Shown: positions 1-64,000 of the stretch, one piece after another
Layout: the number at the start of each line of letters is the position of its first letter
Position numbering within the stretch: the first letter of the stretch is position 1
Source: Gammaproteobacteria bacterium Gsub
GTDB lineage: Bacteria > Pseudomonadota > Gammaproteobacteria > PS1 > Pseudothioglobaceae
Direction of reading: 5' to 3'
Length of the DNA: 64,000 bases
NCBI GenBank assembly: GCA_002007405.1
Contig: JYIN01000002.1
Span: 1 to 64,000 of the forward strand
Program-made: the position numbers and the translations under genes
The notes under the pieces: model-generated
The model's database searches: none
What the model was told of the DNA's origin: nothing
The model's input: the letters and a program-made list of their open reading frames with translations, nothing else

Positions 1-3000
1 AGGGGCGCCACTGCCACTGCAAGTGTTAATATTACCGTTGAAATTGCTAGACCCAATATAAGCGCAAGCCCCCAAACCCAACAAGTGGCTATCAACACTC
101 AGATTCAAACAGTAACAATCACCGCAGATGCAGGCGGTCCAGTTGATAGTTATTCAATTACTCCACCGATTGAAAATGGCTTAGTATTTGATAACACCAG
201 CGGCGCCATCTCAGGCACCCCAAATGCTCTTGGCAGCTTTGACTATACCATCACTGCTACTAATACTACAGGCACAGATACTACAAGTGTTAATATCACT
301 GTTGGACCCGTTGCCCCTAGCATAACCGCAAGCCCCCAAACCCAACAAGTGGTTATACACAGCCCTATTACTAATGTGGTTATTACCTCTATAGGGGGCA
401 CGGTTGATAGTTATTCAATCACGCCAGCCATTGCTGCTGGCTTGGAATTTAATACTGCAACTGGCGCTATAGAAGGCATTCCATCTATCGGAGGCAGCTT
501 TGACTACACCATCATTGCCACTAATGCTACAGGCACAGATACCGCAAGTGTTAGTATTGTTGTTGAAGTAGAATTTACCCCTTTTACGATTACCACTAAT
601 GCTTCTGATGCTATCGCAGTATTTGCTATTGACCTTGATGGGGACTTCGATAATGATGTCCTATCCGTTTTATCTGCTACTGATGAGATTGTTTGGTATG
701 AAAATGATGGCAGTGGTGGGTTTAGCACTAATACTAACAGCGTAATTACCGCTACTGCTAATAACCCTCGCTCTGTATTTGCCATTGACCTTGACGGCGA
801 TGGGGATGTTGATGTGCTCTCATCTTCGGCAAATGATAATAAAATTGCTTGGTATGAAAATGACGGCAATGGTGGGTTTAGCACTAATGCTAATAGTATC
901 ATTACCACAGATGCTGATAATGCTTCCTCGGTATTTGCCATTGATTTAGACGGTGATGGGGATAACGATGTCCTATCCGCCTCGCCTAATGATGATAAGA
1001 TTGCCTGGTATGAGAATGACGGCAGTGGCAACTTTAACACTGGCACTACGATTACCAATAATGCTCGTAGTGCTCAATTAGTATTTGCCATTGACCTTGA
1101 CGCGGACGGCGATAACGATGTCCTATCCGCTTCATTTGCTGATAATAAGATCGCTTGGTATGAGAATGATGGCAGTGGCGTATTTAGCACTAATGCTAAT
1201 AGCGTCATTACCACAAATGCTGATGGTGCCCGCTCAGTATTTGCCATTGACCTTGACGGGGACGGTGATAACGATGTGCTATCTGCATCATCTGGTGATA
1301 ATAAAATTGCTTGGTACAGAAATAATGGCTTAGGTGAGTTTGATACTGGCATTATAATTACCACAAGTGCTGGTGGTGCTTTCTCAGTATTTGCCATCGA
1401 CCTTGATGGCGACGGCGATAATGATGTGCTTTCAGCTTCATTTAATGATAACAAGATCGCTTGGTATGAAAATGATGGCAGTGGTGGGTTTAGCACTGGC
1501 ACCACAATTACCACTACTGCTCGTGGTGCCCGCTCAGTATTTGCCATTGATTTAGATGGTGATAATGATAACGATGTCCTATCCGCTTCATTAAATGATA
1601 ATAAAGTTGCTTGGTATCGCAATGATATTATTAACAGTGCAATCATCCCCCCCAGTATCAACCTAACCCAACCAGCAGTAGATGGTGAAAATAATTTAAA
1701 TACTATTCCACCTGTTGCAACCCCACTCAACAGCGGCGGTTATATTGATAGTTGGAGTATCAGTCCAGTTTTAAGGGGTGGCAACCTTCCCTCATTTAAC
1801 ACCCGTAGTGGCGCCTTATATGGCAGTTACACTCCCGGCACCGGCACTGCCACAACCCATATCATAACCGCTACCAACGCCGGCGGCACTGATACTCTTA
1901 GGGTTAATATTTTAGAGCCTAATCAACCCCCAATTGCTGATGCAGGAGATGGGCAAACAGTTGCCGCTAACGCAATCGTTACCCTAGACGGCGGAGAAAG
2001 CACTGACCCAGATGGCACAATCACCAGTTTTGTATGGGCGCAAGTGGCAGGCACAATTGTCCCCTTATCAGCCACAAACACCGCACAAATTACTTTTAAT
2101 GCAAGTGCGGCGAATAGTGCAGGTGAGACTTTAGTCTTTGAAATTGAAGTTAGTGATAATAAAGGTGCCACTGCTACTGCACGCGTTAATATTGTTATTG
2201 CTACCGCTGGCGATCCTCCTATCATTACTGCAAGCCCTGCAAACCAAAGAAAAGCCATAAACAATCCTATTGATGAAATAACGATTACTTCATCAGGGGG
2301 TGTGGTTGAGAGTTATTCAATCACCCCAGAAATTACTGGAGGCTTAACATTTAGCACCGAAACTGGCACTATCTCAGGCATCTCAACTGCCACAGGCAGT
2401 TTCAACTATATTATAACTGCCAGCAATAGTGCGGGCATAGATACCACAAGCGTTACTATTGTTGTTGAGGTAGAGTTTGCTACTGCTACCAGGATTACCA
2501 CCAATGTTAATAATGTTTATTCTGTGTTTGCTATTGATCTTGATAATGATGGTGATGATGATGTGTTATCTGCTGCAGAAAGTTCAGATGGCGTTGCTTG
2601 GTATAGAAACAATGGATTGGGTGAGTTTAGTGCAGCACTTACAATTTCCAATGACTTTGTAAATAATATCTTTGCCACTGATCTTGATGGTGATGGTGAT
2701 AATGATGTGTTGGCATCTTCATTTATTTTTGGAGATATTCTTTGGTATCGAAACGATGGCGCTGGTGCTTTTAACGACAGCAATGCTCGCAATATAATTG
2801 ATGACGATTTCCCTTCTGTTGATTCTGTATTTGCCATTGACTTAGATGGGGACGGTGATAATGATGTGTTATCTGCATCATTTTTTGGTGATAAAATCGC
2901 TTGGTATAAAAATGACGGCAGTGGCAACTTTGGTGCTGGCACCACGATTACCACAAGTGTTGGTGGTGCTCACTCAGTATTTGCCATTGACCTTGACGGC

Positions 3001-6000
3001 GATGGTGATAATGATGTGTTAGCATCCTTAAACGATAGGATTGTCTGGTATGAAAATAATGGCACTGGCGAGTTTACCGTTAATAGTACAATTATTGAGC
3101 GCAATAATATTGGTGGTGAAATATTTGCCATTGACCTTGATGGCGATACGGATATAGATGTCCTATCAGCTTCACCCAGTTCTAATAGGGTCACCTGGTA
3201 TGAAAATGATGGCACTGGCAGGTTTAGTGCTAATGCCAATAGCATAATTACCGTTGCTGCCAACAATACTAACTCAGTATTTGCCATTGACCTTGATGGC
3301 GACTTTGATAACGATGTGTTATCAGTTTCATCAATTGACACTAATGTTATTTGGTATGAAAACGATGGCAATGGTAGGTTTAGCAGTGGCACCATAATTG
3401 GCAATGCTCCTGGCGGACAACAAACAGTATTTGCCACTGATATTGATAATGATGGAGATAATGATGTGCTATATAGTGGGTCTAGCCAAATTGCATGGTA
3501 TAGGAATAATATTACCAACGCAACAATTACCCCACCTAGAATCAACCTAGTAGCAATAGATGCGGCAAACATATTAAATACTATTCCACCCGTTGCAACT
3601 CCGCTCAATACTGGTGGTTATGTTGATAGTTGGTCAATTAGCCCAGTTTTAAGAGGGGGCGTTCTCCCTTCATTTAATACCCGTAGTGGCGCCTTATATG
3701 GCAGTTATATCCCAGGCACTGGCACTGCCACAACGCACACCATAACTGCTACCAATGCTGGTGGTAACCATAGCCTTATTGTTAATATTTTGCCAGCCAA
3801 TATCCCTCCAACTGTAAGTGCTGGTCCAGACCAATTTGTTAGTGCCAATGCACTGGTAACACTTAATGCCTCAGCCAACGACTCTGATGGCACAATTGTC
3901 AGTTATCAATGGGTGCAAATCGCAGGTGAAGAGGTAAATTTGTCAAACCCAACCTTCGCCTTGCCCACTTTTGATGCAAGTCCGGCCTCAGATTTGGGTG
4001 AAGTTTTAGTATTTAGGGTTACAGTTACTGATAATAGTGGTGGCGTTGCAAGTGACGAGGTGGCTATTACCACAGGTGTTATTGAGGGTCCAATTATCAG
4101 TGTTAATCCTAACAGCCTTATTGTAACTGTAGGCGTTGCCATCACCCCGATTACAATTACCTCTACTGGGGGTGCGGTTGATAATTATGCCGTTAATCCA
4201 GCCATTGCAAACGGCTTGGCATTTAGCACCGCAACTGGCACTATCGAAGGCACCCCGCTTGCTGCTGCTACGACTGTTATCTACACCATCACTGCCACTA
4301 ATGCCAGTGGCACAGATACCGCAACGGTGGGTATTTATGTCAATGCTCCTCCCATTGCCAGCGCTGGGGATGACCAAATCGTTGCCGCTGATGCGATAGT
4401 TACCTTAGACGGTTCAGGCAGCAGCGACTCCGATGGTTCAATCAGCGCCTATGCTTGGACGCAAACTGGGGGTACAACCGTTACCCTAACCAGCGCAGAT
4501 GCTGCCACCACAACCTTTGATGCCAGCCCTGCAAATGACAATGGTGAGACCCTAACTTTCCAAATAACCGTTACCGATAACCATGGTGCCACCGCTACTG
4601 ATGAGGCGGTGATTAGGGTTGATGTTATTGCGCTCCCCAGAATCAGTGCCAATCCTAGTAGTCTTATTGCAATTGTGGGTATTGCCATCGACCCAATTAC
4701 AATTACCTCTACTGGGGGCACGGTTAATAGTTATGCCGTTAATCCAGCCATTGCAAACGGCTTAACATTTAGCACCGAAACTGGCACTATAGAAGGCACC
4801 CTAACTGCCACAGGCAACTTTGATTACACCATCACTGCTACTAATGCTACAGGCACAGATACCGCAAGTGTTAATATTGCTGTTGTTGAGTTTAGTGCCA
4901 ATACAGTAACTCTAGATGCTGATAACGCTCGTTCAGTATTTGCCATTGATCTTGATGGTGATGGCGACAATGACATACTCTCAGCTTCAAGTAGGGATAA
5001 TAAAATTGCATGGTATGAAAATGATGGCAGTGGTGGGTTTAGCACTAATACCAACACCGTCATTACAACAGATGCTGATGGTGCTTTCTCAGTATTTGCT
5101 ATTGATCTAGACGGTGATGGTGATAATGATGCACTCTCGGCTTCACAAACTGATAATAAAATTGCATGGTATGAAAATGATGGCAGTGGTGGGTTTAGCA
5201 CTAATACCAACACTGTCATTACAACAGATGCTAATGGTGCTATTTCAGTATTTGCTATTGATCTAGACGGTGATGGTGATAATGATGTCCTCTCAGCCTC
5301 AGAAAATGACGATAGGATTGCTTGGTATGAAAATGATGGCAGTGGCACCTTTACTGCCAGAGATACCATTGATGTCAATGCCAAAGGTGCCACTTCAGTA
5401 TTTGCTATTGATCTAGACGGTGATGGTGATAATGATGTCCTCTCAGCCTCAGCTATTGATAATAAGGTTGCATGGTATGAAAATAATGGCAGTGGTGTCT
5501 TTATTGTCAATGATAATAGTGTGATTACAACAGATGTGTTGGGTGCTCGATCAGTATTTGCTATTGATCTAGACGGTGATGGTGATAACGATGTCCTCTC
5601 AGCCTCGGCTATTGATAATAAAATTGCATGGTATGAAAATGACGGCAATGGTGTCTTTAATTCTGGCACCACGATTGATACCATGGCCATTGGTGCTGCC
5701 TCAGTATTTGCCATTGACATGGACGGTGATTTTGATAATGATGCACTCTTAGCTTCAACTTCTAATAACGAGGTTGTTTGGTATGAGAATGATGGTGTGG
5801 GTGGGTTTACTAAGATTGTCATTAGCAGTGATGATGCACTTGTCAGGTCTGTTTTTGCTATTGACCTTGATAATGATGGCGATAACGATGTGATCTCAGC
5901 TTCTATCAGTAATAATAAAATTACTTGGTATAGAAATAATATCTCGTCTCCAGTCACCCCACCAAATATTAGTTTTGAGACCGCATTAAATTCTGAAGGC

Positions 6001-9000
6001 AACCTAAATCCGATTCCACCGGTAGCAACCCCAACCAATGCTGGCGGCTTTGTTGATAGCTGGTCAGTCGCCCCGCCTTTAACTGGGGGTCTTATGCCTT
6101 CGTTTAATACTCGTAGCGGTGCGCTGTATGGTGGTTATGTGCCCGGCATTGGCACCCCAACAACACATATCGTAACTGCCACTAACGCTGGTGGTAGTGC
6201 CACCTTTAGGATTGATATTGTACCACCCAATGTGCTCCCAATTGCCAACGCAGGAGATGAGCAAACTGTTGTCGCCAATGCAATTGTTACTCTAGACAGC
6301 TCAGCCAGTAGCGACCCTGACGGCACAATCACCAGCTTTGTGTGGACTCAAATCGCGGGTACAGCAGTAACTTTGTCATCTACAAATACTGCCCAAACTA
6401 CTTTTAATGCTAGCCCTGCTGATGATAAAGGTGAGACTTTAGTTTTTGAAGTTGAGGTCAGCGATGATGACGGCGCCACTGCCATAGCAAGGGTTAATAT
6501 TGTTGTTGAAGCAGTGCCTAATCAGCCACCGACTGCCGATGCTGGTGCCGACCAAAGTGTTGCTTATAACGCTATAGTTACCTTAGATGCCACAGACAGC
6601 GATGATGCCGATGGCATAATTAACAATTATCAGTGGCGTCAAATCTTGGGTACAGTTATCCCCTTTGATAATACCAATGTTGCGACCCTAACTTTTGTTG
6701 CTAGCCTTATTGGTGAGGGTGGTGGCACCTTAGTTTTTGAAGTTGAGGTTAGCGATGATGACGGCTCAACAGATACAGCAAGGGTTAATATTATTGTAAA
6801 TTCTCTTGCTACACCAGAAATCATTGCTAGCGTTAGTAGTTTAAATGCAATTGCAGGCGTGACAGATGTCCGTATAACAATTGATGACCTTGCAGGCGGT
6901 GCGGTTGATAGTTATTCAATTAAGCCAGATATTACCAATGGTCTGGAATTTAACACTGCAACAGGTGTCATTGAGGGCACTCCACTTGTTGTAGCTGATA
7001 CAATTGACTACACAATAACTGGAATTAATACCATAGGTGAGGATACTACAACAGTTAGTATCACAGTTATTGAACAGTTTGCTGATGGTGTTACAATTAG
7101 CCCTAATGCTGGTGGCGCCAGTTCAGTATTTGCCATTGATCTAGACGGTGATGGTGATAATGATGTCCTCTCTGCCTCAGCGACTGATAATACAATTGCT
7201 TGGTATGAAAATGATGGCAGTGGTGCCTTTACCACTAATGCCAATACTATTATTACCACCAATGCGTTTGGTGCGAATTCTGTGTTTGCCATTGACCTTG
7301 ATGGCGATGGCGATAATGACGCATTATCTGCCTCAGCGACTGATAATACAATTGCTTGGTATGAAAATGATGGCAATGGCGCTTTCATTAATAGTACCAT
7401 AATTGATAATAATGCCAAAGGTGCCAGCTCAGTATTTGCCATTGACCTTGATGGCGATGGCGATAATGACGCGCTTTTAGCCTCAGCAGTTGACGGCAGT
7501 ATTATTTGGTATGAAAACAATGGCAGTGGTACTTTTACCAATAGCACTATAATTGATGCCAATGCTGGTGGTGCTGCCTCAGTATTTGCCATTGACTTAG
7601 ATGCGGATGGCGATAACGATGTGCTTTCAGTTTTAAGAGATGATGACAGTATTATTTGGTATGAAAATAATGGAGACGGTGCTTTTATCAATAGTACCAT
7701 AATTGATAATAATGCCAAAGGTGCCAGCTCAGTATTTGCCATTGACTTAGACGCGGATGGTGATAACGATGTACTTTTAACCTTAAGAGAGAGTGGTGTT
7801 ATTGCCTGGTATGAAAATGACGGTAGTGGCACTTTTGCCGATAGATTCACGATTGATGCCAATGCCAGTGGTGCTGCCTCAGTATTTTCCGCTGACTTGG
7901 ATGGTGATGGCGATAACGATGCACTTTTAGCCTCAGCTACTGATAATGAGGTTGTTTGGTATGAGAATAATCGCCTTACTCCAATCGCCCCGCCAAGTAT
8001 TAGATTGCCACTGAGTGCAACAGATAACACAAACAATCTAAATTCTATACCTCCAGTGGTAACTCCACTTAATAGTGGTGGTTATATTGATAGTTGGAGC
8101 ATCAGCCCAGTTTTAAGAGGCGGCAACTTCCCCTCATTTAACACCCGTAGTGGCGCCTTATATGGCACTTACACCCCTGGTCCTGGCACTACCACAACTC
8201 ATACCATAACTGCTATCAATGCTGGTGGCACCGATACTCTTAGGGTTAATATTATCGTGCCTAATCAACCCCCCACTGCCAACGCTGGGGATGACCAGAG
8301 CGTTGCCGCTGGTGCAATCGTTACCCTCAATGCTGGAGAAAGCACTGACCCAGATGGCACAATCGCCACTTTTGCTTGGACGCAAACTGGAGGCACAACC
8401 GCTACCTTATCAGCAACAAACACTGCCCAAGTAACTTTTGTTAGTAGCAGCGCAGGCGAGACTCTATCTTTTGAAGTTATCGTTACCGATGATGACGGCG
8501 CCACAGACTCGGCAACGGTTAGGGTTACCATTGAGGCAGACACCACCCCACCGATTATCACCATACTTGGTGATAACCCTCTCACCCTAAATATTGGCGA
8601 AGTCTATAATGATGCAGGGGCAGTGGCAACAGATAATGTAGATGGCAGTATAACCAGCAGAGTTACTGTTGTTAATAGTGTAGTAACCAATACTACAGGC
8701 ACCTACACTGTCATCTACAGTGTTAGTGATACCGCAGGCAATACAACGCAGGCAAGTAGAACTGTTGTTGTCAATGCCCCTCCTATTGCCAATGCTGGGG
8801 ATGACCAGAGCGTTGCCGCTGATGTAATCGTTACCTTAGATGCTTCAGGCAGCAACGACCCCGATGGCTCAATCAGCACCTATGCCTGGACACAAACCGG
8901 AGGCACAACCGTTACCCTAACCAGTGCAGATGCTGCCACCACAACCTTTGATGCCAGCCCTGCAAATAACAATGGTGAGACCCTAACTTTCCAAATAACC

Positions 9001-10686
9001 GTTACTGATAACCATGGCGCTACTGCTGTTGATAGTGTAAATATCACTGTTGAGATTGCCGCGCCCAGCATTACTGCCAGCCCCGCAACGCAAAATGTGC
9101 TTGTAGGCACTGCTATTTCGCCTATCACTATTACCAACAGCGGTGGTCCAGCCAGCACTTATACAATTAACCCAGAGCTTGCACAAGGTTTATCACTTAG
9201 CACTGCAACTGGCAGTGCCACCATTTCTGGTGTTCCAACTCAGATTACTGATTTGAGCTATGTTATCACTGCCACGAATACCAATGGTGCAGGTAGCACA
9301 ACAGTTAGTATTAGTGTTGAGCCTGAATTTGTGGCTACCACGATTACCACTAATGCTGATGATGCTTACTCAGTATTTGCCATTGACCTTGACGGGGATG
9401 GTGATAACGATGTGCTGTCTGCATCATCTCTTGATAGTAAAATCGCTTGGTATGCAAATGATGGCAGTGGTGGGTTTAGCACTGGCACCACAATTACCAC
9501 TAATGCTGGTGGTGCTAGATCGGTATTTGCCATTGACCTTGACGGCGATGGGGATAGTGATGTCCTATCTGCATCATTTCTTGATAATAAGATCGCCTGG
9601 TATGAAAATGATGGCAGTGGTGGGTTTAGCACCAATACTAATAGTGTGATTGCCACTAATGCTAATGGTGCTATCTCAATATTTGCCATTGATTTAGATG
9701 GGGATGGGGATAGTGATGTCCTATCTGCATCAGTTAACGATGATAAAATCGCTTGGTATGCAAATGATGGCAGTGGCAATTTTAGCACTCGCACTGCGAT
9801 TGCCACCAATGCTGATAGTGCTCGCTCAGTATTTGCCATTGACTTAGACGGTGATGGGGATAGTGATGTGTTATCTGCATCTGACATTGACAATAAGATT
9901 GCTTGGTATGAAAATGATGGCAGTGGCGGGTTTAGTACTAATACCAATACTGTAATTACCACTAATGCTGATGGTGCTTTCTCAGTATTTGCTATTGACC
10001 TTGATGGGGACGGTGATAATGATGTGTTATCTGCATCACAATTTGATAATAAGATCGCTTGGTATGAAAACAACGGCAGTGGTGGGTTTAGCACCAATGC
10101 TAATAGCGTAATTACCACAGGTGCTAGTTTTGCTCAATCAGTATTTGCCATTGATTTAGACGGGGATGGGGATAACGATGTTCTATCTGCATCATTTAGG
10201 GATAATAAAATCGCTTGGTATGAAAATGATGGCAGTGGCGACTTTAGCGCCAATACTAATAGTGTGATTGCCACTAATGCTAATGATGCTAGCTCAGTAT
10301 TTGCCATTGACCTTGACGGCGATGGGGATAACGATGTGTTGTCAGCCTCACAAAACGATGATAAGATCGCTTGGTATCGCAATGATAGGGCGAACAGTGC
10401 AATCAACCCACCCATCATCAGCCTAAGCCAACCAGCAGTGGATAGTGAAAATAATCTAAACGCTATTCCCCCCGTTGCAATCCCACTTAATAATGGCGAT
10501 TTTGTTGATAGTTGGAGCATCAGCCCAGTTTTAAGAGGCGGCAACTTCCCCTCATTTAACACCCGTAGTGGCGCCCTATATGGCACTTACACTCCCGGCA
10601 CTGGCACTGCCACAATCCACACCATCACTGCTACCAATGCTGGTGGCACTGACACCTTTGAGGTTAAAATCCGCCCGCCTGAGTAA
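1..10686 (+). CDS. Giant multidomain beta-propeller/PKD/Ig-like surface or secreted protein (5' end outside window)
   Basis: The reading frame is open from base 1, so the true start lies upstream and at least 3561 residues are present. The protein alternates Ig-like (putative-Ig/He_PIG type) modules, PKD-like modules (for example near 1920-2210, 3800-4075, 4345-4625, 6230-6510, 6520-6810, 8265-8540, 8775-9055) and five blocks of FG-GAP/VCBS blades. One module near 8540-8775 resembles DUF5011/HYR bacterial Ig. Blades carry DLDGDGDND calcium-binding-type loops followed by a WYEND motif. The last module is Ig-like and the protein ends in VKIRPPE, with no RTX nonapeptides, LPXTG or autotransporter barrel visible. 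This modular type is usually extracellular and adhesive; the exact role and secretion route are unknown. In a symbiont it could mediate host contact (inference). Confidence 0.9.
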   Translation, partial: RGATATASVNITVEIARPNISASPQTQQVAINTQIQTVTITADAGGPVDSYSITPPIENGLVFDNTSGAISGTPNALGSFDYTITATNTTGTDTTSVNITVGPVAPSITASPQTQQVVIHSPITNVVITSIGGTVDSYSITPAIAAGLEFNTATGAIEGIPSIGGSFDYTIIATNATGTDTASVSIVVEVEFTPFTITTNASDAIAVFAIDLDGDFDNDVLSVLSATDEIVWYENDGSGGFSTNTNSVITATANNPRSVFAIDLDGDGDVDVLSSSANDNKIAWYENDGNGGFSTNANSIITTDADNASSVFAIDLDGDGDNDVLSASPNDDKIAWYENDGSGNFNTGTTITNNARSAQLVFAIDLDADGDNDVLSASFADNKIAWYENDGSGVFSTNANSVITTNADGARSVFAIDLDGDGDNDVLSASSGDNKIAWYRNNGLGEFDTGIIITTSAGGAFSVFAIDLDGDGDNDVLSASFNDNKIAWYENDGSGGFSTGTTITTTARGARSVFAIDLDGDNDNDVLSASLNDNKVAWYRNDIINSAIIPPSINLTQPAVDGENNLNTIPPVATPLNSGGYIDSWSISPVLRGGNLPSFNTRSGALYGSYTPGTGTATTHIITATNAGGTDTLRVNILEPNQPPIADAGDGQTVAANAIVTLDGGESTDPDGTITSFVWAQVAGTIVPLSATNTAQITFNASAANSAGETLVFEIEVSDNKGATATARVNIVIATAGDPPIITASPANQRKAINNPIDEITITSSGGVVESYSITPEITGGLTFSTETGTISGISTATGSFNYIITASNSAGIDTTSVTIVVEVEFATATRITTNVNNVYSVFAIDLDNDGDDDVLSAAESSDGVAWYRNNGLGEFSAALTISNDFVNNIFATDLDGDGDNDVLASSFIFGDILWYRNDGAGAFNDSNARNIIDDDFPSVDSVFAIDLDGDGDNDVLSASFFGDKIAWYKNDGSGNFGAGTTITTSVGGAHSVFAIDLDGDGDNDVLASLNDRIVWYENNGTGEFTVNSTIIERNNIGGEIFAIDLDGDTDIDVLSASPSSNRVTWYENDGTGRFSANANSIITVAANNTNSVFAIDLDGDFDNDVLSVSSIDTNVIWYENDGNGRFSSGTIIGNAPGGQQTVFATDIDNDGDNDVLYSGSSQIAWYRNNITNATITPPRINLVAIDAANILNTIPPVATPLNTGGYVDSWSISPVLRGGVLPSFNTRSGALYGSYIPGTGTATTHTITATNAGGNHSLIVNILPANIPPTVSAGPDQFVSANALVTLNASANDSDGTIVSYQWVQIAGEEVNLSNPTFALPTFDASPASDLGEVLVFRVTVTDNSGGVASDEVAITTGVIEGPIISVNPNSLIVTVGVAITPITITSTGGAVDNYAVNPAIANGLAFSTATGTIEGTPLAAATTVIYTITATNASGTDTATVGIYVNAPPIASAGDDQIVAADAIVTLDGSGSSDSDGSISAYAWTQTGGTTVTLTSADAATTTFDASPANDNGETLTFQITVTDNHGATATDEAVIRVDVIALPRISANPSSLIAIVGIAIDPITITSTGGTVNSYAVNPAIANGLTFSTETGTIEGTLTATGNFDYTITATNATGTDTASVNIAVVEFSANTVTLDADNARSVFAIDLDGDGDNDILSASSRDNKIAWYENDGSGGFSTNTNTVITTDADGAFSVFAIDLDGDGDNDALSASQTDNKIAWYENDGSGGFSTNTNTVITTDANGAISVFAIDLDGDGDNDVLSASENDDRIAWYENDGSGTFTARDTIDVNAKGATSVFAIDLDGDGDNDVLSASAIDNKVAWYENNGSGVFIVNDNSVITTDVLGARSVFAIDLDGDGDNDVLSASAIDNKIAWYENDGNGVFNSGTTIDTMAIGAASVFAIDMDGDFDNDALLASTSNNEVVWYENDGVGGFTKIVISSDDALVRSVFAIDLDNDGDNDVISASISNNKITWYRNNISSPVTPPNISFETALNSEGNLNPIPPVATPTNAGGFVDSWSVAPPLTGGLMPSFNTRSGALYGGYVPGIGTPTTHIVTATNAGGSATFRIDIVPPNVLPIANAGDEQTVVANAIVTLDSSASSDPDGTITSFVWTQIAGTAVTLSSTNTAQTTFNASPADDKGETLVFEVEVSDDDGATAIARVNIVVEAVPNQPPTADAGADQSVAYNAIVTLDATDSDDADGIINNYQWRQILGTVIPFDNTNVATLTFVASLIGEGGGTLVFEVEVSDDDGSTDTARVNIIVNSLATPEIIASVSSLNAIAGVTDVRITIDDLAGGAVDSYSIKPDITNGLEFNTATGVIEGTPLVVADTIDYTITGINTIGEDTTTVSITVIEQFADGVTISPNAGGASSVFAIDLDGDGDNDVLSASATDNTIAWYENDGSGAFTTNANTIITTNAFGANSVFAIDLDGDGDNDALSASATDNTIAWYENDGNGAFINSTIIDNNAKGASSVFAIDLDGDGDNDALLASAVDGSIIWYENNGSGTFTNSTIIDANAGGAASVFAIDLDADGDNDVLSVLRDDDSIIWYENNGDGAFINSTIIDNNAKGASSVFAIDLDADGDNDVLLTLRESGVIAWYENDGSGTFADRFTIDANASGAASVFSADLDGDGDNDALLASATDNEVVWYENNRLTPIAPPSIRLPLSATDNTNNLNSIPPVVTPLNSGGYIDSWSISPVLRGGNFPSFNTRSGALYGTYTPGPGTTTTHTITAINAGGTDTLRVNIIVPNQPPTANAGDDQSVAAGAIVTLNAGESTDPDGTIATFAWTQTGGTTATLSATNTAQVTFVSSSAGETLSFEVIVTDDDGATDSATVRVTIEADTTPPIITILGDNPLTLNIGEVYNDAGAVATDNVDGSITSRVTVVNSVVTNTTGTYTVIYSVSDTAGNTTQASRTVVVNAPPIANAGDDQSVAADVIVTLDASGSNDPDGSISTYAWTQTGGTTVTLTSADAATTTFDASPANNNGETLTFQITVTDNHGATAVDSVNITVEIAAPSITASPATQNVLVGTAISPITITNSGGPASTYTINPELAQGLSLSTATGSATISGVPTQITDLSYVITATNTNGAGSTTVSISVEPEFVATTITTNADDAYSVFAIDLDGDGDNDVLSASSLDSKIAWYANDGSGGFSTGTTITTNAGGARSVFAIDLDGDGDSDVLSASFLDNKIAWYENDGSGGFSTNTNSVIATNANGAISIFAIDLDGDGDSDVLSASVNDDKIAWYANDGSGNFSTRTAIATNADSARSVFAIDLDGDGDSDVLSASDIDNKIAWYENDGSGGFSTNTNTVITTNADGAFSVFAIDLDGDGDNDVLSASQFDNKIAWYENNGSGGFSTNANSVITTGASFAQSVFAIDLDGDGDNDVLSASFRDNKIAWYENDGSGDFSANTNSVIATNANDASSVFAIDLDGDGDNDVLSASQNDDKIAWYRNDRANSAINPPIISLSQPAVDSENNLNAIPPVAIPLNNGDFVDSWSISPVLRGGNFPSFNTRSGALYGTYTPGTGTATIHTITATNAGGTDTFEVKIRPPE
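571..1629 (+). repeat. FG-GAP/VCBS repeat block 1 (7 blades)
   Basis: Seven consecutive units of about 150 bp each encode VFAIDLDGDGDNDVLSAS followed by a spacer and a WYEND or WYRN strand. The block opens with a lone strand (FTITTNA) and the last unit is cut short after WYRND, as expected if first and last strands close one seven-bladed propeller. The units are also similar at DNA level. Confidence 0.85.
2473..3513 (+). repeat. FG-GAP/VCBS repeat block 2 (7 blades)
   Basis: Seven units with the same plan as block 1 but more diverged, for example IFATDLDGD and VFATDIDNDGD starts and one unit with a shortened DVLASLNDR strand. The end is WYRNN followed by an Ig-like module. The greater divergence suggests it has escaped recent homogenisation. 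Confidence 0.82.
4888..5940 (+). repeat. FG-GAP/VCBS repeat block 3 (7 blades)
   Basis: Seven units. The first five are close to the consensus and share long near-identical DNA stretches (such as ctagacggtgatggtgataa), which indicates recent duplication. The sixth and seventh are more diverged. It is preceded by an Ig-like module and followed by another. Confidence 0.83.
7072..7971 (+). repeat. FG-GAP/VCBS repeat block 4 (6 blades)
   Basis: Only six VFAIDLD-type units are present over about 900 bp, against seven over about 1050 bp in the other four blocks. Several units share the INSTIIDNNAKGASS linker, so unequal exchange within the block is plausible. The last unit reads VFSADLDGD and ends at WYENN. 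Confidence 0.82.
9325..10386 (+). repeat. FG-GAP/VCBS repeat block 5 (7 blades)
   Basis: Seven units close to the consensus, three carrying DGDSDVLSAS instead of DGDNDVLSAS. The block is followed by a single Ig-like module and the stop codon at 10684-10686. Confidence 0.83.
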
Positions 10687-10722
10687 CTCAAATTATTTTT
10701 TAGTTGGGAGTAGGGGACTGAA

Positions 10723-11973
10723 TTAGAGGAACACTCCAATTTGTTTGATTAAACTATTGACTGCACCCTGTTTTGATTGAAAATAGCGATTGGCATTTTT
10801 ACCTAAAGTTTGCGCTTTTTGTTTGTTATTAAGTAGGGTGGATATTTCTGCAAATAATGCAGACGCACCCCCCACCTGAATGGCAGCTTGGTGATTGAGC
10901 AAATCTTTTGATATTTCGATGAAGTTAAACATATTTTCACCGAATAAAATAGGTTTTGATAAGGCCGCTGGTTCCAATACATTATGCCCACCATTGTTAC
11001 TCAGGCTACCACCCATAAAAACAATGTCGGCAATATCAAAATATGCCATCATTTCACCCATTGAATCGCCCAATAAGATTGTACAGTTTTTAACAATTTT
11101 GTTAGTAGAGCGTTTTTCGATATTGATAGCGTGTTTTTGTGCGAGTTTATAAACCTCACCAAAGCGTTGTGGATGTCTTGGCACGATTACTAATAAAGCA
11201 TCAATACGAGGTTTTTGTGATAGATAGGCACGGATAATTTGCTTTTCTTCATCTCGGTGAGTACTGGCAAAAACCACTACTTTACGATTTCCAATCATGG
11301 TTTTTAAGGTTTTAGAGGTGGTTTTATTGACTTTTATATTTTGATCAAATTTAATATTACCAGTATTTATGACCTTATTTTTGTTGGCACCTAGGGCGAT
11401 AAAATGCTTGAGTGAATTATGGTTTTGAGTGGCAATTAAGCTGAGTTTGTTTAGGGTTTGTTGGGTAAGTTTGGGGGCAAATTTTTGGTATTTTGTAAAT
11501 GACCGTTGTGACAGGCGCGCATTAACTAAAAAGGTTGGGATATTTTTTTTGTATAATGTGTGAATTAGGTTTGCCCAAATTTCTGTTTCTAATAAAATGC
11601 AAATTTTTAGGTTTATTTGGCTGATGTAGTGCTCAACAATCAGTGGCAAATCAAAGGGAAAATAGCAATGCAAAAATTTATTTTTATAATGATTTTGCAC
11701 CGCTTGATTTCCTGTTGGTGTGGTAGTAGTGATTAAAATTTGGTATTTTGGATAGTGTTTTGCAAGTTGGTCAATCAGTATTATGGCAGCTCTAAACTCA
11801 CCTACTGAAACACAATGCACCCAAATAGTAGGGCTTGAGATTTGTCCGATAAAGCCCAATCTTTGTTTAATTTTATGCCGATAAACGGGTGTTTTTAAGC
11901 TTTTCAATAATAAACGCAGCACCATGATAGGTAAAAGTAGGTATCCAATTAGGCTGTATAAGGTTCGTTGCAT
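10723..11973 (-). CDS. waaA: 3-deoxy-D-manno-octulosonic acid (Kdo) transferase
   Basis: A 416-residue glycosyltransferase of family 30 that adds Kdo to lipid IVA during LPS inner-core synthesis at the inner membrane. The N-terminus has the hydrophobic anchor and the Arg/Lys-rich RHKIKQRLG segment typical of the family. WVHCVSVGEFRAA and LLETEIWANL match conserved blocks of the acceptor domain. The C-terminal half shows the donor-binding GGHNVLEPA motif. Length is close to the usual 420-425. The gene converges on the giant repeat gene (36 bp gap) and diverges from obg (52 bp gap), so promoters for both lie in a very short region. Confidence 0.95.
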   Translation of the reverse strand: MQRTLYSLIGYLLLPIMVLRLLLKSLKTPVYRHKIKQRLGFIGQISSPTIWVHCVSVGEFRAAIILIDQLAKHYPKYQILITTTTPTGNQAVQNHYKNKFLHCYFPFDLPLIVEHYISQINLKICILLETEIWANLIHTLYKKNIPTFLVNARLSQRSFTKYQKFAPKLTQQTLNKLSLIATQNHNSLKHFIALGANKNKVINTGNIKFDQNIKVNKTTSKTLKTMIGNRKVVVFASTHRDEEKQIIRAYLSQKPRIDALLVIVPRHPQRFGEVYKLAQKHAINIEKRSTNKIVKNCTILLGDSMGEMMAYFDIADIVFMGGSLSNNGGHNVLEPAALSKPILFGENMFNFIEISKDLLNHQAAIQVGGASALFAEISTLLNNKQKAQTLGKNANRYFQSKQGAVNSLIKQIGVFL

Positions 11974-12016
11974 TTGACAATGGTATAATGTTTGAATTGT
12001 ATTTTAACGGTTTTAA

Positions 12017-13792
<1,776 letters not shown>

Positions 13793-13799
<7 letters not shown>

Positions 13800-14266
13800 C
13801 CTATATTGGGCTGGGATCAAACCTTAATCAGCCAAAACAACAAATCAAACAGGCGTTGATTGCCCTTAATAGCGCTAAAGATATTGAAGTTGTTGGGCTT
13901 TCTAGTTTGTATCAATCAAAGCCGATTGATGGTTCAAAACAGCCAGATTATATCAATGTAGTATGTCAAATCAATACCCATTTAACGGCATTGGAACTTT
14001 TATATGTATGCCAAAATATTGAAACTCAACAAGGTCGCGTACGCGAGAAGAAATGGGGCGCAAGAACCATTGATTTGGATATTATTTTATATGGGGTGCA
14101 GGTGATTGCCTCAAAAAAATTGGTTATCCCCCATCCGCAAATGATGAACAGGGCATTTGTATTGGTGCCGTTAGCAGAATTAGAAGCGGATTTAAAAGTG
14201 CCTGTATTGGGTCCAATTCAAGATTTAATTGCCAAACTGGGTGATATTGAGCTGAGGAAAATATGA
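13793..14266 (+). CDS. folK: 2-amino-4-hydroxy-6-hydroxymethyldihydropteridine pyrophosphokinase
   Basis: A 157-residue HPPK that transfers pyrophosphate from ATP to the pterin in folate synthesis. The N-terminal YIGLGSNL motif, the RWGARTIDLDIILYG-like segment (KWGARTIDLDIILYG) and IPHPQMMNRAFVLVPL are diagnostic. The start is a TTG at 13793 inside the end of proB; no ATG lies upstream of the conserved YIGLGSN, so a non-ATG start is required. The last four bases (ATGA) overlap panB. The order folK-panB-panC is common in proteobacteria. Confidence 0.95.
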
Positions 14267-15033
14267 ACCTTAAAGCATTTAAAGAAAGAGGTGAAAAAAT
14301 CACCTGTCTAAGCGTTTATGACGCTTCATTTGCCAGAATTTTTGATATTTGTGGTGTGGATATTATTTTAGTGGGGGATTCACTTGGGAATGTGATTCAA
14401 GGTGGGGAAAATACGCTGGGTGTGAGTATGAATGATATGCTCTATCACACAAAAGCGGTGGCAAAAGGTGTGCAAAATGTGATTTTAATTGCTGATATGC
14501 CGTTTCAAAGTTACACTACCCCCGAGCAAACTCTTAAAAATGCCCAGCGTTTAATACAAGCAGGCGCACACATGGTAAAGTTTGAGGGTGGGCGTGAGCA
14601 TGAGGATTCGTTTAAAATTTTGCAACACAATCATATTTCAGTTTGTGGGCACCTAGGTTTAGAGCCACAATCAATACGCTGTCCGAGTGACTATAAAGTA
14701 CAAGGTCGAGATAAAGATACAGCGCAAAAAATTATAGATGATGCCAAAATGTTAGAAACTTGGGGGGTTGATGCCATAGTGCTTGAATGTATTCCTGCTA
14801 CACTGGGTAAAAAAATATCACAAATTTTACGCATTCCTACCATCGGCATTGGTGCGGGGGCGAGTTGTGACGGGCAAGTTTTAGTCAGTTACGACATGCT
14901 TGGTATTACTGGACATACACCAAAATTTGTCAAAAATTTTCTGCTGGATAATGATGATATTCAAAGTGCAGTTAAGGCTTTTATTCAAGCAGTGAAAAAT
15001 AAATCATTTCCAACCAATAAACACAGTTATTAA
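14263..15033 (+). CDS. panB: 3-methyl-2-oxobutanoate hydroxymethyltransferase
   Basis: It makes ketopantoate from 2-oxoisovalerate and methylene-tetrahydrofolate, the first committed step of pantothenate synthesis. The 256-residue length is normal. Family motifs include LSVYDASFARIFD, DIILVGDSLGNVIQG (Mg-binding Asp), MVKFEGG, CGHLGLEPQS and GIGAGASCDGQVLV. It overlaps folK by four bases and is followed 11 bp later by panC, forming one pantothenate unit. Confidence 0.96.
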   Translation: MNLKAFKERGEKITCLSVYDASFARIFDICGVDIILVGDSLGNVIQGGENTLGVSMNDMLYHTKAVAKGVQNVILIADMPFQSYTTPEQTLKNAQRLIQAGAHMVKFEGGREHEDSFKILQHNHISVCGHLGLEPQSIRCPSDYKVQGRDKDTAQKIIDDAKMLETWGVDAIVLECIPATLGKKISQILRIPTIGIGAGASCDGQVLVSYDMLGITGHTPKFVKNFLLDNDDIQSAVKAFIQAVKNKSFPTNKHSY

Positions 15034-15044
15034 GTTTTTTATTG

Positions 15045-15872
15045 ATGCAAATATTTAGTCATATTTATCCTCTTAAAACAACTTTAATGGATTGGCGCAG
15101 TAAGAATCAAATCATTGCTTTGGTGCCAACAATGGGTGGTTTGCACCGTGCACATTTGGCTTTGGTTGAAGCGGCTCAAAAAAAAGCCGATAGGGTGGTG
15201 GTGAGTATTTTTGTCAATCCCATGCAGTTTGCTGCACATGAAGATTTTGACACTTATCCACGCTCTATTCAGGCTGATTTGGCAGCGTTAGAAGCGCTCA
15301 AAGTGGATATTGCTTTTATTCCAGATGCTGGGGAAATTTATCCCAGTAATGAGAGCCTTAATCAAGCTAAATTTAAAAAAAAATACCAAAAAAATACTTA
15401 TTTATTTGAGATTTTATGTGGTAGAACACGCCCGCATTTTTTTTACGGAGTACTACAAGTGGTGCAAAGATTGTTTGAGATTGTAGCACCTGATGTGGCA
15501 GTGTTTGGGCAAAAAGATTACCAGCAACTTAAAATTATTCAAAAATTTACCCAAGGTGTTGAAATTATTAGCGTAGCAGTTGTGCGCGAAAATGATGGCT
15601 TGGCAATCAGCACGCGCAACCAATATTTAAATGCCAGCGAGCGCATGCTTGCCCCACAATTATATAAAACTCTATCCCAGCTGTTGCGGGATGAATTAGA
15701 TAAACAATCGGCTATTGGGCAATTACAGCATCATTTTAAGTTGGATTATTTGCAAGTGTTGGACGCTGATACCCTTAGTGAAATTGATGATAATAGCAGT
15801 AAAATTGCGATATTATGTGCAGTGTTTTTGGGTAAAAATAGATTGATTGATAATATCGTTTTTAGGAGGTAG
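15045..15872 (+). CDS. panC: Pantothenate synthetase
   Basis: It joins pantoate and beta-alanine using ATP. The ATP-binding PTMGGLHRAHLALV segment carries the HIGH-like HRAH motif (usually HEGH or HAGH), and SIFVNPMQF and AVFGQKDYQQL are also present. The KMSKS-like region is ISTRNQYL. Length is 275 residues if the ATG at 15045 is used; a TTG sits directly before it at 15042. The insert region around SNESLNQAKFKKK is lysine-rich and somewhat unusual. The next gene starts one base past the stop, with its ribosome site inside this gene. Confidence 0.94.
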   Translation: MQIFSHIYPLKTTLMDWRSKNQIIALVPTMGGLHRAHLALVEAAQKKADRVVVSIFVNPMQFAAHEDFDTYPRSIQADLAALEALKVDIAFIPDAGEIYPSNESLNQAKFKKKYQKNTYLFEILCGRTRPHFFYGVLQVVQRLFEIVAPDVAVFGQKDYQQLKIIQKFTQGVEIISVAVVRENDGLAISTRNQYLNASERMLAPQLYKTLSQLLRDELDKQSAIGQLQHHFKLDYLQVLDADTLSEIDDNSSKIAILCAVFLGKNRLIDNIVFRR

Positions 15873-15873
15873 T

Positions 15874-16452
15874 ATGTTTGTTATTACAGATGAAGCACAG
15901 GCGTATGTGGCTGATTTATTTGCCCAACAAAATGAAGAAGATTTAGGGCTAAAGGTTGATGTGGAAAAAGCAGGCACTCCGACTGCTGCTATTACTTTTA
16001 ATTTTTGTTATGCCAAAGACTTGGCAAAAACCTATCAAAAATTTGAATATCAAGGTTTTAATGCTTATATTGATGAGTTAAATTTTGAGTATTTAAAAGA
16101 TTCTGAAGTGGCATTAAAGGCACAAGGATCAAGCAAAAAACTCACCATTACCGCACCCAATGCAAAAGGCGAAGCACCAAAAGATGAAGCCCCACTTGCG
16201 GAAAAAATTAAATACATTATCGCTGCAGAGGTCAATCCACAACTTGCCACTCATGGAGGTTTTGTTGAATTGGTTGAAATTACCGATGAGAGCGATGTGG
16301 TACTTAATTTTGGTGGCGGTTGTCAGGGTTGTTCTTCGGTCAAAGTAACTTTAAAAAATGGTGTTGAGGCGCAACTAAAATCACTTTTTCCTGAAATTAG
16401 AGCGGTGTTAGATGCAACCGATCACTCACAAAAAGAAAACGCTTATATGTAA
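15874..16452 (+). CDS. nfuA: Fe-S biogenesis scaffold NfuA
   Basis: A 192-residue carrier delivering 4Fe-4S clusters to apoproteins. An N-terminal degenerate A-type domain is followed by a C-terminal Nfu domain with the cluster-binding CQGC motif. The start is fixed at ATG 15874 by a strong AGGAGGT site eight bases upstream, within the end of panC. A longer reading starting at 15847 would lack the family's normal N-terminus. Between the two domains sits a short Lys/Pro/Glu-rich linker. Confidence 0.94.
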   Translation: MFVITDEAQAYVADLFAQQNEEDLGLKVDVEKAGTPTAAITFNFCYAKDLAKTYQKFEYQGFNAYIDELNFEYLKDSEVALKAQGSSKKLTITAPNAKGEAPKDEAPLAEKIKYIIAAEVNPQLATHGGFVELVEITDESDVVLNFGGGCQGCSSVKVTLKNGVEAQLKSLFPEIRAVLDATDHSQKENAYM

Positions 16453-16455
16453 TTT

Positions 16456-17337
16456 GTGGATGAATTTGCGTTAATTAAAACCTACTTTGATTGGCAATCT
16501 AAGGCACAATCACTGAGTTTGGGTGTGGGCGATGATTGTGCGATTATTGATACCAAACCTAATACTCAAATTGTTACCAGTGTTGATACTTTAGTTGAGG
16601 GGGTGCATTTTCCCGAAAATACCAGTGCTGAGGATATTGCCTATAAATCTTTGGCGGTTAGTTTGAGTGATTTGGCAGCGATGGGTGCTATGGCTCGGTA
16701 TTTTACCCTAGCATTGACATTGCCCGCGCTTGACAAAGTATGGTTGGATAGATTTTCTACCTCGCTTAAGCAATTAGCCGATAGTTATAATATTAGGTTG
16801 ATTGGTGGCGATACCACCCGTGGGGCGCTGAGTATTAGCATCAGTGTAATCGGTGAGGTGGCAATGGGTAAAGCGCTGTTGCGTTCATCAGCGAAAATAG
16901 GTGATGGCATTTTTGTCTCTGGGTGTTTGGGTGGGGCTGCGCTGGCATTTAGGCAGTTAAAGCAAAATCAAACACCAAATACTGCAGCGTTAAAAAAATT
17001 TAATCGCCCCTTGCCAAGAATTGATCTGGGTTTAAAAATTAACCATTTTGCCCATGCTTGTATTGATATTTCTGATGGTTTGGCGCAGGATTTATCACAT
17101 ATTTTAGATGCCTCAAAACTTGGCGCTGAGATTAGTAGTGCTAAATTACCAATTTTTGCGGGGGCTGATTTGGCTGATGCTCTATACGGCGGTGATGATT
17201 ATGAACTTTGCTTTACCGCACCAAGTGCTGCTGTTGCAGATATTAAAGGTGTTTCCCAGATTGGTATCATCACCCGAGAAAAAGGTTTAAAAGTAGATAA
17301 AAAACTTATCAACCACAACGGTTATCAGCATTTTTAA
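16456..17337 (+). CDS. thiL: Thiamine-monophosphate kinase
   Basis: It phosphorylates thiamine monophosphate to the active diphosphate cofactor. The N-terminal FALIKTYF, the ATP/Mg motif GVGDDCAII and SVDTLVEGVHFP, IGGDTTRG, DISDGLAQDLSHI and GGDDYELCF all match the family. The start is a GTG at 16456, three bases after the nfuA stop. Length (293) is slightly below the usual 320. It is the last gene of this run and faces dksA, with a 23-bp gap. Confidence 0.95.
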   Translation: MDEFALIKTYFDWQSKAQSLSLGVGDDCAIIDTKPNTQIVTSVDTLVEGVHFPENTSAEDIAYKSLAVSLSDLAAMGAMARYFTLALTLPALDKVWLDRFSTSLKQLADSYNIRLIGGDTTRGALSISISVIGEVAMGKALLRSSAKIGDGIFVSGCLGGAALAFRQLKQNQTPNTAALKKFNRPLPRIDLGLKINHFAHACIDISDGLAQDLSHILDASKLGAEISSAKLPIFAGADLADALYGGDDYELCFTAPSAAVADIKGVSQIGIITREKGLKVDKKLINHNGYQHF

Positions 17338-17360
17338 CCAACTTTAGGGTGCTGAGATTT

Positions 17361-17771
17361 TTAAACTTCTTTTTTCTCAGCAATGGTTTTACAATCAATA
17401 CACTCATCTGCAGTGGGACGGGCTTCTAGGCGAACTATAGAGATTTCTGCGCCACAGGTTTTGCAATAACCATAATCCCCTAACTCAATAGCATGTAAGG
17501 TTTTTTCAATTTTGCTAATGAGTTTTCTTTCTCGGTCTCGGGTTCGCAATTCTAATGCAAATTCTTCTTCAAGTGTTGCACGGTCATTGACATCAGCGAC
17601 TTGTGTAGAGTCTTGTTGAATATGGTCAATGGTAGATTCAGCATCACTGATGAGTTGGTCTTTCCAAGCGTTTAATTTGATTTTAAAATGCTCAACTTGC
17701 TTAGGGCCCATAAATTCTTCACTTTTAGTAGGTTGATAAGGGGGAATATTTTCAAAATTAGGTTCCAACAT
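17361..17771 (-). CDS. dksA: RNA polymerase-binding transcription factor DksA
   Basis: A 136-residue protein acting with ppGpp in the secondary channel of RNA polymerase. The coiled-coil region is followed by DVNDRATLEEEFALELR, whose acidic tip residues are conserved. A four-cysteine zinc finger is present (CKTC ... CIDC). Length is close to the 151-residue E. coli protein. The gene is divergent from the phosphatase gene at 17864 with a 92-bp AT-rich gap. Confidence 0.94.
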   Translation of the reverse strand: MLEPNFENIPPYQPTKSEEFMGPKQVEHFKIKLNAWKDQLISDAESTIDHIQQDSTQVADVNDRATLEEEFALELRTRDRERKLISKIEKTLHAIELGDYGYCKTCGAEISIVRLEARPTADECIDCKTIAEKKEV

Positions 17772-17863
17772 AATACGGTATAGTTAATAAAAAACAATCT
17801 TTTTACCAAAACTATCTTAAAATAGCAATTTATTTTTTTCAATTTTGCATTATAAATTTATTT

Positions 17864-18625
17864 ATGTCATTAAAAGCACTTATTTTTGATGTTGATGGAA
17901 CATTGGCGAATACTGAACGAGATGGGCACTTGGTAGCCTTTAATTTAGCGTTTGCAGAATTAGGATTAGATTGGGTTTGGTCAAATTACTTATATGGTGA
18001 ATTACTTAACATTACTGGGGGTCAATTACGCATTAAATATTATTTGAAAAAATACCGACCTGAATTTTACCATTCTGATTTAGATAATTTTGTTGCTTCA
18101 ATTCATGCACTTAAAACCAAAATTTACACTCGGCTTATAAATGAGGGCGCCGTGCCTTTGCGAGTTGGTGTTAGCCGTTTGTTTAATGAAGCACGCGCTG
18201 CAGGTTTGCGATTGGCAATTGCTACCACAACCACGCCTGAAAATGTTGATGTTTTGATTGCCAATACTTTGGGTCGAGAAGCGCTGGGCTGGTTTGAGGT
18301 TATTGGTGCTGGTAATATTGTTCCCAAACTTAAGCCAGCAGCAGATATTTATCATTTTGTGTTGGATAAAATGAATTTAGATGCAGATTCCTGTATCGCT
18401 TTTGAGGATTCACACAACGGACTTGTTGCCGCAACTAGTGCTAATTTAAAAACTCTGATTACGATAAATGAATATACTAAATCACATCAATTTGATAATG
18501 CCATGGTAATTTTGGATAATTTGGGTGAAGAGGGCGCTCCATTTGTTATGACTGCTGGTGATGCAACTACTAACACTTATGTAAATGTTGATTATTTAAG
18601 AGAATTACATGCAAAACATAGTTAA
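17864..18625 (+). CDS. cbbY: HAD-family phosphatase, CbbY-like
   Basis: A 253-residue haloacid-dehalogenase phosphatase. Motif I is DVDGTLANTERDGH, motif II the ATTTTP segment, motif III Lys in PKLKP, and motif IV AFEDSHNG. The HLVAFN cap segment resembles CbbY proteins, which remove the RuBisCO inhibitor xylulose-1,5-bisphosphate. That fits an organism with form I RuBisCO, although the gene is about 18 kb from cbbL. The gene overlaps ilvA by 17 bp. A generic sugar-phosphate phosphatase is the alternative. Confidence 0.82.
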   Translation: MSLKALIFDVDGTLANTERDGHLVAFNLAFAELGLDWVWSNYLYGELLNITGGQLRIKYYLKKYRPEFYHSDLDNFVASIHALKTKIYTRLINEGAVPLRVGVSRLFNEARAAGLRLAIATTTTPENVDVLIANTLGREALGWFEVIGAGNIVPKLKPAADIYHFVLDKMNLDADSCIAFEDSHNGLVAATSANLKTLITINEYTKSHQFDNAMVILDNLGEEGAPFVMTAGDATTNTYVNVDYLRELHAKHS

Positions 18626-20102
18626 ACGCATTCATCTTGATTTTATTCGCGAGGTGATGGATGCAACCCCGTTGCAATTCGGTAGCCAATTAAGCAGGCG
18701 TTTAGATAATAAAATTTATTTTAAGCGTGAAGACACCACACCCGTGCATTCTTTTAAATTACGCGGTGCATATCATAAAATGCGCCAACTCTCCCAACAA
18801 CAATTAGATAATGGCGTGATTACTTCGTCTGCGGGTAACCATGGACAAGGTGTGGCGTTGTCTGCCCAAAAATTGGGCATATCCGCTATGATTGTAATGC
18901 CAAAAACTACCCCAAAGATTAAAATTGATGCCGTAACAGAGTTTGGTGCAACAATTGTTTTTCATGGTGATAATTATGATCAATCTTACCAATTTGCACA
19001 ACAGGAATCTTTACGCACAGGGCGTGTTTTTATTCATGCTTTTGATGATGTTGATGTGATTGCAGGGCAGGGCACAATTGCAATTGAATTGTTAGCACAA
19101 CTTGATAATATTGACTATATCTTTATTCCAGTTGGTGGTGGCGGGCTAATTTCTGGAATCGCCTCTTATACTAAATCTTATTACCCTGAGATTAAAATTA
19201 TTGCTGTTGAACCAAGTGAATCAGCGGCATTAGCACAATCTTTATCTACAAAAAAGCATATTATGTTAGAACAAGTAGGCTTATTTGCCGATGGCGTGGC
19301 AGTGCAAAAAATAGGCCATGAAAGTTTTCGTTTAGCGTCACAGTTAATTGATGATAGTGTTTTGGTAACTAATGATGAAATTTGTGCAGCGATTAAAGAC
19401 ATTTATGATCAAACGCGTTCTATTGTAGAGCCATCTGGTGCTTTGTCAGTGGCTGCGGTGAAAAATTATATTGCCGAGCATAAGATTAAAAATAAAAATA
19501 TTGTGAGTATTTTAAGTGGCGCTAATGTGAATTTTAATCGTCTGCGCTACATTGCTGAGCGGGCGGATTTAGGTGAGCATAATGAAGCCATTATCGCGGT
19601 AACCATTGATGAAAAACCAGGTAGTTTTTTAAAATTTTGTCAAATGTTAGATAATCATGCAATTACCGAATTTAACTATCGTTATGCTGCTAGCCCAAAG
19701 GCGCATATTTTTGTTGGTATAGCGCTGAATGAGGGTTTGCGTGAAAAACAGATTTTGTTAGACAAACTATCCCAATCATTTGAGGTGTTGGATATGAGCG
19801 ATAATTCTATTGCTAAAACCCATATTCGCTACATGGTGGGCGGTCGTTGTGAAGTTGATAATGAAGTGTTGTATCGGTTTGAATTTCCTGAGCGACCAGG
19901 AGCTTTGCTTAATTTTTTAAATAAAATAGGCACTCATTGGAATATTTCCCTATTTCATTATCGTAATCATGGTGCGGATTTTGGTCGTGTATTGATTGGT
20001 TTGCAAGCCAAAAATGTAGGGCAATTAGAGCGTAATTTTAAAGAATTAGGTTATTTTTATCAAAATGAAACCGCAAATAAGGCATATCAATATTTTCTTT
20101 AG
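18609..20102 (+). CDS. ilvA: Threonine ammonia-lyase, biosynthetic
   Basis: It deaminates threonine to 2-oxobutanoate in isoleucine synthesis. The catalytic domain has the PLP lysine in HSFKLRGAY, SAGNHGQGVA and the phosphate-binding GGGGLISG loop. The C-terminal part (from about residue 330) contains two ACT-like regulatory domains (EKPGSFLKFCQ and ERPGALLNFL), as in the isoleucine-inhibited enzyme. Length 497 is near the 514 of E. coli. Its start lies within the preceding phosphatase gene. Confidence 0.96.
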   Translation: MQNIVKRIHLDFIREVMDATPLQFGSQLSRRLDNKIYFKREDTTPVHSFKLRGAYHKMRQLSQQQLDNGVITSSAGNHGQGVALSAQKLGISAMIVMPKTTPKIKIDAVTEFGATIVFHGDNYDQSYQFAQQESLRTGRVFIHAFDDVDVIAGQGTIAIELLAQLDNIDYIFIPVGGGGLISGIASYTKSYYPEIKIIAVEPSESAALAQSLSTKKHIMLEQVGLFADGVAVQKIGHESFRLASQLIDDSVLVTNDEICAAIKDIYDQTRSIVEPSGALSVAAVKNYIAEHKIKNKNIVSILSGANVNFNRLRYIAERADLGEHNEAIIAVTIDEKPGSFLKFCQMLDNHAITEFNYRYAASPKAHIFVGIALNEGLREKQILLDKLSQSFEVLDMSDNSIAKTHIRYMVGGRCEVDNEVLYRFEFPERPGALLNFLNKIGTHWNISLFHYRNHGADFGRVLIGLQAKNVGQLERNFKELGYFYQNETANKAYQYFL

Positions 20103-20163
20103 AAAATTTATCAAAAATTTTGAAAGTGCTAAAATGGTGAATTTTGAAATTTGAGATAAAATT

Positions 20164-21420
20164 ATGCACTATAAACATATTCAAGTGCCAAGAAACGGCG
20201 AAAAAATTCATTTTAAAAATGGCGTAATTCAAGTACCAAACAACCCAATTATTGCCTATATTGAGGGTGACGGCATCGGCGTAGATATTTCCCCAGTGAT
20301 GAAAAAAGTCATTGATGCGGCAGTTGAAAAAACTTACAATGGCAAAAAAACCATTCAATGGATGGAAATTTATGCTGGCGAAAAGGCAAATGTTTTATAT
20401 GCTGAATACTTACCGCAAGAAACTTTAGACGCCATTCAAGATTTTGTAATCGCTATTAAAGGACCGCTGACCACGCCAGTAGGGGGCGGTATGCGTTCTT
20501 TAAATGTTGCCATTCGCCAACAGCTGGATTTATTTATTTGTCAACGCCCAGTGCGTTATTTTAGCGGCACCCCGACTCCAGTTAAAATGCCAGAAAAAAT
20601 AGACATGGTGATTTTTAGAGAAAATTCTGAGGATATTTATGCAGGTATTGAATATCAAGCAGGTAGCGATGCAGCGAAAAAAGTTATTGATTTTTTACAA
20701 AATGAAATGTGCGAAACTAAGATTCGTTTTCCCAACACTTCAAGCATTGGTATCAAACCCGTATCTAAAGAAGGTACCGAGCGTTTAGTGCGTAGTGCGA
20801 TTCAATATGCAATTGACAACGATAAAAACTCGGTAACTTTAGTACATAAAGGTAATATTATGAAATTTACTGAAGGGGGGTTTAGAGACTGGGGGTATCA
20901 ATTTGCACATGACAAATTTGGTGCTAAAACGCTTGGTGAGGGTCCTTGGTGTGAATTTAAAAACCCTAAAACTGGTAATATGATTACCATAAAAGATGTT
21001 ATTGCTGATGCTTTTTTGCAGCAGATTTTGTTGCGTCCTGAAGAATACAGCGTGATTGCTACGCTTAATTTAAATGGCGATTATATTTCAGATGCTTTAG
21101 CAGCACAAGTTGGTGGTATTGGTATTGCACCGGGCGCAAATCTCTCAGATACTATAGCCGTGTTTGAAGCTACCCACGGTACTGCGCCAAAATATGCGGG
21201 GCTTAATAAGGTAAATCCAGGCTCAATGATTCTTTCTGTTGAGATGATGTTAAGACATATAGGTTGGATTGAGGCGGCAGATAGGGTGCTTGAGGCAATG
21301 TCAGCGGTGATTCAAAACAAAACTGTAACTTATGACTTTGAGCGTTTAATGACGGGGGCAAAATTACTTTCATGTTCCGAATTTGGTGATGCAATGATTG
21401 CGTTTATTCGCTCCAAATAA
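20164..21420 (+). CDS. icd: NADP-dependent isocitrate dehydrogenase
   Basis: A 418-residue enzyme oxidising isocitrate to 2-oxoglutarate. The active-site [14 protein letters not shown] segment includes the serine that is phosphorylated in E. coli. The C-terminal NADP-binding region contains [11 protein letters not shown] and the preceding NLNGDYISD metal ligands. In obligately autotrophic sulfur oxidisers the enzyme commonly supplies 2-oxoglutarate for amino-acid synthesis in an incomplete cycle (inference). It appears monocistronic, with a 290-bp gap downstream. Confidence 0.96.
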
Positions 21421-21598
21421 CAATGATTCTAGAGATTATAGAAATTTTTAGGTGAATTTATCATAAATATTTTTTGATATTTTTGCATAATTATACAAAA
21501 AAGTCTCTTTTTTTTAAAAAAATATAAGTTACTACACCTTTGTAACAAAGGATATCTTAGAATTTTTACATAATTTTTTAAATTATATTAAAATATTA

Positions 21599-21626
21599 TT
21601 GAATTATAATATTATTATTGTATAAT
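21599..21626 (+). promoter_or_regulatory. Sigma70-type promoter for the first repeat-protein gene
   Basis: TTGAAT (21599-21604), a 16-base spacer and a perfect TATAAT (21621-21626). The predicted transcript would have an untranslated leader of about 75 bases with a small hairpin (GCATTC/GAATGT near 21659-21681) and the ribosome site AAGGAGAA before ATG 21711. The remainder of the 290-bp region 21421-21710 is very AT-rich with no gene seen. Confidence 0.6.
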
Positions 21627-21710
21627 ATACCAATCAGGATAATTTAGTCTGATACCAAGCATTCTCATTAGAGGAATGTTGGATAAAAATAATCAACCAA
21701 GGAGAATAAC

Positions 21711-22247
21711 ATGAAAAAAATTATCGCTATTGCTACTTTAATAGCTATCACCTCAGCTTCGGCTGGTTTTTTTAACAACGATAACAATAATTGGGGACCA
21801 TTTGATGGTAATTCTAACTACGGTCCTTTTAACAGTGGTTCAAACTGGGGTCCTTTTAACAGTGGTTCAAACTGGGGTCCTTTTAACAGTGGTTCAAACT
21901 GGGGTCCTTTTAATGGCGGCTCTAATGCTGGCCCTTTTAATGGTGCTTCTAACTGGGGACCTTTTAAAGGTGGTAACAACTGGTTAAATGATACAGACTT
22001 TGGTCTTAAGTTTAACACTAAGAATACCACTGATAATAAACTATCTGGCGTAGCCGATGCTAACGCTAAAGGGTCTGCTGATGCTTATGCCAAAGGTCAA
22101 GCGGATGCTTACGCCAAAGGTCAAGCGGATGCTTATGCCAAAGGTCAAGCGGATGGTTTTGCTAAAGCACAAGCAGATGCTTATGCTAAAGGTTATGCAG
22201 ATGCAATGGCTAAAAGCAATACTGCTTCAACTAAAGCGACTAATTAA
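21711..22247 (+). CDS. Exported low-complexity repeat protein (possible sulfur-globule-type protein), copy 1
   Basis: A 178-residue protein with a clear Sec signal peptide (cleavage near SASA-GFF). It then has an Asn/Gly/Trp-rich region made of nine-residue SNWGPFNSG repeats, a short WLNDTDFGLKFNTKNTTD linker, and a C-terminal region of eight-residue ADAYAKGQ repeats. No cysteines are seen in the mature part. The Gly/Asn/aromatic composition and WGPF motifs recall sulfur-globule envelope proteins of sulfur oxidisers, but this is a resemblance only. The ADAYAKGQ tail suggests a long amphipathic helix. A paralogue follows directly. Confidence 0.8.
   Translation: MKKIIAIATLIAITSASAGFFNNDNNNWGPFDGNSNYGPFNSGSNWGPFNSGSNWGPFNSGSNWGPFNGGSNAGPFNGASNWGPFKGGNNWLNDTDFGLKFNTKNTTDNKLSGVADANAKGSADAYAKGQADAYAKGQADAYAKGQADGFAKAQADAYAKGYADAMAKSNTASTKATN
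21824..21904 (+). repeat. Three perfect 27-bp tandem repeats
   Basis: Three identical 27-bp units (starting tccttttaacagtggttc) encode three SNWGPFNSG-type units. Degenerate copies flank them on both sides. Perfect identity points to recent slippage or unequal exchange, so copy number may vary between strains. Confidence 0.9.
22077..22220 (+). repeat. 24-bp tandem repeats encoding ADAYAKGQ
   Basis: About six 24-bp units (gcggatgcttatgccaaagg type) with the central ones nearly identical and the outer ones diverged (ADGFAKAQ, ADAYAKGY). The same repeat type occurs in the neighbouring paralogue at about 22706-22860. Confidence 0.85.
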
Positions 22248-22265
22248 AAAAAACTTTTATTGGGA

Positions 22266-22294
22266 TTGTATAAATTCTGTAAATTGTTTATAAT
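22266..22294 (+). promoter_or_regulatory. Sigma70-type promoter for the second repeat-protein gene
   Basis: TTGTAT (22266-22271), a 17-base spacer and a perfect TATAAT (22289-22294), ahead of a 45-base leader and the ribosome site CGGAGAA before ATG 22346. Each paralogue thus seems to have its own strong promoter. Confidence 0.6.
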
Positions 22295-22345
22295 TACAAC
22301 TTGAGTGTGGAGCATTATTTTTTTTTATATAAACGGAGAATAACT

Positions 22346-22897
22346 ATGAAAACATTAACAAAAACAATAGCAGTCGCTACTGTAATCGCAGCAACATCAG
22401 CGTCAGCTTTTTGGAATAACAATAATGGCTGGGGCAACAATCGTTGGGGCAATAACGCCTATCATAACAACTGGGGTCCTTTTGATGGCGGCTCTAATTG
22501 GGGACCATTCAACAGCGGTTCTAACTGGGGTCCATTTGACAGTGGCTCTAATTGGGGACCATTCAACAGCGGTTCTAACTGGGGTCCATTTGACAGTGGT
22601 TCTAACTGGGGTCCATTTAGAGGTAATCAAGATTGGATGAATGACACCGATTTTGGTTTTAACTTTAACACCAAAAATACCACTGACAGCAAGATTTCTG
22701 GTGCAGCCGATGCTTATGCCAAAGGTCAAGCCGATGCTTATGCTAAAGGTCAAGCCGATGCTTATGCTAAAGGCAGAGCCGATGCTTATGCTAAAGGTCA
22801 AGCCGATGGTTATACAAGAGGTCAAGCCGATGCTTATGCCAAAGGCTATTCGGATGCAAAGGCTTCAAATAGAACAGAAGATAATAACCGTCAATAA
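22346..22897 (+). CDS. Exported low-complexity repeat protein (possible sulfur-globule-type protein), copy 2
   Basis: A 183-residue paralogue of the preceding protein: signal peptide ending ATSASA-FW, an Asn/Trp/Gly-rich head (NNNGWGNNRWGNN), about six SNWGPF(N/D)SG repeats, a WMNDTDFGFNFNTKNTTD linker and five to seven ADAYAKGQ repeats. The ATG at 22346 is chosen because it is preceded by GGAGAA and gives a proper signal peptide; a longer reading from 22301 would bury the signal sequence. The linker is more conserved between the copies than the repeats, suggesting a functional core there. Function is unknown; a structural periplasmic or globule-coat role is an inference. Confidence 0.82.
   Translation: MKTLTKTIAVATVIAATSASAFWNNNNGWGNNRWGNNAYHNNWGPFDGGSNWGPFNSGSNWGPFDSGSNWGPFNSGSNWGPFDSGSNWGPFRGNQDWMNDTDFGFNFNTKNTTDSKISGAADAYAKGQADAYAKGQADAYAKGRADAYAKGQADGYTRGQADAYAKGYSDAKASNRTEDNNRQ
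22501..22608 (+). repeat. Two near-identical 54-bp tandem repeats
   Basis: Units at 22501-22554 and 22555-22608 each encode two nine-residue WGPF modules, alternating an FN and an FD version. The 54-bp unit is a doubled form of the 27-bp unit seen in copy 1, so the two paralogues have expanded independently. Confidence 0.85.
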
Positions 22898-22923
22898 GTT
22901 TTATCTGTATTTGAAATCAATAA

Positions 22924-22951
22924 AAGGGGTGTGAAAGCACCTCTTTTTTTT
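22924..22951 (+). terminator. Rho-independent terminator after repeat-protein copy 2
   Basis: Stem AGGGGTG/CACCTCT (one G-T pair) around a six-base loop, followed by eight T residues. Confidence 0.8.
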
Positions 22952-23068
22952 GTTTTATGTAAAAATGTATTACAATAAACATAACCCACCCATTAAATAT
23001 TTGATGAAACAAAGAGTTAATCTGTTTTTTCATCTTTTTACCAACTGAGAAAAAATAAAAAAATAATA

Positions 23069-23413
23069 ATGGTAAGGTATTTGTTTAATATCATTGTATT
23101 TACCACTAATATAGCCAGTGCTTCCCCTTGGATGCCTTGGGATAAAAGTCGCCATAATGATGATAATTTAGTTAAAATTTGGATGCCATGGAATTCTAAT
23201 TCTCAAATTAATCCAACTTTTGAGCCGATAAAAGAGATGAATAATTGGGCTGATGACCCAGTCTATTTTAATCCTCAGGACAAAATTAAAAGTGATTGGT
23301 ATAAAGAGGGTTTATTAAATTATTACCATAAATTTGGACACCAAGATTATGGCTATGACAAGCAAAACTATCTGCCCGTGAAAGGTAATAATTTTCCTAT
23401 TTTCGCTAATTAG
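23069..23413 (+). CDS. Small exported protein with WMPW motifs, unknown function
   Basis: A 114-residue protein with a short hydrophobic N-terminus that looks like a signal peptide (cleavage near ASA-SPW). The mature part begins PWMPWDKS and has a second WMPWNSN motif, and is rich in Asn, Asp, Tyr and Trp. No ribosome site is obvious before the ATG, so the start is uncertain. Its position just after the two WGPF-repeat genes and its similar Trp-Pro-Asn composition suggest a related exported structural protein, but no family was recognised. Confidence 0.6.
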   Translation: MVRYLFNIIVFTTNIASASPWMPWDKSRHNDDNLVKIWMPWNSNSQINPTFEPIKEMNNWADDPVYFNPQDKIKSDWYKEGLLNYYHKFGHQDYGYDKQNYLPVKGNNFPIFAN

Positions 23414-23427
23414 TAAATAACGATCAA

Positions 23428-23460
23428 ACTCAGCGACGGCGGTTAGCCGTCCGCTGGAGT
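23428..23460. terminator. GC-rich hairpin between convergent genes
   Basis: A long imperfect hairpin with a perfect GACGGC/GCCGTC core around a GGTTA loop, extended by ACTC-AGC/GCTGGAGT with two bulged bases. It is much more GC-rich than its surroundings and is followed by GTTTTGTT. It probably terminates the upstream gene, and may be a dispersed palindromic element. Confidence 0.5.
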
Positions 23461-23517
23461 GTTTTGTTAGGTGACTTTAAATAATTAATGTTTATGTCTC
23501 TTTATCTTTTATGTGTG

Positions 23518-24552
23518 TTATTCCCTTTCTATTTCATAAGCAACTAATCGTCGTGTGGTAGCATTATAAACACCCTCAACTTCAATATAATGTCCAACCC
23601 TAAGAAATGCTAAACTAGTATGTTCAAAATAAGCTCTTGTCGCATCAACAACAAGAGTACCTAACGGCAATGATGAGGTGTACTCTCTTCTGATAACATT
23701 CATAGTTATTAAAGAGCCATTTATTGCTGTAATTATTCCTTCAACCTCAGCATAAGAACCATTACTATCACTAACACCATCGCGGTTGTGGTCATCGTCA
23801 TGGTAACCATCGCGGTCGTGGTCATCGTCATGGTAACCATCGCGGTCATCGTCATCGTCATAATAAGAATCACGGTCTCTATCCTCATCTAAATAACCAT
23901 TATTATTTCTGTCTAAATAAAACGGAAAATTATTATCATCACTTTCATCATTATTTGGGTTTACATCAACAGGGTTAAGCACACCATCACCATCATCATC
24001 GTTGTTGCCTGAATAGTCATTATCATATCTGTTATGAATACCATCATTATCATGATCCCAAGTTGTAGTAGCAGTTGGTGTGGACAAAAGATTTAGCCCA
24101 GATAATACGATAACTGGATGATGTAAATCAAGCACACCATCATTATCGGCGTCATTACCGCCAGCATCATCACGGGTTGTATATAAATTCAGATGCCCTA
24201 AATCTATCATTATGTCAGTATTGGCAGTAAATCTATAACTATTCACGCCATTAACAATAAATTCTATTGGTGTGGTAATACTTTGTAGCGTGTCTTCATT
24301 AACTGTCATAAACAGATAATAAGCTACACCCTGCTTTAAAGTAATTGAAAATGGATGGCGATCTGTGCCATCATCAGTTGAGGTGCTTTTATAATAACTG
24401 CCATTTTCACCAAAAGCCTCTATCAGCGTTCCTGGAACCGAACCAACAAGATTAAAATTTCCTGTGTTGGTGCTACTTGGGTTGCTATTGCCACCGCCAC
24501 CACAACCAACTATAAAAAATGATAAACTCATCAACAAACTTACTTTCATCAT
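23518..24552 (-). CDS. Lipoprotein with Asp-rich calcium-binding-type repeats and C-terminal DUF5666-like domain
   Basis: A 344-residue protein with a type II signal peptide (lipobox FIVGC, then a Gly-rich stretch). Residues about 25-135 form a beta-rich domain. Residues about 140-265 are Asp-rich repeats of thrombospondin type-3 or dockerin-like character (DADNDGVLD, DHDNDGIHN, DRDGYHDDDH). The C-terminal 75 residues (VEGIITAINGSLITMN ... GHYIEVEG) resemble DUF5666, a small OB-like domain common in proteobacterial lipoproteins. The start has two adjacent ATGs directly after AGGAGGTGT. It is probably an outer-membrane or periplasmic lipoprotein with calcium-dependent folding; the role is unknown. 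Confidence 0.82.
   Translation of the reverse strand: MMKVSLLMSLSFFIVGCGGGGNSNPSSTNTGNFNLVGSVPGTLIEAFGENGSYYKSTSTDDGTDRHPFSITLKQGVAYYLFMTVNEDTLQSITTPIEFIVNGVNSYRFTANTDIMIDLGHLNLYTTRDDAGGNDADNDGVLDLHHPVIVLSGLNLLSTPTATTTWDHDNDGIHNRYDNDYSGNNDDDGDGVLNPVDVNPNNDESDDNNFPFYLDRNNNGYLDEDRDRDSYYDDDDDRDGYHDDDHDRDGYHDDDHNRDGVSDSNGSYAEVEGIITAINGSLITMNVIRREYTSSLPLGTLVVDATRAYFEHTSLAFLRVGHYIEVEGVYNATTRRLVAYEIERE
23781..23840 (-). repeat. Two 30-bp tandem repeats in the Asp-rich lipoprotein
   Basis: Units 23781-23810 and 23811-23840 differ at one base and encode the ten-residue module DRDGYHDDDH (with one R/D variant). A degenerate third copy follows. Local duplication has extended the acidic calcium-binding-type region. 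Confidence 0.85.
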
Positions 24553-24650
24553 ACACCTCCTAATCTTAGTTAAATTTTAGGAAAATTATCACGATAAATT
24601 TAAAAAATGTCTATTGGTAAAACATTACAAAAGATGTATATTGAAGTTTA

Positions 24651-25112
24651 TTAGGAGTTTTTACTTATAAAATCATCTAAAAAATTACTCATTAATTCAT
24701 GACGATTGTGTGTATTTGATTTTTTATAAATAGCTGCTGCTTGCTGGGCAATAGTTTTTTCTGATACTTTGCGAATATGCGCAATTTCTTTAAATGAAAA
24801 GCCTTTAATGATTAGCCAAGTGATTTCATTTTCTGCATTTGTTAATTGCCATGTGCTAAGTGTTTGATTGATACAATCAACTGTTTTTCCTTGTAAATTT
24901 TCTACAGTTTTTGTGGCTGTTCGCAATTCTAACCTAGTCTTATCAATTTCATAAAACTGATGAATTAATAAATAAATAGCTAGCACTATAAGCAATAACT
25001 CTAAAAAAAAGTGCAGACCTAATTCATATTTTGAATAGTCAATCCATAAATCATAAGTAAAAAATATAATGATTAAGGTATATATTAAAAATTTAAAATA
25101 ACGATGTATCAT
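24651..25112 (-). CDS. Membrane-anchored LuxR-type helix-turn-helix protein
   Basis: A 153-residue protein. Two hydrophobic segments lie at about residues 7-22 and 32-52, then a short coiled-coil-like stretch, then a LuxR/GerE helix-turn-helix (LTNAENEITWLIIKGFSFKEIAHIR split over two helices, with SEKTIAQQAAAIYKKSN as recognition helix). No receiver or ligand domain is present. Membrane-bound regulators of this size occur in marine proteobacteria but the signal is unknown. It is co-directional with the lipoprotein gene 98 bp downstream, so it may control it (inference). Confidence 0.78.
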   Translation of the reverse strand: MIHRYFKFLIYTLIIIFFTYDLWIDYSKYELGLHFFLELLLIVLAIYLLIHQFYEIDKTRLELRTATKTVENLQGKTVDCINQTLSTWQLTNAENEITWLIIKGFSFKEIAHIRKVSEKTIAQQAAAIYKKSNTHNRHELMSNFLDDFISKNS

Positions 25113-25308
25113 GATTTTTTTTTAACACCTAACTAATAACTATTGGTCTAATAAACAATACAAAAAATCTATAAATGGCGCAAGTATCAATGATACCAAT
25201 GATATACAGGTGATTGGTTGGTTTGTTATTTATTTGTTATTTAAATATGTCTTTATTCAAGTGTAATTTTAATGAACTTTGCCTGTTTTTAGTTGGAAAG
25301 GCTTTGAC

Positions 25309-25333
25309 CAAAAAACCTGGCTTGTTGTAGCCA
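25309..25333 (-). terminator. Likely terminator of the rpsF-dnaB operon
   Basis: On the minus strand a TGGCT/AGCCA stem with a six-base loop is followed by GGTTTTTT, about 38 bases past the dnaB stop. The stem is short. Region 25113-25371 otherwise holds nothing recognisable. Confidence 0.5.
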
Positions 25334-25371
25334 AAAAATTCAGCATCACAGTAAAAAATTATTTTGATATT

Positions 25372-26820
25372 TTAAAGTGGCGTTTGTTCAAAATTATCCA
25401 TGTTGTTGAGATAGGCGGCGTTTATTTCTTCATCTGACAAGTCTTGGAATTGATCGTCATTTGCCCAGTCTTCAAAGCGAGTATACTCGCCGATAAAAGT
25501 TAGTTTGATGCTGCCGGTTGCGCCGTTTCTATGTTTAGCAATTTTTAAATCGGCTTTGCCAATTTCATTAGGGTCGGAATAAGCGTCATCATGATATTGT
25601 TCATCACGGTAGATAAAGCCGATAATATCAGCATCTTGTTCAATTGAGCCTGATTCGCGTAAATCAGCCATTTGTGGCATCCGCCCTTTGTTGGCTTTGG
25701 GGCGTGATTCAACACCACGATTGAGCTGTGATAAGGCAATCATTGGCACATTGATTTCTTTAGCAAGGGCCTTTAGTGAGCGTGATATTTCTGAGATTTC
25801 TTGCACGCGGTTTTCATTTTTGCCATGCACAGTCATTAGTTGTAAATAATCCACCATTACCAATGCTAATTCTGGGTATTTTCTTTTTAGGCGGCGGCAT
25901 TTTGCACGAATTTCTGTTGGTGTGATGGACGGGGTTTCGTCAACCAAAATTACATTTTCTTCTAAGGCTCGAACCGCATGGTTAAAGCTGTTCCAATCAG
26001 TGTCACTCATTGAGCCATCGCGCAGTTTTAAGCCATGAATATGACCAAATGAAGAAATCATACGCAGGACTAATTGCTCGGTGGGCATCTCTAAACTAAA
26101 TACTGCCACAGGTTTAGGCGTGGGACTGCTAATGGCAACATGTTCAATAATATTCATAGAAAGTGCGGTTTTCCCCATTGACGGGCGTCCTGCGATGATA
26201 ATTAGATCACCTTTTTGTAGGCCTGAGGTGATTTTATCAAACTGGGTAAAACCAGTTTCTAATCCAGTAATGCCAGTCTTTTCTTGCATTTCTTGGACGC
26301 GACTGACCACATCTTTGATAATATCTTTAACATTGACCATATCTTGTTTGCCACGACTTACTTGTTCAGCAATTTCAAATATTTTTCTCTCGGATAGATC
26401 AATCAACTCTTGCATTTCAATATTTTTGGGGCGATAAGCAGTGTCGGCAATTTCATAGCTGATTTTAATTAACTGTCGATAAACAGATAATTCGCGCACA
26501 TGCTTGGCGTAGGTATGGATATTGGAGATGCTGGGTGTATTTTGCGCAATTTGTGCTAAATAATTAAAACCACCAATGGTTTTTTCATCCTCAGTTTTTT
26601 TTAGAGCCTCTTTAACAGTGAGTATATCAGCAGGTTTGTCATGCTCTAAAAGTCGGTTGATGGCATTAAAAATAAGCTGGTGTGCAGGATTATAAAAATC
26701 GTTCTCAACCAAAATATCAGCCACTTGTTCCCAAGCTTCGTTATGCAATAACAAACCACCTAGAACGGATTGTTCTGATTCTAACGAATGTGGCGGTAAT
26801 TTAGCATTTTTGAGATCCAT
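25372..26820 (-). CDS. dnaB: Replicative DNA helicase DnaB
   Basis: A 482-residue hexameric helicase that unwinds DNA at the replication fork. The N-terminal domain (PPHSLESEQSVLGGLLL) and linker are typical. The RecA-like domain has Walker A GRPSMGKTALS, Walker B VMVDYLQLM and the SQLNRGVESRP segment with the DLRESGSIEQDAD motif. No intein is present. It is the last gene of a ribosomal-protein operon, an arrangement common in Gammaproteobacteria. Confidence 0.97.
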   Translation of the reverse strand: MDLKNAKLPPHSLESEQSVLGGLLLHNEAWEQVADILVENDFYNPAHQLIFNAINRLLEHDKPADILTVKEALKKTEDEKTIGGFNYLAQIAQNTPSISNIHTYAKHVRELSVYRQLIKISYEIADTAYRPKNIEMQELIDLSERKIFEIAEQVSRGKQDMVNVKDIIKDVVSRVQEMQEKTGITGLETGFTQFDKITSGLQKGDLIIIAGRPSMGKTALSMNIIEHVAISSPTPKPVAVFSLEMPTEQLVLRMISSFGHIHGLKLRDGSMSDTDWNSFNHAVRALEENVILVDETPSITPTEIRAKCRRLKRKYPELALVMVDYLQLMTVHGKNENRVQEISEISRSLKALAKEINVPMIALSQLNRGVESRPKANKGRMPQMADLRESGSIEQDADIIGFIYRDEQYHDDAYSDPNEIGKADLKIAKHRNGATGSIKLTFIGEYTRFEDWANDDQFQDLSDEEINAAYLNNMDNFEQTPL

Positions 26821-26894
26821 TAACTTGTTTTGGAGAAATAAAAACCTATCAATAAAGAATCTTTATTTTAACTCAGTTAAAGACTGGTGTTGTT

Positions 26895-27350
26895 TTATTC
26901 TTCGTTATTTGATGCTTCTACAACCACTTTAATATTTATCATGATATCGGTGTATAAACTAACACTTACCTCATATTCGCCGACAAAGCGGATGGCTTCA
27001 GGCATATTAATATCGCGTTTTTCGACCTCAAAGCCACTGGTTGCTAAACTTTTTGTAATGTCAGCGGCATTGATAGAGCCAAACAGTTTTCCTCCCTCCC
27101 CTGCATTGGCTTGAATGGTGCATACTAAGTCTGCCATGGCTTGTGCTTTTTCTTCTGCTGTTTTTAAGGTGATGGCTTGTTTGGTCTCTAATTCTGCTCT
27201 GATGGTTTCAAATTCGGCTTTATTAGCCGCTGTGGCTGGTTTTACCTTGCCTTGTGGAATGAGAAAATTACGCGCATAGCCAGATTTAACATTGGCTAAA
27301 TCACCTAAATCACCCAGTTTTTGAATTTTTTCTAATAAAATTACTTGCAT
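26895..27350 (-). CDS. rplI: 50S ribosomal protein L9
   Basis: A 151-residue two-domain ribosomal protein: N-terminal rRNA-binding domain (MQVILLEKIQKLGDLGDLANVKSGYARN in the conserved order), a connecting helix, and a C-terminal domain with LFGSINAADI. It sits 10 bp after rpsR and 74 bp before dnaB. Confidence 0.97.
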   Translation of the reverse strand: MQVILLEKIQKLGDLGDLANVKSGYARNFLIPQGKVKPATAANKAEFETIRAELETKQAITLKTAEEKAQAMADLVCTIQANAGEGGKLFGSINAADITKSLATSGFEVEKRDINMPEAIRFVGEYEVSVSLYTDIMINIKVVVEASNNEE

Positions 27351-27360
27351 AATTTGATCT

Positions 27361-27615
27361 CTATTTTTTATGTTTATCGGTGTAAGGAATCAAGGCTAAA
27401 AATCTAGCGCGCTTGATTGCGGTACTAAGTTGGCGTTGAAATTTTGCACTTGTGCCAGTTACTCTTGATGGGGTAATTTTTCCACTTTCTTCAATGTTTT
27501 TTAACAAGGTATTAACATCTTTATAGTCAATTTCCTGAACGCCTGCAGCAGTAAAACGACAAAAAGTATTGATTTTAATTTGTGGTTTACGCTTTCTTTT
27601 TATTTGTTTAGCCAT
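27361..27615 (-). CDS. rpsR: 30S ribosomal protein S18
   Basis: An 84-residue small-subunit protein next to S6 in the ribosome. [19 protein letters not shown] and [15 protein letters not shown] are family signatures. The gene lies 9 bp after rpsF; the priB gene that separates them in enterics is absent. Confidence 0.96.
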
Positions 27616-27624
27616 GTTATCTCC

Positions 27625-27954
27625 CTAATCTTTGTTTTTATTCGTCATCATAATTGAGGGCTGGGTAATTGCCTCTTTGCGGGCGATAACTAAATTTCTT
27701 AAAATTGCGTCATTAAAACGGAAATTATAATTAAGTTTATCAAGGGTTTTTTGACTACATTCAATATTTATCATTAGATAATGTGCTTTGTAGATTTTTT
27801 TGATTGGATAAGCTAGATGTTTGCGCCCCCAGTCTTCTTCACGATGAATGTTACCCCCGTCAGTAGTAATCATCTCTTTGTATTTTTCTATCATTGTGCC
27901 AACTTGGTCTGATTGGTCGGGATGCACAATGAGGGTAATCTCATAATGTCGCAT
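27625..27954 (-). CDS. rpsF: 30S ribosomal protein S6
   Basis: A 109-residue ferredoxin-like ribosomal protein with [34 protein letters not shown] and [12 protein letters not shown]. It is the first gene of the rpsF-rpsR-rplI-dnaB unit, preceded by AAGGAG on the minus strand. The short tail lacks the long acidic extension seen in E. coli. Confidence 0.96.
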
Positions 27955-28070
27955 TTAATTCTCCTTATGGTTTAGCTCAGCTTGCCACAAACTATGATCA
28001 AGCAAGGAAGTCAGCATTTTATACTATAATTTAGTATTGATGGCATAAAAAAGTTTTTTTTGTTAAAATC

Positions 28071-28757
28071 GTGCTTTATTTATCGGCATTTGTTTTGACA
28101 ACAAAACCAACCTTTATTAAATGGTTGCTAGGTTTGATTGCACTCAGCATTGTAATTTTTGCAATATATGTCAATCATTTACATAATACGATTAAGGATG
28201 AATTTTCAAAGCCATTTGCAGAAACTAACACAAAACTACACCTGCATCAACACCCATCGGCATTGATTAACATGCTTTTGTTGGTAGAAGATCAATCGTT
28301 TTTTGAGCATTCAGGAGTGGATTTTAAGGAAATTATCAAAGTATTGCGTAACTATTTATTTTTTGATAAGCCTATCAGAGGGGCAAGCACATTGACCCAA
28401 CAGTTGATTAAAAATACTTTGTTAGGCAGAGAAAAAACCATAACGCGTAAAATCAATGAAGCGTTAATGGCATTACTATTAGAATATTCGTTTGACAAAG
28501 AATTTATTTTGAGTCGCTACATGAATACCGTATATTTAGGACAACAAGGAAATACTATAATTTATGGATTTGCCAACGCTGCACAATTTTATTTCCAAAA
28601 ACCGATTGATGCGTTATCGTTAGCGGAAATGGCAGCGTTGGTAGCGTTGGTCAAAGGTCCTTCATTTTATCACCCGGTTAAACACCCGAAAAGATTTATA
28701 AAACGCCAGCAGTTGGTTTTGAGTTTGTATAATAAATACAAAAAAATTATAGAATGA
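28071..28757 (+). CDS. mtgA: Monofunctional biosynthetic peptidoglycan transglycosylase
   Basis: A 228-residue GT51 enzyme that polymerises lipid II into glycan strands at the inner membrane. A single transmembrane segment (about residues 18-36) precedes the catalytic domain with EDQSFFEHSG (first catalytic Glu), RGASTLTQQLIKN and KINEALMALLLE. There is no transpeptidase domain. The best start is GTG at 28071; no ribosome site is obvious. It is divergent from rpsF. Confidence 0.93.
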   Translation: MLYLSAFVLTTKPTFIKWLLGLIALSIVIFAIYVNHLHNTIKDEFSKPFAETNTKLHLHQHPSALINMLLLVEDQSFFEHSGVDFKEIIKVLRNYLFFDKPIRGASTLTQQLIKNTLLGREKTITRKINEALMALLLEYSFDKEFILSRYMNTVYLGQQGNTIIYGFANAAQFYFQKPIDALSLAEMAALVALVKGPSFYHPVKHPKRFIKRQQLVLSLYNKYKKIIE

Positions 28758-28804
28758 GACTTTTTTGATTATTTATCATTATGCAAGGCGTTTAGAATAG
28801 GTAG

Positions 28805-29452
28805 ATGAATTTATTGGCAATTGACACTTGCACCGAAGTTTGCTCAGTGAGTTTGTCTGCTGGTGGCGTTAAAATCAGTCGTTTTGTAAAAGATGTTGAT
28901 AAAAAATCTGGGTTGATTTTGCCTTTGTGTGATGAGGTGTTTGCCAAAGTCGGAATCGGTGTCTCAGAGTTAGATGGCATTATTTATACTCGAGGTCCTG
29001 GGACATTTACTGGAGTGAGAATGTGTGTGGCTGTGGCACAAGGTTTATCTCTGGCATCTGCCATTCCTACTTTGGGGTTTTCAACTTTAGAAGTCATTGG
29101 TTTTGGTGCGGCTAAAAAATACAACACTCAAAAAATTGCCGTAGCACTTGATGCGCGTATGGGTGAGGTATATTGGGGTGTGTATGAAAATGCTAAATTG
29201 CAAAGTGAGGTTTTAAAAAAGCCAAATGCAGTGACTAAATTGAGTGCTGATTTTATTGGCGTAGGGACGGGTTGGGGTGTTTATCAAAGCGAGCTGTTGA
29301 AACAAACAAAGGTCAGTAAATTTAAGGCGGATTTTTATCCGCAAGCACAAAATTTGATTGAGCTATATCTGCGAAAAAATAATACTTTTAATAATAAATT
29401 ACCTTTACCAAAGTATTTACGCAATAACATTGTGCAAAAATCATTAAAATGA
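28805..29452 (+). CDS. tsaB: tRNA threonylcarbamoyladenosine biosynthesis protein TsaB
   Basis: A 215-residue ASKHA-fold partner of TsaD needed for the t6A37 modification of ANN-decoding tRNAs. MNLLAIDTCTEVCSVSL, YTRGPGTFTGVRMCVAVAQGL and VALDARMGEVYWG are the hallmark segments. TsaB has no catalytic activity of its own and stabilises TsaD. The gene is slightly shorter than in E. coli (231). Confidence 0.94.
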   Translation: MNLLAIDTCTEVCSVSLSAGGVKISRFVKDVDKKSGLILPLCDEVFAKVGIGVSELDGIIYTRGPGTFTGVRMCVAVAQGLSLASAIPTLGFSTLEVIGFGAAKKYNTQKIAVALDARMGEVYWGVYENAKLQSEVLKKPNAVTKLSADFIGVGTGWGVYQSELLKQTKVSKFKADFYPQAQNLIELYLRKNNTFNNKLPLPKYLRNNIVQKSLK

Positions 29453-29483
29453 TTTATTTATTGTTGTAAATCGCAAATCAGTT

Positions 29484-30227
29484 ATGTGGAAATGGATTCA
29501 GGCATTTGCCTCGCCACAAAATTTTTATCAAATCAGTGAGAAAATCATCCCTTGGTTTTTGTCTCCTTTTATTATTTTGACCTTACTGGGATTGTATTGG
29601 GGCTTGATGGTAGCACCTATTGATTACCAACAAGGTGAGAGTTATCGGATTATGTTTATTCATGTACCAGCGGCATGGATGAGTATGTTGGTTTATTTAA
29701 TCATGGCAATAGCAAGTGGAATTGGGTTAATTTGGCAAATTAAACTAGCGAATGTGGTTGCTAAAGTCTCTGCTCCTATTGGTGCGGCATTTACTTTTTT
29801 AGCGTTGATTACTGGTGCAGTTTGGGGTAAGCCAATGTGGGGGGCATGGTGGGTGTGGGATGCACGGCTAACTTCCGAGTTAATTTTATTGTTTTTATAT
29901 TTGGCGTATATGGCGTTAAATAACGCTTTTGATAACCCCAAAACTGCCGCTAAAGCATCGTCTGTGTTGGCAATTATAGGTTTGGTTAATTTGCCAATTA
30001 TCCATTATTCAGTCCAGTGGTGGAATACTTTGCATCAAGGTGTTTCTTTGGGTATCAATAAAGTAGCCATTCAAGACAGCGATATGCTTTTTGCCCTACT
30101 GTTGATGGCTACGGCATTTAAATTTTTATATGCGACATTAATTTTGCTGCGTGCTCGGGACGAAATTTTATTTAGAGAACAAAATACACGCTGGGTTAAA
30201 GCGGTGATTATGGGAGATGAAAAATGA
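29484..30227 (+). CDS. ccmC: Heme exporter/chaperone protein CcmC
   Basis: A 247-residue inner-membrane protein that loads heme onto CcmE during cytochrome c maturation. Six hydrophobic segments are visible. The tryptophan-rich heme-handling loop (GAWWVWDARLTSEL) and flanking histidines are present. The stop overlaps the ccmD start (ATGA). The ABC subunits CcmA and CcmB are not upstream; tsaB is. Confidence 0.96.
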   Translation: MWKWIQAFASPQNFYQISEKIIPWFLSPFIILTLLGLYWGLMVAPIDYQQGESYRIMFIHVPAAWMSMLVYLIMAIASGIGLIWQIKLANVVAKVSAPIGAAFTFLALITGAVWGKPMWGAWWVWDARLTSELILLFLYLAYMALNNAFDNPKTAAKASSVLAIIGLVNLPIIHYSVQWWNTLHQGVSLGINKVAIQDSDMLFALLLMATAFKFLYATLILLRARDEILFREQNTRWVKAVIMGDEK

Positions 30228-30397
30228 CTTGGGTTGATGTCTTTGATTTTTTGCCATTTGGTAAATATGCGTTTTATATTTGGTTTTCTTATTTAACAGC
30301 CTTTGGAGTGGTTGGGTTTTTATTTATTCGCACCACTTTTATTCATAAAACAATTCAAAAACAACTGCGTAATAAATATCTTCGGGAGGCAAAATGA
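30224..30397 (+). CDS. ccmD: Heme exporter protein CcmD
   Basis: A 57-residue protein read from ATG 30224 to TGA 30397. It has one transmembrane segment (FYIWFSYLTAFGVVGFLF) followed by a basic cytoplasmic tail, exactly the CcmD plan. It overlaps ccmC and ccmE by four bases at either end, so the three are translationally coupled. CcmD helps release holo-CcmE from CcmC. Confidence 0.9.
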   Translation: MTWVDVFDFLPFGKYAFYIWFSYLTAFGVVGFLFIRTTFIHKTIQKQLRNKYLREAK

Positions 30398-30810
30398 CGA
30401 AAAGACAAAATAGAATGGTATTGGTGGCTTTGCTGGTAGCGGGTGTTTCTTTGGCGGGTTATTTTGGGCTTCGGGCATTTAATGAAAACTTATTATATTT
30501 TTTTTCACCAACCGATGTGGTTGCAGGAAAAGCCCCGATTGGTAAGAGTTTCCGCCTCGGTGGTATGGTGGTTAAAGACAGCGTTTGGCGTAACAATCTA
30601 AAAGTTAATTTCCAAGTTACGGATTATGTCAATACTTTTGGCGTTAAATACGAGGGCATCTTGCCAGATCTATTTAAAGAAGGGCAGGGCGTTATCATCA
30701 CCGGATCATTGATAGATAAAACATTTATAGCAACACAAGTCTTAGCAAAACATGATGAAAACTATATGCCGCCTGAGGTGGCCGATGCACTTAAGCGAGC
30801 AAATGAATAA
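30394..30810 (+). CDS. ccmE: Cytochrome c-type biogenesis heme chaperone CcmE
   Basis: A 138-residue periplasmic heme carrier with an N-terminal anchor. The OB-fold shows GKSFRLGGMVVKDSV and the covalent heme-binding histidine in VLAKHDENYMPPEV. Downstream one expects ccmF, but ccmG follows directly with an 8-bp overlap. Confidence 0.96.
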   Translation: MTKRQNRMVLVALLVAGVSLAGYFGLRAFNENLLYFFSPTDVVAGKAPIGKSFRLGGMVVKDSVWRNNLKVNFQVTDYVNTFGVKYEGILPDLFKEGQGVIITGSLIDKTFIATQVLAKHDENYMPPEVADALKRANE

Positions 30811-31324
30811 ATTTTTGCCATTGGTATTATTTATTGTGTTGGCGGGGTTTTTATATATCGGTTTAGACCTTGATCGGGAAAAATTACCCTCACCTTTGAT
30901 CGGCAAACCTTTTCCAAATTTGCTCGTGGAGGATTTTTATACAGGTGAAAAATACCCAGTTCAAAACCATTTAAACAACAAAATATCCTTAGTCAATGTT
31001 TGGGCGTCTTGGTGTGTAACTTGTAGAGCCGAGCATGAAATGCTTAATAACATTGCAAAAGACAACTGGGTGCAAATATTGGGTATTAATTATAAAGATA
31101 GCAAAAAAGCGGGCAGCCATTTTTTACAAACACTGGGCAATCCTTTTGATTTTATTATCTTTGATAAACAAGGAAAATTAGGCTTAGAATTGGGTGTATA
31201 TGCCACTCCTGAGACTTTTGTTATTGATAAAAAAGGCATTATTCGTTTTAAACACATTGGTGAGATTACTCCCCATATTTGGCAAAATGATATTGCCCCG
31301 TTAATTGCACAATTAAAAAATTAG
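30803..31324 (+). CDS. ccmG: Thiol:disulfide interchange protein CcmG/DsbE
   Basis: A 173-residue membrane-anchored thioredoxin that reduces apocytochrome c haem-binding cysteines. The N-terminal anchor is followed by the active site WCVTCRAEHEML and the cis-proline loop GVYATPETFVID. The ATG at 30803 is chosen because it gives a proper signal anchor; an upstream in-frame start at 30752 would lie deep in ccmE. ccmF and ccmH are not found in the window. Confidence 0.94.
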   Translation: MNKFLPLVLFIVLAGFLYIGLDLDREKLPSPLIGKPFPNLLVEDFYTGEKYPVQNHLNNKISLVNVWASWCVTCRAEHEMLNNIAKDNWVQILGINYKDSKKAGSHFLQTLGNPFDFIIFDKQGKLGLELGVYATPETFVIDKKGIIRFKHIGEITPHIWQNDIAPLIAQLKN

Positions 31325-31550
31325 TAAAAACATTACCGCTGTGCATACAAACCCAGCAAAACCAAAATTGCATAAAACTATTAAAAACTCTACATACAAA
31401 AAACAAAGGGCATGGATGATTATCCAAAGTTCTCACATTATTTTTTGTTTATTGCTAGTAAAAAAAGATAAAATTATCTTGATTTAAGCAGCTATTGAAT
31501 GTTAATTCAAACTGGCTTTTGCTGTTACCATAAAAAACCTAAACGAAAAT

Positions 31551-32406
31551 ATGACCAAGTTAGACTATCTGAATGTGGGATGTGGAAATAAGTTCCATAA
31601 AGAATGGGTTAATGTAGATATGATTTCTAATAGTTCGTATGTGATGGCCTATAATTTCCTTAAAGGAATACCGCTGCCTAATAATCAATTTGATGTTGTT
31701 TATCATTCACAAGTATTAGAACATTTTCCGAAAGAAAAAGCCCCTGATTTTATTAGCGAATGTTTTCGTGTTTTGAAGCCAAATGGCATTATCAGAATTG
31801 TTGTTCCTGATTTAGAAAACATTGTAAAAGAATACACAAAATACTTACATGAAAATATCAATAACTCAAACACACAAGCCGAAGCCAATTACGATTGGAT
31901 CTTACTGGAAATGTATGACCAGACTGTAAGAAACTATCCTGGAGGTCAAATGGCACAGTTTTTAAAGCAAGCAGACATTGTAAATGAAAAATATTATTGA
32001 AAGAATTGGGTATGTAGGCACAAATATTAGGGATAATTTTTTAGCAAAAAAGGATGGCAAACAAGGCGTTTTTAATTTTATAAAAATTGCAAAGAAAGCT
32101 GGAATACGAAAAGTCAGTAGATACATTATTAAAAAAATAACCCATATTTTTTCTTCACAAGCACAAAAAATAGGCTCGTTTCGCCTAGGTGGAGAGATTC
32201 ATATGTGGATGTATGACCAATTTTCTCTTTCAAGGTTATTGCGAGAAGCTGGATTTAAAGATATAGCCGTAAAAAATCCTTATAAAAGTAGCATTCCTCA
32301 ATGGGATAAATATGAATTAGATGTTAAAGATGGCATGGTATTTGACCCCACATCTTTGTTTATGGAGGCAAGAAAGCCAAGACCGAAAGAAGCCATTACA
32401 AAATAA
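31551..32406 (+). pseudogene. SAM-dependent methyltransferase (type 11), split by a one-base frameshift
   Basis: The first reading frame (31551-32000, 149 residues) has the SAM-binding motif YLNVGCGNKFHKEWVNVD, the VYHSQVLEHFP segment and the FRVLKPNG strand. The second (31984-32406, 140 residues, the next frame) has RLGGEIHMWMYDQFSLSRLL and SLFMEARKP, the usual C-terminal half of the same family. Removing one A from the AAAAA run at about 31986-31991 would join them as VNENIIERIG. So this is one gene broken by a homopolymer slip, or a sequencing error. Such methyltransferases often act in surface-polysaccharide synthesis; the substrate here is unknown. Confidence 0.85.
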
Positions 32407-32607
32407 AACAAAAGAAAAGTAAAAAAGGAAAACATTGGGCTGTCTAAAAAAAACTGCGACAAAGTTTTTCAACACTGTTTAGAATTTATTAGTGTTTGTT
32501 TTTTCCAGGAAACCTTAAATAAATTATCCCGCTTGAGCATCAATGCAACATACAAAAACAAGTGTTAATTAACTGTAAAATGCTCGTAATTGTTTAAGCA
32601 TTTTGCA

Positions 32608-33840
32608 ATGAAAAATCTATTATTAAATATCAAGGGCGTTCGTTTTGCAGCTGTTGCTGCTGGAATCAAGCAGGAGCAGCATTTTTCAGAAAACAGTAGT
32701 TCCAAAAGTTTAAAAAAATTAGATTTATCATTGATTTCTTTTATTGAAGGCACAACGACTGCGGCAGTTTTTACCCAAAATGTATTTTGTGCAGCACCAG
32801 TTTTGGTGGCGAAAAACCATCTGCAAAACCAACCCAAAGCATTGATTATTAACAGCGGTAATGCCAATGCTGGCACGGGTGTTGGCAGTGGTAGTGTGGG
32901 TTTAAAAAATGCCTATGCAGTTTGTCAATTAGCCGCAGATACCCTTGGTATTAAAGCAACACAAGTGTTGCCATTTTCTACTGGCGTGATTGGACAGCCA
33001 TTGCCGATGTCATGTTTTGAAGATAACATAAAACAACTTGTTAGCCTCCTTAGTGCGGATAAATTGCCTGAAGTGGCAAGGGCGATTATGACCACCGATT
33101 TGGCAGAAAAAACTATCTTTAAACAATTTAAGGTGGCTAATAAAACCGTAACCATCACTGGCATTGCCAAAGGATCAGGGATGATTCGCCCAGATATGGC
33201 AACTATGCTGAGTTTTATTTTTACCGATATTTTGGCTCATCAATCCGAATTGCAAAAATGCCTAACTCAGGCAGTTAATCAATCATTTAATCGCATTACT
33301 GTGGATGGTGATACTTCCACAAACGATGCCTGTACTCTGAGTGCTACAGGCACATCTGGGGTAAATATCGATGATTGTGTGGATAAATTTCAGCAGGCAT
33401 TAAATGAAGTTACTAAAGATTTGGCACATAAAATTATCAAAGATGGGGAAGGCGCGACTAAGTTTGTTGAAATTTGTGTTAGGGGCGGGGTGAGTAATGA
33501 GGCATGTTTAGAAGTGGCATACACAGTGGCGCATTCACCATTGGTGAAAACTGCGCTGTTTGCATCTGATGCTAATTGGGGGAGAATTTTAGCAGCAGTA
33601 GGGCGGGCCAATATTAAACATTTAAAAGCGCACGAGGTGGATATTTACCTAGGCAGTGTCTGTTTGGTCAAACAAGGAGAAAAAGCCGCTGATTATTTAG
33701 AATCGCAGGGGATGCGTGAAATGGCAAAAGATAAGATTAAAATCAGCATTAAAATTGGCAATCACGCCACTGAAGAAAGCGTATGGACTACTGACCTATC
33801 GCTAGATTATATTAAAATCAACGCCGCATATCGCACATGA
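32608..33840 (+). CDS. argJ: Bifunctional glutamate N-acetyltransferase/ornithine acetyltransferase
   Basis: A 410-residue enzyme recycling acetyl groups in arginine synthesis. The autocleavage site is KGSGMIRPDMATMLSF, with the nucleophilic Thr after Ala. LPFSTGVIGQPLP and NSFNRITVDGDTSTND-like (QSFNRITVDGDTSTND) segments match the family, as does the C-terminal YRT. The ATG at 32608 is preferred over a TTG at 32590. The last four bases overlap purU. Region 32407-32607 upstream holds no gene. Confidence 0.96.
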   Translation: MKNLLLNIKGVRFAAVAAGIKQEQHFSENSSSKSLKKLDLSLISFIEGTTTAAVFTQNVFCAAPVLVAKNHLQNQPKALIINSGNANAGTGVGSGSVGLKNAYAVCQLAADTLGIKATQVLPFSTGVIGQPLPMSCFEDNIKQLVSLLSADKLPEVARAIMTTDLAEKTIFKQFKVANKTVTITGIAKGSGMIRPDMATMLSFIFTDILAHQSELQKCLTQAVNQSFNRITVDGDTSTNDACTLSATGTSGVNIDDCVDKFQQALNEVTKDLAHKIIKDGEGATKFVEICVRGGVSNEACLEVAYTVAHSPLVKTALFASDANWGRILAAVGRANIKHLKAHEVDIYLGSVCLVKQGEKAADYLESQGMREMAKDKIKISIKIGNHATEESVWTTDLSLDYIKINAAYRT

Positions 33841-34688
33841 ATATTTATCGCCTACGCATTTCTTGCCCTGATGTGCTTGGTTTAGTTGCTAAAGTCAGTC
33901 AGTTTATTTTAGAGCATGATGGCAATATTAAAGAAGCGCACCATCATTTAGATGATGAAAACAAGCAGTTTTTTATGCGTATTGAAATTGAATCTAGCTC
34001 AAAGCTTTGCACAGTGGCTATATTTGAGGCTGATTTTGCCCGAATAGCACAACAATATAATATGACTTGGCATTTTGGTGATAACTCAAAGCGCAAACGC
34101 ATTTTGCTAATGGGATCAAAATTATCACATTGTGTGGCAGATTTATTACACCGAGATCATGAGTCAGAGATAGAGGGTAAAATTATCGGCGTACTTTCCA
34201 ATCATAAAAATTTGTCAAAACTTGCTAATTGGTATGAAGTGCCATTTAAACAAGTCAATATCAACTCTGCCACTAAAGATAGTGATATTGCCAAAATGAC
34301 TCAGGCGGCAGCTGAATTTAACCCCGATGTCATTGTATTGGCGCGTTACATGCAAATTATCCCCAAAGATATGTGCCAACAATTTAGCGGAAAAATCATT
34401 AATATCCATCATTCATTTCTACCTTCGTTTGTGGGCGCTAACCCTTACACACGCGCTGCCCAACGCGGGGTAAAACTAATCGGTGCAACTTGCCATTATG
34501 TAACTAGTAATTTAGACGAAGGTCCTATTATTGAACAAGATGTTATTAGAGTAGATCATGCTGATAGCAGTAACGATATGAAAAAAATCGGTCAAGACAT
34601 CGAAAAAATCACCCTCGCCAAAGCCTTACAATACCACTTAGAAGATCGTGTTTTAATCTGCAACAATAAAACCATAGTATTTTCTTAG
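33837..34688 (+). CDS. purU: Formyltetrahydrofolate deformylase
   Basis: A 283-residue enzyme hydrolysing 10-formyl-THF to formate and THF, balancing one-carbon pools. An N-terminal ACT domain (LRISCPDVLGLVAKVSQFI) is followed by a formyltransferase-like catalytic domain with the HHSFLPSF motif and GATCHYVTSNLDEGPIIEQD. It is translationally coupled to argJ through an ATGA overlap. Confidence 0.95.
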   Translation: MNIYRLRISCPDVLGLVAKVSQFILEHDGNIKEAHHHLDDENKQFFMRIEIESSSKLCTVAIFEADFARIAQQYNMTWHFGDNSKRKRILLMGSKLSHCVADLLHRDHESEIEGKIIGVLSNHKNLSKLANWYEVPFKQVNINSATKDSDIAKMTQAAAEFNPDVIVLARYMQIIPKDMCQQFSGKIINIHHSFLPSFVGANPYTRAAQRGVKLIGATCHYVTSNLDEGPIIEQDVIRVDHADSSNDMKKIGQDIEKITLAKALQYHLEDRVLICNNKTIVFS

Positions 34689-34697
34689 CATGCCAAA

Positions 34698-35003
34698 CTA
34701 AAATTTTAACCCCTCTTTTGAAGCGATCTTATCCATTGCCTTTGCAAGTTCAAAATCTTTTTTTGTTATTCCGCCAGCCTCGTGGGTTATTAGCTGAACA
34801 AAAACTTTTTTATATACATTAAACCATTCTGGATGATGGTCATTGTGCTGTGCAATTAGGGCAACTTCATACATAAAACCAAACGCCTCAGTAAAGTTAT
34901 TAAAAACGAACGCTTTGCTTAACTTTCCATTTTTAATCTGCCATTTTGAATGTGCTTTGATAAATAAGTCAATGTCGTTTTTGGTAGTTTTTTGAATTGA
35001 CAT
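34698..35003 (-). CDS. phhB: Pterin-4a-carbinolamine dehydratase
   Basis: A 101-residue protein with the FMYEVALIAQHNDHHPEWFNVY core containing the conserved HHPEW catalytic motif (split here only by the preceding HND). The C-terminal THEAGGITKKDFELAKAMD matches the family. It recycles pterin cofactor in aromatic-amino-acid hydroxylation. No hydroxylase is seen in the window, so its role here may instead be in molybdopterin or folate metabolism, as proposed for orphan copies. Confidence 0.9.
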   Translation of the reverse strand: MSIQKTTKNDIDLFIKAHSKWQIKNGKLSKAFVFNNFTEAFGFMYEVALIAQHNDHHPEWFNVYKKVFVQLITHEAGGITKKDFELAKAMDKIASKEGLKF

Positions 35004-35167
35004 AATTTTGTTTTCCTTATAATTGTTGGAAAATAATCCAACTGAGTAACAAAATAAAGTGATGAGTAATGTTCATCTTGCTTTATTGGTTTTTATTTTT
35101 TAGCCATAGTATACAAAATGAGATTACTTAGTGCCAGTTTTTATAAAGTGATAGCGTAGGGTGCAAC

Positions 35168-36064
35168 TCAGTGGCTTTGATGATTTTCTGAATTTTGCAC
35201 AATAAATTCTTTAAATCGTTGGGCGATTGGTGAGAGTTTGTTGTTTTTGTGGTGGACAATATACCAATGACGAGTGATGGGAAATTTTTCAACATTGAGT
35301 TGTTGGATAATTTTATTTTTAAGTTCTAAACCTACGGTATGTTTTGATACAAATCCTATGCCCAGACCTGCTTGAACAGCCTCAATAATTGCCTCGTTTG
35401 AGTTAATTTCAATATCAGAATTAAACGCCATACCAGTCATTCTCTCAACGGTAATACGCGTACCTGAATCTTGTTCGCGGGTAATCAGGGTTTCTTTGTT
35501 GAGTGCTTGGATAGAATTATTTTTATTTTTAAGCAAGGGATGAGCAGGGTGAGCGATGGCAATCAGCGGATTTTCCATAAAAGGTTGGGTGATAAGCGGA
35601 ATATTATTAGGAGGTTCGCCCATAATTACCAAATCAGTGGTGTTGTTACTGAGTTTTTCTAACAATAATTTGCGGTTAATCACTTCTAAATGAAAGCTCA
35701 TTTTGGGGTATTGATTTTTAAATTTTGCCAATACGCGGCTCACAAATGAATTAGTGGTGGTGGCAACAGAAATTTGCAAATGTCCTGCCTTTGGATCCAG
35801 AGTTTGTTCAATACTATTGCGTGTTTGCTCTAATTTTGCAATCACCTCAAGGCAAGTTTGATATAGTTTTTTACCGATAAAAGTAGGGGTGATAGTTTTG
35901 CCTTTAACAATAACCAATTCGGAGCCGATATTTTTTGTGAGCTGTTGAATCTGCATATACACTGCAGGCTGGGTAATATTGAGTTCTTTGCTGGCTTTGG
36001 TAAAACTGGATAAACGCACAACTGCCTCAAAACTATATAACTGCTTAAGTGTGTAGTTAATCAT
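35168..36064 (-). CDS. cbbR: LysR-family regulator CbbR
   Basis: A 298-residue regulator with the N-terminal winged helix (TLKQLYSFEAVVRLSSFTKA, then LNITQPAVYMQIQQL) and a periplasmic-binding-like effector domain. Its divergent position next to cbbL with a 92-bp shared region is the classic CbbR arrangement; CbbR proteins activate Calvin-cycle operons in response to metabolites such as RuBP or NADPH. It presumably binds the palindrome at 36077-36091. Confidence 0.92.
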   Translation of the reverse strand: MINYTLKQLYSFEAVVRLSSFTKASKELNITQPAVYMQIQQLTKNIGSELVIVKGKTITPTFIGKKLYQTCLEVIAKLEQTRNSIEQTLDPKAGHLQISVATTTNSFVSRVLAKFKNQYPKMSFHLEVINRKLLLEKLSNNTTDLVIMGEPPNNIPLITQPFMENPLIAIAHPAHPLLKNKNNSIQALNKETLITREQDSGTRITVERMTGMAFNSDIEINSNEAIIEAVQAGLGIGFVSKHTVGLELKNKIIQQLNVEKFPITRHWYIVHHKNNKLSPIAQRFKEFIVQNSENHQSH

Positions 36065-36076
36065 AATAAAAACTTA

Positions 36077-36091
36077 TTATTTACTAAATAA
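36077..36091. promoter_or_regulatory. Candidate CbbR operator
   Basis: Perfect palindrome TTATTTA-C-TAAATAA in the cbbR-cbbL intergenic region, containing the T-N11-A pattern expected of LysR-family sites. It lies upstream of the cbbL promoter, about 12 bases from the start codon of cbbR, so binding could also repress cbbR. Confidence 0.55.
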
Positions 36092-36098
36092 ATATTAT

Positions 36099-36127
36099 TT
36101 TACATTATTTAAATATTCTTGTATGAT
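36099..36127 (+). promoter_or_regulatory. Candidate cbbL promoter
   Basis: TTTACA (36099-36104), a 17-base spacer and TATGAT (36122-36127). The -35 begins eight bases downstream of the palindrome, a suitable position for CbbR activation. The ribosome site AAGGAG precedes the cbbL ATG. Confidence 0.55.
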
Positions 36128-36156
36128 GAGTGTTTTTTTAATGTAAGGAGAAGTAA

Positions 36157-37575
36157 ATGGCTAAAGTTTATGATGCGGGTGTAAAAGAATACCGCGAAAC
36201 TTATTGGATGCCGGATTATACGCCGTTAGATACGGATATTCTGGCTTGTTTTAAAGTAACGCCACAAGACGGTGTGCCTCGTGAGGAAGTCGCAGCAGCA
36301 GTTGCCGCTGAGAGTTCAACAGGTACATGGACAACGGTATGGACAGATTTATTAACGGATCTTGACCATTACAAAGGTCGTGCTTATGCGATTGAAGATG
36401 TCCCCGGTGATGATACTTGTTTTTACGCCTTTGTTGCCTATCCACTTGACTTATTTGAAGAAGGTTCAGTTGTTAATGTCATGACTTCTTTAGTGGGCAA
36501 TGTTTTTGGTTTTAAAGCATTGCGGGCATTAAGATTAGAAGATGTTCGTTTTCCAATTGCTTATGTAGTTACTTGTAATGGTCCACCACAAGGTATCCAA
36601 ATGGAACGCGATATTTTAAATAAATATGGTCGTCCTTTGTTGGGTTGCACCATTAAACCTAAATTGGGTTTATCTGCTAAGAATTACGGTAGAGCATGTT
36701 ACGAAGGTCTTCGTGGCGGTCTTGACTTTACCAAAGATGATGAAAACATTAACTCCCAGCCATTTATGCGCTGGAGAGGTCGTTTTGATTTTGTTATAGA
36801 AGCCATTCATAAAGCAGAAGCAGAAACAGGTGAACGCAAAGGTCATTATTTAAATGTAACAGCACCAACTTCTGATGAGATGATGAAGCGTGCTGAATAC
36901 GCAAAAGAAATTGGTGCGCCAATTATTATGCATGACTACATCACAGGTGGTTGGTCAGCCAATACACAATTAGCACAATGGTGTCAAGACAATGGTATGT
37001 TATTACATATTCACCGTGCAATGCATGCGGTGCTAGATCGCAATCCACATCATGGTATTCATTTCCGTGTATTAGCTAAAATTTTGCGTCTCTCAGGTGG
37101 TGATCACTTACATTCAGGCACCGTTGTTGGTAAATTAGAAGGTGATAGAGAAGCTACTCTTGGCTGGATTGATATTATGCGTGATTCATTCATTAAAGAA
37201 GATAGAAGTCGTGGTATATTCTTTGATCAAGATTGGGGATCTATGCCTGGTGTTATTCCAGTAGCATCTGGTGGTATTCATGTTTGGCATATGCCAGCAT
37301 TGGTTAATATCTTTGGTGATGACTCTTGCCTACAATTTGGTGGTGGCACACTCGGTCATCCATGGGGTAATGCTGCTGGTGCGGCGGCTAACCGTGTGGC
37401 GGTTGAGGCCTGTGTTGAGGCACGCAATCAAGGTCGCGAATTGGAGAAAGAAGGCAAGGATATTCTAACTAATGCTGCCAAGCATTCTCCAGAATTAGCC
37501 GCAGCTATGGATACTTGGAAAGAAATCAAATTTGAATTTGATACCGTTGACAAAATTGATGTGGCTCACAAATAA
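36157..37575 (+). CDS. cbbL: RuBisCO form I large subunit
   Basis: A 472-residue large subunit that fixes CO2 onto ribulose-1,5-bisphosphate. Catalytic residues are visible: Lys167 and Lys169 in TIKPKLG, the carbamylated Lys193 with Asp195 and Glu196 in FTKDDEN, His in HIHRAMHA, and [16 protein letters not shown] (loop 6). The presence of cbbS downstream and these sequences place it in form I, probably the IAq type found with cbbQ/cbbO. No carboxysome genes follow. This is the key gene for autotrophy in the window. Confidence 0.98.
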
Positions 37576-37596
37576 TTTAGAAATAGGAGAAATAAT

Positions 37597-37944
37597 ATGC
37601 AAGATTATCAATCAAGTTTAAGCAATCCAGAAAGTCGTAAATTTGAGACTTTCTCATACTTGCCAACTTTAGACGCTGCCCAAACACGCCAGCAAGTTCA
37701 ATACATTATTGATAAAGGCTGGAATCCAAGTATTGAACATACTGAGCCAGAAAATGCCTCAGGATCATACTGGTACATGTGGAAGTTACCAATGTTTGGT
37801 GAAACAGATGTTGATGCTATCCTTACCGAGTTGGAAAATTGTCATACAGCACACCCAAACAATCATGTGCGTTTGCTAGGTCTTGACAACTTTGCACAAT
37901 GTGCTGGCACTTCGATGGTTGTCTATCGGGGCGTAACAGTTTAG
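37597..37944 (+). CDS. cbbS: RuBisCO form I small subunit
   Basis: A 115-residue small subunit. [20 protein letters not shown] and [14 protein letters not shown] are family signatures. It begins 21 bp after cbbL with ribosome site AGGAGA. A terminator-like hairpin follows 31 bases downstream of the stop, so cbbLS may be transcribed in excess over the genes further on. Confidence 0.98.
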
Positions 37945-37975
37945 CAACTGTTAATGTTAATATTGTAACAAAAAG

Positions 37976-38002
37976 CCCTGACCTAACAGTTGGGGTTTTT
38001 TT
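37976..38002 (+). terminator. Terminator-like hairpin after cbbS
   Basis: Stem CCCTGAC/GTTGGGG (two wobble pairs) with a six-base loop and seven T residues. It is probably a partial terminator or transcript stabiliser between cbbLS and the downstream accessory genes. Confidence 0.7.
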
Positions 38003-38072
38003 ATTCAAAAAACCTCTTTATGCCAGTTGTGTTATTTTTGGCTGGTATGCAAAGTGTTTTATATAGAAGTGT

Positions 38073-38387
38073 ATGAATAAACCAGATACCTATGTTGGCA
38101 TTAATAATGAGATTAATGGAGGCATGACCACAATTGGTAAGATTATCCGTGATGCTTGGGTGTTTGGTATTCTAGATGAGAGTGAAACTTGTCAAGGCTG
38201 GAACTTAGCAGGTATTGATGGTGTGTTACAAAAAGTTAATAACGAGTGGGACAAATACGGCTGCTTAGTCAGTCAGTTGCCACCAGAGTTGGCAAAACGC
38301 CATCGTGAAATTCACTATAAAGCGTTTCAACAAGCCAAAGAAGCGGGCTGGTCTGGCGAGATTGAAACTGATGACGAGGATGAATAA
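38073..38387 (+). CDS. Small conserved-looking protein in the cbb operon, unknown function
   Basis: A 104-residue soluble protein with no signal peptide. It starts MNKPDTYVGINNEINGG, includes the Trp-rich GWNLAGIDGVLQKVNNEWDKYG segment and ends in an acidic tail (ETDDEDE). Codon use and composition resemble its cbb neighbours, unlike the following gene. Its stop overlaps the next start by one base. Its place between cbbS and cbbQ suggests a role tied to RuBisCO, but no family was recognised. Confidence 0.75.
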   Translation: MNKPDTYVGINNEINGGMTTIGKIIRDAWVFGILDESETCQGWNLAGIDGVLQKVNNEWDKYGCLVSQLPPELAKRHREIHYKAFQQAKEAGWSGEIETDDEDE

Positions 38388-38937
38388 TGACGGAGAATGT
38401 GTTAAATATTGAAAGTATCTCCGATTTAATTATTGTTATTAGGGATATGCCTGTCATTCTTGATAGTGATGTTGCAAGGTTTTATGGTGTTGCAACTAAA
38501 GAAGTCAATCAGGCAGTTAAAAACAATCTAGATAAATTTCCTATTGATTTTATTTTGACATTAAGTACAAATGAATTAGATGATTTGCGGTCAAAATTTT
38601 TGACCGCAAATTTATCAAAAACCAGAACACCGCCTAAAGCTTTTACTGAAAAAGGTTTGTATATGTTGGCAACGATTTTAAAATCTAAACAAGCCACCAA
38701 AACTACCCTGAAGATTATTGAAACTTTTGCCAAAATTAGAGACTTAAAACAAGATTTTAATCAAATTTTAAACGAAAAAAAAATGCAGATAGAAAAGACC
38801 GTATTGGTACAAAATTTAGCAAAGAACTAATGGATTTATTTTTAGACGAAGGGTTAGAAAATCAGTCTAGTGAAACTAAAATAAAGTTTTCTATATTTGG
38901 AATGAGCTTAGAAAAATCAATTAAAAAGAGCAAATAA
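38387..38937 (+). pseudogene. ORF6N-domain (phage antirepressor-like) protein, frameshifted
   Basis: The main frame (38387-38830, 147 residues) shows an ORF6N DNA-binding domain: IRDMPVILDSDVARFYGVATK, NLDKFPIDFILTL and PPKAFTEKGLYMLATILKS. The frame stops at 38830, but the next frame continues DRIGTKFSKELMDLFLDEG and onward to TAA 38937, which looks like the natural C-terminus. Adding one base in the A-run near 38790-38795 would join them. The gene sits between the small cbb-operon gene and cbbQ. ORF6N proteins are common in phages and mobile regions, so this is probably an inserted, decaying cargo gene. Confidence 0.78.
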
Positions 38938-38951
38938 CAAGGAGAGCAACA

Positions 38952-39767
38952 ATGTCTGACACAAAAGTAGATGCAAAACAATATATCATTAAAGACGAAC
39001 CTTATTACGAACCTATTGCCGATGAAGTGGAAATGTATGAGGCCGCTTATGGCGTGCATATGCCAGTTATGCTCAAAGGACCAACGGGTTGTGGCAAATC
39101 TCGTTTTGTTGAATACATGGCATGGAAGCTTAAAAAACCACTTATCACCATTGCTTGTAATGAAGATATGACTGCCTCTGATTTGGTTGGTCGTTTTTTA
39201 TTGGACAAAGATGGTACTAAATGGCAGGACGGCCCTCTAACCACTGCGGCAAGAATAGGGGCAATTTGTTATTTAGATGAGGTTGTAGAAGCACGCCAAG
39301 ATACAACAGTTGTCATCCATCCACTAACAGACCACCGCCGCACTCTACCTTTAGACAAAAAAGGTGAGTTAATTAAGGCACATTCTGATTTTCAACTGGT
39401 TATTTCTTATAATCCGGGTTATCAATCTCTAATGAAAGATTTAAAACAATCCACCAAACAACGATTTGGTGGTATGGATTTTGATTATCCTGAAGCGGAA
39501 TTAGAAACTACCATTGTTACCAAGGAATCTGGTGTTGATAAAAAAACTGCCGAAAAATTAGTCCAGATTGCTCATCGTGCCCGCAATCTCAAAGGTCATG
39601 GTTTGGATGAAGGCATTTCAACGCGTTTGCTAGTTTATGCTGGGCAGTTAATCAATCAAGGCATAAGCACGCAAGCGGCATGTTCAATGACAATGATTAC
39701 TCCTTTAACAGATGACCCAGATATGCGCGATACATTAAACGCAGCCGTTCAGACTTTTTTGGGATAA
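38952..39767 (+). CDS. cbbQ: RuBisCO activase AAA+ subunit CbbQ
   Basis: A 271-residue MoxR-type AAA+ ATPase forming the ring part of the CbbQO RuBisCO activase, which removes inhibitory sugar phosphates from RuBisCO. Walker A is GPTGCGKS (residues 43-50), Walker B ICYLDEVVEARQD, and sensor/arginine segments follow (VISYNPGYQS). The ribosome site AAGGAGAG lies before the ATG. Its partner cbbO is displaced about 3 kb downstream by a restriction cassette. Confidence 0.96.
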   Translation: MSDTKVDAKQYIIKDEPYYEPIADEVEMYEAAYGVHMPVMLKGPTGCGKSRFVEYMAWKLKKPLITIACNEDMTASDLVGRFLLDKDGTKWQDGPLTTAARIGAICYLDEVVEARQDTTVVIHPLTDHRRTLPLDKKGELIKAHSDFQLVISYNPGYQSLMKDLKQSTKQRFGGMDFDYPEAELETTIVTKESGVDKKTAEKLVQIAHRARNLKGHGLDEGISTRLLVYAGQLINQGISTQAACSMTMITPLTDDPDMRDTLNAAVQTFLG

Positions 39768-39789
39768 TGTTTTGTGATTGTGTCTATTA

Positions 39790-39818
39790 TTGAGATTTTT
39801 TGAGGTGTAAACTAAAAT
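39790..39818 (+). promoter_or_regulatory. Candidate promoter of the restriction-modification cassette
   Basis: TTGAGA (39790-39795), a 17-base spacer and TAAAAT (39813-39818). The start codon at 39824 is only five bases beyond the -10 box and no ribosome site is present, so transcription from here would give an almost leaderless mRNA. Confidence 0.45.
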
Positions 39819-39823
39819 AAAGC

Positions 39824-40654
39824 ATGAATAATATACACTTTAAAAACTCTCAAAAAATGAGTCATATTAAGAGTGATTCTGTTGATTTAATCATTACCTC
39901 CCCGCCTTATTTTAATATTAAAGACTATGCTAAAAACGGCTATCAAGATGAAATACATTCAAAAAACCATACTAGCCAAATAGGTGATATAAAAAATTAT
40001 AAAACTTTCATTCAAGAGTTACAAAAAGTGTGGAAAGAATGTGAAAGAGTATTGAAACCAAATGGAAAATTAATCATCAATACACCATTAATGCCAATGA
40101 AAAAAAAAGAATTTACCACGCATTATAATCGGCATATTTTTGACTTAAACTCTGATATACAAGCGTCTATTATTTATAGAAAAAATACTCAAATATTTTT
40201 GTTTGATACCTATATTTGGAATAGAACCAACACTTCAAAAAGTTTAATGTTTGGTAGTTATCCTTATCCAAGAAACTTTTACGCTCAAAATACTAGCGAG
40301 TTTATCACGGTATATGTCAAAGACGGTATCCCAAAAAATGGACTACCAAGCGAGACAAAAGAAAAAAGTAAATTAACTCAAAAAGAATGGGTGGAATATA
40401 CTAAACAAATATGGAATATTCCAATACCTAATAAAACCGATTTAGCCTTTGGCGACCATTCAGCAATAATGCCAGAAGAGATAGTAAAAAGATGTGTGAA
40501 ACTTTTTTCATTTGTGGGGGATACTGTACTTGACCCTTTTGCGGGCAGTGGCACTACCTTAAAAGTCGCCAAAGAGTTAGAAAGAAACTATATTGGTTAT
40601 GAAATAATGGACAACTATAAACAAATTATAGAAAAAAAATTAAATAGTGTTTAA
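39824..40654 (+). CDS. DNA methyltransferase M1 (probably N4-cytosine) of a restriction cassette
   Basis: A 276-residue amino-methyltransferase. The catalytic motif IV TSPPYF (residues 25-30) precedes the SAM-binding motif I DPFAGSGTT (237-245), giving beta-class order. SPPY is the form typical of N4-cytosine enzymes. It lies 56 bp after cbbQ with no ribosome site and is followed 8 bp later by the nuclease gene. Together with the second methyltransferase it would protect the two strands of an asymmetric site. AT-rich with lysine-heavy coding, unlike cbbQ and cbbO. Confidence 0.92.
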   Translation: MNNIHFKNSQKMSHIKSDSVDLIITSPPYFNIKDYAKNGYQDEIHSKNHTSQIGDIKNYKTFIQELQKVWKECERVLKPNGKLIINTPLMPMKKKEFTTHYNRHIFDLNSDIQASIIYRKNTQIFLFDTYIWNRTNTSKSLMFGSYPYPRNFYAQNTSEFITVYVKDGIPKNGLPSETKEKSKLTQKEWVEYTKQIWNIPIPNKTDLAFGDHSAIMPEEIVKRCVKLFSFVGDTVLDPFAGSGTTLKVAKELERNYIGYEIMDNYKQIIEKKLNSV

Positions 40655-40662
40655 GGGTAACC

Positions 40663-41988
40663 ATGTTTGTACAAAATCAAATCAGCCATTTGGATAATCA
40701 TCAAGATATTATTACAAACGAAATAGACAACGCGGACAAAATGCTATTTGTTGTTGCTTATGTTAGGGAAAATGGCGTAGATGTTATTTTAGATAAAACA
40801 AAAAATAAGCCCACTAAATTACTTTGTAGTTTAGATATGGGTATCACACAATTATCAGGCATTAAAAAACTCATTGAAAACGGTGTAAAGGTTAAAGTGT
40901 ACCAAAGTGATAAAGGAACATTTCATCCTAAAATATGGTTATTTGGCAAGAATAAAACTGATTGGAAAATGTTGATTGGTTCGGCAAATCTAACACGAGC
41001 AGCATTCATTGATAATGTAGAGGCTAGTGTTTTGGTTGATGACAAAAATACAACTTCAACTGCTTTAATATTTTTCAACTATCTTTGGGACAAGAAAAAT
41101 TCAAGCACAATTACTATTGATGAAGTTAATTCCCTGCAAGAAAAAGTTAATGAGCGAAAGGCATTTAAAAACAAACCCATTCAAATTAAAGAAAGCCAAG
41201 AGGACGCTGAAAAGAATGCAATTCTTTTTGAATATGTTAAAAGTTGGATAGATATACCAAAATATAACAGTAAGGGCATAAGTTCGTTATGGCGTGGCTG
41301 GTATATTATTCCAGACCAAGGGCGCATCAACAATAAACATATTAAAAATTTAATCAGTTATTTGCCTTTTATTGATAACGGGATTGCATTAGGCGATAAT
41401 TCTAATGATAAAAACTATATAGACTTATTAGCTAGATTTAAAATAAATAGTAATTTCCAGAGACAAGCACTAAAAACATCCTTACACGGTCTATTTACTC
41501 GTCAAGCTAAAAACTACCTTGTAAAATTTGGTTGGTGCCATCAGCCAGATTCAAAAACCTTGTGTTTAACTGGCTTAGGGAGGCAAATAAATCAATGCAA
41601 TGATATAAATTGTGTAAAAACCTTGTATTCAGAATATTTTTATAATTATTTCTATAATGGTTTAAATATTGTTCGATTCAGCAAACAATTGTTGCAAATA
41701 TTAGAGTATTTAACGATTGATGAGTTTAATTATTTTGTTATTCACGCATACAGCAACGATGATTTTGATATTATTGTTAATTTGATTAAAATTTACCGTT
41801 CTCTTTTAAATTCAAGTAAATTCAAACAGGATTTTAGCCAATACTTTCAAGACAAAAAAGGAGGAACAGCAAAAGGCGTTTATATTAACTATGAAAAAAG
41901 TATTAAACATACATTAAGTGTTATTGGTTGGTGCGAAGGTTTTTCCTTAAGTGATGACTTTATATTGAGATTAGATAATGCAAACTAA
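40663..41988 (+). CDS. PLD-family (BfiI/NgoFVII-like) restriction endonuclease
   Basis: A 441-residue protein whose N-terminal 130 residues form a phospholipase-D-type nuclease: His88 and Lys90 in FHPKIWLFG, Asn109 in GSANLTRAAF and Glu120 in NVEASVLV. BfiI-type enzymes use one such motif per subunit, dimerise and cleave without metal ions. The C-terminal 300 residues, presumably the DNA-recognition part, were not recognised. It is sandwiched between two methyltransferases, and its last 11 bases overlap the second one. A type II/IIS function is inferred from this context. Confidence 0.88.
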   Translation: MFVQNQISHLDNHQDIITNEIDNADKMLFVVAYVRENGVDVILDKTKNKPTKLLCSLDMGITQLSGIKKLIENGVKVKVYQSDKGTFHPKIWLFGKNKTDWKMLIGSANLTRAAFIDNVEASVLVDDKNTTSTALIFFNYLWDKKNSSTITIDEVNSLQEKVNERKAFKNKPIQIKESQEDAEKNAILFEYVKSWIDIPKYNSKGISSLWRGWYIIPDQGRINNKHIKNLISYLPFIDNGIALGDNSNDKNYIDLLARFKINSNFQRQALKTSLHGLFTRQAKNYLVKFGWCHQPDSKTLCLTGLGRQINQCNDINCVKTLYSEYFYNYFYNGLNIVRFSKQLLQILEYLTIDEFNYFVIHAYSNDDFDIIVNLIKIYRSLLNSSKFKQDFSQYFQDKKGGTAKGVYINYEKSIKHTLSVIGWCEGFSLSDDFILRLDNAN

Positions 41989-42817
41989 TTCGACTAGACA
42001 ATCAGATGTTTTTTATAAAAAATCAAAAAAGCAAGTCATAACAGCAAAGGTTGATAAAATTTATAATCTTGATGTATTTGATTTTTTAAATACTAAAGTT
42101 GCAGATAATTCTGTTGATTTAGCAGTTATTGACCCACCTTACAATATGAAAAAAGCAGATTGGGATACTTTTAAAAACCAAGACGACTTTTTAAATTTTA
42201 CTTTCTCTTGGATAAATGCACTTTTACCAAAATTAAAAGAAAATAGCAGTTTGTATATTTTCAACACCTCTTTTAATTCCGCTTATATTTTGCAGTTTTT
42301 AGTAGAACAGGATTTAGAGTTTAAAAATTGGATTGTATGGAATAAACAAGACGGTATCAGCGCGCCAAAAAATAAATTTGTTAATGGCAGTGAAACTATT
42401 TTATTTTTTACTAAGGGACGCCCCGTGTTTAATTTTGATGATATTAGGCAGCCATATAAGAACACAGACAGAATGAAGCATGCCGCTAAGAAAGGTATTA
42501 TAAAAAATGGCAAAAGATGGTTTCCCAATCCTAATGGTAGATTGTGTTCTGAGGTTTGGGATTTTAGTAGCGAGAGACATAAAAATAAAGTAAATGGTAA
42601 AACACAAAAAATGTCGCATTTAACCCCTAAGCCAAAAGACATGATAGAGAGAATTATTAAAGCTAGTTCTAGTAAGGGAGATTTAGTTTTAGATTGTTTT
42701 ATGGGCAGTGGCACGACTGCTGTTGTTAGTAAAAAGTTAAATAGAAATTTTATTGGTTGTGAGAAAAATAAGCAATACTATAAGTTATGTGCTATCAATA
42801 TCATACTTGATGAATAG
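41978..42817 (+). CDS. DNA methyltransferase M2 of the restriction cassette
   Basis: A 279-residue beta-class amino-methyltransferase with motif IV IDPPYNM (DPPY at residues 52-55) and motif I DCFMGSGTT (239-247). It also has NWIVWNKQDG and HLTPKPKDMIERII segments typical of the family. DPPY is the usual form in N6-adenine enzymes but N4 cannot be excluded. It starts within the nuclease gene and ends 34 bp before cbbO. Confidence 0.92.
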   Translation: MQTNSTRQSDVFYKKSKKQVITAKVDKIYNLDVFDFLNTKVADNSVDLAVIDPPYNMKKADWDTFKNQDDFLNFTFSWINALLPKLKENSSLYIFNTSFNSAYILQFLVEQDLEFKNWIVWNKQDGISAPKNKFVNGSETILFFTKGRPVFNFDDIRQPYKNTDRMKHAAKKGIIKNGKRWFPNPNGRLCSEVWDFSSERHKNKVNGKTQKMSHLTPKPKDMIERIIKASSSKGDLVLDCFMGSGTTAVVSKKLNRNFIGCEKNKQYYKLCAINIILDE

Positions 42818-42851
42818 CTTTATTTGAATATTACATAATTATAGAAATACT

Positions 42852-45212
42852 ATGTCAAAAATATTATTAGAAGAATATTCCGAATTTTTAGAACAAGTTA
42901 CACCCGAAGTCAAGGATGTGATTGATGCGACTTTTCATGATGCGGCGCGCGTTATTTCGCCCGCTGGGCTTAAAGGGTATTTAGATGGCGCTAAGGCGTT
43001 ATGTAGTTTGGGTCGCGGCAATGATTTGGTGGTAACTTACCTTGAGGTTATGCCACAAATTGCTAAAGAATGTGGCGAAGATATTATTACAGATTGTGTA
43101 AGTAGCGCAATGAAAGTATCGTCTATGACATCTGGCGAGGTGATTGCTTTATTGTTATCCAGCTTGCCTGCAGTATCAAGACATTTAGGCGATGCCCAAT
43201 TGGTGCGCGGTTATCTTACTCTCATTCACCAACTCGCCTCAACGGCAGCACGGGGTTTGCGCCCTATGCTCACTCATATTGATGAATTGCTTGCCAAGCT
43301 CACCCTAAGTGGGTTACGGCGTTGGGCAAACTTTGGGGCTAAGGCGTATCGCCGAGATTTTAATAATTTAACGGCTTATTTTGCTCTTGAGTCAGCGGAT
43401 TCTCGCGCAATGTTGGAAAAAGAGCGCCGCGGTGTTTTGTTTATCAAGGTTCAAAGAAAGCTTAATTTTTATTTGCGCGCATTGTGGGGGCGTGATTTTT
43501 TTATTCGTCCAACGGGGGCAGATTACACTGATTTTCGCCCTTATATAGAAAACAAAATTATTTATGTGCCAGATGCGCTTGACGACATTAAAACTAACAC
43601 ACAAAACATTAGAGGCTTAGAAATCTACCGTGCAACTGTAGCCCATATGGCAGCGCATATGATCTACACCCATCAAGCAATGTCAGCGGAGCAACTGAGC
43701 CCAGCACAAATGTTTTTTATTGGATTGCTTGAAGATGCACGCATTGAGTATAAGGCCATTAGTGCATTTCCGGGGTTAAAAAAATTATGGAAATCATTGA
43801 TATTAGTGGAATATGAAGATCCTGTAGAGCATAAAACAGTTGCTATTTTAGAAAAATTTACATTACAACTATTGGACCCAACGGAACAAAATAATGATGA
43901 TAAACAACTCAATGATTTTGCCAAAAAGTTTCATCAAAAAATTGCACAAAACCAAGACAACAATCATTTTTCTTGGTTGATGGGTATTGAGCTTTACAAC
44001 ATTTTTGCTGGGCGCAAGGCAGTGCCAAGTTTGAGAATTTTAGAGCGTTACCGTATCGCTTATCGCGATGATAATCGCATTATTTGGCATTATGAAGACA
44101 TTAATTGGGACAGAGGAATTGAATATATAGCAGCTAGTCAAAAACAAATTCGTTATGAAGTCAGCCCATTGATGATGGCGCATGAAGTTGATTGTGAGTT
44201 AGCTGGGGATGATGCACAAGAAATCTGGACTTGTAAAGATATAATGCGAACCTATGAAGACGATTTAACCGATGAGGCTACCTCGTTTAATGAAATTATG
44301 GGTAAAGAGCCTATTTCCCAACCTTATCATTACCAAGAGTGGGATTATCAAATCCAACTCCATCGACCTGATTGGGCAACAATTTATGAGCGCCGACCCA
44401 GCAAGGGCGACCCTGAACAAATTGATAAAATTCTAATGGAGTATAAGCCGATTGCGCACCGTATCCGTCAAATTATTGATTTGTTAGCACCTGCAGGTGT
44501 CCAGCGCCAACGAGGTTTAGAAGATGGCGACGAGGTAGATATTAATGCTGCAATAGATGCAACAGTTGCAATTCGCATGGGTGAGCAACCTAACCCCAGA
44601 ATTACCTTGCGTAATGTTTTAAAAACTCGCGATTTATCGGTTGTAGTGTTATTGGATTTGTCCGAATCCACCAACCAAACTATGGAGGGTTCAGATAAAA
44701 CCGTATTGCAATTAACCAAAGAAGCCACAGCCTTAGTTGCAACTGCAATTGAAGGCATTGGCGACTCATTTGCAATTCACGGGTTTGCCTCAGATGGTCG
44801 TCATGATGTGCAATATTATCGTTTTAAAGATTTTAATCAGTATTTTAAAGATGAGCCTAAATCTCGTTTGGCAGGCATGAAAGGTGGGCTATCTACACGC
44901 ATGGGTGCAGCCCTTAGACATGCTGGATACCACCTTTCCAAACAAAGAGAAAAACGCAAATTAATTTTGTTAGTAACTGATGGTGAGCCTGCTGATATTG
45001 ACGAAACAGACCCGCAACATTTGCGTTTTGATACTAAAAAAGCAGTGGAAGAATTATATTCAACAGGTATTTTATCTTATTGTCTAACCTTAGATCGCCA
45101 CGCTGATGATTATGTAAAACATATTTTTGGTGCTAATAATTACACTGTGATTGACCATGTTAATCGCCTACCAGAGCAATTACCTTTATTGTTTGCTAAT
45201 TTAACTGCATAA
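42852..45212 (+). CDS. cbbO: RuBisCO activase adaptor subunit CbbO
   Basis: A 786-residue protein with a C-terminal von Willebrand A domain. The MIDAS motif is in LLDLSESTNQ (about residue 600), with LVTDGEPADIDE further on. CbbO links the CbbQ ring to RuBisCO through its VWA domain. Length and domain order are typical. The start has no clear ribosome site (AAATACTATG), and the gene follows the restriction cassette instead of cbbQ, so its expression now depends on read-through or a local promoter. Confidence 0.95.
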   Translation: MSKILLEEYSEFLEQVTPEVKDVIDATFHDAARVISPAGLKGYLDGAKALCSLGRGNDLVVTYLEVMPQIAKECGEDIITDCVSSAMKVSSMTSGEVIALLLSSLPAVSRHLGDAQLVRGYLTLIHQLASTAARGLRPMLTHIDELLAKLTLSGLRRWANFGAKAYRRDFNNLTAYFALESADSRAMLEKERRGVLFIKVQRKLNFYLRALWGRDFFIRPTGADYTDFRPYIENKIIYVPDALDDIKTNTQNIRGLEIYRATVAHMAAHMIYTHQAMSAEQLSPAQMFFIGLLEDARIEYKAISAFPGLKKLWKSLILVEYEDPVEHKTVAILEKFTLQLLDPTEQNNDDKQLNDFAKKFHQKIAQNQDNNHFSWLMGIELYNIFAGRKAVPSLRILERYRIAYRDDNRIIWHYEDINWDRGIEYIAASQKQIRYEVSPLMMAHEVDCELAGDDAQEIWTCKDIMRTYEDDLTDEATSFNEIMGKEPISQPYHYQEWDYQIQLHRPDWATIYERRPSKGDPEQIDKILMEYKPIAHRIRQIIDLLAPAGVQRQRGLEDGDEVDINAAIDATVAIRMGEQPNPRITLRNVLKTRDLSVVVLLDLSESTNQTMEGSDKTVLQLTKEATALVATAIEGIGDSFAIHGFASDGRHDVQYYRFKDFNQYFKDEPKSRLAGMKGGLSTRMGAALRHAGYHLSKQREKRKLILLVTDGEPADIDETDPQHLRFDTKKAVEELYSTGILSYCLTLDRHADDYVKHIFGANNYTVIDHVNRLPEQLPLLFANLTA

Positions 45213-45214
45213 AT

Positions 45215-45469
45215 ATGTTTGAAAATGATGACACTTTAATAAACTTTAAGCCAAAATATCCCCACACATTGCCTGAAGATTGGAAAGACCATGACAATCC
45301 GACTGTTTATGAAATCAATGCAACATTGGAAACTTTAAAAAAAATGTATGCACAGCAAATTAAAGATTTAGAGAATGGTTTGATTGACAAAGAAGAGGGC
45401 GAGCATAATCTAAGAAATATAGCAACCAATTATCAGTCTATTAAATCAATACTTTTTCAAACACACTAG
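45215..45469 (+). CDS. Small soluble protein downstream of cbbO, unknown function
   Basis: An 84-residue protein starting two bases after the cbbO stop. It is mostly helical with charged residues (ETLKKMYAQQIKDLENGLID, then KEEGEHNLRNI) and no signal peptide. Its coupling to cbbO suggests co-expression with the activase; no family was recognised. It converges on prfB with a 10-bp gap. Confidence 0.7.
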   Translation: MFENDDTLINFKPKYPHTLPEDWKDHDNPTVYEINATLETLKKMYAQQIKDLENGLIDKEEGEHNLRNIATNYQSIKSILFQTH

Positions 45470-45479
45470 GCAATATTTT

Positions 45480-46574
45480 TTATAACCCCGCCTTTAGACT
45501 GGCTTCGATAAATTTATCTAAATTACCATCCAACACATCATTGGTATTGGTGGATTCTGTGCCCGTTCGTAAGTCTTTAATGCGTGATTGATCGAGCACA
45601 TACGAGCGGATTTGATGCCCCCAGCCAATATCGGATTTTTCATCTTCCAAATCTTGTTTTTCGCTGTTGCGTTTTTGTATTTCTAATTCGTATAGTTTAG
45701 ATTTTAACTGCCTCATTGCCTGATCTTTATTGGCATGTTGTGAGCGCCCATCTTGACATTGAACTACCGCATTGGTAGGCAAATGGGTAATACGAACAGC
45801 AGATTCGGTTTTATTAACATGCTGTCCGCCAGCACCAGAGGCGCGGTAAGTGTCAATGCGTAAATCTGCTGGATTGATGTCAATATCAATGTCATTATCT
45901 ATTTCAGGTGAGACAAAAACAGAAGAAAACGAAGTGTGGCGTTTGTTATTGGCATTAAATGGAGATTTTCGCACCAAGCGGTGAATACCTATCTCGCTTC
46001 TAAGCCAGCCAAAGGCATATTCACCTTCAAAATAAATAGTGGCAGATTTAATGCCCGCTACCTCACCTGGTGAGACAGCCATTAACTTAACTTTGAAATT
46101 GTGCTTCTCACCCCAACGAAGATACATTCTCAACAACATTCCTGCCCAATCTTGTGCTTCAGTGCCACCAGAGCCTGACTGAATGTCTAAATAGGCAGAA
46201 TTTATATCTAATTCACCACTAAACATTCGTTCAAATTCAAGTTTTTTAATCATAGCCTCAGTTGTATTTAAATCATTTATAACACTGTTTACAGCTGTTG
46301 GGTCATTTTCAGATTGTGCCATATCTAATAATTCTTTTGCATCTTTTAAAACTGTGTTTATTTGTTCAAAAGTGTGGCAAAGGGATTCTAATTTTGATTT
46401 TTCTTGTCCTAAGGCACGCGCTTTTTGGGGGTTTGACCAAATATTTGGGTTTGCTATTTCTAACAACACTTCTTCCAAACGCGCTTGTTTTTCTGTCAGA
46501 TTTAAATGCTCAGACAAAATACGCTTGTTTTCAATCAGGGTATCAATTTGTTGGTAAGTAGGTGAGAGTTCCAT
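45480..46574 (-). CDS. prfB: Peptide chain release factor 2, without programmed frameshift
   Basis: A 364-residue class I release factor for UGA and UAA. The GGQ motif is in [16 protein letters not shown]. The SPF tripeptide that reads the stop codon is present in [12 protein letters not shown]. At the position where most bacteria carry the CUU-UGA-C programmed frameshift the frame is simply open (SEHLNLTEK), so the usual autoregulation is absent. The ATG at 46574 is chosen over an upstream in-frame start at 46616, as it matches the family N-terminus. Confidence 0.95.
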
Positions 46575-46657
46575 ATTTATTATGCAAAGCTCTGTATAAA
46601 AAAGACGGACACACAAGAGGAGCCCTCCAAACAGGGCATGTTAAAAAACAACTGTGA

Positions 46658-46918
46658 TTACTTTCTTAAGCCTAAGCGTGCAATTAAATCAGAATAAGCA
46701 ACAATATTAGAATTTTTAAGATAAGTTAATAATTTTTTACGCTGAGACACCAAACGCAACAACCCCCGTCTTGAGTGGTGATCTTTTTTGTGGGTTTTAA
46801 AATGTTCGGTTAAATGCTTGATGCGGGCACTAAGCAGGGCAACTTGGACATGGACTGAGCCAGTATCATTGGCGCTTTTCTGGTATTTTTTAATAATAGC
46901 TTGAGTGTCAATTGACAT
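46658..46918 (-). CDS. rpsO: 30S ribosomal protein S15
   Basis: An 86-residue primary 16S-rRNA-binding protein. [21 protein letters not shown] and [22 protein letters not shown] match the family closely. It is three residues shorter than the E. coli protein. The usual downstream pnp gene is not present; prfB follows instead. Confidence 0.97.
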
Positions 46919-46960
46919 AAGATTGTCATTATCTGGGCAAAAAGGATAATTATACTGTAT

Positions 46961-47866
46961 TTATCTCACTTGATAAAAACTTTTTTCGCCTTTTGGACGG
47001 GTCTTAAAGCGTTTGTGAATCCACAAATATTGCTCGGGCGTTTTTAAAATTTGGTTTTGTAATATTTGGTTGGTTCGTTTGGCATTTTCTTTAGCACTAT
47101 CGCCTGGATAATCATTCAAGGGTGGCTGAAAATTCATTTGATAACCATCATTGGTACGAATAAAAGAGTAAGGAATAACCACCGTATTGGGTATTTTTGC
47201 TAAACGCGCAGTAGCAGTAGTGGTCGCAGTTTGAATGTTAAAAAACGGTGCAAATATGCTGTGTTTTTTGCCTAAATCTTGGTCAGGGGCATACCAAACG
47301 GGTATCCCGCTTTTAATCGCTTTTACTATTGCGCGGGTATTTTTAGTTTGAATCATATTGGCACCATTATCAGTAAAATTTTGGCACATAATTTGGTCAA
47401 ATAAAAGATTATTTTGGGGGCGATAAATATTTATAATTTTGTATTTTAACAACAACACTCTACCCCCCAACATCAACGGCATAAAATGCCCAGCAAGCAA
47501 AATAATATTTTGTTTTTTTCCCAAGGCGTCTGTTAAATAATGTTCATTGTGAATAGTGGCTAATTTTTGAATTTTGCTGGGTTTTCCAAAATAAGCATTG
47601 GCAGTCTCAAATAGTGCAATGCCGATAGCCTCAAAATTTTGCTTAACCAATGTTTTTATTTGCAGTGGGCTTTTGTCGGGAAAACAACGAGTGATATTGA
47701 TGGTGGCATTTTTTCTAAATTGCCTTGCCAGTAAATATAGTGGCTTGCTGATACTTTTGCCAATTAGAACTTGCAAAGAAAAAGGCAATTTAGCACCTAA
47801 TTTCATAAACCCAATTAAAATCCAAGTAGGGATAAATTTAGGATGATAAAAATTTGTTTTTTTCAT
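46961..47866 (-). CDS. lpxL: Lipid A acyltransferase homologue with altered catalytic motif
   Basis: A 301-residue LpxL/HtrB-type protein with an N-terminal hydrophobic segment, expected to add a secondary acyl chain to Kdo2-lipid IVA. The family's catalytic HX4(D/E) dyad should fall at LAGHFMPLMLGGR, but here His127 is followed by Met132 where Glu or Asp is normal. Other conserved segments are present: NIYRPQNN, PVWYAPDQD and the C-terminal YLWIHKRFKTRP. Either the fold is retained with impaired chemistry, or another acidic residue is used. The start lies 14 bp from the dnaG start on the other strand. Confidence 0.88.
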   Translation of the reverse strand: MKKTNFYHPKFIPTWILIGFMKLGAKLPFSLQVLIGKSISKPLYLLARQFRKNATINITRCFPDKSPLQIKTLVKQNFEAIGIALFETANAYFGKPSKIQKLATIHNEHYLTDALGKKQNIILLAGHFMPLMLGGRVLLLKYKIINIYRPQNNLLFDQIMCQNFTDNGANMIQTKNTRAIVKAIKSGIPVWYAPDQDLGKKHSIFAPFFNIQTATTTATARLAKIPNTVVIPYSFIRTNDGYQMNFQPPLNDYPGDSAKENAKRTNQILQNQILKTPEQYLWIHKRFKTRPKGEKSFYQVR

Positions 47867-47880
47867 TAAAATACAATCTT

Positions 47881-49641
47881 ATGCCTTATATTAGCCAAAG
47901 TTTTATTGACGATTTATCAAACCAAGTTGATATTGTTGATTTGATTGGAAAACGCTTACCGCTCAAGAAAACTGGTAGTGATTATCGTGCCCCTTGTCCT
48001 TTTCACAAAGGGAAAAACCGTAATTTTGCAGTGAACAGCCACAAGCAATTTTATCATTGTTTTAAATGTGGTGAGAGTGGAGGTGCGATTAGTTTTGTGC
48101 AAAAGTTTGATAACTTGAGTTTTGTTGAGGCAATTGAGACGATTGCTAGCGAATTTTCGCTAAATATTCAATATGATAATAACACCAAGCCGGTTGATAG
48201 TAGAATTGGGCGTTATCAGGATTTGATGCAAAGAGTAGGGGATTTTTACATCCAACAATTAAAGCAATCTCGTGCAAAAACCAAGGCGTTGAATTATGCC
48301 AAAACTAGAGGCATTAGTGATGAAATTATGAAGCGTTTTGAGATTGGTTTTGCCCCTCCTGGCAATAAAAATTTATTAACCCATTTTTCCAATAACACTC
48401 AAGACAGTGCGGATTTAAAAACATTGGATTTGTTGAAAACTGGGGGATATGGTGATTATGATTTTTTCCGCGATCGCTTTATGTTTCCCATTCATAATGG
48501 CAGAGGCAAGATTATCGCTTTTGGGGGCAGGGCGTTTGACGATAAAACTAAGGCTAAATATTTAAATTCAAGTGAAAGTCTGATTTTTTCAAAATCAAAA
48601 GAACTCTACGGGATTTACCAATTACGAAAATATTCACATTCAATCAATTATATTTTGGTTGTTGAAGGTTATATGGATGTGCTTGCTTTGCATCAAGCTG
48701 GTATTACTAGTGTCTTAGCAACACTTGGGACTACAACTAGTGCCCAACATTTGCAAATATTATCACGCACCACAAACACTATTATTTTTTGTTTTGATGG
48801 TGATAGTGCAGGTCGTATAGCGGCTTGGAAAGCCTTGAAAGTTGCACTACCAGTGATTAAAGCTGGGTTAATTATTAAATTTTTATTTATGCCAAACGGT
48901 GAAGATCCAGATAGTTTAATCAAAAAAGAATCCGCCAAAACCTTTGAGAAACGGGTTGAAAGCGCCCACACTTTGTCAAAATTTTTATTTGACCATATTA
49001 AAACACAGGTGGATTTCACTACTATTGAGGGACAAACCGCATTTTTGGAAAAAGTCTTAGTGTTAATCCAACAAGTTAATTATGAAATCTATCAGCAGCA
49101 ACTCATTGAAGGTGTGGCAAAAATGATGGGGAAAAACTCTGAGAAAATCAAAGAAATTTTTGAAAAAACCAAAAATACCGCTCCTAAAACAATACACGCT
49201 GTTACTTCTAAAACAAAACAAATTGATACGCTGTATTACAAGTCAACAACAAAATCACCGATGTCAAAGATGATTAAATTATTGCTAAATTATCCAATAT
49301 TAGCAGATGACATAGCTGAGGCTAGGATTAGGAATATTGAAAAATCGCAAGTATTATTAGAGTTAGTGCACTCGGCACAGATGGATAAAGAGATTTCTCC
49401 GCAAGATTTAATCCAGCCATTTAAAGGTCGTGCAAGCATTTATCAGCGTTTGCAAGAATTGTGTATTTTAGAGCCTCGTTTGAGTGAAGTAGAGGCGAAG
49501 AAGGATTTTTTAACAGCACTGGATTCTGCCGAAAGATGTCAAGAAAAAGCCAAAATAAAGGCTTTAATTTCTCAGGCAAATACACTTGAAGAAGAAAAAA
49601 GGGTTATGCAAGGCATTCAAAAAAGTAAAAATGTCAAATAA
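47881..49641 (+). CDS. dnaG: DNA primase
   Basis: A 586-residue primase making RNA primers at the replication fork. The N-terminal zinc finger has CPFH and CFKC pairs; the TOPRIM domain has VVEGYMDVLAL and FCFDGDSAGRIA. The C-terminal third is the DnaB-interacting domain. The ATG at 47881 (MPYISQSFIDDL) fits the family; a longer reading from 47854 would run into the lpxL promoter. The usual macromolecular-synthesis neighbours rpsU and rpoD are not adjacent. Confidence 0.95.
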   Translation: MPYISQSFIDDLSNQVDIVDLIGKRLPLKKTGSDYRAPCPFHKGKNRNFAVNSHKQFYHCFKCGESGGAISFVQKFDNLSFVEAIETIASEFSLNIQYDNNTKPVDSRIGRYQDLMQRVGDFYIQQLKQSRAKTKALNYAKTRGISDEIMKRFEIGFAPPGNKNLLTHFSNNTQDSADLKTLDLLKTGGYGDYDFFRDRFMFPIHNGRGKIIAFGGRAFDDKTKAKYLNSSESLIFSKSKELYGIYQLRKYSHSINYILVVEGYMDVLALHQAGITSVLATLGTTTSAQHLQILSRTTNTIIFCFDGDSAGRIAAWKALKVALPVIKAGLIIKFLFMPNGEDPDSLIKKESAKTFEKRVESAHTLSKFLFDHIKTQVDFTTIEGQTAFLEKVLVLIQQVNYEIYQQQLIEGVAKMMGKNSEKIKEIFEKTKNTAPKTIHAVTSKTKQIDTLYYKSTTKSPMSKMIKLLLNYPILADDIAEARIRNIEKSQVLLELVHSAQMDKEISPQDLIQPFKGRASIYQRLQELCILEPRLSEVEAKKDFLTALDSAERCQEKAKIKALISQANTLEEEKRVMQGIQKSKNVK

Positions 49642-49660
49642 TTTATCCAAAAGTCTTTAT

Positions 49661-51541
49661 TTAAATTGATTCATCAGTGGCTAAAATAGGTTTCATCGCA
49701 TCTTTAAACGCCATCGCCGCAGAATTTGACCCTTGGCATTTACTTTTAAGCGTTGCATCCCAAGCAGTGTAGCATTTTTTGGGATAATCCAGGCGCACTG
49801 CCATAATATATTTTGGTTTTTGAGTAGGGACGAATCCGACAAAAAAAGTGCGTTTTGCCCCGTCTTTATTATAAACCCCATCTACTACCATTTCAGCAGT
49901 GCCAGTTTTGCCAGCAATGTTATAGCCTTTAATCTGTGCTCGGTAACCAGAGCCTTCATCGGAGACTACCGAATCTAATAATTGGGCGATTTTTGCAGTT
50001 GATCTTTGGCTAAACACACGGGTTGTGGTTTCATTTATACTGGTGTTTTTGATGAGTTTTAATGAAGGCAGATTACCTGCATTGGCAAAGACTAGATAAC
50101 TTCTTGCTAACTGCGCCAAGTTAGCCTCCATAGGACCATGACCAAAAGATAGAGCATGTTTGTCTGCCAATGACCAAGTGTTAAAATATTTGAGTGAGCC
50201 TGAGTTTTCAATACTGGGCATAAGCCCAAGTGGCTGTCCAAATCCGAGTTTATGCCAAGTGTTGTATAAATCTTCCTTGCTCAGTCTCTCAACGATATTA
50301 ACCGTGCCTAAATTATGAGATTTTTGCAATATTTTCCTCGTGTTCATTTGTTTGTATTTACTATCAGGTTTGATATGTCCAATGGGTTTGCTGGTGTCAA
50401 TATATTCATTGTCTGCGGCAGTTATTTTATTTTTATCAAGTGCCAATAACAAAGTAAATGGCTTCATGGTGGAGCCGGGTTCAAGCTTGTCTGAAAGCAC
50501 CCGATTACGGTAATGTTGCGCATCATAGGTGCGTTTATTATTCGGGTCATCGGCTGGATAATTCACCATCGCTAAAATTTCACCATTTGGCGCCAATACA
50601 ATAGCCGAACCGGAATCGGCTTGATGTTTTTCAACCGCTTGTTTAATCGCTTCATAGGTGTAGAATTGAACATTTGCATCAATGGTTAAGACTATGTTTT
50701 GTCCATGTTTGAGTTTATTTATAACCACAGGATTAAAATAAGAACCTACAGAAGTTTGGTCAAAATTTAATTGGGTTTTGCCATTTTTCCCAGCCAGTAC
50801 TGGCTCAAATTCGCCTTCAATGCCAAATACGCCTTGCCGATTTCGATTGATTCGACCTAAAAGGGGGGCTAATGAGGCGGATTTTGGGTAATATCTTTGC
50901 GAATCAGATTGCAGGGCAACCCCTTTAATTGTCTCTTTTTGACAAATTTTAGGATTGTGATGCCCCCTTTGTTGAGTGTTTAGTTTAATAAATTGCAACG
51001 CTTTATCAAATAAACTCAATTTATTTTTTATAGATTTGGTTTTGCAAATTTTGATTTTTTGTTGTTTTAATTTTTTAAGATTATCAAGAATAGGGTCGGT
51101 GAGTCGTAGATTTTTCTTAATCAATAAATATTTTCTGCCTGCTTTTTTAGCCAATTTTTTTTCAATGGCTTGACGCAGTTCTGTCTCTGGCATTCTCAAA
51201 GCTTGAGAGAGTTTTGGAATAAAGGCACTTTGTACTTGTGTGGGGTCTAAATTTACCTTTTTTAAAATCAAATTACTTGCCAATACTTGATTATTTCTAT
51301 CTAAGATATTGCCACGCCTAGCTTTACTTTGAACAGTGTAGGCGGCTTGTTTGTTGCCTTTTTCTTGCAAAGAAATAACCCCCGCATCTAAGGCATGAAT
51401 GGTGATAATTCTAAAGATAAAACCCAATATAAGCAACATAAAGATATACTTAACAAATCCTTGCCGATACCAATAATTTTGCATTCTTGAGAGAAATATA
51501 GATGAGGATCTCGGCGCCTTGGTTGTTTGTTGGGTGCTCAT
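49661..51541 (-). CDS. ftsI: Peptidoglycan D,D-transpeptidase FtsI (PBP3)
   Basis: A 626-residue septal transpeptidase. After a cytoplasmic/transmembrane N-terminus (about residues 30-50) come the pedestal domain and the penicillin-binding domain with SXXK in GSTMKPF, SXN in KSHNLGT and KTGT in AGKTGTAEM. It overlaps ftsL by four bases. Length is a little above the 588 of E. coli because of a basic insertion near residues 145-190. Confidence 0.96.
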   Translation of the reverse strand: MSTQQTTKAPRSSSIFLSRMQNYWYRQGFVKYIFMLLILGFIFRIITIHALDAGVISLQEKGNKQAAYTVQSKARRGNILDRNNQVLASNLILKKVNLDPTQVQSAFIPKLSQALRMPETELRQAIEKKLAKKAGRKYLLIKKNLRLTDPILDNLKKLKQQKIKICKTKSIKNKLSLFDKALQFIKLNTQQRGHHNPKICQKETIKGVALQSDSQRYYPKSASLAPLLGRINRNRQGVFGIEGEFEPVLAGKNGKTQLNFDQTSVGSYFNPVVINKLKHGQNIVLTIDANVQFYTYEAIKQAVEKHQADSGSAIVLAPNGEILAMVNYPADDPNNKRTYDAQHYRNRVLSDKLEPGSTMKPFTLLLALDKNKITAADNEYIDTSKPIGHIKPDSKYKQMNTRKILQKSHNLGTVNIVERLSKEDLYNTWHKLGFGQPLGLMPSIENSGSLKYFNTWSLADKHALSFGHGPMEANLAQLARSYLVFANAGNLPSLKLIKNTSINETTTRVFSQRSTAKIAQLLDSVVSDEGSGYRAQIKGYNIAGKTGTAEMVVDGVYNKDGAKRTFFVGFVPTQKPKYIMAVRLDYPKKCYTAWDATLKSKCQGSNSAAMAFKDAMKPILATDESI

Positions 51542-51804
51542 AATTTAATTTCTTTGTACTGCTCGGCTGAAGGCGGGCGCAAATGCAGGGTTTTTATTGC
51601 TTTTTGTTTGATCTCAAAACCACTCATTTTTTGTGAATATTCACTACTTAATTGTTGGTGCAAAGCCATTATTTTTTGGTATTGATTTTGAACCGCATTT
51701 GCTTGTTTGTATAACTGGTAATTTTGATGATGCCAGACAATGGTATAGAATGACAAAATAATAACAATGGCACTCAATATTAGGTTGATTTGGTTAATTT
51801 TCAT
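51538..51804 (-). CDS. ftsL: Cell division protein FtsL
   Basis: An 88-residue bitopic protein: short cytoplasmic start, one transmembrane segment (INLILSAIVIILSFYTIV), then a periplasmic coiled coil. It has the expected position and size of FtsL upstream of ftsI. In related bacteria mraW directly precedes it; here the upstream neighbour is hsdR, 17 bp away, and only a weak ribosome site is seen. Confidence 0.88.
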   Translation of the reverse strand: MKINQINLILSAIVIILSFYTIVWHHQNYQLYKQANAVQNQYQKIMALHQQLSSEYSQKMSGFEIKQKAIKTLHLRPPSAEQYKEIKL

Positions 51805-51821
51805 AAATTATTAGGGTAACT

Positions 51822-54635
51822 TTACAAATCATAAAATTTCTTAATATGTTGCATAATTTTATCAAGTACGCTTGGAATAATCTTCCTGCGTTCAAGTAAT
51901 TTGTATTTGCCTTTTAATGTCTTGGATATATCATCATTAAGTGGTTTACGCTGGTCATATAGATAAGTTTCTATAACACGCTTAACCTCATTCTCGTGTA
52001 GATTTTCCTCTTTACAAAGCTTGCCAAATTCGTTTGCTTTTTGCTCTTCCCAGAATGTTTCAAACTCATCATCTATACTATCAGAACTCACGCCTTCAAG
52101 CTGAGAATCAATAAACGCCATAATCAACGCACGCTTTGAGCGCAAGTGCTCTTGTCCGTCAATGATTGTAATAATGCGTTTCTTAAACTCATCCCTCTTT
52201 GACTCACTCATATCAACATAACTTGCAAGCAGTTTTAAGATATAAGCAACATTAATCTCATCTCTTTGAATCAGCTCAAGCTCAAAATCTACCTCATCAA
52301 GAATTGACACCTTTTCACTGGTTTGCTCGCGCTTAACTCGTTCATACAAATCCAAATACTTAGACTTATAATCCTCAAACATCTGCTCACTCATTGACAG
52401 GTGTGAATAATCAAAGTCACTAAATCCTGTTAGGATATTACGAATACGCATCAACTCTCTGAAGGCTTTAATAAACTCTAGTTGCTGATTCTCATCAATC
52501 AAACCATCTACACTACTCACACTTGGTGCGATATTTATTAACTCAAGGAATGCTTTATTAAACTGCTCCACATATTCATCATAAGGCTTCATCAGAATAA
52601 TATCTTTAGCATCCTTGTTTGAGAATAGAGCTATCGCCTCATCGGTATTCTTCTTTAGATTTCTAAAGCTAACAATATTGCCTTGTGACTTTTTCTCATT
52701 CACAATTCTGTTAGTGCGTGAAAATGCTTGAATCAGTCCGTGATATTTTAGATTCTTATCAACATACAAGGTATTGAGTGTCGGTGAATCAAACCCTGTT
52801 AGGAACATATTCACCACCAACAGTATGTCTATCTCTCGGTTTTTAACCTTCTTGGATATATCGTTGTAGTAGTTGTAATAACTTTTTGAATCTTTAGTGG
52901 TAAAACTTGTGCCAAAAGTCTGGTTATAATCTTGGATATAACCCTCTAATTTATCCCTTGAATGTTGGTTAATATGTGCCTCATCCACCACAGCGCCATC
53001 GCCCTCATAAATGCCATTCGCATCTTTGTCATCTTCGTTCATACTATAACTAAAAATAGCGGCAATCTTTAAGTTATGCTCTTTGGCTTTAAACCGCTCG
53101 TAATACTTAGTAAGGGTATCAATTGAACTGAGTGCAAACATCGCGTTAAATTCCCTTGCGTGCGTCTTACGGTTATGATTGGCAAGGATATAATCAGTTA
53201 TCTTCTCAAGTCGCTCGTCAGACTCCAACAACTCTTTAATATCAATATTCTCAACTTCAATATCAACATAGTTTTTACTTTCTTCGCGTTCTTTATACTT
53301 GCCCACATATTCAATTGAAAACTTCAAAACATTCTCATCTTTAATCGCATTAGTAATCACATACCTATGCAGGCAATCATCAAACAGCTCAGCAGTGGTG
53401 CGCTTACCCATCTTATTGCCAACGGCATTCTCACCAAAGATAGGCGTGCCTGTAAAACCAATCATCTGATTGTTGTTAAAAAACTTGGTAATGTTTAAGT
53501 GCGTCTGCCCAAACTGTGAGCGGTGGCACTCATCAAAGATAAATATAATCCTCTTATCACGCATCCCTGCCATCGTCTTTAGATAACGCTCACGACTAAT
53601 GGCATTGTTGAGTTTTTGAATGGTGGTTACAATCAGCTTAGTGTCATCCCCAAACTGCTTAACCAAAGCATTGGTATTAGATGTAGCGTCCACTGAGCCA
53701 TCGTAGAAGCTATTAAATTCTTTAGTAGTTTGATAATCAAGGTCTTTTCTATCCACCACAAATACCACCTTATGAACCTGTGGCAGATTCATTAACACTT
53801 GTGAAGCCTTAAATGAGGTGAGTGTCTTGCCTGAGCCTGTGGTGTGCCAAATATAGCCATTCTTATTGCTATTGGTTATGCGACTCACAATCGCCTCAGT
53901 CGCAAAATACTGATACGGTCTTAGCACCATTAGTATCTTTGGCACTTCAGCCAGCACAATATATTTACATATCATCTTAGACAAGTGACAACGCTCTAAG
54001 AAACTATCAGTAAACGCTTTTAAATCAGTAATGTTGTTGTTATCTTTATCTGCCCAAAAAAAGGTTTGCTTAAATGATTGTTTTTTGTTATTAGCGTAGT
54101 ATTTAGTATTAACCCCATTACTAATGACAAAGATTTGAATATAGTTAAACAGTGCCGAGTTAAAACCATACGAATGTTTTTGATAACGATTAGTCTGGTT
54201 AAAAGCCTTTTTTAATTCAGTGCCTGGTTTTTTAAGCTCAATTTGAACCAGTGGCAAACCATTGATTAGAATAGTCACATCATAACGATTCTTATAACTC
54301 CCCTCAATGGTTATTTGATTCGTAACTTGAAACAGATTCTGACACCAATGCTCAGTATCTAAAAACTCAATCCATTTACTTGTGCCATCATCACAATCAA
54401 GAACAAACTTATCTCTTAAGGCTTTGGCTTTATCAAACACTGTGCCTTTTTGCAGGTGATTGGTGATGCGTTTAAATTCTTTATCACTAAAGGTGGTTTT
54501 GTTATGCTTCTCTAATTGGGATTTAAGATTGGCAAGTAAAGCCACCTCATCAGGAACAATAACTCGCTCATACTCTAACGACTCAAGCTGCTTAATCAGT
54601 TGGCTTTCAAGTGCTTGTTCGCTTTGGGTTGTCAT
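51822..54635 (-). CDS. hsdR: Type I restriction enzyme R subunit
   Basis: A 937-residue motor-nuclease subunit. The N-terminal PD-ExK nuclease has Asp119 and Glu133-Leu-Lys135 (DVTILIN then IELKK). The SF2 translocase has Walker A TTGSGKT (265-271), DECH box (368-371) and later QAFSRTNR. The C-terminal part is the helical domain binding the methylase. It overlaps fic by four bases upstream and ends 17 bp before ftsL. All motifs look intact. Confidence 0.96.
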   Translation of the reverse strand: MTTQSEQALESQLIKQLESLEYERVIVPDEVALLANLKSQLEKHNKTTFSDKEFKRITNHLQKGTVFDKAKALRDKFVLDCDDGTSKWIEFLDTEHWCQNLFQVTNQITIEGSYKNRYDVTILINGLPLVQIELKKPGTELKKAFNQTNRYQKHSYGFNSALFNYIQIFVISNGVNTKYYANNKKQSFKQTFFWADKDNNNITDLKAFTDSFLERCHLSKMICKYIVLAEVPKILMVLRPYQYFATEAIVSRITNSNKNGYIWHTTGSGKTLTSFKASQVLMNLPQVHKVVFVVDRKDLDYQTTKEFNSFYDGSVDATSNTNALVKQFGDDTKLIVTTIQKLNNAISRERYLKTMAGMRDKRIIFIFDECHRSQFGQTHLNITKFFNNNQMIGFTGTPIFGENAVGNKMGKRTTAELFDDCLHRYVITNAIKDENVLKFSIEYVGKYKEREESKNYVDIEVENIDIKELLESDERLEKITDYILANHNRKTHAREFNAMFALSSIDTLTKYYERFKAKEHNLKIAAIFSYSMNEDDKDANGIYEGDGAVVDEAHINQHSRDKLEGYIQDYNQTFGTSFTTKDSKSYYNYYNDISKKVKNREIDILLVVNMFLTGFDSPTLNTLYVDKNLKYHGLIQAFSRTNRIVNEKKSQGNIVSFRNLKKNTDEAIALFSNKDAKDIILMKPYDEYVEQFNKAFLELINIAPSVSSVDGLIDENQQLEFIKAFRELMRIRNILTGFSDFDYSHLSMSEQMFEDYKSKYLDLYERVKREQTSEKVSILDEVDFELELIQRDEINVAYILKLLASYVDMSESKRDEFKKRIITIIDGQEHLRSKRALIMAFIDSQLEGVSSDSIDDEFETFWEEQKANEFGKLCKEENLHENEVKRVIETYLYDQRKPLNDDISKTLKGKYKLLERRKIIPSVLDKIMQHIKKFYDL

Positions 54636-55789
54636 TCGTTCTTATTCAAAAAATCAGCAACAAAACCATTCTCATCAAGTGCTTTAATTATTCCTCTAAG
54701 AATTGGACTGTTATAAAAATTGATTGTGTAAATCCTACCGCCTTTCTTAATAGCTTTAACTAATCTGTTTTGTTTGAGTTTATTCATCATTCGTGTTTTT
54801 TGCGCAGAGCTGTTTATACCAAATATGTCAAACTCTTTAGACTGAATAGTCATTTTTTCTTGTTTCACTAAATATGACAAAATGTTGTACTCTAATTGAT
54901 TAATAATCTGCCTATCTAGTGTAAATCTCAACGCTGGTAATAATAATTTATCTCTCACATAGCTTTCATTTAACAAGGTATCAATCTTTTTAAATTCATT
55001 TTTTAACCCACTTAAAAAATACTCAGCCCAATTCAAAATATCCTTATCATTAAGGCTGTCTGCTATTGATAAATTGTCATAATACGCATCTCTATCGCCA
55101 TAAAACACCGCAGATGGATTGAGTATTCTGCCTTGTTTAACATTAAAACCTAATTTAATCAACAATACATAATCTAATAGCCTAATCATTCTGCCATTAC
55201 CGTTGTCAAATGGATGAATATAAGCACAACGATGATGAGCAATAGCCACCATGAGTAATTGATTTTGGGTGTTATGATAGCGATTAATCAACTCAATAAA
55301 TTCGTCAAAATTATCCTGAAGAGCAATAAAATCTGGCGGCGTATGGTCTGATTTTTTAATTTGGACATTGTGTTTTCTTAATTCTCCTGGATTTTTAGAA
55401 CCTTCTCCATTAGGCGGTGGGGTTAGACCCATAACAACAATTTGATGCAAATTAGAGAGATAAGCACGATCAATTTTCGTTGTCTCATCGGTATGATTTT
55501 CAATAAAATCAATTGCACTTCGCAAGTTGCCAATCTCAGTTTGTTGTTCGTCATTCACAATAGGTTTTTCAATAATTTGCTCAACATATTCTGCAAGCGT
55601 TGTATGATTGCCTTCAATACGAGATGAACCTAGTGTTTCCAACATCTGAAAAATATCTTTTAGTTGAAAGAAAATATCACTTTGAATAGTCGAATATAAT
55701 CGTTTGGTTCTAATTTGTTCAAGTTCTAAAATCAGGCTGGTTAGCTGACTATTCCATTGAGGACTTGGTAGGATAATTTTAGTTTGCAT
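54632..55789 (-). CDS. Fic-family AMPylase-type protein with inhibitory motif
   Basis: A 385-residue protein. The N-terminal Fic_N region contains the auto-inhibitory motif SSRIEGN (Ser55, Glu59), and the catalytic loop is HPFDNGNGRMIR (residues 192-203), complete with His, Gly and Arg. A C-terminal winged-helix-like segment (LSYLVKQEKMTIQSKEF) follows, as in many type I-linked Fic proteins. Fic proteins transfer AMP to target proteins; here the target is unknown. It is translationally coupled to hsdR. Confidence 0.92.
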   Translation of the reverse strand: MQTKIILPSPQWNSQLTSLILELEQIRTKRLYSTIQSDIFFQLKDIFQMLETLGSSRIEGNHTTLAEYVEQIIEKPIVNDEQQTEIGNLRSAIDFIENHTDETTKIDRAYLSNLHQIVVMGLTPPPNGEGSKNPGELRKHNVQIKKSDHTPPDFIALQDNFDEFIELINRYHNTQNQLLMVAIAHHRCAYIHPFDNGNGRMIRLLDYVLLIKLGFNVKQGRILNPSAVFYGDRDAYYDNLSIADSLNDKDILNWAEYFLSGLKNEFKKIDTLLNESYVRDKLLLPALRFTLDRQIINQLEYNILSYLVKQEKMTIQSKEFDIFGINSSAQKTRMMNKLKQNRLVKAIKKGGRIYTINFYNSPILRGIIKALDENGFVADFLNKNE

Positions 55790-55819
55790 TACTTGACTTG
55801 TTAAAATTTATTACTTGAC
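55788..55819 (-). promoter_or_regulatory. Paired direct repeats overlapping the fic start: candidate operator
   Basis: GTCAAGTAAT (minus strand) occurs twice, at 55810-55819 and 55788-55797, 22 bp apart (two helical turns). The first covers the predicted transcription start just after the -10 box and the second runs into the fic start codon. Such a layout suits repression by a winged-helix protein, possibly Fic itself. Confidence 0.5.
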
Positions 55820-55848
55820 ATTATAATAGATATAAACGGCTTTATAAA
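55820..55848 (-). promoter_or_regulatory. Candidate promoter for fic-hsdR
   Basis: On the minus strand TTTATA (55848-55843), a 17-base spacer and a perfect TATAAT (55825-55820). It lies in the 115-bp gap between the hsdS stop and the fic start, so fic and hsdR can be transcribed apart from hsdM-hsdS. Confidence 0.5.
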
Positions 55849-55904
55849 AAGATTTTTAATATAATAATTAAACACAATACTTTACATTTATCATTTTCAT
55901 TACT

Positions 55905-57392
55905 TTACACAAACATCTGCTGAAGCAGTGCCTTTTTAAATTGTTTGGATTTATCCAACTGCTTACCCACTTGTCCAATTTTGCCGTCAATGGAGGATAG
56001 GAAGTTGGCGATTTTGGTTTGTTCTTCAAGAGCTGGTAATTTAACTTTAAAGTTTGATATTTCACCCTTTTGTATATTTGGCAAACCCGACCCAACTCTC
56101 AATCTCATAATTTGTAACTCATTAAACTTGAGATATTGATAAAGATAGTTCACATTTATACACTTCTTTAATTCTTGCAAGGAATAATTGTGTCCACCTG
56201 ACCAAAACCTAGTAGCAACAAAATTTACAAAACCGCAAGAATTACCGCCTTCGCTAATTGTTATAGTGCTTGCTTCTGTATTCCAATCAGTTGTATATCC
56301 TGAAGGATTAATACCGCCATTTAAAGCAGGATAGTCTCCTTCATCAGTTAAATGCTCTTTATTAAGTTGCGAGCCTTTTTTGATTACACATTGACTTGAC
56401 AACTTCTTATCTTTCCAATCAGGAAACTCACACCCATCATCCGCTTTAAAACGAATGGCTTGGCTAAAGATTAGTTGCATTAAGCCTTTTTTCCACGAGC
56501 CAAGCAGCTCTTGTTTTTTACTTAGTTGCTCAATTTTGTTATCAACTGCGCTTAGGAATGCTGCGATTTTTTGTTGTTCTGGTTTGGTTGGGAAGTTAAT
56601 CTTAAACTTTTCTACAGTCTTTACATTTAGATTAGGGACTCCGCCACCCTGAAACACTCCTTTTTTCGCTTGTGTTTTTCCAATTGGCGAATTTAGTAAA
56701 AACTTTAAAAAGGTATTATCAAGCTTTTGAGATGCCCTTATATGCGTAAGACTAACATAAACACCATAATCACCTTCAAAAGGAAATATAGCAGCATTAC
56801 CGTATCCAGCACCCACGCGACTATAAAGAATATCACCCTTTAATAACTTGGCGTTCTTACTTATTTTTTTATAATAGTCTTCACTAATGAAATTATATTT
56901 ATCCATCAATATCTTGCCAGTTGGTGTGACATTTTGAGAAGATAAAAATGTTATACCGCTATCAACATATTTCGGAGTGGCTGCTATTCCACACCTCAAA
57001 ATATCTGTAAGGTTTAATAAAATATCGGTTAGTAAAGGCTGGTCAAACTCAGGAAACCTTAACTGTGGCACTTTGGGTTTTGCCTTAAAGGGAAACAGTG
57101 CTTTTTTTTGATTGATAATGTTTTTAAAATACGGCTCAATCCTGTTGATGTCCAATACATCCACTGTGTAGGGCAGGTCTGATTCAGTAAAATCATCTTT
57201 TAACTTGGTGATGAGCTGTCTTGTATCTGTGTTTGGGCAGTCTATTGCCAAATCTAGATCAGAATAATTTTGTGATTGATTTTTTGCCCGAGAGCCAAAT
57301 ACCCATACTTTACAATCATTCGATAGGTGATTTTGCAAAATATCGGCAACAATGCTAAATTCTTGTGGGCTAATGTCAAAATTCAGTTTCAT
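55905..57392 (-). CDS. hsdS: MNT nucleotidyltransferase fused to type I specificity subunit HsdS
   Basis: A 495-residue fusion. Residues 1-102 are a minimal nucleotidyltransferase (MNT) domain with GSRAKNQ (Gly33-Ser34) and SDLDLAID (Asp45, Asp47), and a third acidic position near TVDVLD (Asp78). From about residue 105 the typical HsdS start VPQLRFPEF begins, with two target-recognition domains, each followed by the conserved helical repeat (PEQQKIAAFLSAVDNKI and EEQTKIANFLSSIDGKI). The MNT coding start overlaps the upstream HEPN-type gene by 17 bp, as in HEPN-MNT toxin-antitoxin pairs. The frame is continuous with no sign of an assembly join. Confidence 0.9.
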   Translation of the reverse strand: MKLNFDISPQEFSIVADILQNHLSNDCKVWVFGSRAKNQSQNYSDLDLAIDCPNTDTRQLITKLKDDFTESDLPYTVDVLDINRIEPYFKNIINQKKALFPFKAKPKVPQLRFPEFDQPLLTDILLNLTDILRCGIAATPKYVDSGITFLSSQNVTPTGKILMDKYNFISEDYYKKISKNAKLLKGDILYSRVGAGYGNAAIFPFEGDYGVYVSLTHIRASQKLDNTFLKFLLNSPIGKTQAKKGVFQGGGVPNLNVKTVEKFKINFPTKPEQQKIAAFLSAVDNKIEQLSKKQELLGSWKKGLMQLIFSQAIRFKADDGCEFPDWKDKKLSSQCVIKKGSQLNKEHLTDEGDYPALNGGINPSGYTTDWNTEASTITISEGGNSCGFVNFVATRFWSGGHNYSLQELKKCINVNYLYQYLKFNELQIMRLRVGSGLPNIQKGEISNFKVKLPALEEQTKIANFLSSIDGKIGQVGKQLDKSKQFKKALLQQMFV

Positions 57393-57786
57393 AATACGCT
57401 GCTAATTGCTCAAAAAAATGTTCAAGCTCTGCTAAAAAACTGGGGATTTGCTGTAATATTTGAATGGCAATATTTTCATCATAGCCATAAGAGGTGGCGT
57501 CACGGCTGCGTTTATAGTTAGCCCAACTATCCCAGCTGTGTAATAAAACGCCTTTTTTTGCGCCCAATCTAATCACATCTGCAAGAGACATATCAATACC
57601 GTCTTCGCCGATATTTTTTAAATGCCTAATGAGTATTTTCTTAGAAAAGTCATAACAATACTCAAAGCGTTGAATACATGAATCTCTTACAAAAGTATTG
57701 CTCTCATCTTTTGCATACTCGTCTAGTGCTTCTTTAAATGTTTTTATTGCTCTTAAAAAAACAGTTAAATCCAGTTTTTCATCCAT
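57376..57786 (-). CDS. HEPN-type HI0074-like nucleotidyltransferase-partner protein
   Basis: A 136-residue all-helical protein of the HI0074/nucleotidyltransferase substrate-binding family (HEPN superfamily). Family features include FVRDSCIQRFEYCYDFSKK and DEYAKDES. The usual RX4HXY catalytic/AMPylation motif appears as RDATSYGY: Arg95, then Tyr100 where His is expected, then Tyr102. A single C-to-T change in a CAT codon would give this TAT. It lies between hsdM (10 bp gap) and the MNT-HsdS fusion (17 bp overlap), so the HEPN-MNT pair is embedded in the restriction operon. Confidence 0.88.
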   Translation of the reverse strand: MDEKLDLTVFLRAIKTFKEALDEYAKDESNTFVRDSCIQRFEYCYDFSKKILIRHLKNIGEDGIDMSLADVIRLGAKKGVLLHSWDSWANYKRSRDATSYGYDENIAIQILQQIPSFLAELEHFFEQLAAYYETEF

Positions 57787-57796
57787 AGTTTATCTC

Positions 57797-59359
57797 CTAA
57801 AACGGTTTAGCAATACCCAGCTCATCACAGAACTTAGCAATGGTGTTATCAGTCTCAGTCATCTCATTATCAAGTGCTTGAAGTTTTTTTGATACCGCTC
57901 TCAAATCAACAGACTCTTCTTCGGTAAAGGTATCCACATATCTTGGAATATTAAGGTTGTAATCGTTTTCTTTAACTTCATCAAGCGGGGCAAGATAAGA
58001 ATACTTATCAATGGTTTTTCTGCTCTTAAAGGTGTTGATAATCTTAGCAATATTCTCATCGGTTAAGCTATTTTGATTCTTTACCTTTTCAAATTCATTA
58101 GAAGCATCAATAAATAAAATATTGCCACTGTCTTCGCGACACTTCTTAAACACTAAAATACAAGTTGGAATGCTTGTGCCGTAAAAGATATTAGCAGGCA
58201 AGCCAATGACCGCATCAAGATAGTTTTTATCTTCAATTAAATACTTGCGAATATGCCCCTCAGCTGCGCCACGGAACAGCGCACCGTGAGGCAAAACAAT
58301 CGCCATTGTTCCGTTTTCATCCAACTGGTAAATCATATGGGCAACAAAGGCAAAATCAGCCTTAGATTTAGGTGCTAGCTTGCCATACTGAGAGAATCTA
58401 TCATCACTCGTATGAAGTGGATTGGCGCTCCACTTAGCGCTGAATGGTGGATTAGCAACTATAGCCTCAAACCTTTCATCAATATGCTGGGGGTGCTCTA
58501 GTGTATCTTCTTGCTTAATGTCAAACTGTTGATAATGAACATCGTGGAGGATCATATTCATTCTGGCAAGGTTATAAGTGGTTCGGTTTAGCTCTTGACC
58601 ATAGAAGTTAGACACATCATTGACTTCTTTAGCCACACGCAGAAGCAGTGAGCCCGAGCCACAAGTTGGGTCATACACGCTCTTTAACTTACTCTTGCCA
58701 GTGGTTACAATCTTTGCCAAGATAGTTGATACTTGTTGCGGTGTATAGAACTCACCTGCCTTTTTGCCTGCACTCGCAGCAAACTGACCAATTAGATACT
58801 CATAGACATCACCTAAAATATCACCTTTGCCCGAAGACAGATCAAAACTTATTTTGTCTAAGTGATGAAGAATTTTTGAGATAAGCGTATTTTTAGCCTT
58901 TTCAGTTCTACCAAGTTTAGTGCTTGTTAAATCCAAATCTTCAAACAAGTGTCCAAAGTCATCCTCAGACGCATAACCCATTGTGCTTTGCTCAATGTTT
59001 CTAAGGATTTGGGTTAAGTCTTCAAGGATGAAGTTATTACTATTACCATTGCCCCGAGATGCCACTTCACTAAACAGCTCAGATGGCTTTAAGAAATAAC
59101 CCAACTGCTCAATTGCTTCCTCTTGAATTGCCTTTAAATATTCTTGACCTTTGGCATCGTTGTCATCAAGTGATAAATAATCAATGCCGTCTTCTTTAAG
59201 CAGGTCGTTAGCATAGCCCAGTATCTTCTCAGACAGGTATTTGTAAAAGATAAATCCAAGAATGTAGTCTTTAAATTCATCCGCATCCATCCTGCCACGC
59301 AATTCATTGGCAATAGCCCAGAGTTTTTGTTCTAATTCTTGCTTATCTTTTTCACTCAT
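57797..59359 (-). CDS. hsdM: Type I restriction-modification M subunit
   Basis: A 520-residue N6-adenine methyltransferase. An N-terminal helical domain (LWAIANELRGRMDADEF) is followed by the SAM motif DPTCGSGSLLLR and the catalytic motif NPPFSAKW. The C-terminal coiled coil contacts HsdS. It is first in the restriction operon, 154 bp downstream of mraW, with GGAAA before the ATG. Confidence 0.96.
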   Translation of the reverse strand: MSEKDKQELEQKLWAIANELRGRMDADEFKDYILGFIFYKYLSEKILGYANDLLKEDGIDYLSLDDNDAKGQEYLKAIQEEAIEQLGYFLKPSELFSEVASRGNGNSNNFILEDLTQILRNIEQSTMGYASEDDFGHLFEDLDLTSTKLGRTEKAKNTLISKILHHLDKISFDLSSGKGDILGDVYEYLIGQFAASAGKKAGEFYTPQQVSTILAKIVTTGKSKLKSVYDPTCGSGSLLLRVAKEVNDVSNFYGQELNRTTYNLARMNMILHDVHYQQFDIKQEDTLEHPQHIDERFEAIVANPPFSAKWSANPLHTSDDRFSQYGKLAPKSKADFAFVAHMIYQLDENGTMAIVLPHGALFRGAAEGHIRKYLIEDKNYLDAVIGLPANIFYGTSIPTCILVFKKCREDSGNILFIDASNEFEKVKNQNSLTDENIAKIINTFKSRKTIDKYSYLAPLDEVKENDYNLNIPRYVDTFTEEESVDLRAVSKKLQALDNEMTETDNTIAKFCDELGIAKPF

Positions 59360-59513
59360 TGTTCAAAATTTCCTTTATTTATAATAGGGTTTTTTTACAT
59401 AATTGTGATGATTAGTAAAATAGGGGGGTTACTAACTTAGCATTTTTTTAAAATCCTAATACTTTGGCGCTTGAATATACACTATATAAAAAACAAATAC
59501 TAATAAATCAATT

Positions 59514-60440
59514 TTAGAATTTAGTGCGTTGTGCCACTCGCAAAATGGCACTTCTTGAGCGTTTGTTATGTTGTAATTCCTCCTTGCTAGCAAAATATTT
59601 GCCTAAGTTTTTAAATTTTGTTTTTTGTGTGTCTTGGACAATCGGCAAGCCTTTGGGTAGGGGGCTTGGTTTGGTGTGTTTTTGAATGAATTGTTTCACT
59701 ACCCGATCTTCAATGGAGTGAAAACTAAGCACACACAATCGCCCCTTGGGTGCTAATATGGACGGGGTTTGTGCTAATACTTCGCTGAGTTGTGTGATTT
59801 CTTGATTGATAAAAATTCTAATTGCTTGAAATGAGCGTGTTGCTGGGTGTTTGTTTTTTGATTTAACCACTTTAGAGATAATATTGGCAAGTTGCAAAGT
59901 GGTTTTAATGGTTTGAGTTTTTTGGTATTTTTTAATGGCACGGGCAATAGATCGGCTTTTTTTCTCTTCACCAAACTTATAAATTACATTAGCAATTTCT
60001 GCCTCGTCAGCACAAGCTAGCCATTGGAGTGCGCTTATGCCAGTGGTTTGATTCATGCGCATGTCAAGGGCTGCATTTTTATTAAAACTAAAGCCACGCT
60101 CAGGATTGTCTAATTGTGGTGAAGAAACACCTAAATCCATCAAAATACCGTTAATTTTCCCGCATAAATTTCGCTCATCTAAAAGTGTTTTTAGATTGGA
60201 AAAAGCGCTATGAATCAGCTCTAATCGGCTGTCTTCAAAATTTTTTTTAGCATCATTGATTGCACTTATGTCTTGGTCAAGAGCAATTAGCCTGCCGCCA
60301 CTGTTTAGTTTTTCAAGTATTTTTTGAGCATGACCACCCCATCCAAAAGTTGCGTCAATATAGGTGCCATCGGGGTCTATATTCAGCGCCTGAATTGACT
60401 CATTTAACATCACAGATTGATGGTATTTATAAATTTTCAT
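59514..60440 (-). CDS. rsmH: 16S rRNA m4C1402 methyltransferase RsmH (MraW)
   Basis: A 308-residue SAM-dependent enzyme methylating C1402 in 16S rRNA. HQSVMLNESIQAL, DATFGWGGHA, GILMDLGVSSPQLD, RGFSFNKNAALDMRM and the C-terminal NKRSRSAILRVA are signatures. It normally heads the division gene cluster before ftsL. No mraZ lies upstream; the next gene, opdA, is divergent. Confidence 0.97.
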   Translation of the reverse strand: MKIYKYHQSVMLNESIQALNIDPDGTYIDATFGWGGHAQKILEKLNSGGRLIALDQDISAINDAKKNFEDSRLELIHSAFSNLKTLLDERNLCGKINGILMDLGVSSPQLDNPERGFSFNKNAALDMRMNQTTGISALQWLACADEAEIANVIYKFGEEKKSRSIARAIKKYQKTQTIKTTLQLANIISKVVKSKNKHPATRSFQAIRIFINQEITQLSEVLAQTPSILAPKGRLCVLSFHSIEDRVVKQFIQKHTKPSPLPKGLPIVQDTQKTKFKNLGKYFASKEELQHNKRSRSAILRVAQRTKF

Positions 60441-60524
60441 AAGATTGGATATTTTATTTTTTTTTAAAGAACAAGGTGGGTAAAATTTGCTTTTTTAAAA
60501 TCAGTAGAAATTTACCTACGAATT

Positions 60525-62435
60525 ATGCAACCAAATTTTAAACCCACTCAGATTGTTAAAAGCATTCAAAATTTGAGCAAACAAGGCTTAAAAATTGTTG
60601 CTCAAGCGAGTTCTGGCAAGGATTGGGACAGTGTAGTTAAGCCTTTAGATAAGATGGAATTTAAACTAAGGCAACATATCAGCATCAATTCGCATTTAAA
60701 TGCAGTGGCATTTGATGAAAAATTTAATTTAGAATATGAAAAAACCCTCCCATTGATTAGCAATTTTTACTCTGAGATTGGCAGTAATCAAGCCCTATAC
60801 AAAGCATACAAAAATCTTAAAAATACCAATTTAGATAAGCAACAACACCATATTGTTACAAATACTATAAAAGATTTTGAGCTCTCAGGGGTTGGCTTAG
60901 AGGGTAAAAAATCAATGCGTTTTAAAGCCATTCAAGAAAGATTAAGTTTGCTTGGTAATGCGTTTTCTAAAAACGCTTTAAAAGCCACCAACGAATGGAA
61001 AAAAACCGTTAGTAAAGACCAACTGCACGGTTATGGTAAAAATGAATTGGCAAAAATTAAAACCAAAAAAGGGTATCAACTGAATCTGCAACTCCCTGTA
61101 TATATGGATGTTATGACTTATGCTGATAATCGTGGATTAAGAGAAGAGATTTACAAAGCCTATATTTCGCGTGCCTGTGATGTGGGCATTACTGCTACCA
61201 AGTTTGACAATAAGGCGATTATGGATGAGATTTTGTCTTTACGGGCAGAAATGGCAAAAATTTTGGGCTTTGATAATTATGCACAGTTTTCTGTTGAATC
61301 TAAGATGGTGGAATCACCTGCACAAATTATTGCCTTTTTGCAAGATTTAGTAGCGCATTCAAAACCTCAAGCACAAAGAGAATTAGATGAATTAAAGGCT
61401 TTTGCAGGTATTGAATTGATGCCTTGGGATTTAAATTATTATTCTGAGAAACTCAGAGCACAAAAATTTGGCTTTAAAAAATCAGATTTAGCCGCCTATT
61501 TTCCAGAAAATCAAGTATTAAAAGGTTTGTTTGCCACCATTGAGAATCTTTATCAGATTCATATCAAAGAACTTTTAGAAAAAACTTATCATCCAGATGT
61601 TAAGGTTTTAGAAATTAGTGATGATAAGGGTTTAGTAGGGCGTATTTATTTAGATATCTATGCACGCACAGGCAAACGAGATGGTGCTTGGATGGCAGAT
61701 TATCAGCCGTTGATGGGCAAACACAAGCCCGTTGCTTTTTTGGTGTGTAATCTTAATTCGCCTACCAATGACACGCCTGCTTTATTTGAGTTTGATGAGA
61801 TTGTAACCTTGTTTCATGAATTTGGTCATGCACTTCACCATCTATTAACTAAGGTGCAATACCCAAGTGCGGCTGGTATCTCGGGAGTGCCATGGGACGG
61901 TGTTGAATTGCCCAGCCAATATATGGAATTTTTTTGTTATGAATATGGGGTGGTCAAACAATTATCCAAACACTGGGAGACGGGAGAGTCTATCCCAGAT
62001 AATTTATACCAAAAACTTATTGATGCTAAAAATTTTCAATCTGCACTAGGGTTATTACGCCAATGCGAATTTTCATTATGGGACATTAAAACCCATTCTT
62101 CTCATCAAGATACTTATCAAATATTAGATACAGTTAGGGAAGAAACTGCACTGCTACCCAGTATTAGCGAAAACCGTTTTTTAAATACCTTTGGGCATAT
62201 TTTTGACGGTGGCTATGCTGCGGGATATTTTAGTTATAAATGGGCAGAAGTCTTGGCTGCCGATGCTTATTATTATGTACAATCGGACGGCGGTATTGGC
62301 TCTACTGCTGCCAATGATTTTATGCGCCATATTTTGCACACGGGGGGCAGTTTAGATTTTATGCAACAATATATTAAATTTAGAGGGAAAAAACCAACAA
62401 TCCAGGCTTTGCTACATTCAAACGGTATAAAATAG
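60525..62435 (+). CDS. prlC: Oligopeptidase A (M3 metallopeptidase)
   Basis: A 636-residue cytosolic zinc peptidase degrading short peptides, including cleaved signal peptides. The zinc-binding HEFGH motif lies in FHEFGHALHH (about residue 430). GVPWDGVELPSQYMEFF and FDGGYAAGYFSYKWAEV are further family signatures. It is slightly shorter than the 680-residue E. coli protein. It is divergent from mraW with an 84-bp gap. Confidence 0.95.
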   Translation: MQPNFKPTQIVKSIQNLSKQGLKIVAQASSGKDWDSVVKPLDKMEFKLRQHISINSHLNAVAFDEKFNLEYEKTLPLISNFYSEIGSNQALYKAYKNLKNTNLDKQQHHIVTNTIKDFELSGVGLEGKKSMRFKAIQERLSLLGNAFSKNALKATNEWKKTVSKDQLHGYGKNELAKIKTKKGYQLNLQLPVYMDVMTYADNRGLREEIYKAYISRACDVGITATKFDNKAIMDEILSLRAEMAKILGFDNYAQFSVESKMVESPAQIIAFLQDLVAHSKPQAQRELDELKAFAGIELMPWDLNYYSEKLRAQKFGFKKSDLAAYFPENQVLKGLFATIENLYQIHIKELLEKTYHPDVKVLEISDDKGLVGRIYLDIYARTGKRDGAWMADYQPLMGKHKPVAFLVCNLNSPTNDTPALFEFDEIVTLFHEFGHALHHLLTKVQYPSAAGISGVPWDGVELPSQYMEFFCYEYGVVKQLSKHWETGESIPDNLYQKLIDAKNFQSALGLLRQCEFSLWDIKTHSSHQDTYQILDTVREETALLPSISENRFLNTFGHIFDGGYAAGYFSYKWAEVLAADAYYYVQSDGGIGSTAANDFMRHILHTGGSLDFMQQYIKFRGKKPTIQALLHSNGIK

Positions 62436-62457
62436 ACTTGTTTGTAAAAATTTAACA

Positions 62458-62643
62458 ATGAAAACAATCATCAAATTTTTTTTGATTCTATTAGTTATAT
62501 TGGCGTTAATTGGTGGCGCAGTTGAATTTGAATCAACAGATGATAATTGGCGTTTTCTTATTGAAAAAGAAGCAGTGCTTAATAGTGTTCAAAATGGGGT
62601 GATGAAAATTTATGATTTTATTGTTGAATTATTTAATGATTAA
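62458..62643 (+). CDS. Small single-span membrane protein, unknown function
   Basis: A 61-residue protein with one hydrophobic N-terminal segment (FFLILLVILALIGGAVEF) and an amphipathic, acidic tail. It starts 22 bp after prlC and ends 4 bp before the fabF stop on the other strand. No family was recognised; co-expression with prlC is likely. Confidence 0.6.
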   Translation: MKTIIKFFLILLVILALIGGAVEFESTDDNWRFLIEKEAVLNSVQNGVMKIYDFIVELFND

Positions 62644-62647
62644 TTTT

Positions 62648-63886
62648 TTAAACCTTAGCCAGTAGAATCGTACCATTAGTGCCACCGAACCCAAAAGAGT
62701 TTGAAATCGCATAATTGATATTTATCTCTTTGGCTTCGTTTGCAGCATAATCTAAGTCACACAGTGGGTCTTGGTTAAAAATATTAATGGTGGGGGGCGC
62801 TACTTGGTCGCAGATTGCTAAGGCAGTAAAAATAAGCTCAATACCGCCAGCGGCTCCCAACAGATGACCCGTCATTGATTTGGTAGAACTCATAACAATA
62901 TTATAAGCATGTTTGCCCAGTGCTGATTTGACGGCATCAGTTTCTGCTTGGTCGCCTGCTGGTGTTGAAGTACCGTGGGCATTGCTATAATCAATTTGAT
63001 TGGTGTTGATAGCAGAATTTTTAATCGCATTTTCCATACATCTAGCAGCACCGTTGCCGCCTTTAGAGGGTAGGGTTATATGGTAAGCGTCGGCACTCAT
63101 GCCGTAGCCTAAAACCTCGGCGTAAATTTTTGCCCCACGCGCTTTAGCGTGTTCGTATTCTTCTAAAACAACCACACCAGCGCCGTCACTAAGCACAAAG
63201 CCATCTCGGTCTCTATCCCACGGACGAGAGGCAGTTTTTGGATCATCATTACGAGTAGAAAGGGCGCGTGCCGCGGCAAAACCGCCTAAGCCACAATCAG
63301 TGGTTGACATCTCTGCACCACCTGCTACCATAACATCACAATCACCATATTCAATTAAACGCGAGGCGTCTCCAATATTATGCGTCCCTGTCGTGCAAGC
63401 GGTAACAATGGCAAAATTAGGACCTTTCATACCATATTTGATAGAAAGATTACCTGAGATCATATTGATAATAGAAGAGGGCACAAAGAAAGGGGAGATG
63501 CGTTTGGCGCCTTTGTCTCTAAAAAGGTTGGTGGTGCGTTCAATCGTGCTTAAACCACCAATGCCGGCACCAATAGCGATACCGATACGATGAGCATTGG
63601 CTTCGCTAACTTCAATGCCACTGTCTTCAATGGCTTGAATGCCAGCTGCCATACCATAATGAATAAAAATATCCATTTTTTTAGCATCTTTAGATTTAAT
63701 ATAATCGGTAATTTCAAAGTCTTTCACTGAGCCACCAAAAGTTACTGATTGACCCTTGGTTTCTATGTTGGTGAGCGGGGCAATGCCTGAGCGCCCTTTG
63801 AGGATATTTTCCCAAGATTCTTGAACACTCAAACCCACTGGAGAAACCATCCCCAGCCCAGTGATTACAACTCTTCTTTTGCCCAT
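62648..63886 (-). CDS. fabF: 3-oxoacyl-[acyl-carrier-protein] synthase II
   Basis: A 412-residue condensing enzyme of fatty-acid elongation. The active-site Cys is in TACTTGTHNIGDA, with catalytic His residues in NAHGTSTPAGD and STKSMTGHLLGAAGG. The C-terminus has SFGFGGTNGTILL. It follows acpP, as in most Gammaproteobacteria, with a terminator-like hairpin between them. Confidence 0.97.
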   Translation of the reverse strand: MGKRRVVITGLGMVSPVGLSVQESWENILKGRSGIAPLTNIETKGQSVTFGGSVKDFEITDYIKSKDAKKMDIFIHYGMAAGIQAIEDSGIEVSEANAHRIGIAIGAGIGGLSTIERTTNLFRDKGAKRISPFFVPSSIINMISGNLSIKYGMKGPNFAIVTACTTGTHNIGDASRLIEYGDCDVMVAGGAEMSTTDCGLGGFAAARALSTRNDDPKTASRPWDRDRDGFVLSDGAGVVVLEEYEHAKARGAKIYAEVLGYGMSADAYHITLPSKGGNGAARCMENAIKNSAINTNQIDYSNAHGTSTPAGDQAETDAVKSALGKHAYNIVMSSTKSMTGHLLGAAGGIELIFTALAICDQVAPPTINIFNQDPLCDLDYAANEAKEININYAISNSFGFGGTNGTILLAKV

Positions 63887-63904
63887 AAATATTTTTAAAA
63901 TAAG

Positions 63905-63937
63905 AAAAAGGCGCTTAATTCATAGAAAAAGCGCCTT
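63905..63937 (-). terminator. Hairpin between acpP and fabF
   Basis: A nine-base-pair stem AAGGCGCTT/AAGCGCCTT with a short loop, followed on the minus strand by TTTTT. It probably attenuates transcription so that acpP is made in excess over fabF. Confidence 0.75.
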
Positions 63938-63969
63938 ACAATTATGAAAAGGTCTCTAATAAACGAAAA

Positions 63970-64000
63970 CTACAAATTGCTATTAACATAATCAATAGCT
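63970..64000 (-). CDS. acpP: Acyl carrier protein (3' end only)
   Basis: The last codons before TAG 63972-63970 read AIDYVNSNL on the minus strand, the usual acyl carrier protein C-terminus. The rest lies beyond the window. The position before fabF supports the call. Confidence 0.8.
   Translation of the reverse strand, partial: AIDYVNSNL

Follow-up and report, generated by a model that had tools for sequence, protein, structure and literature searches.

Three intact genes of restriction-modification (RM) type separate cbbQ from cbbO, the gene pair encoding the Rubisco activase, in the form I operon of Gsub, a sulfur-oxidising marine gammaproteobacterium of the family that includes the mussel symbionts, and our comparison with its relatives shows that they are a lineage-specific insertion at a junction that is a recurrent landing place for unrelated cargo in the Thioglobaceae. 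The explanation we consider probable is that an acquired RM system came to lie at a recurrent and stoichiometrically permissive cbbQ-cbbO junction. The window analysed here, by which we mean the whole stretch of 64 kb, belongs to a 211-kb contig, one of the 14 that make up a genome of 1.37 Mb rated 100% complete.

The cassette occupies 39824-42817 and all of its genes run in the direction of the operon, whose order is LysR (divergent), cbbL, cbbS, a 104-aa gene (p104) without a Pfam family match, an ORF6N gene, cbbQ, the cassette, cbbO and an 84-aa gene (p84) (Table 1). Coordinates, reading frames and Pfam matches thus agree with the original prediction, which placed three restriction genes between cbbQ and cbbO in the same direction. 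The genes are closely spaced, with the SPPY methyltransferase (MTase) 8 nt ahead of the nuclease and the nuclease overlapping the DPPY MTase by 11 nt, and their G+C content is about 30%, against 40% in cbbQ and cbbO and 38% in the window. The ORF6N gene, likewise of 30% G+C, begins at the final base of the 104-aa gene and looks like a second foreign insert, flanking cbbQ opposite the cassette; G056 has a 65% identical gene in the corresponding position (L074), and G053 retains a remnant there (L075). CbbQ of the window shares 84-89% identity with relatives whose cbbQ-cbbO junction is unbroken, and CbbO 75-84% with relatives having the same operon type. The named cbbO relatives include gill-dwelling thiotrophic symbionts of the mussels Bathymodiolus heckerae and B. 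brooksi as well as Candidatus Thioglobus bins, and from these names we assign the genome to the Thioglobaceae. Elsewhere in the window we noted a 3533-aa open reading frame (85-10686) and two overlapping frames (31551-32406) that resemble one methyltransferase gene broken by a frameshift.

Table 1. Features of the form I Rubisco operon and its inserts, in window coordinates.
Feature	Coordinates	Strand	Evidence
cbbL, form I Rubisco large subunit	36157..37575	+	Pfam RuBisCO_large E 3.5e-138
cbbS, Rubisco small subunit	37597..37944	+	Pfam RuBisCO_small E 9.6e-39
Conserved 104-aa gene (p104) of form I cbb operon	38073..38387	+	Between cbbS and cbbQ in many relatives
ORF6N-domain gene, upstream of cbbQ	38387..38830	+	Pfam ORF6N E 1.3e-27; PADLOC PDC-S05 E 3.9e-55
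cbbQ, AAA+ subunit of Rubisco activase	38952..39767	+	Pfam CbbQ_C, AAA_5
Possible promoter, TTGAGA-17-TAAAAT (weak)	39790..39818	+	Consensus scan, 10/12 matches; 5 nt before first cassette gene
SPPY DNA methyltransferase, 276 aa	39824..40654	+	Pfam N6_N4_Mtase E 8.5e-49
PLD-type restriction nuclease, 441 aa	40663..41988	+	Pfam PLDc_2 E 2.6e-12, RE_NgoFVII E 4.7e-10
DPPY DNA methyltransferase, 279 aa	41978..42817	+	Pfam N6_N4_Mtase E 7.8e-61
cbbO, VWA subunit of Rubisco activase	42852..45212	+	Pfam VWA
Conserved 84-aa gene (p84) after cbbO	45215..45469	+	Same position in most relatives

We searched 83 Thioglobaceae genomes for cbbQ and cbbO, mapped their operons, and found the order of the two genes strongly conserved, with a gap of about 7-102 nt in 60 of 65 cbbQ-to-cbbO junctions. 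Where both genes share a contig (n = 64) the median gap is 40 nt, and four junctions are broken by 1.2-9.8 kb (the window genome G000, G054, G044 and G049). Measured against that median the separation in the window is both real and unusual, and the short gaps of the family, together with a nuclease that finds no match in other family genomes except one marginal partial match, identify the cassette as a lineage-specific insertion. An ancestral arrangement is ruled out, since cbbQ and cbbO are direct neighbours in close relatives, and in this respect the spacing comparison supports insertion of the cassette, as had been proposed. Its arrival is not datable within the genus, because the sole other genome of that genus (G002, 86% complete) lacks both cbbQ and cbbO. 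A third lineage has the reversed order, cbbO first (L135 and L136 in G065 and G067; also G068, G076, G080 and G082), and there the gap is about 60 nt and unbroken where both genes share a contig. In other Gammaproteobacteria cbbQ and cbbO are usually close, as judged by eye among the matches listed, and the sole large insert among those matches was seen in G205, a gammaproteobacterium outside the Thioglobaceae (L139, 5099-7472), in which an RsmC-like methyltransferase and a SulP-type transporter, both named by eye and the latter possibly a bicarbonate transporter within the cbb operon, lie between the two genes, with no restriction genes.

The same junction has been interrupted repeatedly. In the window genome 3.1 kb lie between cbbQ and cbbO. 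G054 carries a 1.85-kb insert with a truncated DPPY MTase (E 5e-20) and an HNH protein (E 4e-7), with a scaffold gap inside it, and in G001 an HNH_2 endonuclease gene (E 2e-11; PADLOC HNH E 3e-30) follows cbbQ close to the end of its contig; cbbO of G001 lies behind a LysE-type gene on another contig, both contigs belonging to a low-coverage bin. Two further cases are in form II operons: a 9.8-kb insert in G049 containing HsdR, HsdM and HsdS pieces of a type I RM system with RhuM and HigBA-like genes, and a 1.2-kb insert in G044 with two ORFs, the first having a weak winged-helix match, and no recognised restriction domain. A possible sixth case is G066, in which 462 nt of non-cbbQ DNA precede cbbO and the bin has no cbbQ. 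On the CbbQ tree the five cases need five changes, of which at least four are forced by well-supported branches. One cassette common to the interrupted genomes is ruled out, for the inserts carry unrelated genes and, apart from the marginal partial match, the window genome alone in the family has the nuclease. Recurrence at this junction with unrelated cargo is thereby shown for the family, and unrelated restriction genes at one core-gene junction, as expected of a defence hotspot, are present in G000, G001, G049 and G054. The original prediction had suggested that the autotrophy operon may serve such cassettes as a safe harbour, and this idea gains from the four additional independent inserts, of which three carry genes recognisably of restriction type; as a whole it is only partly supported.

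Similar to defence islands and core-gene hotspots, cbbQ-cbbO is one conserved junction that holds different, unrelated restriction genes in different genomes. It differs from them in that no integrase, tRNA or att site was found there, that most often just one small RM unit has been inserted, and that the setting is a co-directional metabolic operon, with genes of a single protein complex on both sides. No dedicated recombinase was found among the ORFs of the inserts, and no convincing flanking repeat or target duplication: the only repeat, of 14 nt (38873-38886 and 39809-39822), is compatible with chance in DNA this rich in A+T. In G049, two 80-nt arms, 78% complementary and 3 nt apart, lie directly after cbbQ at the insert border (L085, 13167-13329). 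The likeness to the operon-inserted mobile RM systems of Kobayashi and colleagues is that an RM unit sits within an operon-like cluster; what sets the present case apart is that one junction has been struck repeatedly, and in two paralogous Rubisco operons.

These observations bear on a first alternative, namely that RM genes, which move often in relatives of the mussel symbionts, land wherever they are not lethal, cbbQ-cbbO being just one of numerous gaps that tolerate them and no favoured site. RM genes are known to be mobile and to insert widely, in operons as well as mobile units of many kinds (PMC3031569), and mussel symbionts are rich in them, carrying 10-22 RM genes compared with one in SUP05 (PMC4612132). 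The window genome itself has 11 PF01555 matches in total, and between lysA and yhbY (L002, 1501-1638, contig C14) it holds a decayed, frameshifted relic of a related SPPY MTase gene, 138 nt long, which matches the 5' end of the cassette SPPY gene from its ATG onwards at 75% identity and suggests that such systems have come and gone. As controls we surveyed alike the other junctions of the same operons, about 180 in number. No insert was found at cbbL-cbbS or cbbS-p104/cbbQ, and none above 388 nt at LysR-cbbL. Toxin-antitoxin or other genes have also landed at p104-cbbQ, where the window and G056 have the ORF6N gene, and between cbbO and p84, where inspection by eye showed VapB/VapC-like toxin-antitoxin genes before the 84-aa gene in the B. 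heckerae symbiont G059 (L069, 987-1615) and a DgkA-like gene in G053. Seven family genomes have an extra 830-850 nt at cbbM-cbbQ, probably from one old event; in the one of the seven that we examined, an antisense acyltransferase-like gene lies there (L129, 4446-5132).

Restriction-type inserts nevertheless separate this junction from the others, occurring in 4 of 65 cbbQ-cbbO junctions (G044 left out) versus none of about 180 elsewhere (Fisher p 0.005), or with p 0.017 without the window, which is the fair value because the window itself prompted the testing of this junction; event counts are small here and many comparison genomes are bins. For inserts of any type the excess at cbbQ-cbbO is borderline (p 0.058). 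Genes of PF01555, the MTase family of the cassette, occur in only 23 of the 83 family genomes, and the sole one of G054 lies at the cbbQ-cbbO junction. Because such genes are rare or absent in most of the family, repeated chance landings are unlikely, about 0.03-0.05 being expected. Five independent events at a single junction, with restriction inserts absent from the others surveyed, thus speak against a neutral accident, which we regard as improbable.

The cassette itself is probably a two-MTase, type IIS-like RM system, for which we infer restriction activity. Two N6_N4_Mtase genes adjoin a PLDc_2/RE_NgoFVII nuclease, as in type II RM systems. The DPPY MTase aligns over nearly its whole length with M1.MboIIA (PDB ID 1g60; E 4.8e-109, 151/246 residues or 61% identical) and is predicted to be an N6-adenine enzyme of the M1.MboIIA/M1.HpyAII type, acting on GAAGA. 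On a Helicobacter suis plasmid, an adjacent MTase pair has a first member 65% identical to our SPPY MTase and a second 51% identical to our DPPY MTase. We predict the SPPY enzyme to be an N4-cytosine MTase of the M2.HpyAII type (TCTTC), with the HpyAII type of the H. suis pair taken from its partner MTase rather than from a comparison with M2.HpyAII itself. HpyAII recognises GAAGA/TCTTC, its MTases producing m6A in GAAGA and m4C in TCTTC, and it cuts with an HNH nuclease, while the MboII nuclease is of the PD-(D/E)XK type (PMC7494987). The cassette likewise would target GAAGA/TCTTC. GAAGA is not depleted in the 64-kb window, so that no avoidance is seen there and the sequence lends the predicted target no confirmation, and besides the window no MboIIA-type MTase orthologue was found in 369 Gammaproteobacteria.

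The cassette thus shares an m6A MTase with HpyAII and MboII and pairs it with an SPPY enzyme predicted to be of the m4C type; in contrast, its nuclease is PLD-type rather than HNH or PD-(D/E)XK, and its gene order is M-R-M. The original prediction had called the nuclease BfiI-like, and this holds for the active site and the catalytic half of the protein. Residues H88, K90, N109 and E120 align with the catalytic residues H105, K107, N125 and E136 of BfiI (PDB ID 2c1l), and like BfiI the nuclease has a single HKD-type active site and two companion MTases. The likeness is limited to the catalytic part (phmmer E 0.01) and does not extend to the remainder: the C-terminal ~295 aa, in which a BfiI-like enzyme would have a B3-like DNA-binding domain, match nothing, residues ~146-441 having no Pfam match even at E 10, and the MTase pair is of MboII/HpyAII type. 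A single-sequence structure model reached a pLDDT of 34 and was unusable. Distant or weak N-terminal matches were all that we recovered in Gammaproteobacteria and in plasmids and phages, and an insensitive pattern scan of 84,980 species returned none. The H. suis plasmid nuclease beside the MTase pair contains an HHIVPL...N...H stretch that looks HNH-like by inspection, and it has no significant similarity to ours. A recognition domain common to both, suggested by eye from the pattern LT-EF--FV...LI--YR, was unsupported by shuffled alignments. Judged by its sequence, the cassette is outside the MboII/HpyAII group by its nuclease, and not demonstrably a BfiI system by its MTases and C-terminal domain.

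How the insert is borne by the operon leads to the second alternative, in which the cassette is retained because the Rubisco promoter ties its restriction and modification activities to growth by autotrophy, and in which it may tune the CbbQ:CbbO ratio, the latter a change that the original prediction had raised. All five inserts run in the operon direction (chance 0.03), the tight packing of the cassette genes could allow translational coupling, and the activase complex, which contains six CbbQ per CbbO (PMC4660213), requires unequal amounts of its subunits. Co-direction would be expected anyway, however, because opposed inserts would harm cbbO, and the promoter-like site just before the first MTase would permit independent expression, although a consensus scan gives 50 such sites in the region versus 39 expected. 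We accordingly give regulatory capture a low probability. A link between the insertion and the absence of an evident cbbO ribosome site is not supported. The site is indeed weak in the window, and in the window and G054 cbbO retains its start with no more than a few bases of leader, but the close relatives G050, G053, G056 and G058, whose junction is intact, also lack a clear Shine-Dalgarno sequence before cbbO. Removal of the site by the insertion is thereby ruled out, and cbbO translation may instead be weak by design. That the split is an artefact of assembly or binning is very improbable, since, although many comparison genomes are fragmented bins, with a scaffold gap in G054 and G001 on two contigs, the cassette of the window lies deep inside its contig with intact frames on either side and the inserts of G049 and G044 are each complete within one contig.

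In the explanation we favour, a type II, probably type IIS, RM system would have been acquired horizontally in this lineage and would have landed, still intact, between the cbbQ stop and the cbbO start codons. Its two MboII/HpyAII-type MTases would protect both strands of an asymmetric site, predicted as GAAGA/TCTTC, and its PLD-type nuclease, probably metal-independent, would cut unmethylated DNA. The insert may be tolerated by virtue of the CbbQ6:CbbO1 composition, which would let cbbO follow a lengthy insert and be produced in smaller amounts: a long insert would be best borne before cbbO because that gene is presumably needed at one sixth of the level of its neighbour. Co-directional RM genes could in turn gain transcription from the Rubisco operon by read-through. 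A stronger version, which we put forward only tentatively, is that the junction is a true selected hotspot, the sixfold need for CbbQ making it the one place in the Rubisco operon, be it form I or form II, where RM systems can cheaply ride on a strong autotrophy promoter, and that the PLD enzyme is a third unrelated nuclease fold fitted to the GAAGA MTase pair, whose partners elsewhere are HNH and PD-(D/E)XK nucleases.

Among the papers searched that name cbbQ and cbbO together with a symbiont, we found no mention of restriction-modification. The cassette offers a natural comparison of one MTase pair with three unrelated nuclease folds, and the repeated inserts suggest a simple rule by which mobile defence genes may settle in essential metabolic operons just before the low-dose subunit, with a bearing on how restriction genes reshape the genomes of chemosynthetic symbionts and their CO2 fixation.

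Follow-up and report, generated by a model that had tools for sequence, protein, structure and literature searches.

The closest described systems are the class I HEPN/MNT (type VII, HepT-MntA) toxin-antitoxin pairs, such as Shewanella SO_3166-3165, the Legionella pair, and H. influenzae HI0074-HI0073. In the unfused pair, MntA adenylylates the tyrosine of the RX4HXY motif and so silences the RNase (PMC7641770). In the Legionella system, one MNT binds a tetramer of HEPN, the HEPN is AMPylated on Tyr105, and the AMPylation depends on the ATP level (PMC11586414). HEPN proteins are also linked to restriction-modification (R-M) systems. A 2013 survey places the R-M-linked HEPN proteins in 16 clades and describes HEPN-R-M neighbourhoods as well as HEPN domains fused to nucleases, helicases, and ATPases (PMC3710099). 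PrrC is a HEPN-fold RNase whose gene lies within a type I operon; the nuclease stays silent inside the EcoprrI type I complex until phage T4 Stp inhibits that complex and so frees it (PMC3710099; PMC3874165; PMC12707154).

We analysed a 64,000-nucleotide stretch of the genome of Gammaproteobacteria bacterium Gsub, here called the window. Its minus strand carries an intact type I operon in the order hsdM, HEPN, MNT::HsdS, Fic, and hsdR (Table 1). All five genes were identified by Pfam, and NCBIfam and PADLOC agree wherever they have models. The hsdM product carries the NPPF motif, and both the nuclease and the helicase domains were found in hsdR. The operon therefore has hsdM, hsdS, and hsdR with their catalytic domains, as expected of a type I R-M system. 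It also has an adjoining HEPN of the PF08780/PF01934 type and MNT of the PF01909 type, and the 17-bp overlap between their frames, which the first-pass annotation had reported for an HI0074/HEPN-type gene and the next frame, was confirmed. The families are those of the type VII systems (PF08780 with PF01909/PF18765), and the R-M-linked HEPN proteins of the 2013 survey likewise lie within R-M operons (PMC3710099). The type VII MNT, however, is a free protein of about 100 residues. In the window, a class I HEPN/MNT module of the HI0074/HI0073 type is inserted between hsdM and hsdS, and the MNT is the N-terminal domain of HsdS.

Table 1. Features of the type I operon in the window
Feature	Position	Strand	Evidence
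hsdM, type I DNA methyltransferase, 520 aa	57797..59359	-	PF02384 7.4e-115; TIGR00497 3.1e-143 (above cut-off)
HEPN, HI0074 family, 136 aa, predicted toxin	57376..57786	-	PF08780 9.9e-24; TIGR01987 4e-16 (above cut-off)
Overlap of HEPN and MNT::HsdS frames, 17 bp	57376..57392	-	
MNT::HsdS fusion, single unbroken 495-aa frame	55905..57392	-	
MNT (HI0073-type) nucleotidyltransferase domain, fusion residues 1-105	57078..57392	-	PF18765, PF01909; 1no5
HsdS part of fusion, residues 108-495	55905..57071	-	PF01420 1.9e-39 in all, two stretches; AlphaFold2 model
Fic/DOC family AMP-transferase gene, HPFDNGNGR	54632..55789	-	PF02661 2.1e-13; SoFic 4.6e-37
hsdR, EcoR124-type, 937 aa	51822..54635	-	PF12008 8.7e-66; PF04313 2.5e-40; TIGR00348 5.7e-150

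The Fic gene occupies the hsdS-hsdR slot, as in other type I R-M systems that carry Fic, RloC-like, or other cargo. The content of this slot is variable and differs among relatives, where Fic is no constant part, whereas the HEPN-MNT module sits in the hsdM-hsdS slot. Fic is therefore probably an accessory gene. Its product has an SSRIEGN stretch that resembles the Fic inhibitory motif. The same slot holds an AAA_13 gene (RloC/PrrC-like) at one related locus (L080) and various other genes elsewhere. The same genome (G000) encodes two other Methylase_S proteins, at C7:63555-64010 (797-aa frame) and C10:32224-33339 (511-aa frame).

The fusion is a single reading frame that joins an intact MNT to a full two-TRD HsdS, as first proposed from the letters alone. 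Residues 25-100 match Polbeta PF18765 (3.3e-11) and NTP_transf_2 PF01909 (1.1e-8), and two Methylase_S TRDs lie C-terminal to them; the HsdS part contains the two TRDs and two central coiled regions. The junction is sharp, because similarity to plain HsdS proteins starts at residue 108. We built an AlphaFold2 model from an alignment of 27 fusions (mean pLDDT of 83.9). The MNT has a pLDDT of about 90, confidence dips at residues 106-109, and the HsdS is complete. In the model, the MNT and the two-TRD HsdS are separate folds with a short loose linker between them. Foldseek matched the HsdS part to the solved HsdS structures 1yf2 (E of 8.5e-20) and 1ydx. It matched the MNT part to HI0073 (1no5; TM of 0.83, 40% identity; 2.5e-14 by sequence), and also to the Legionella MNT antitoxin 8xeo and the HEPN-MNT complex 8xeh. 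No conserved start with a Shine-Dalgarno sequence that would yield free HsdS was found at the junction. Codon 108 in the window is GTG, preceded by a weak AAGG, and some free HsdS may be made from it. An assembly or frameshift artefact is ruled out by the intact frame in the window and by the recurrence of the fusion in isolates and on a closed plasmid.

The MNT retains its catalytic residues (G33, S34, D45, D47, and D78) and with them the GSX10DXD motif that it shares with the type VII antitoxins. The GS pair and the three aspartates are likewise intact in all 39 other fusions. The HEPN shares with type VII toxins the AMPylation-site tyrosine (Tyr102) and also keeps R95. However, its motif reads RDATSYGY (R95-DATS-Y100-G-Y102), so that the motif histidine of type VII HEPN proteins is replaced by Tyr100 (codon 57489-57487) and RX4HXY is incomplete. 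Among the 38 other fused loci that have a HEPN, R-X4-H is kept at all 38 and the AMPylation tyrosine at 37, the remaining one having an aspartate; the full RX4HXY is thus present at 37 of the 38. The window HEPN also has Q39 and E42, the counterparts of the Legionella Mg-site residues Q44/E47 in helix 2. A Q-E pair occupies this site in 35 of the 38 HEPN proteins at fused loci, and a K-E pair in the remaining three.

In Shewanella HepT, a change of the motif arginine or histidine abolishes toxicity (PMC4621449). In the Legionella HEPN, by contrast, R98A and H103A have a negligible effect, and the active site is the Mg site Q44/E47 (PMC11586414). The severity of the histidine loss in the window therefore depends on which of these two homologues the window HEPN resembles. 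In sequence comparison with solved structures, it matched HI0074 (1jog, E of 1.3e-9) and, more weakly, the Legionella HEPN (8xdj, E of 2.3e-4). As judged from these residues, the toxin of the window may have an altered activity or none. The assignment to the HI0074 family made in the first-pass annotation was borne out, but the change of the motif histidine to Tyr100 had been overlooked there. Because this histidine is missing, we left the window copy out of the standard class I HEPN/MNT group and counted its relatives in. At one related locus (L067:3040-5457), two tandem HEPN genes precede a single MNT::HsdS; the first HEPN reads RGKSNYTYD and has no histidine at the motif position, and the second has it.

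To find other fusions, we searched 193 relatives for the MNT domain, and three more long-frame fusions turned up in distant class members. A set of 398 genomes, sampled evenly across the phylum, added 12 further genomes with long MNT frames. We also scanned genome contigs of 84,980 species with a four-row MNT alignment and took the best 80 loci. After annotation of these loci and of the regions fetched, and with duplicates dropped, we counted at least 39 fusions besides the window: 36 MNT::HsdS, two MNT::HsdR, and one MNT::HsdM. Ten fused loci were checked by Pfam. The fusions span Pseudomonadota, Campylobacterota, and Chloroflexota, with hosts that include Pseudomonas sp. 8Z, Nitrosomonas mobilis, Rhodoferax antarcticus, an Arcobacter MAG (Campylobacterota), and a Chloroflexota MAG. 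Zymomonas mobilis ATCC 10988 has a complete copy of the operon on pZMOB01, a closed plasmid of 32 kb, and the HEPN of that copy has the intact motif. The fusion encoded there (WP_014466389.1) is labelled in RefSeq merely as "restriction endonuclease subunit S", so this class of fusion is easy to overlook.

A HEPN gene lies immediately upstream of the fusion in 38 of the 39, which largely answers in the affirmative the question raised in the first-pass annotation, whether MNT-HsdS proteins always have a HEPN gene beside them. The complete order hsdM-HEPN-MNT::HsdS-hsdR occurs within 6.5 kb in 26 of the 39. At the remaining locus (L074), only the last HEPN residues are found upstream of the fusion. 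We rejected it as a HEPN-less counter-example, since this C-terminal remnant indicates that the HEPN was lost.

The two MNT::HsdR fusions belong to Marinobacterium ramblicola (L087) and Marinomonas arctica (L090), and both species have an MNT::HsdS as well, accompanied by a HEPN of its own. At these loci (L087:6583-12763 and L090:6579-13053), the operon holds two HEPN-MNT modules, and the second MNT is at the HsdR N terminus. A Magnetococcales locus (L107:3193-6882) encodes HEPN, MNT::HsdM, HEPN, and MNT::HsdS in one operon, with the last HsdS truncated. Three further loci showed other rearrangements. At L073:1-1285, an MNT::HsdS has its MNT tail (SDLPFKVDVVDWATT...) repeated ahead of the HsdS part. 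The 747-aa MNT::HsdS at L079:6199-8442 has an apparent DUF559-like insert between its TRDs, flanked by GPSPxGRG-type repeats. Beside the fused system at L078:2114-4841 are a second hsdM, a diverged HEPN without an MNT, and a split hsdS.

Unfused neighbours exist as well (L082-L084, L127, L147, L150, and Acetobacter plasmids), and the plasmids have the order hsdM-HEPN-MNT-hsdS. Within the window's own family, the distribution of the system is scattered. In the nearest relative there (G051), the MNT is truncated and hsdM is split. We rejected it as proof that HEPN tolerates the loss of MNT, because the split hsdM indicates that the whole operon has decayed. Scans of viral contigs gave no relative among the contigs covered, and spread by viruses is thus without support.

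We then compared fusion frequency at type I loci and elsewhere. Because a first version of this comparison took in loci chosen for their long frames, we redid it on the unselected sample of the best 80 loci. With six cases that were cut by contig ends set aside, the MNT was fused in 28 of 34 cases beside type I genes and in one of 45 elsewhere (Fisher p of 1.8e-14, a guide at most, since the rows are related). Among the 47 non-R-M MNTs with enough downstream sequence, 16 are followed closely by a co-directional gene and are yet unfused. With the control restricted to non-R-M MNTs that have such a gene, the difference held (28/34 versus 1/17, p of 1.5e-7). Some of the unfused non-R-M pairs adjoin housekeeping genes (carB, uvrA, and nuoG). 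The sole fused non-R-M MNT in the sample (L091:2162-3040) has a C-terminal region of about 187 residues with no Pfam match.

The fusion partner is the gene directly downstream of the MNT in every case, and the gene order of HEPN, MNT, and next gene is what makes fusion possible, so that the fusions may in part be a consequence of this order. The high frequency of fusion solely at type I loci calls for a functional link. Since the MNT may be fused to HsdS, to HsdM (L107), or to HsdR (L087 and L090), the tie is to the complex and not to a single gene. In a tree of the MNT domain, which has 100 columns and is poorly resolved, fused and unfused rows are mixed, and well-supported branches force at least four changes. 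A single ancestral fusion inherited throughout is therefore unsupported, within the limits of that tree. Since the two forms switch often, fusion is not essential for function.

These results suggest a restriction enzyme that restrains a toxin and frees it once defence fails. In the mechanism that we propose, the MNT domain, present once per M2S complex because each HsdS carries one, would bind HEPN and AMPylate its conserved tyrosine. The HEPN RNase would be docked on the complex and stay silent as long as the methyltransferase or restriction complex is intact. If the complex were blocked, degraded, or lost, whether through an anti-restriction protein, loss of an hsd gene, or ATP depletion, unmodified HEPN would escape, cleave RNA, and arrest the infected or cured cell. 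We give this explanation as a whole, in which MNT silences HEPN on the restriction complex until the complex fails, about an even chance. In a more specific and more tentative form, AMPylation would proceed solely while MNT::HsdS (or MNT::HsdM or MNT::HsdR) is assembled and ATP is present. The complex would then be an integrity checkpoint whose disabling by phage proteins or ATP depletion brings on abortive arrest, and the two modules in Marinobacterium and Marinomonas would guard HsdS and HsdR separately.

The first-pass annotation had proposed that the antitoxin is tied to the restriction complex, so that disassembly would release the toxin. The tie is supported by a genuine fusion, the nearly constant upstream HEPN, and conserved active sites, but the simple release model is incomplete. 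Because AMPylation is covalent, disassembly could free the toxin only if the complex carried unmodified HEPN, if HEPN were newly made, or if an enzyme removed the AMP. The window Fic is a conceivable partner, but we gave it no weight because Fic is not a constant part of the operon.

The resemblance to a PrrC-type guard would lie in the way of working alone. Both systems have a HEPN-fold RNase gene within a type I operon; silencing by the complex has been shown for PrrC and is inferred here. PrrC has its own ABC ATPase domain, has no antitoxin enzyme, and is encoded apart from hsdS. In the window, by contrast, the antitoxin is a nucleotidyltransferase built covalently into HsdS. The window HEPN is a 136-aa single domain without an ABC ATPase, and the system therefore lies outside the PrrC family.

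Several other explanations have to be weighed against such a guard. The pair could be a selfish addiction module whose antitoxin is fused to HsdS, so that loss of the hsd operon or of hsdS poisons the cell and no phage is sensed. The plasmid-borne cases in Zymomonas and Acetobacter, the scattered distribution in the window's family, and the unfused pairs beside unrelated genes all agree with this. Unfused pairs would serve addiction equally well, however. Because most fusions in the unselected sample are at type I loci and the module stays in the hsdM-hsdS slot, addiction alone seems improbable. A neutral origin would also place the MNT on HsdS: two overlapping genes lost a stop codon, and the MNT rides along while the pair works as if unfused. 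That the MNT is invariably joined to the gene directly downstream, that unfused neighbours exist, and that the MNT tree requires numerous switches are what read-through would produce. It would not readily explain why non-R-M MNTs are nearly all unfused even where a close co-directional gene follows, or why fusions are seen independently with HsdS, HsdM, and HsdR, and we consider it quite improbable.

The remaining alternatives concern the HEPN itself. It could be a substrate-binding or regulatory partner of the MNT instead of a toxin, in which case the pair would modify the restriction enzyme or another target, and the HEPN of the window would serve as a regulatory subunit with no catalytic activity. 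The lost histidine would fit this role, as would the annotation of the family as nucleotidyltransferase substrate-binding protein and the Fic AMP-transferase in the same operon. The HEPN proteins at relatives' fused loci, however, keep R-X4-H without exception and nearly always the Q/E Mg site, which makes such a role very unlikely. Alternatively, the module may be decaying in this species only, with the HEPN inactivated by His100Tyr and the restriction enzyme alone still in use. The substitution is unique, and the nearest family relative is itself damaged. On the other hand, every frame in the window is intact, the MNT active site is kept together with Q39/E42 and Tyr102 of the HEPN, and the histidine is dispensable in the Legionella homologue (PMC11586414). 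We regard decay of the window copy as a real possibility, if still unlikely. Returning to a guard on the restriction complex, the conserved active sites fit a working HEPN/MNT pair tied to that complex, while the activity of the window's own HEPN is uncertain after the His-to-Tyr change.

HEPN genes in R-M operons are already known. In the architecture described here, gene fusion joins a type VII toxin-antitoxin module to a type I system. In the passages searched of the 2013 survey (PMC3710099), we found no mention of a fusion between an MNT and the specificity, methylase, or restriction subunit of a type I system. Nor was such a fusion found in the passages searched of 2009 and 2012 papers, of restriction reviews (PMC12707154 and PMC3874165), and of a 2026 BREX paper. 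The full-text literature searched, with figures, preprints, and most subscription papers outside its reach, contains no description of the architecture, which agrees with the earlier impression that it was undescribed. We regard the architecture as certain, its recurrence as strongly supported, and the mechanism, as argued from the comparisons above, as plausible. A coupling between immunity systems and suicide toxins, in which components of the immune system are themselves the inhibitors, is a long-standing proposal. In the fusions described here, an enzyme recognised as an antitoxin is a physical part of the restriction enzyme, repeatedly and across all three subunits. A single gene fusion, a single toxin, and a single phage anti-restriction protein would thus suffice to test the coupling of immunity to suicide directly.
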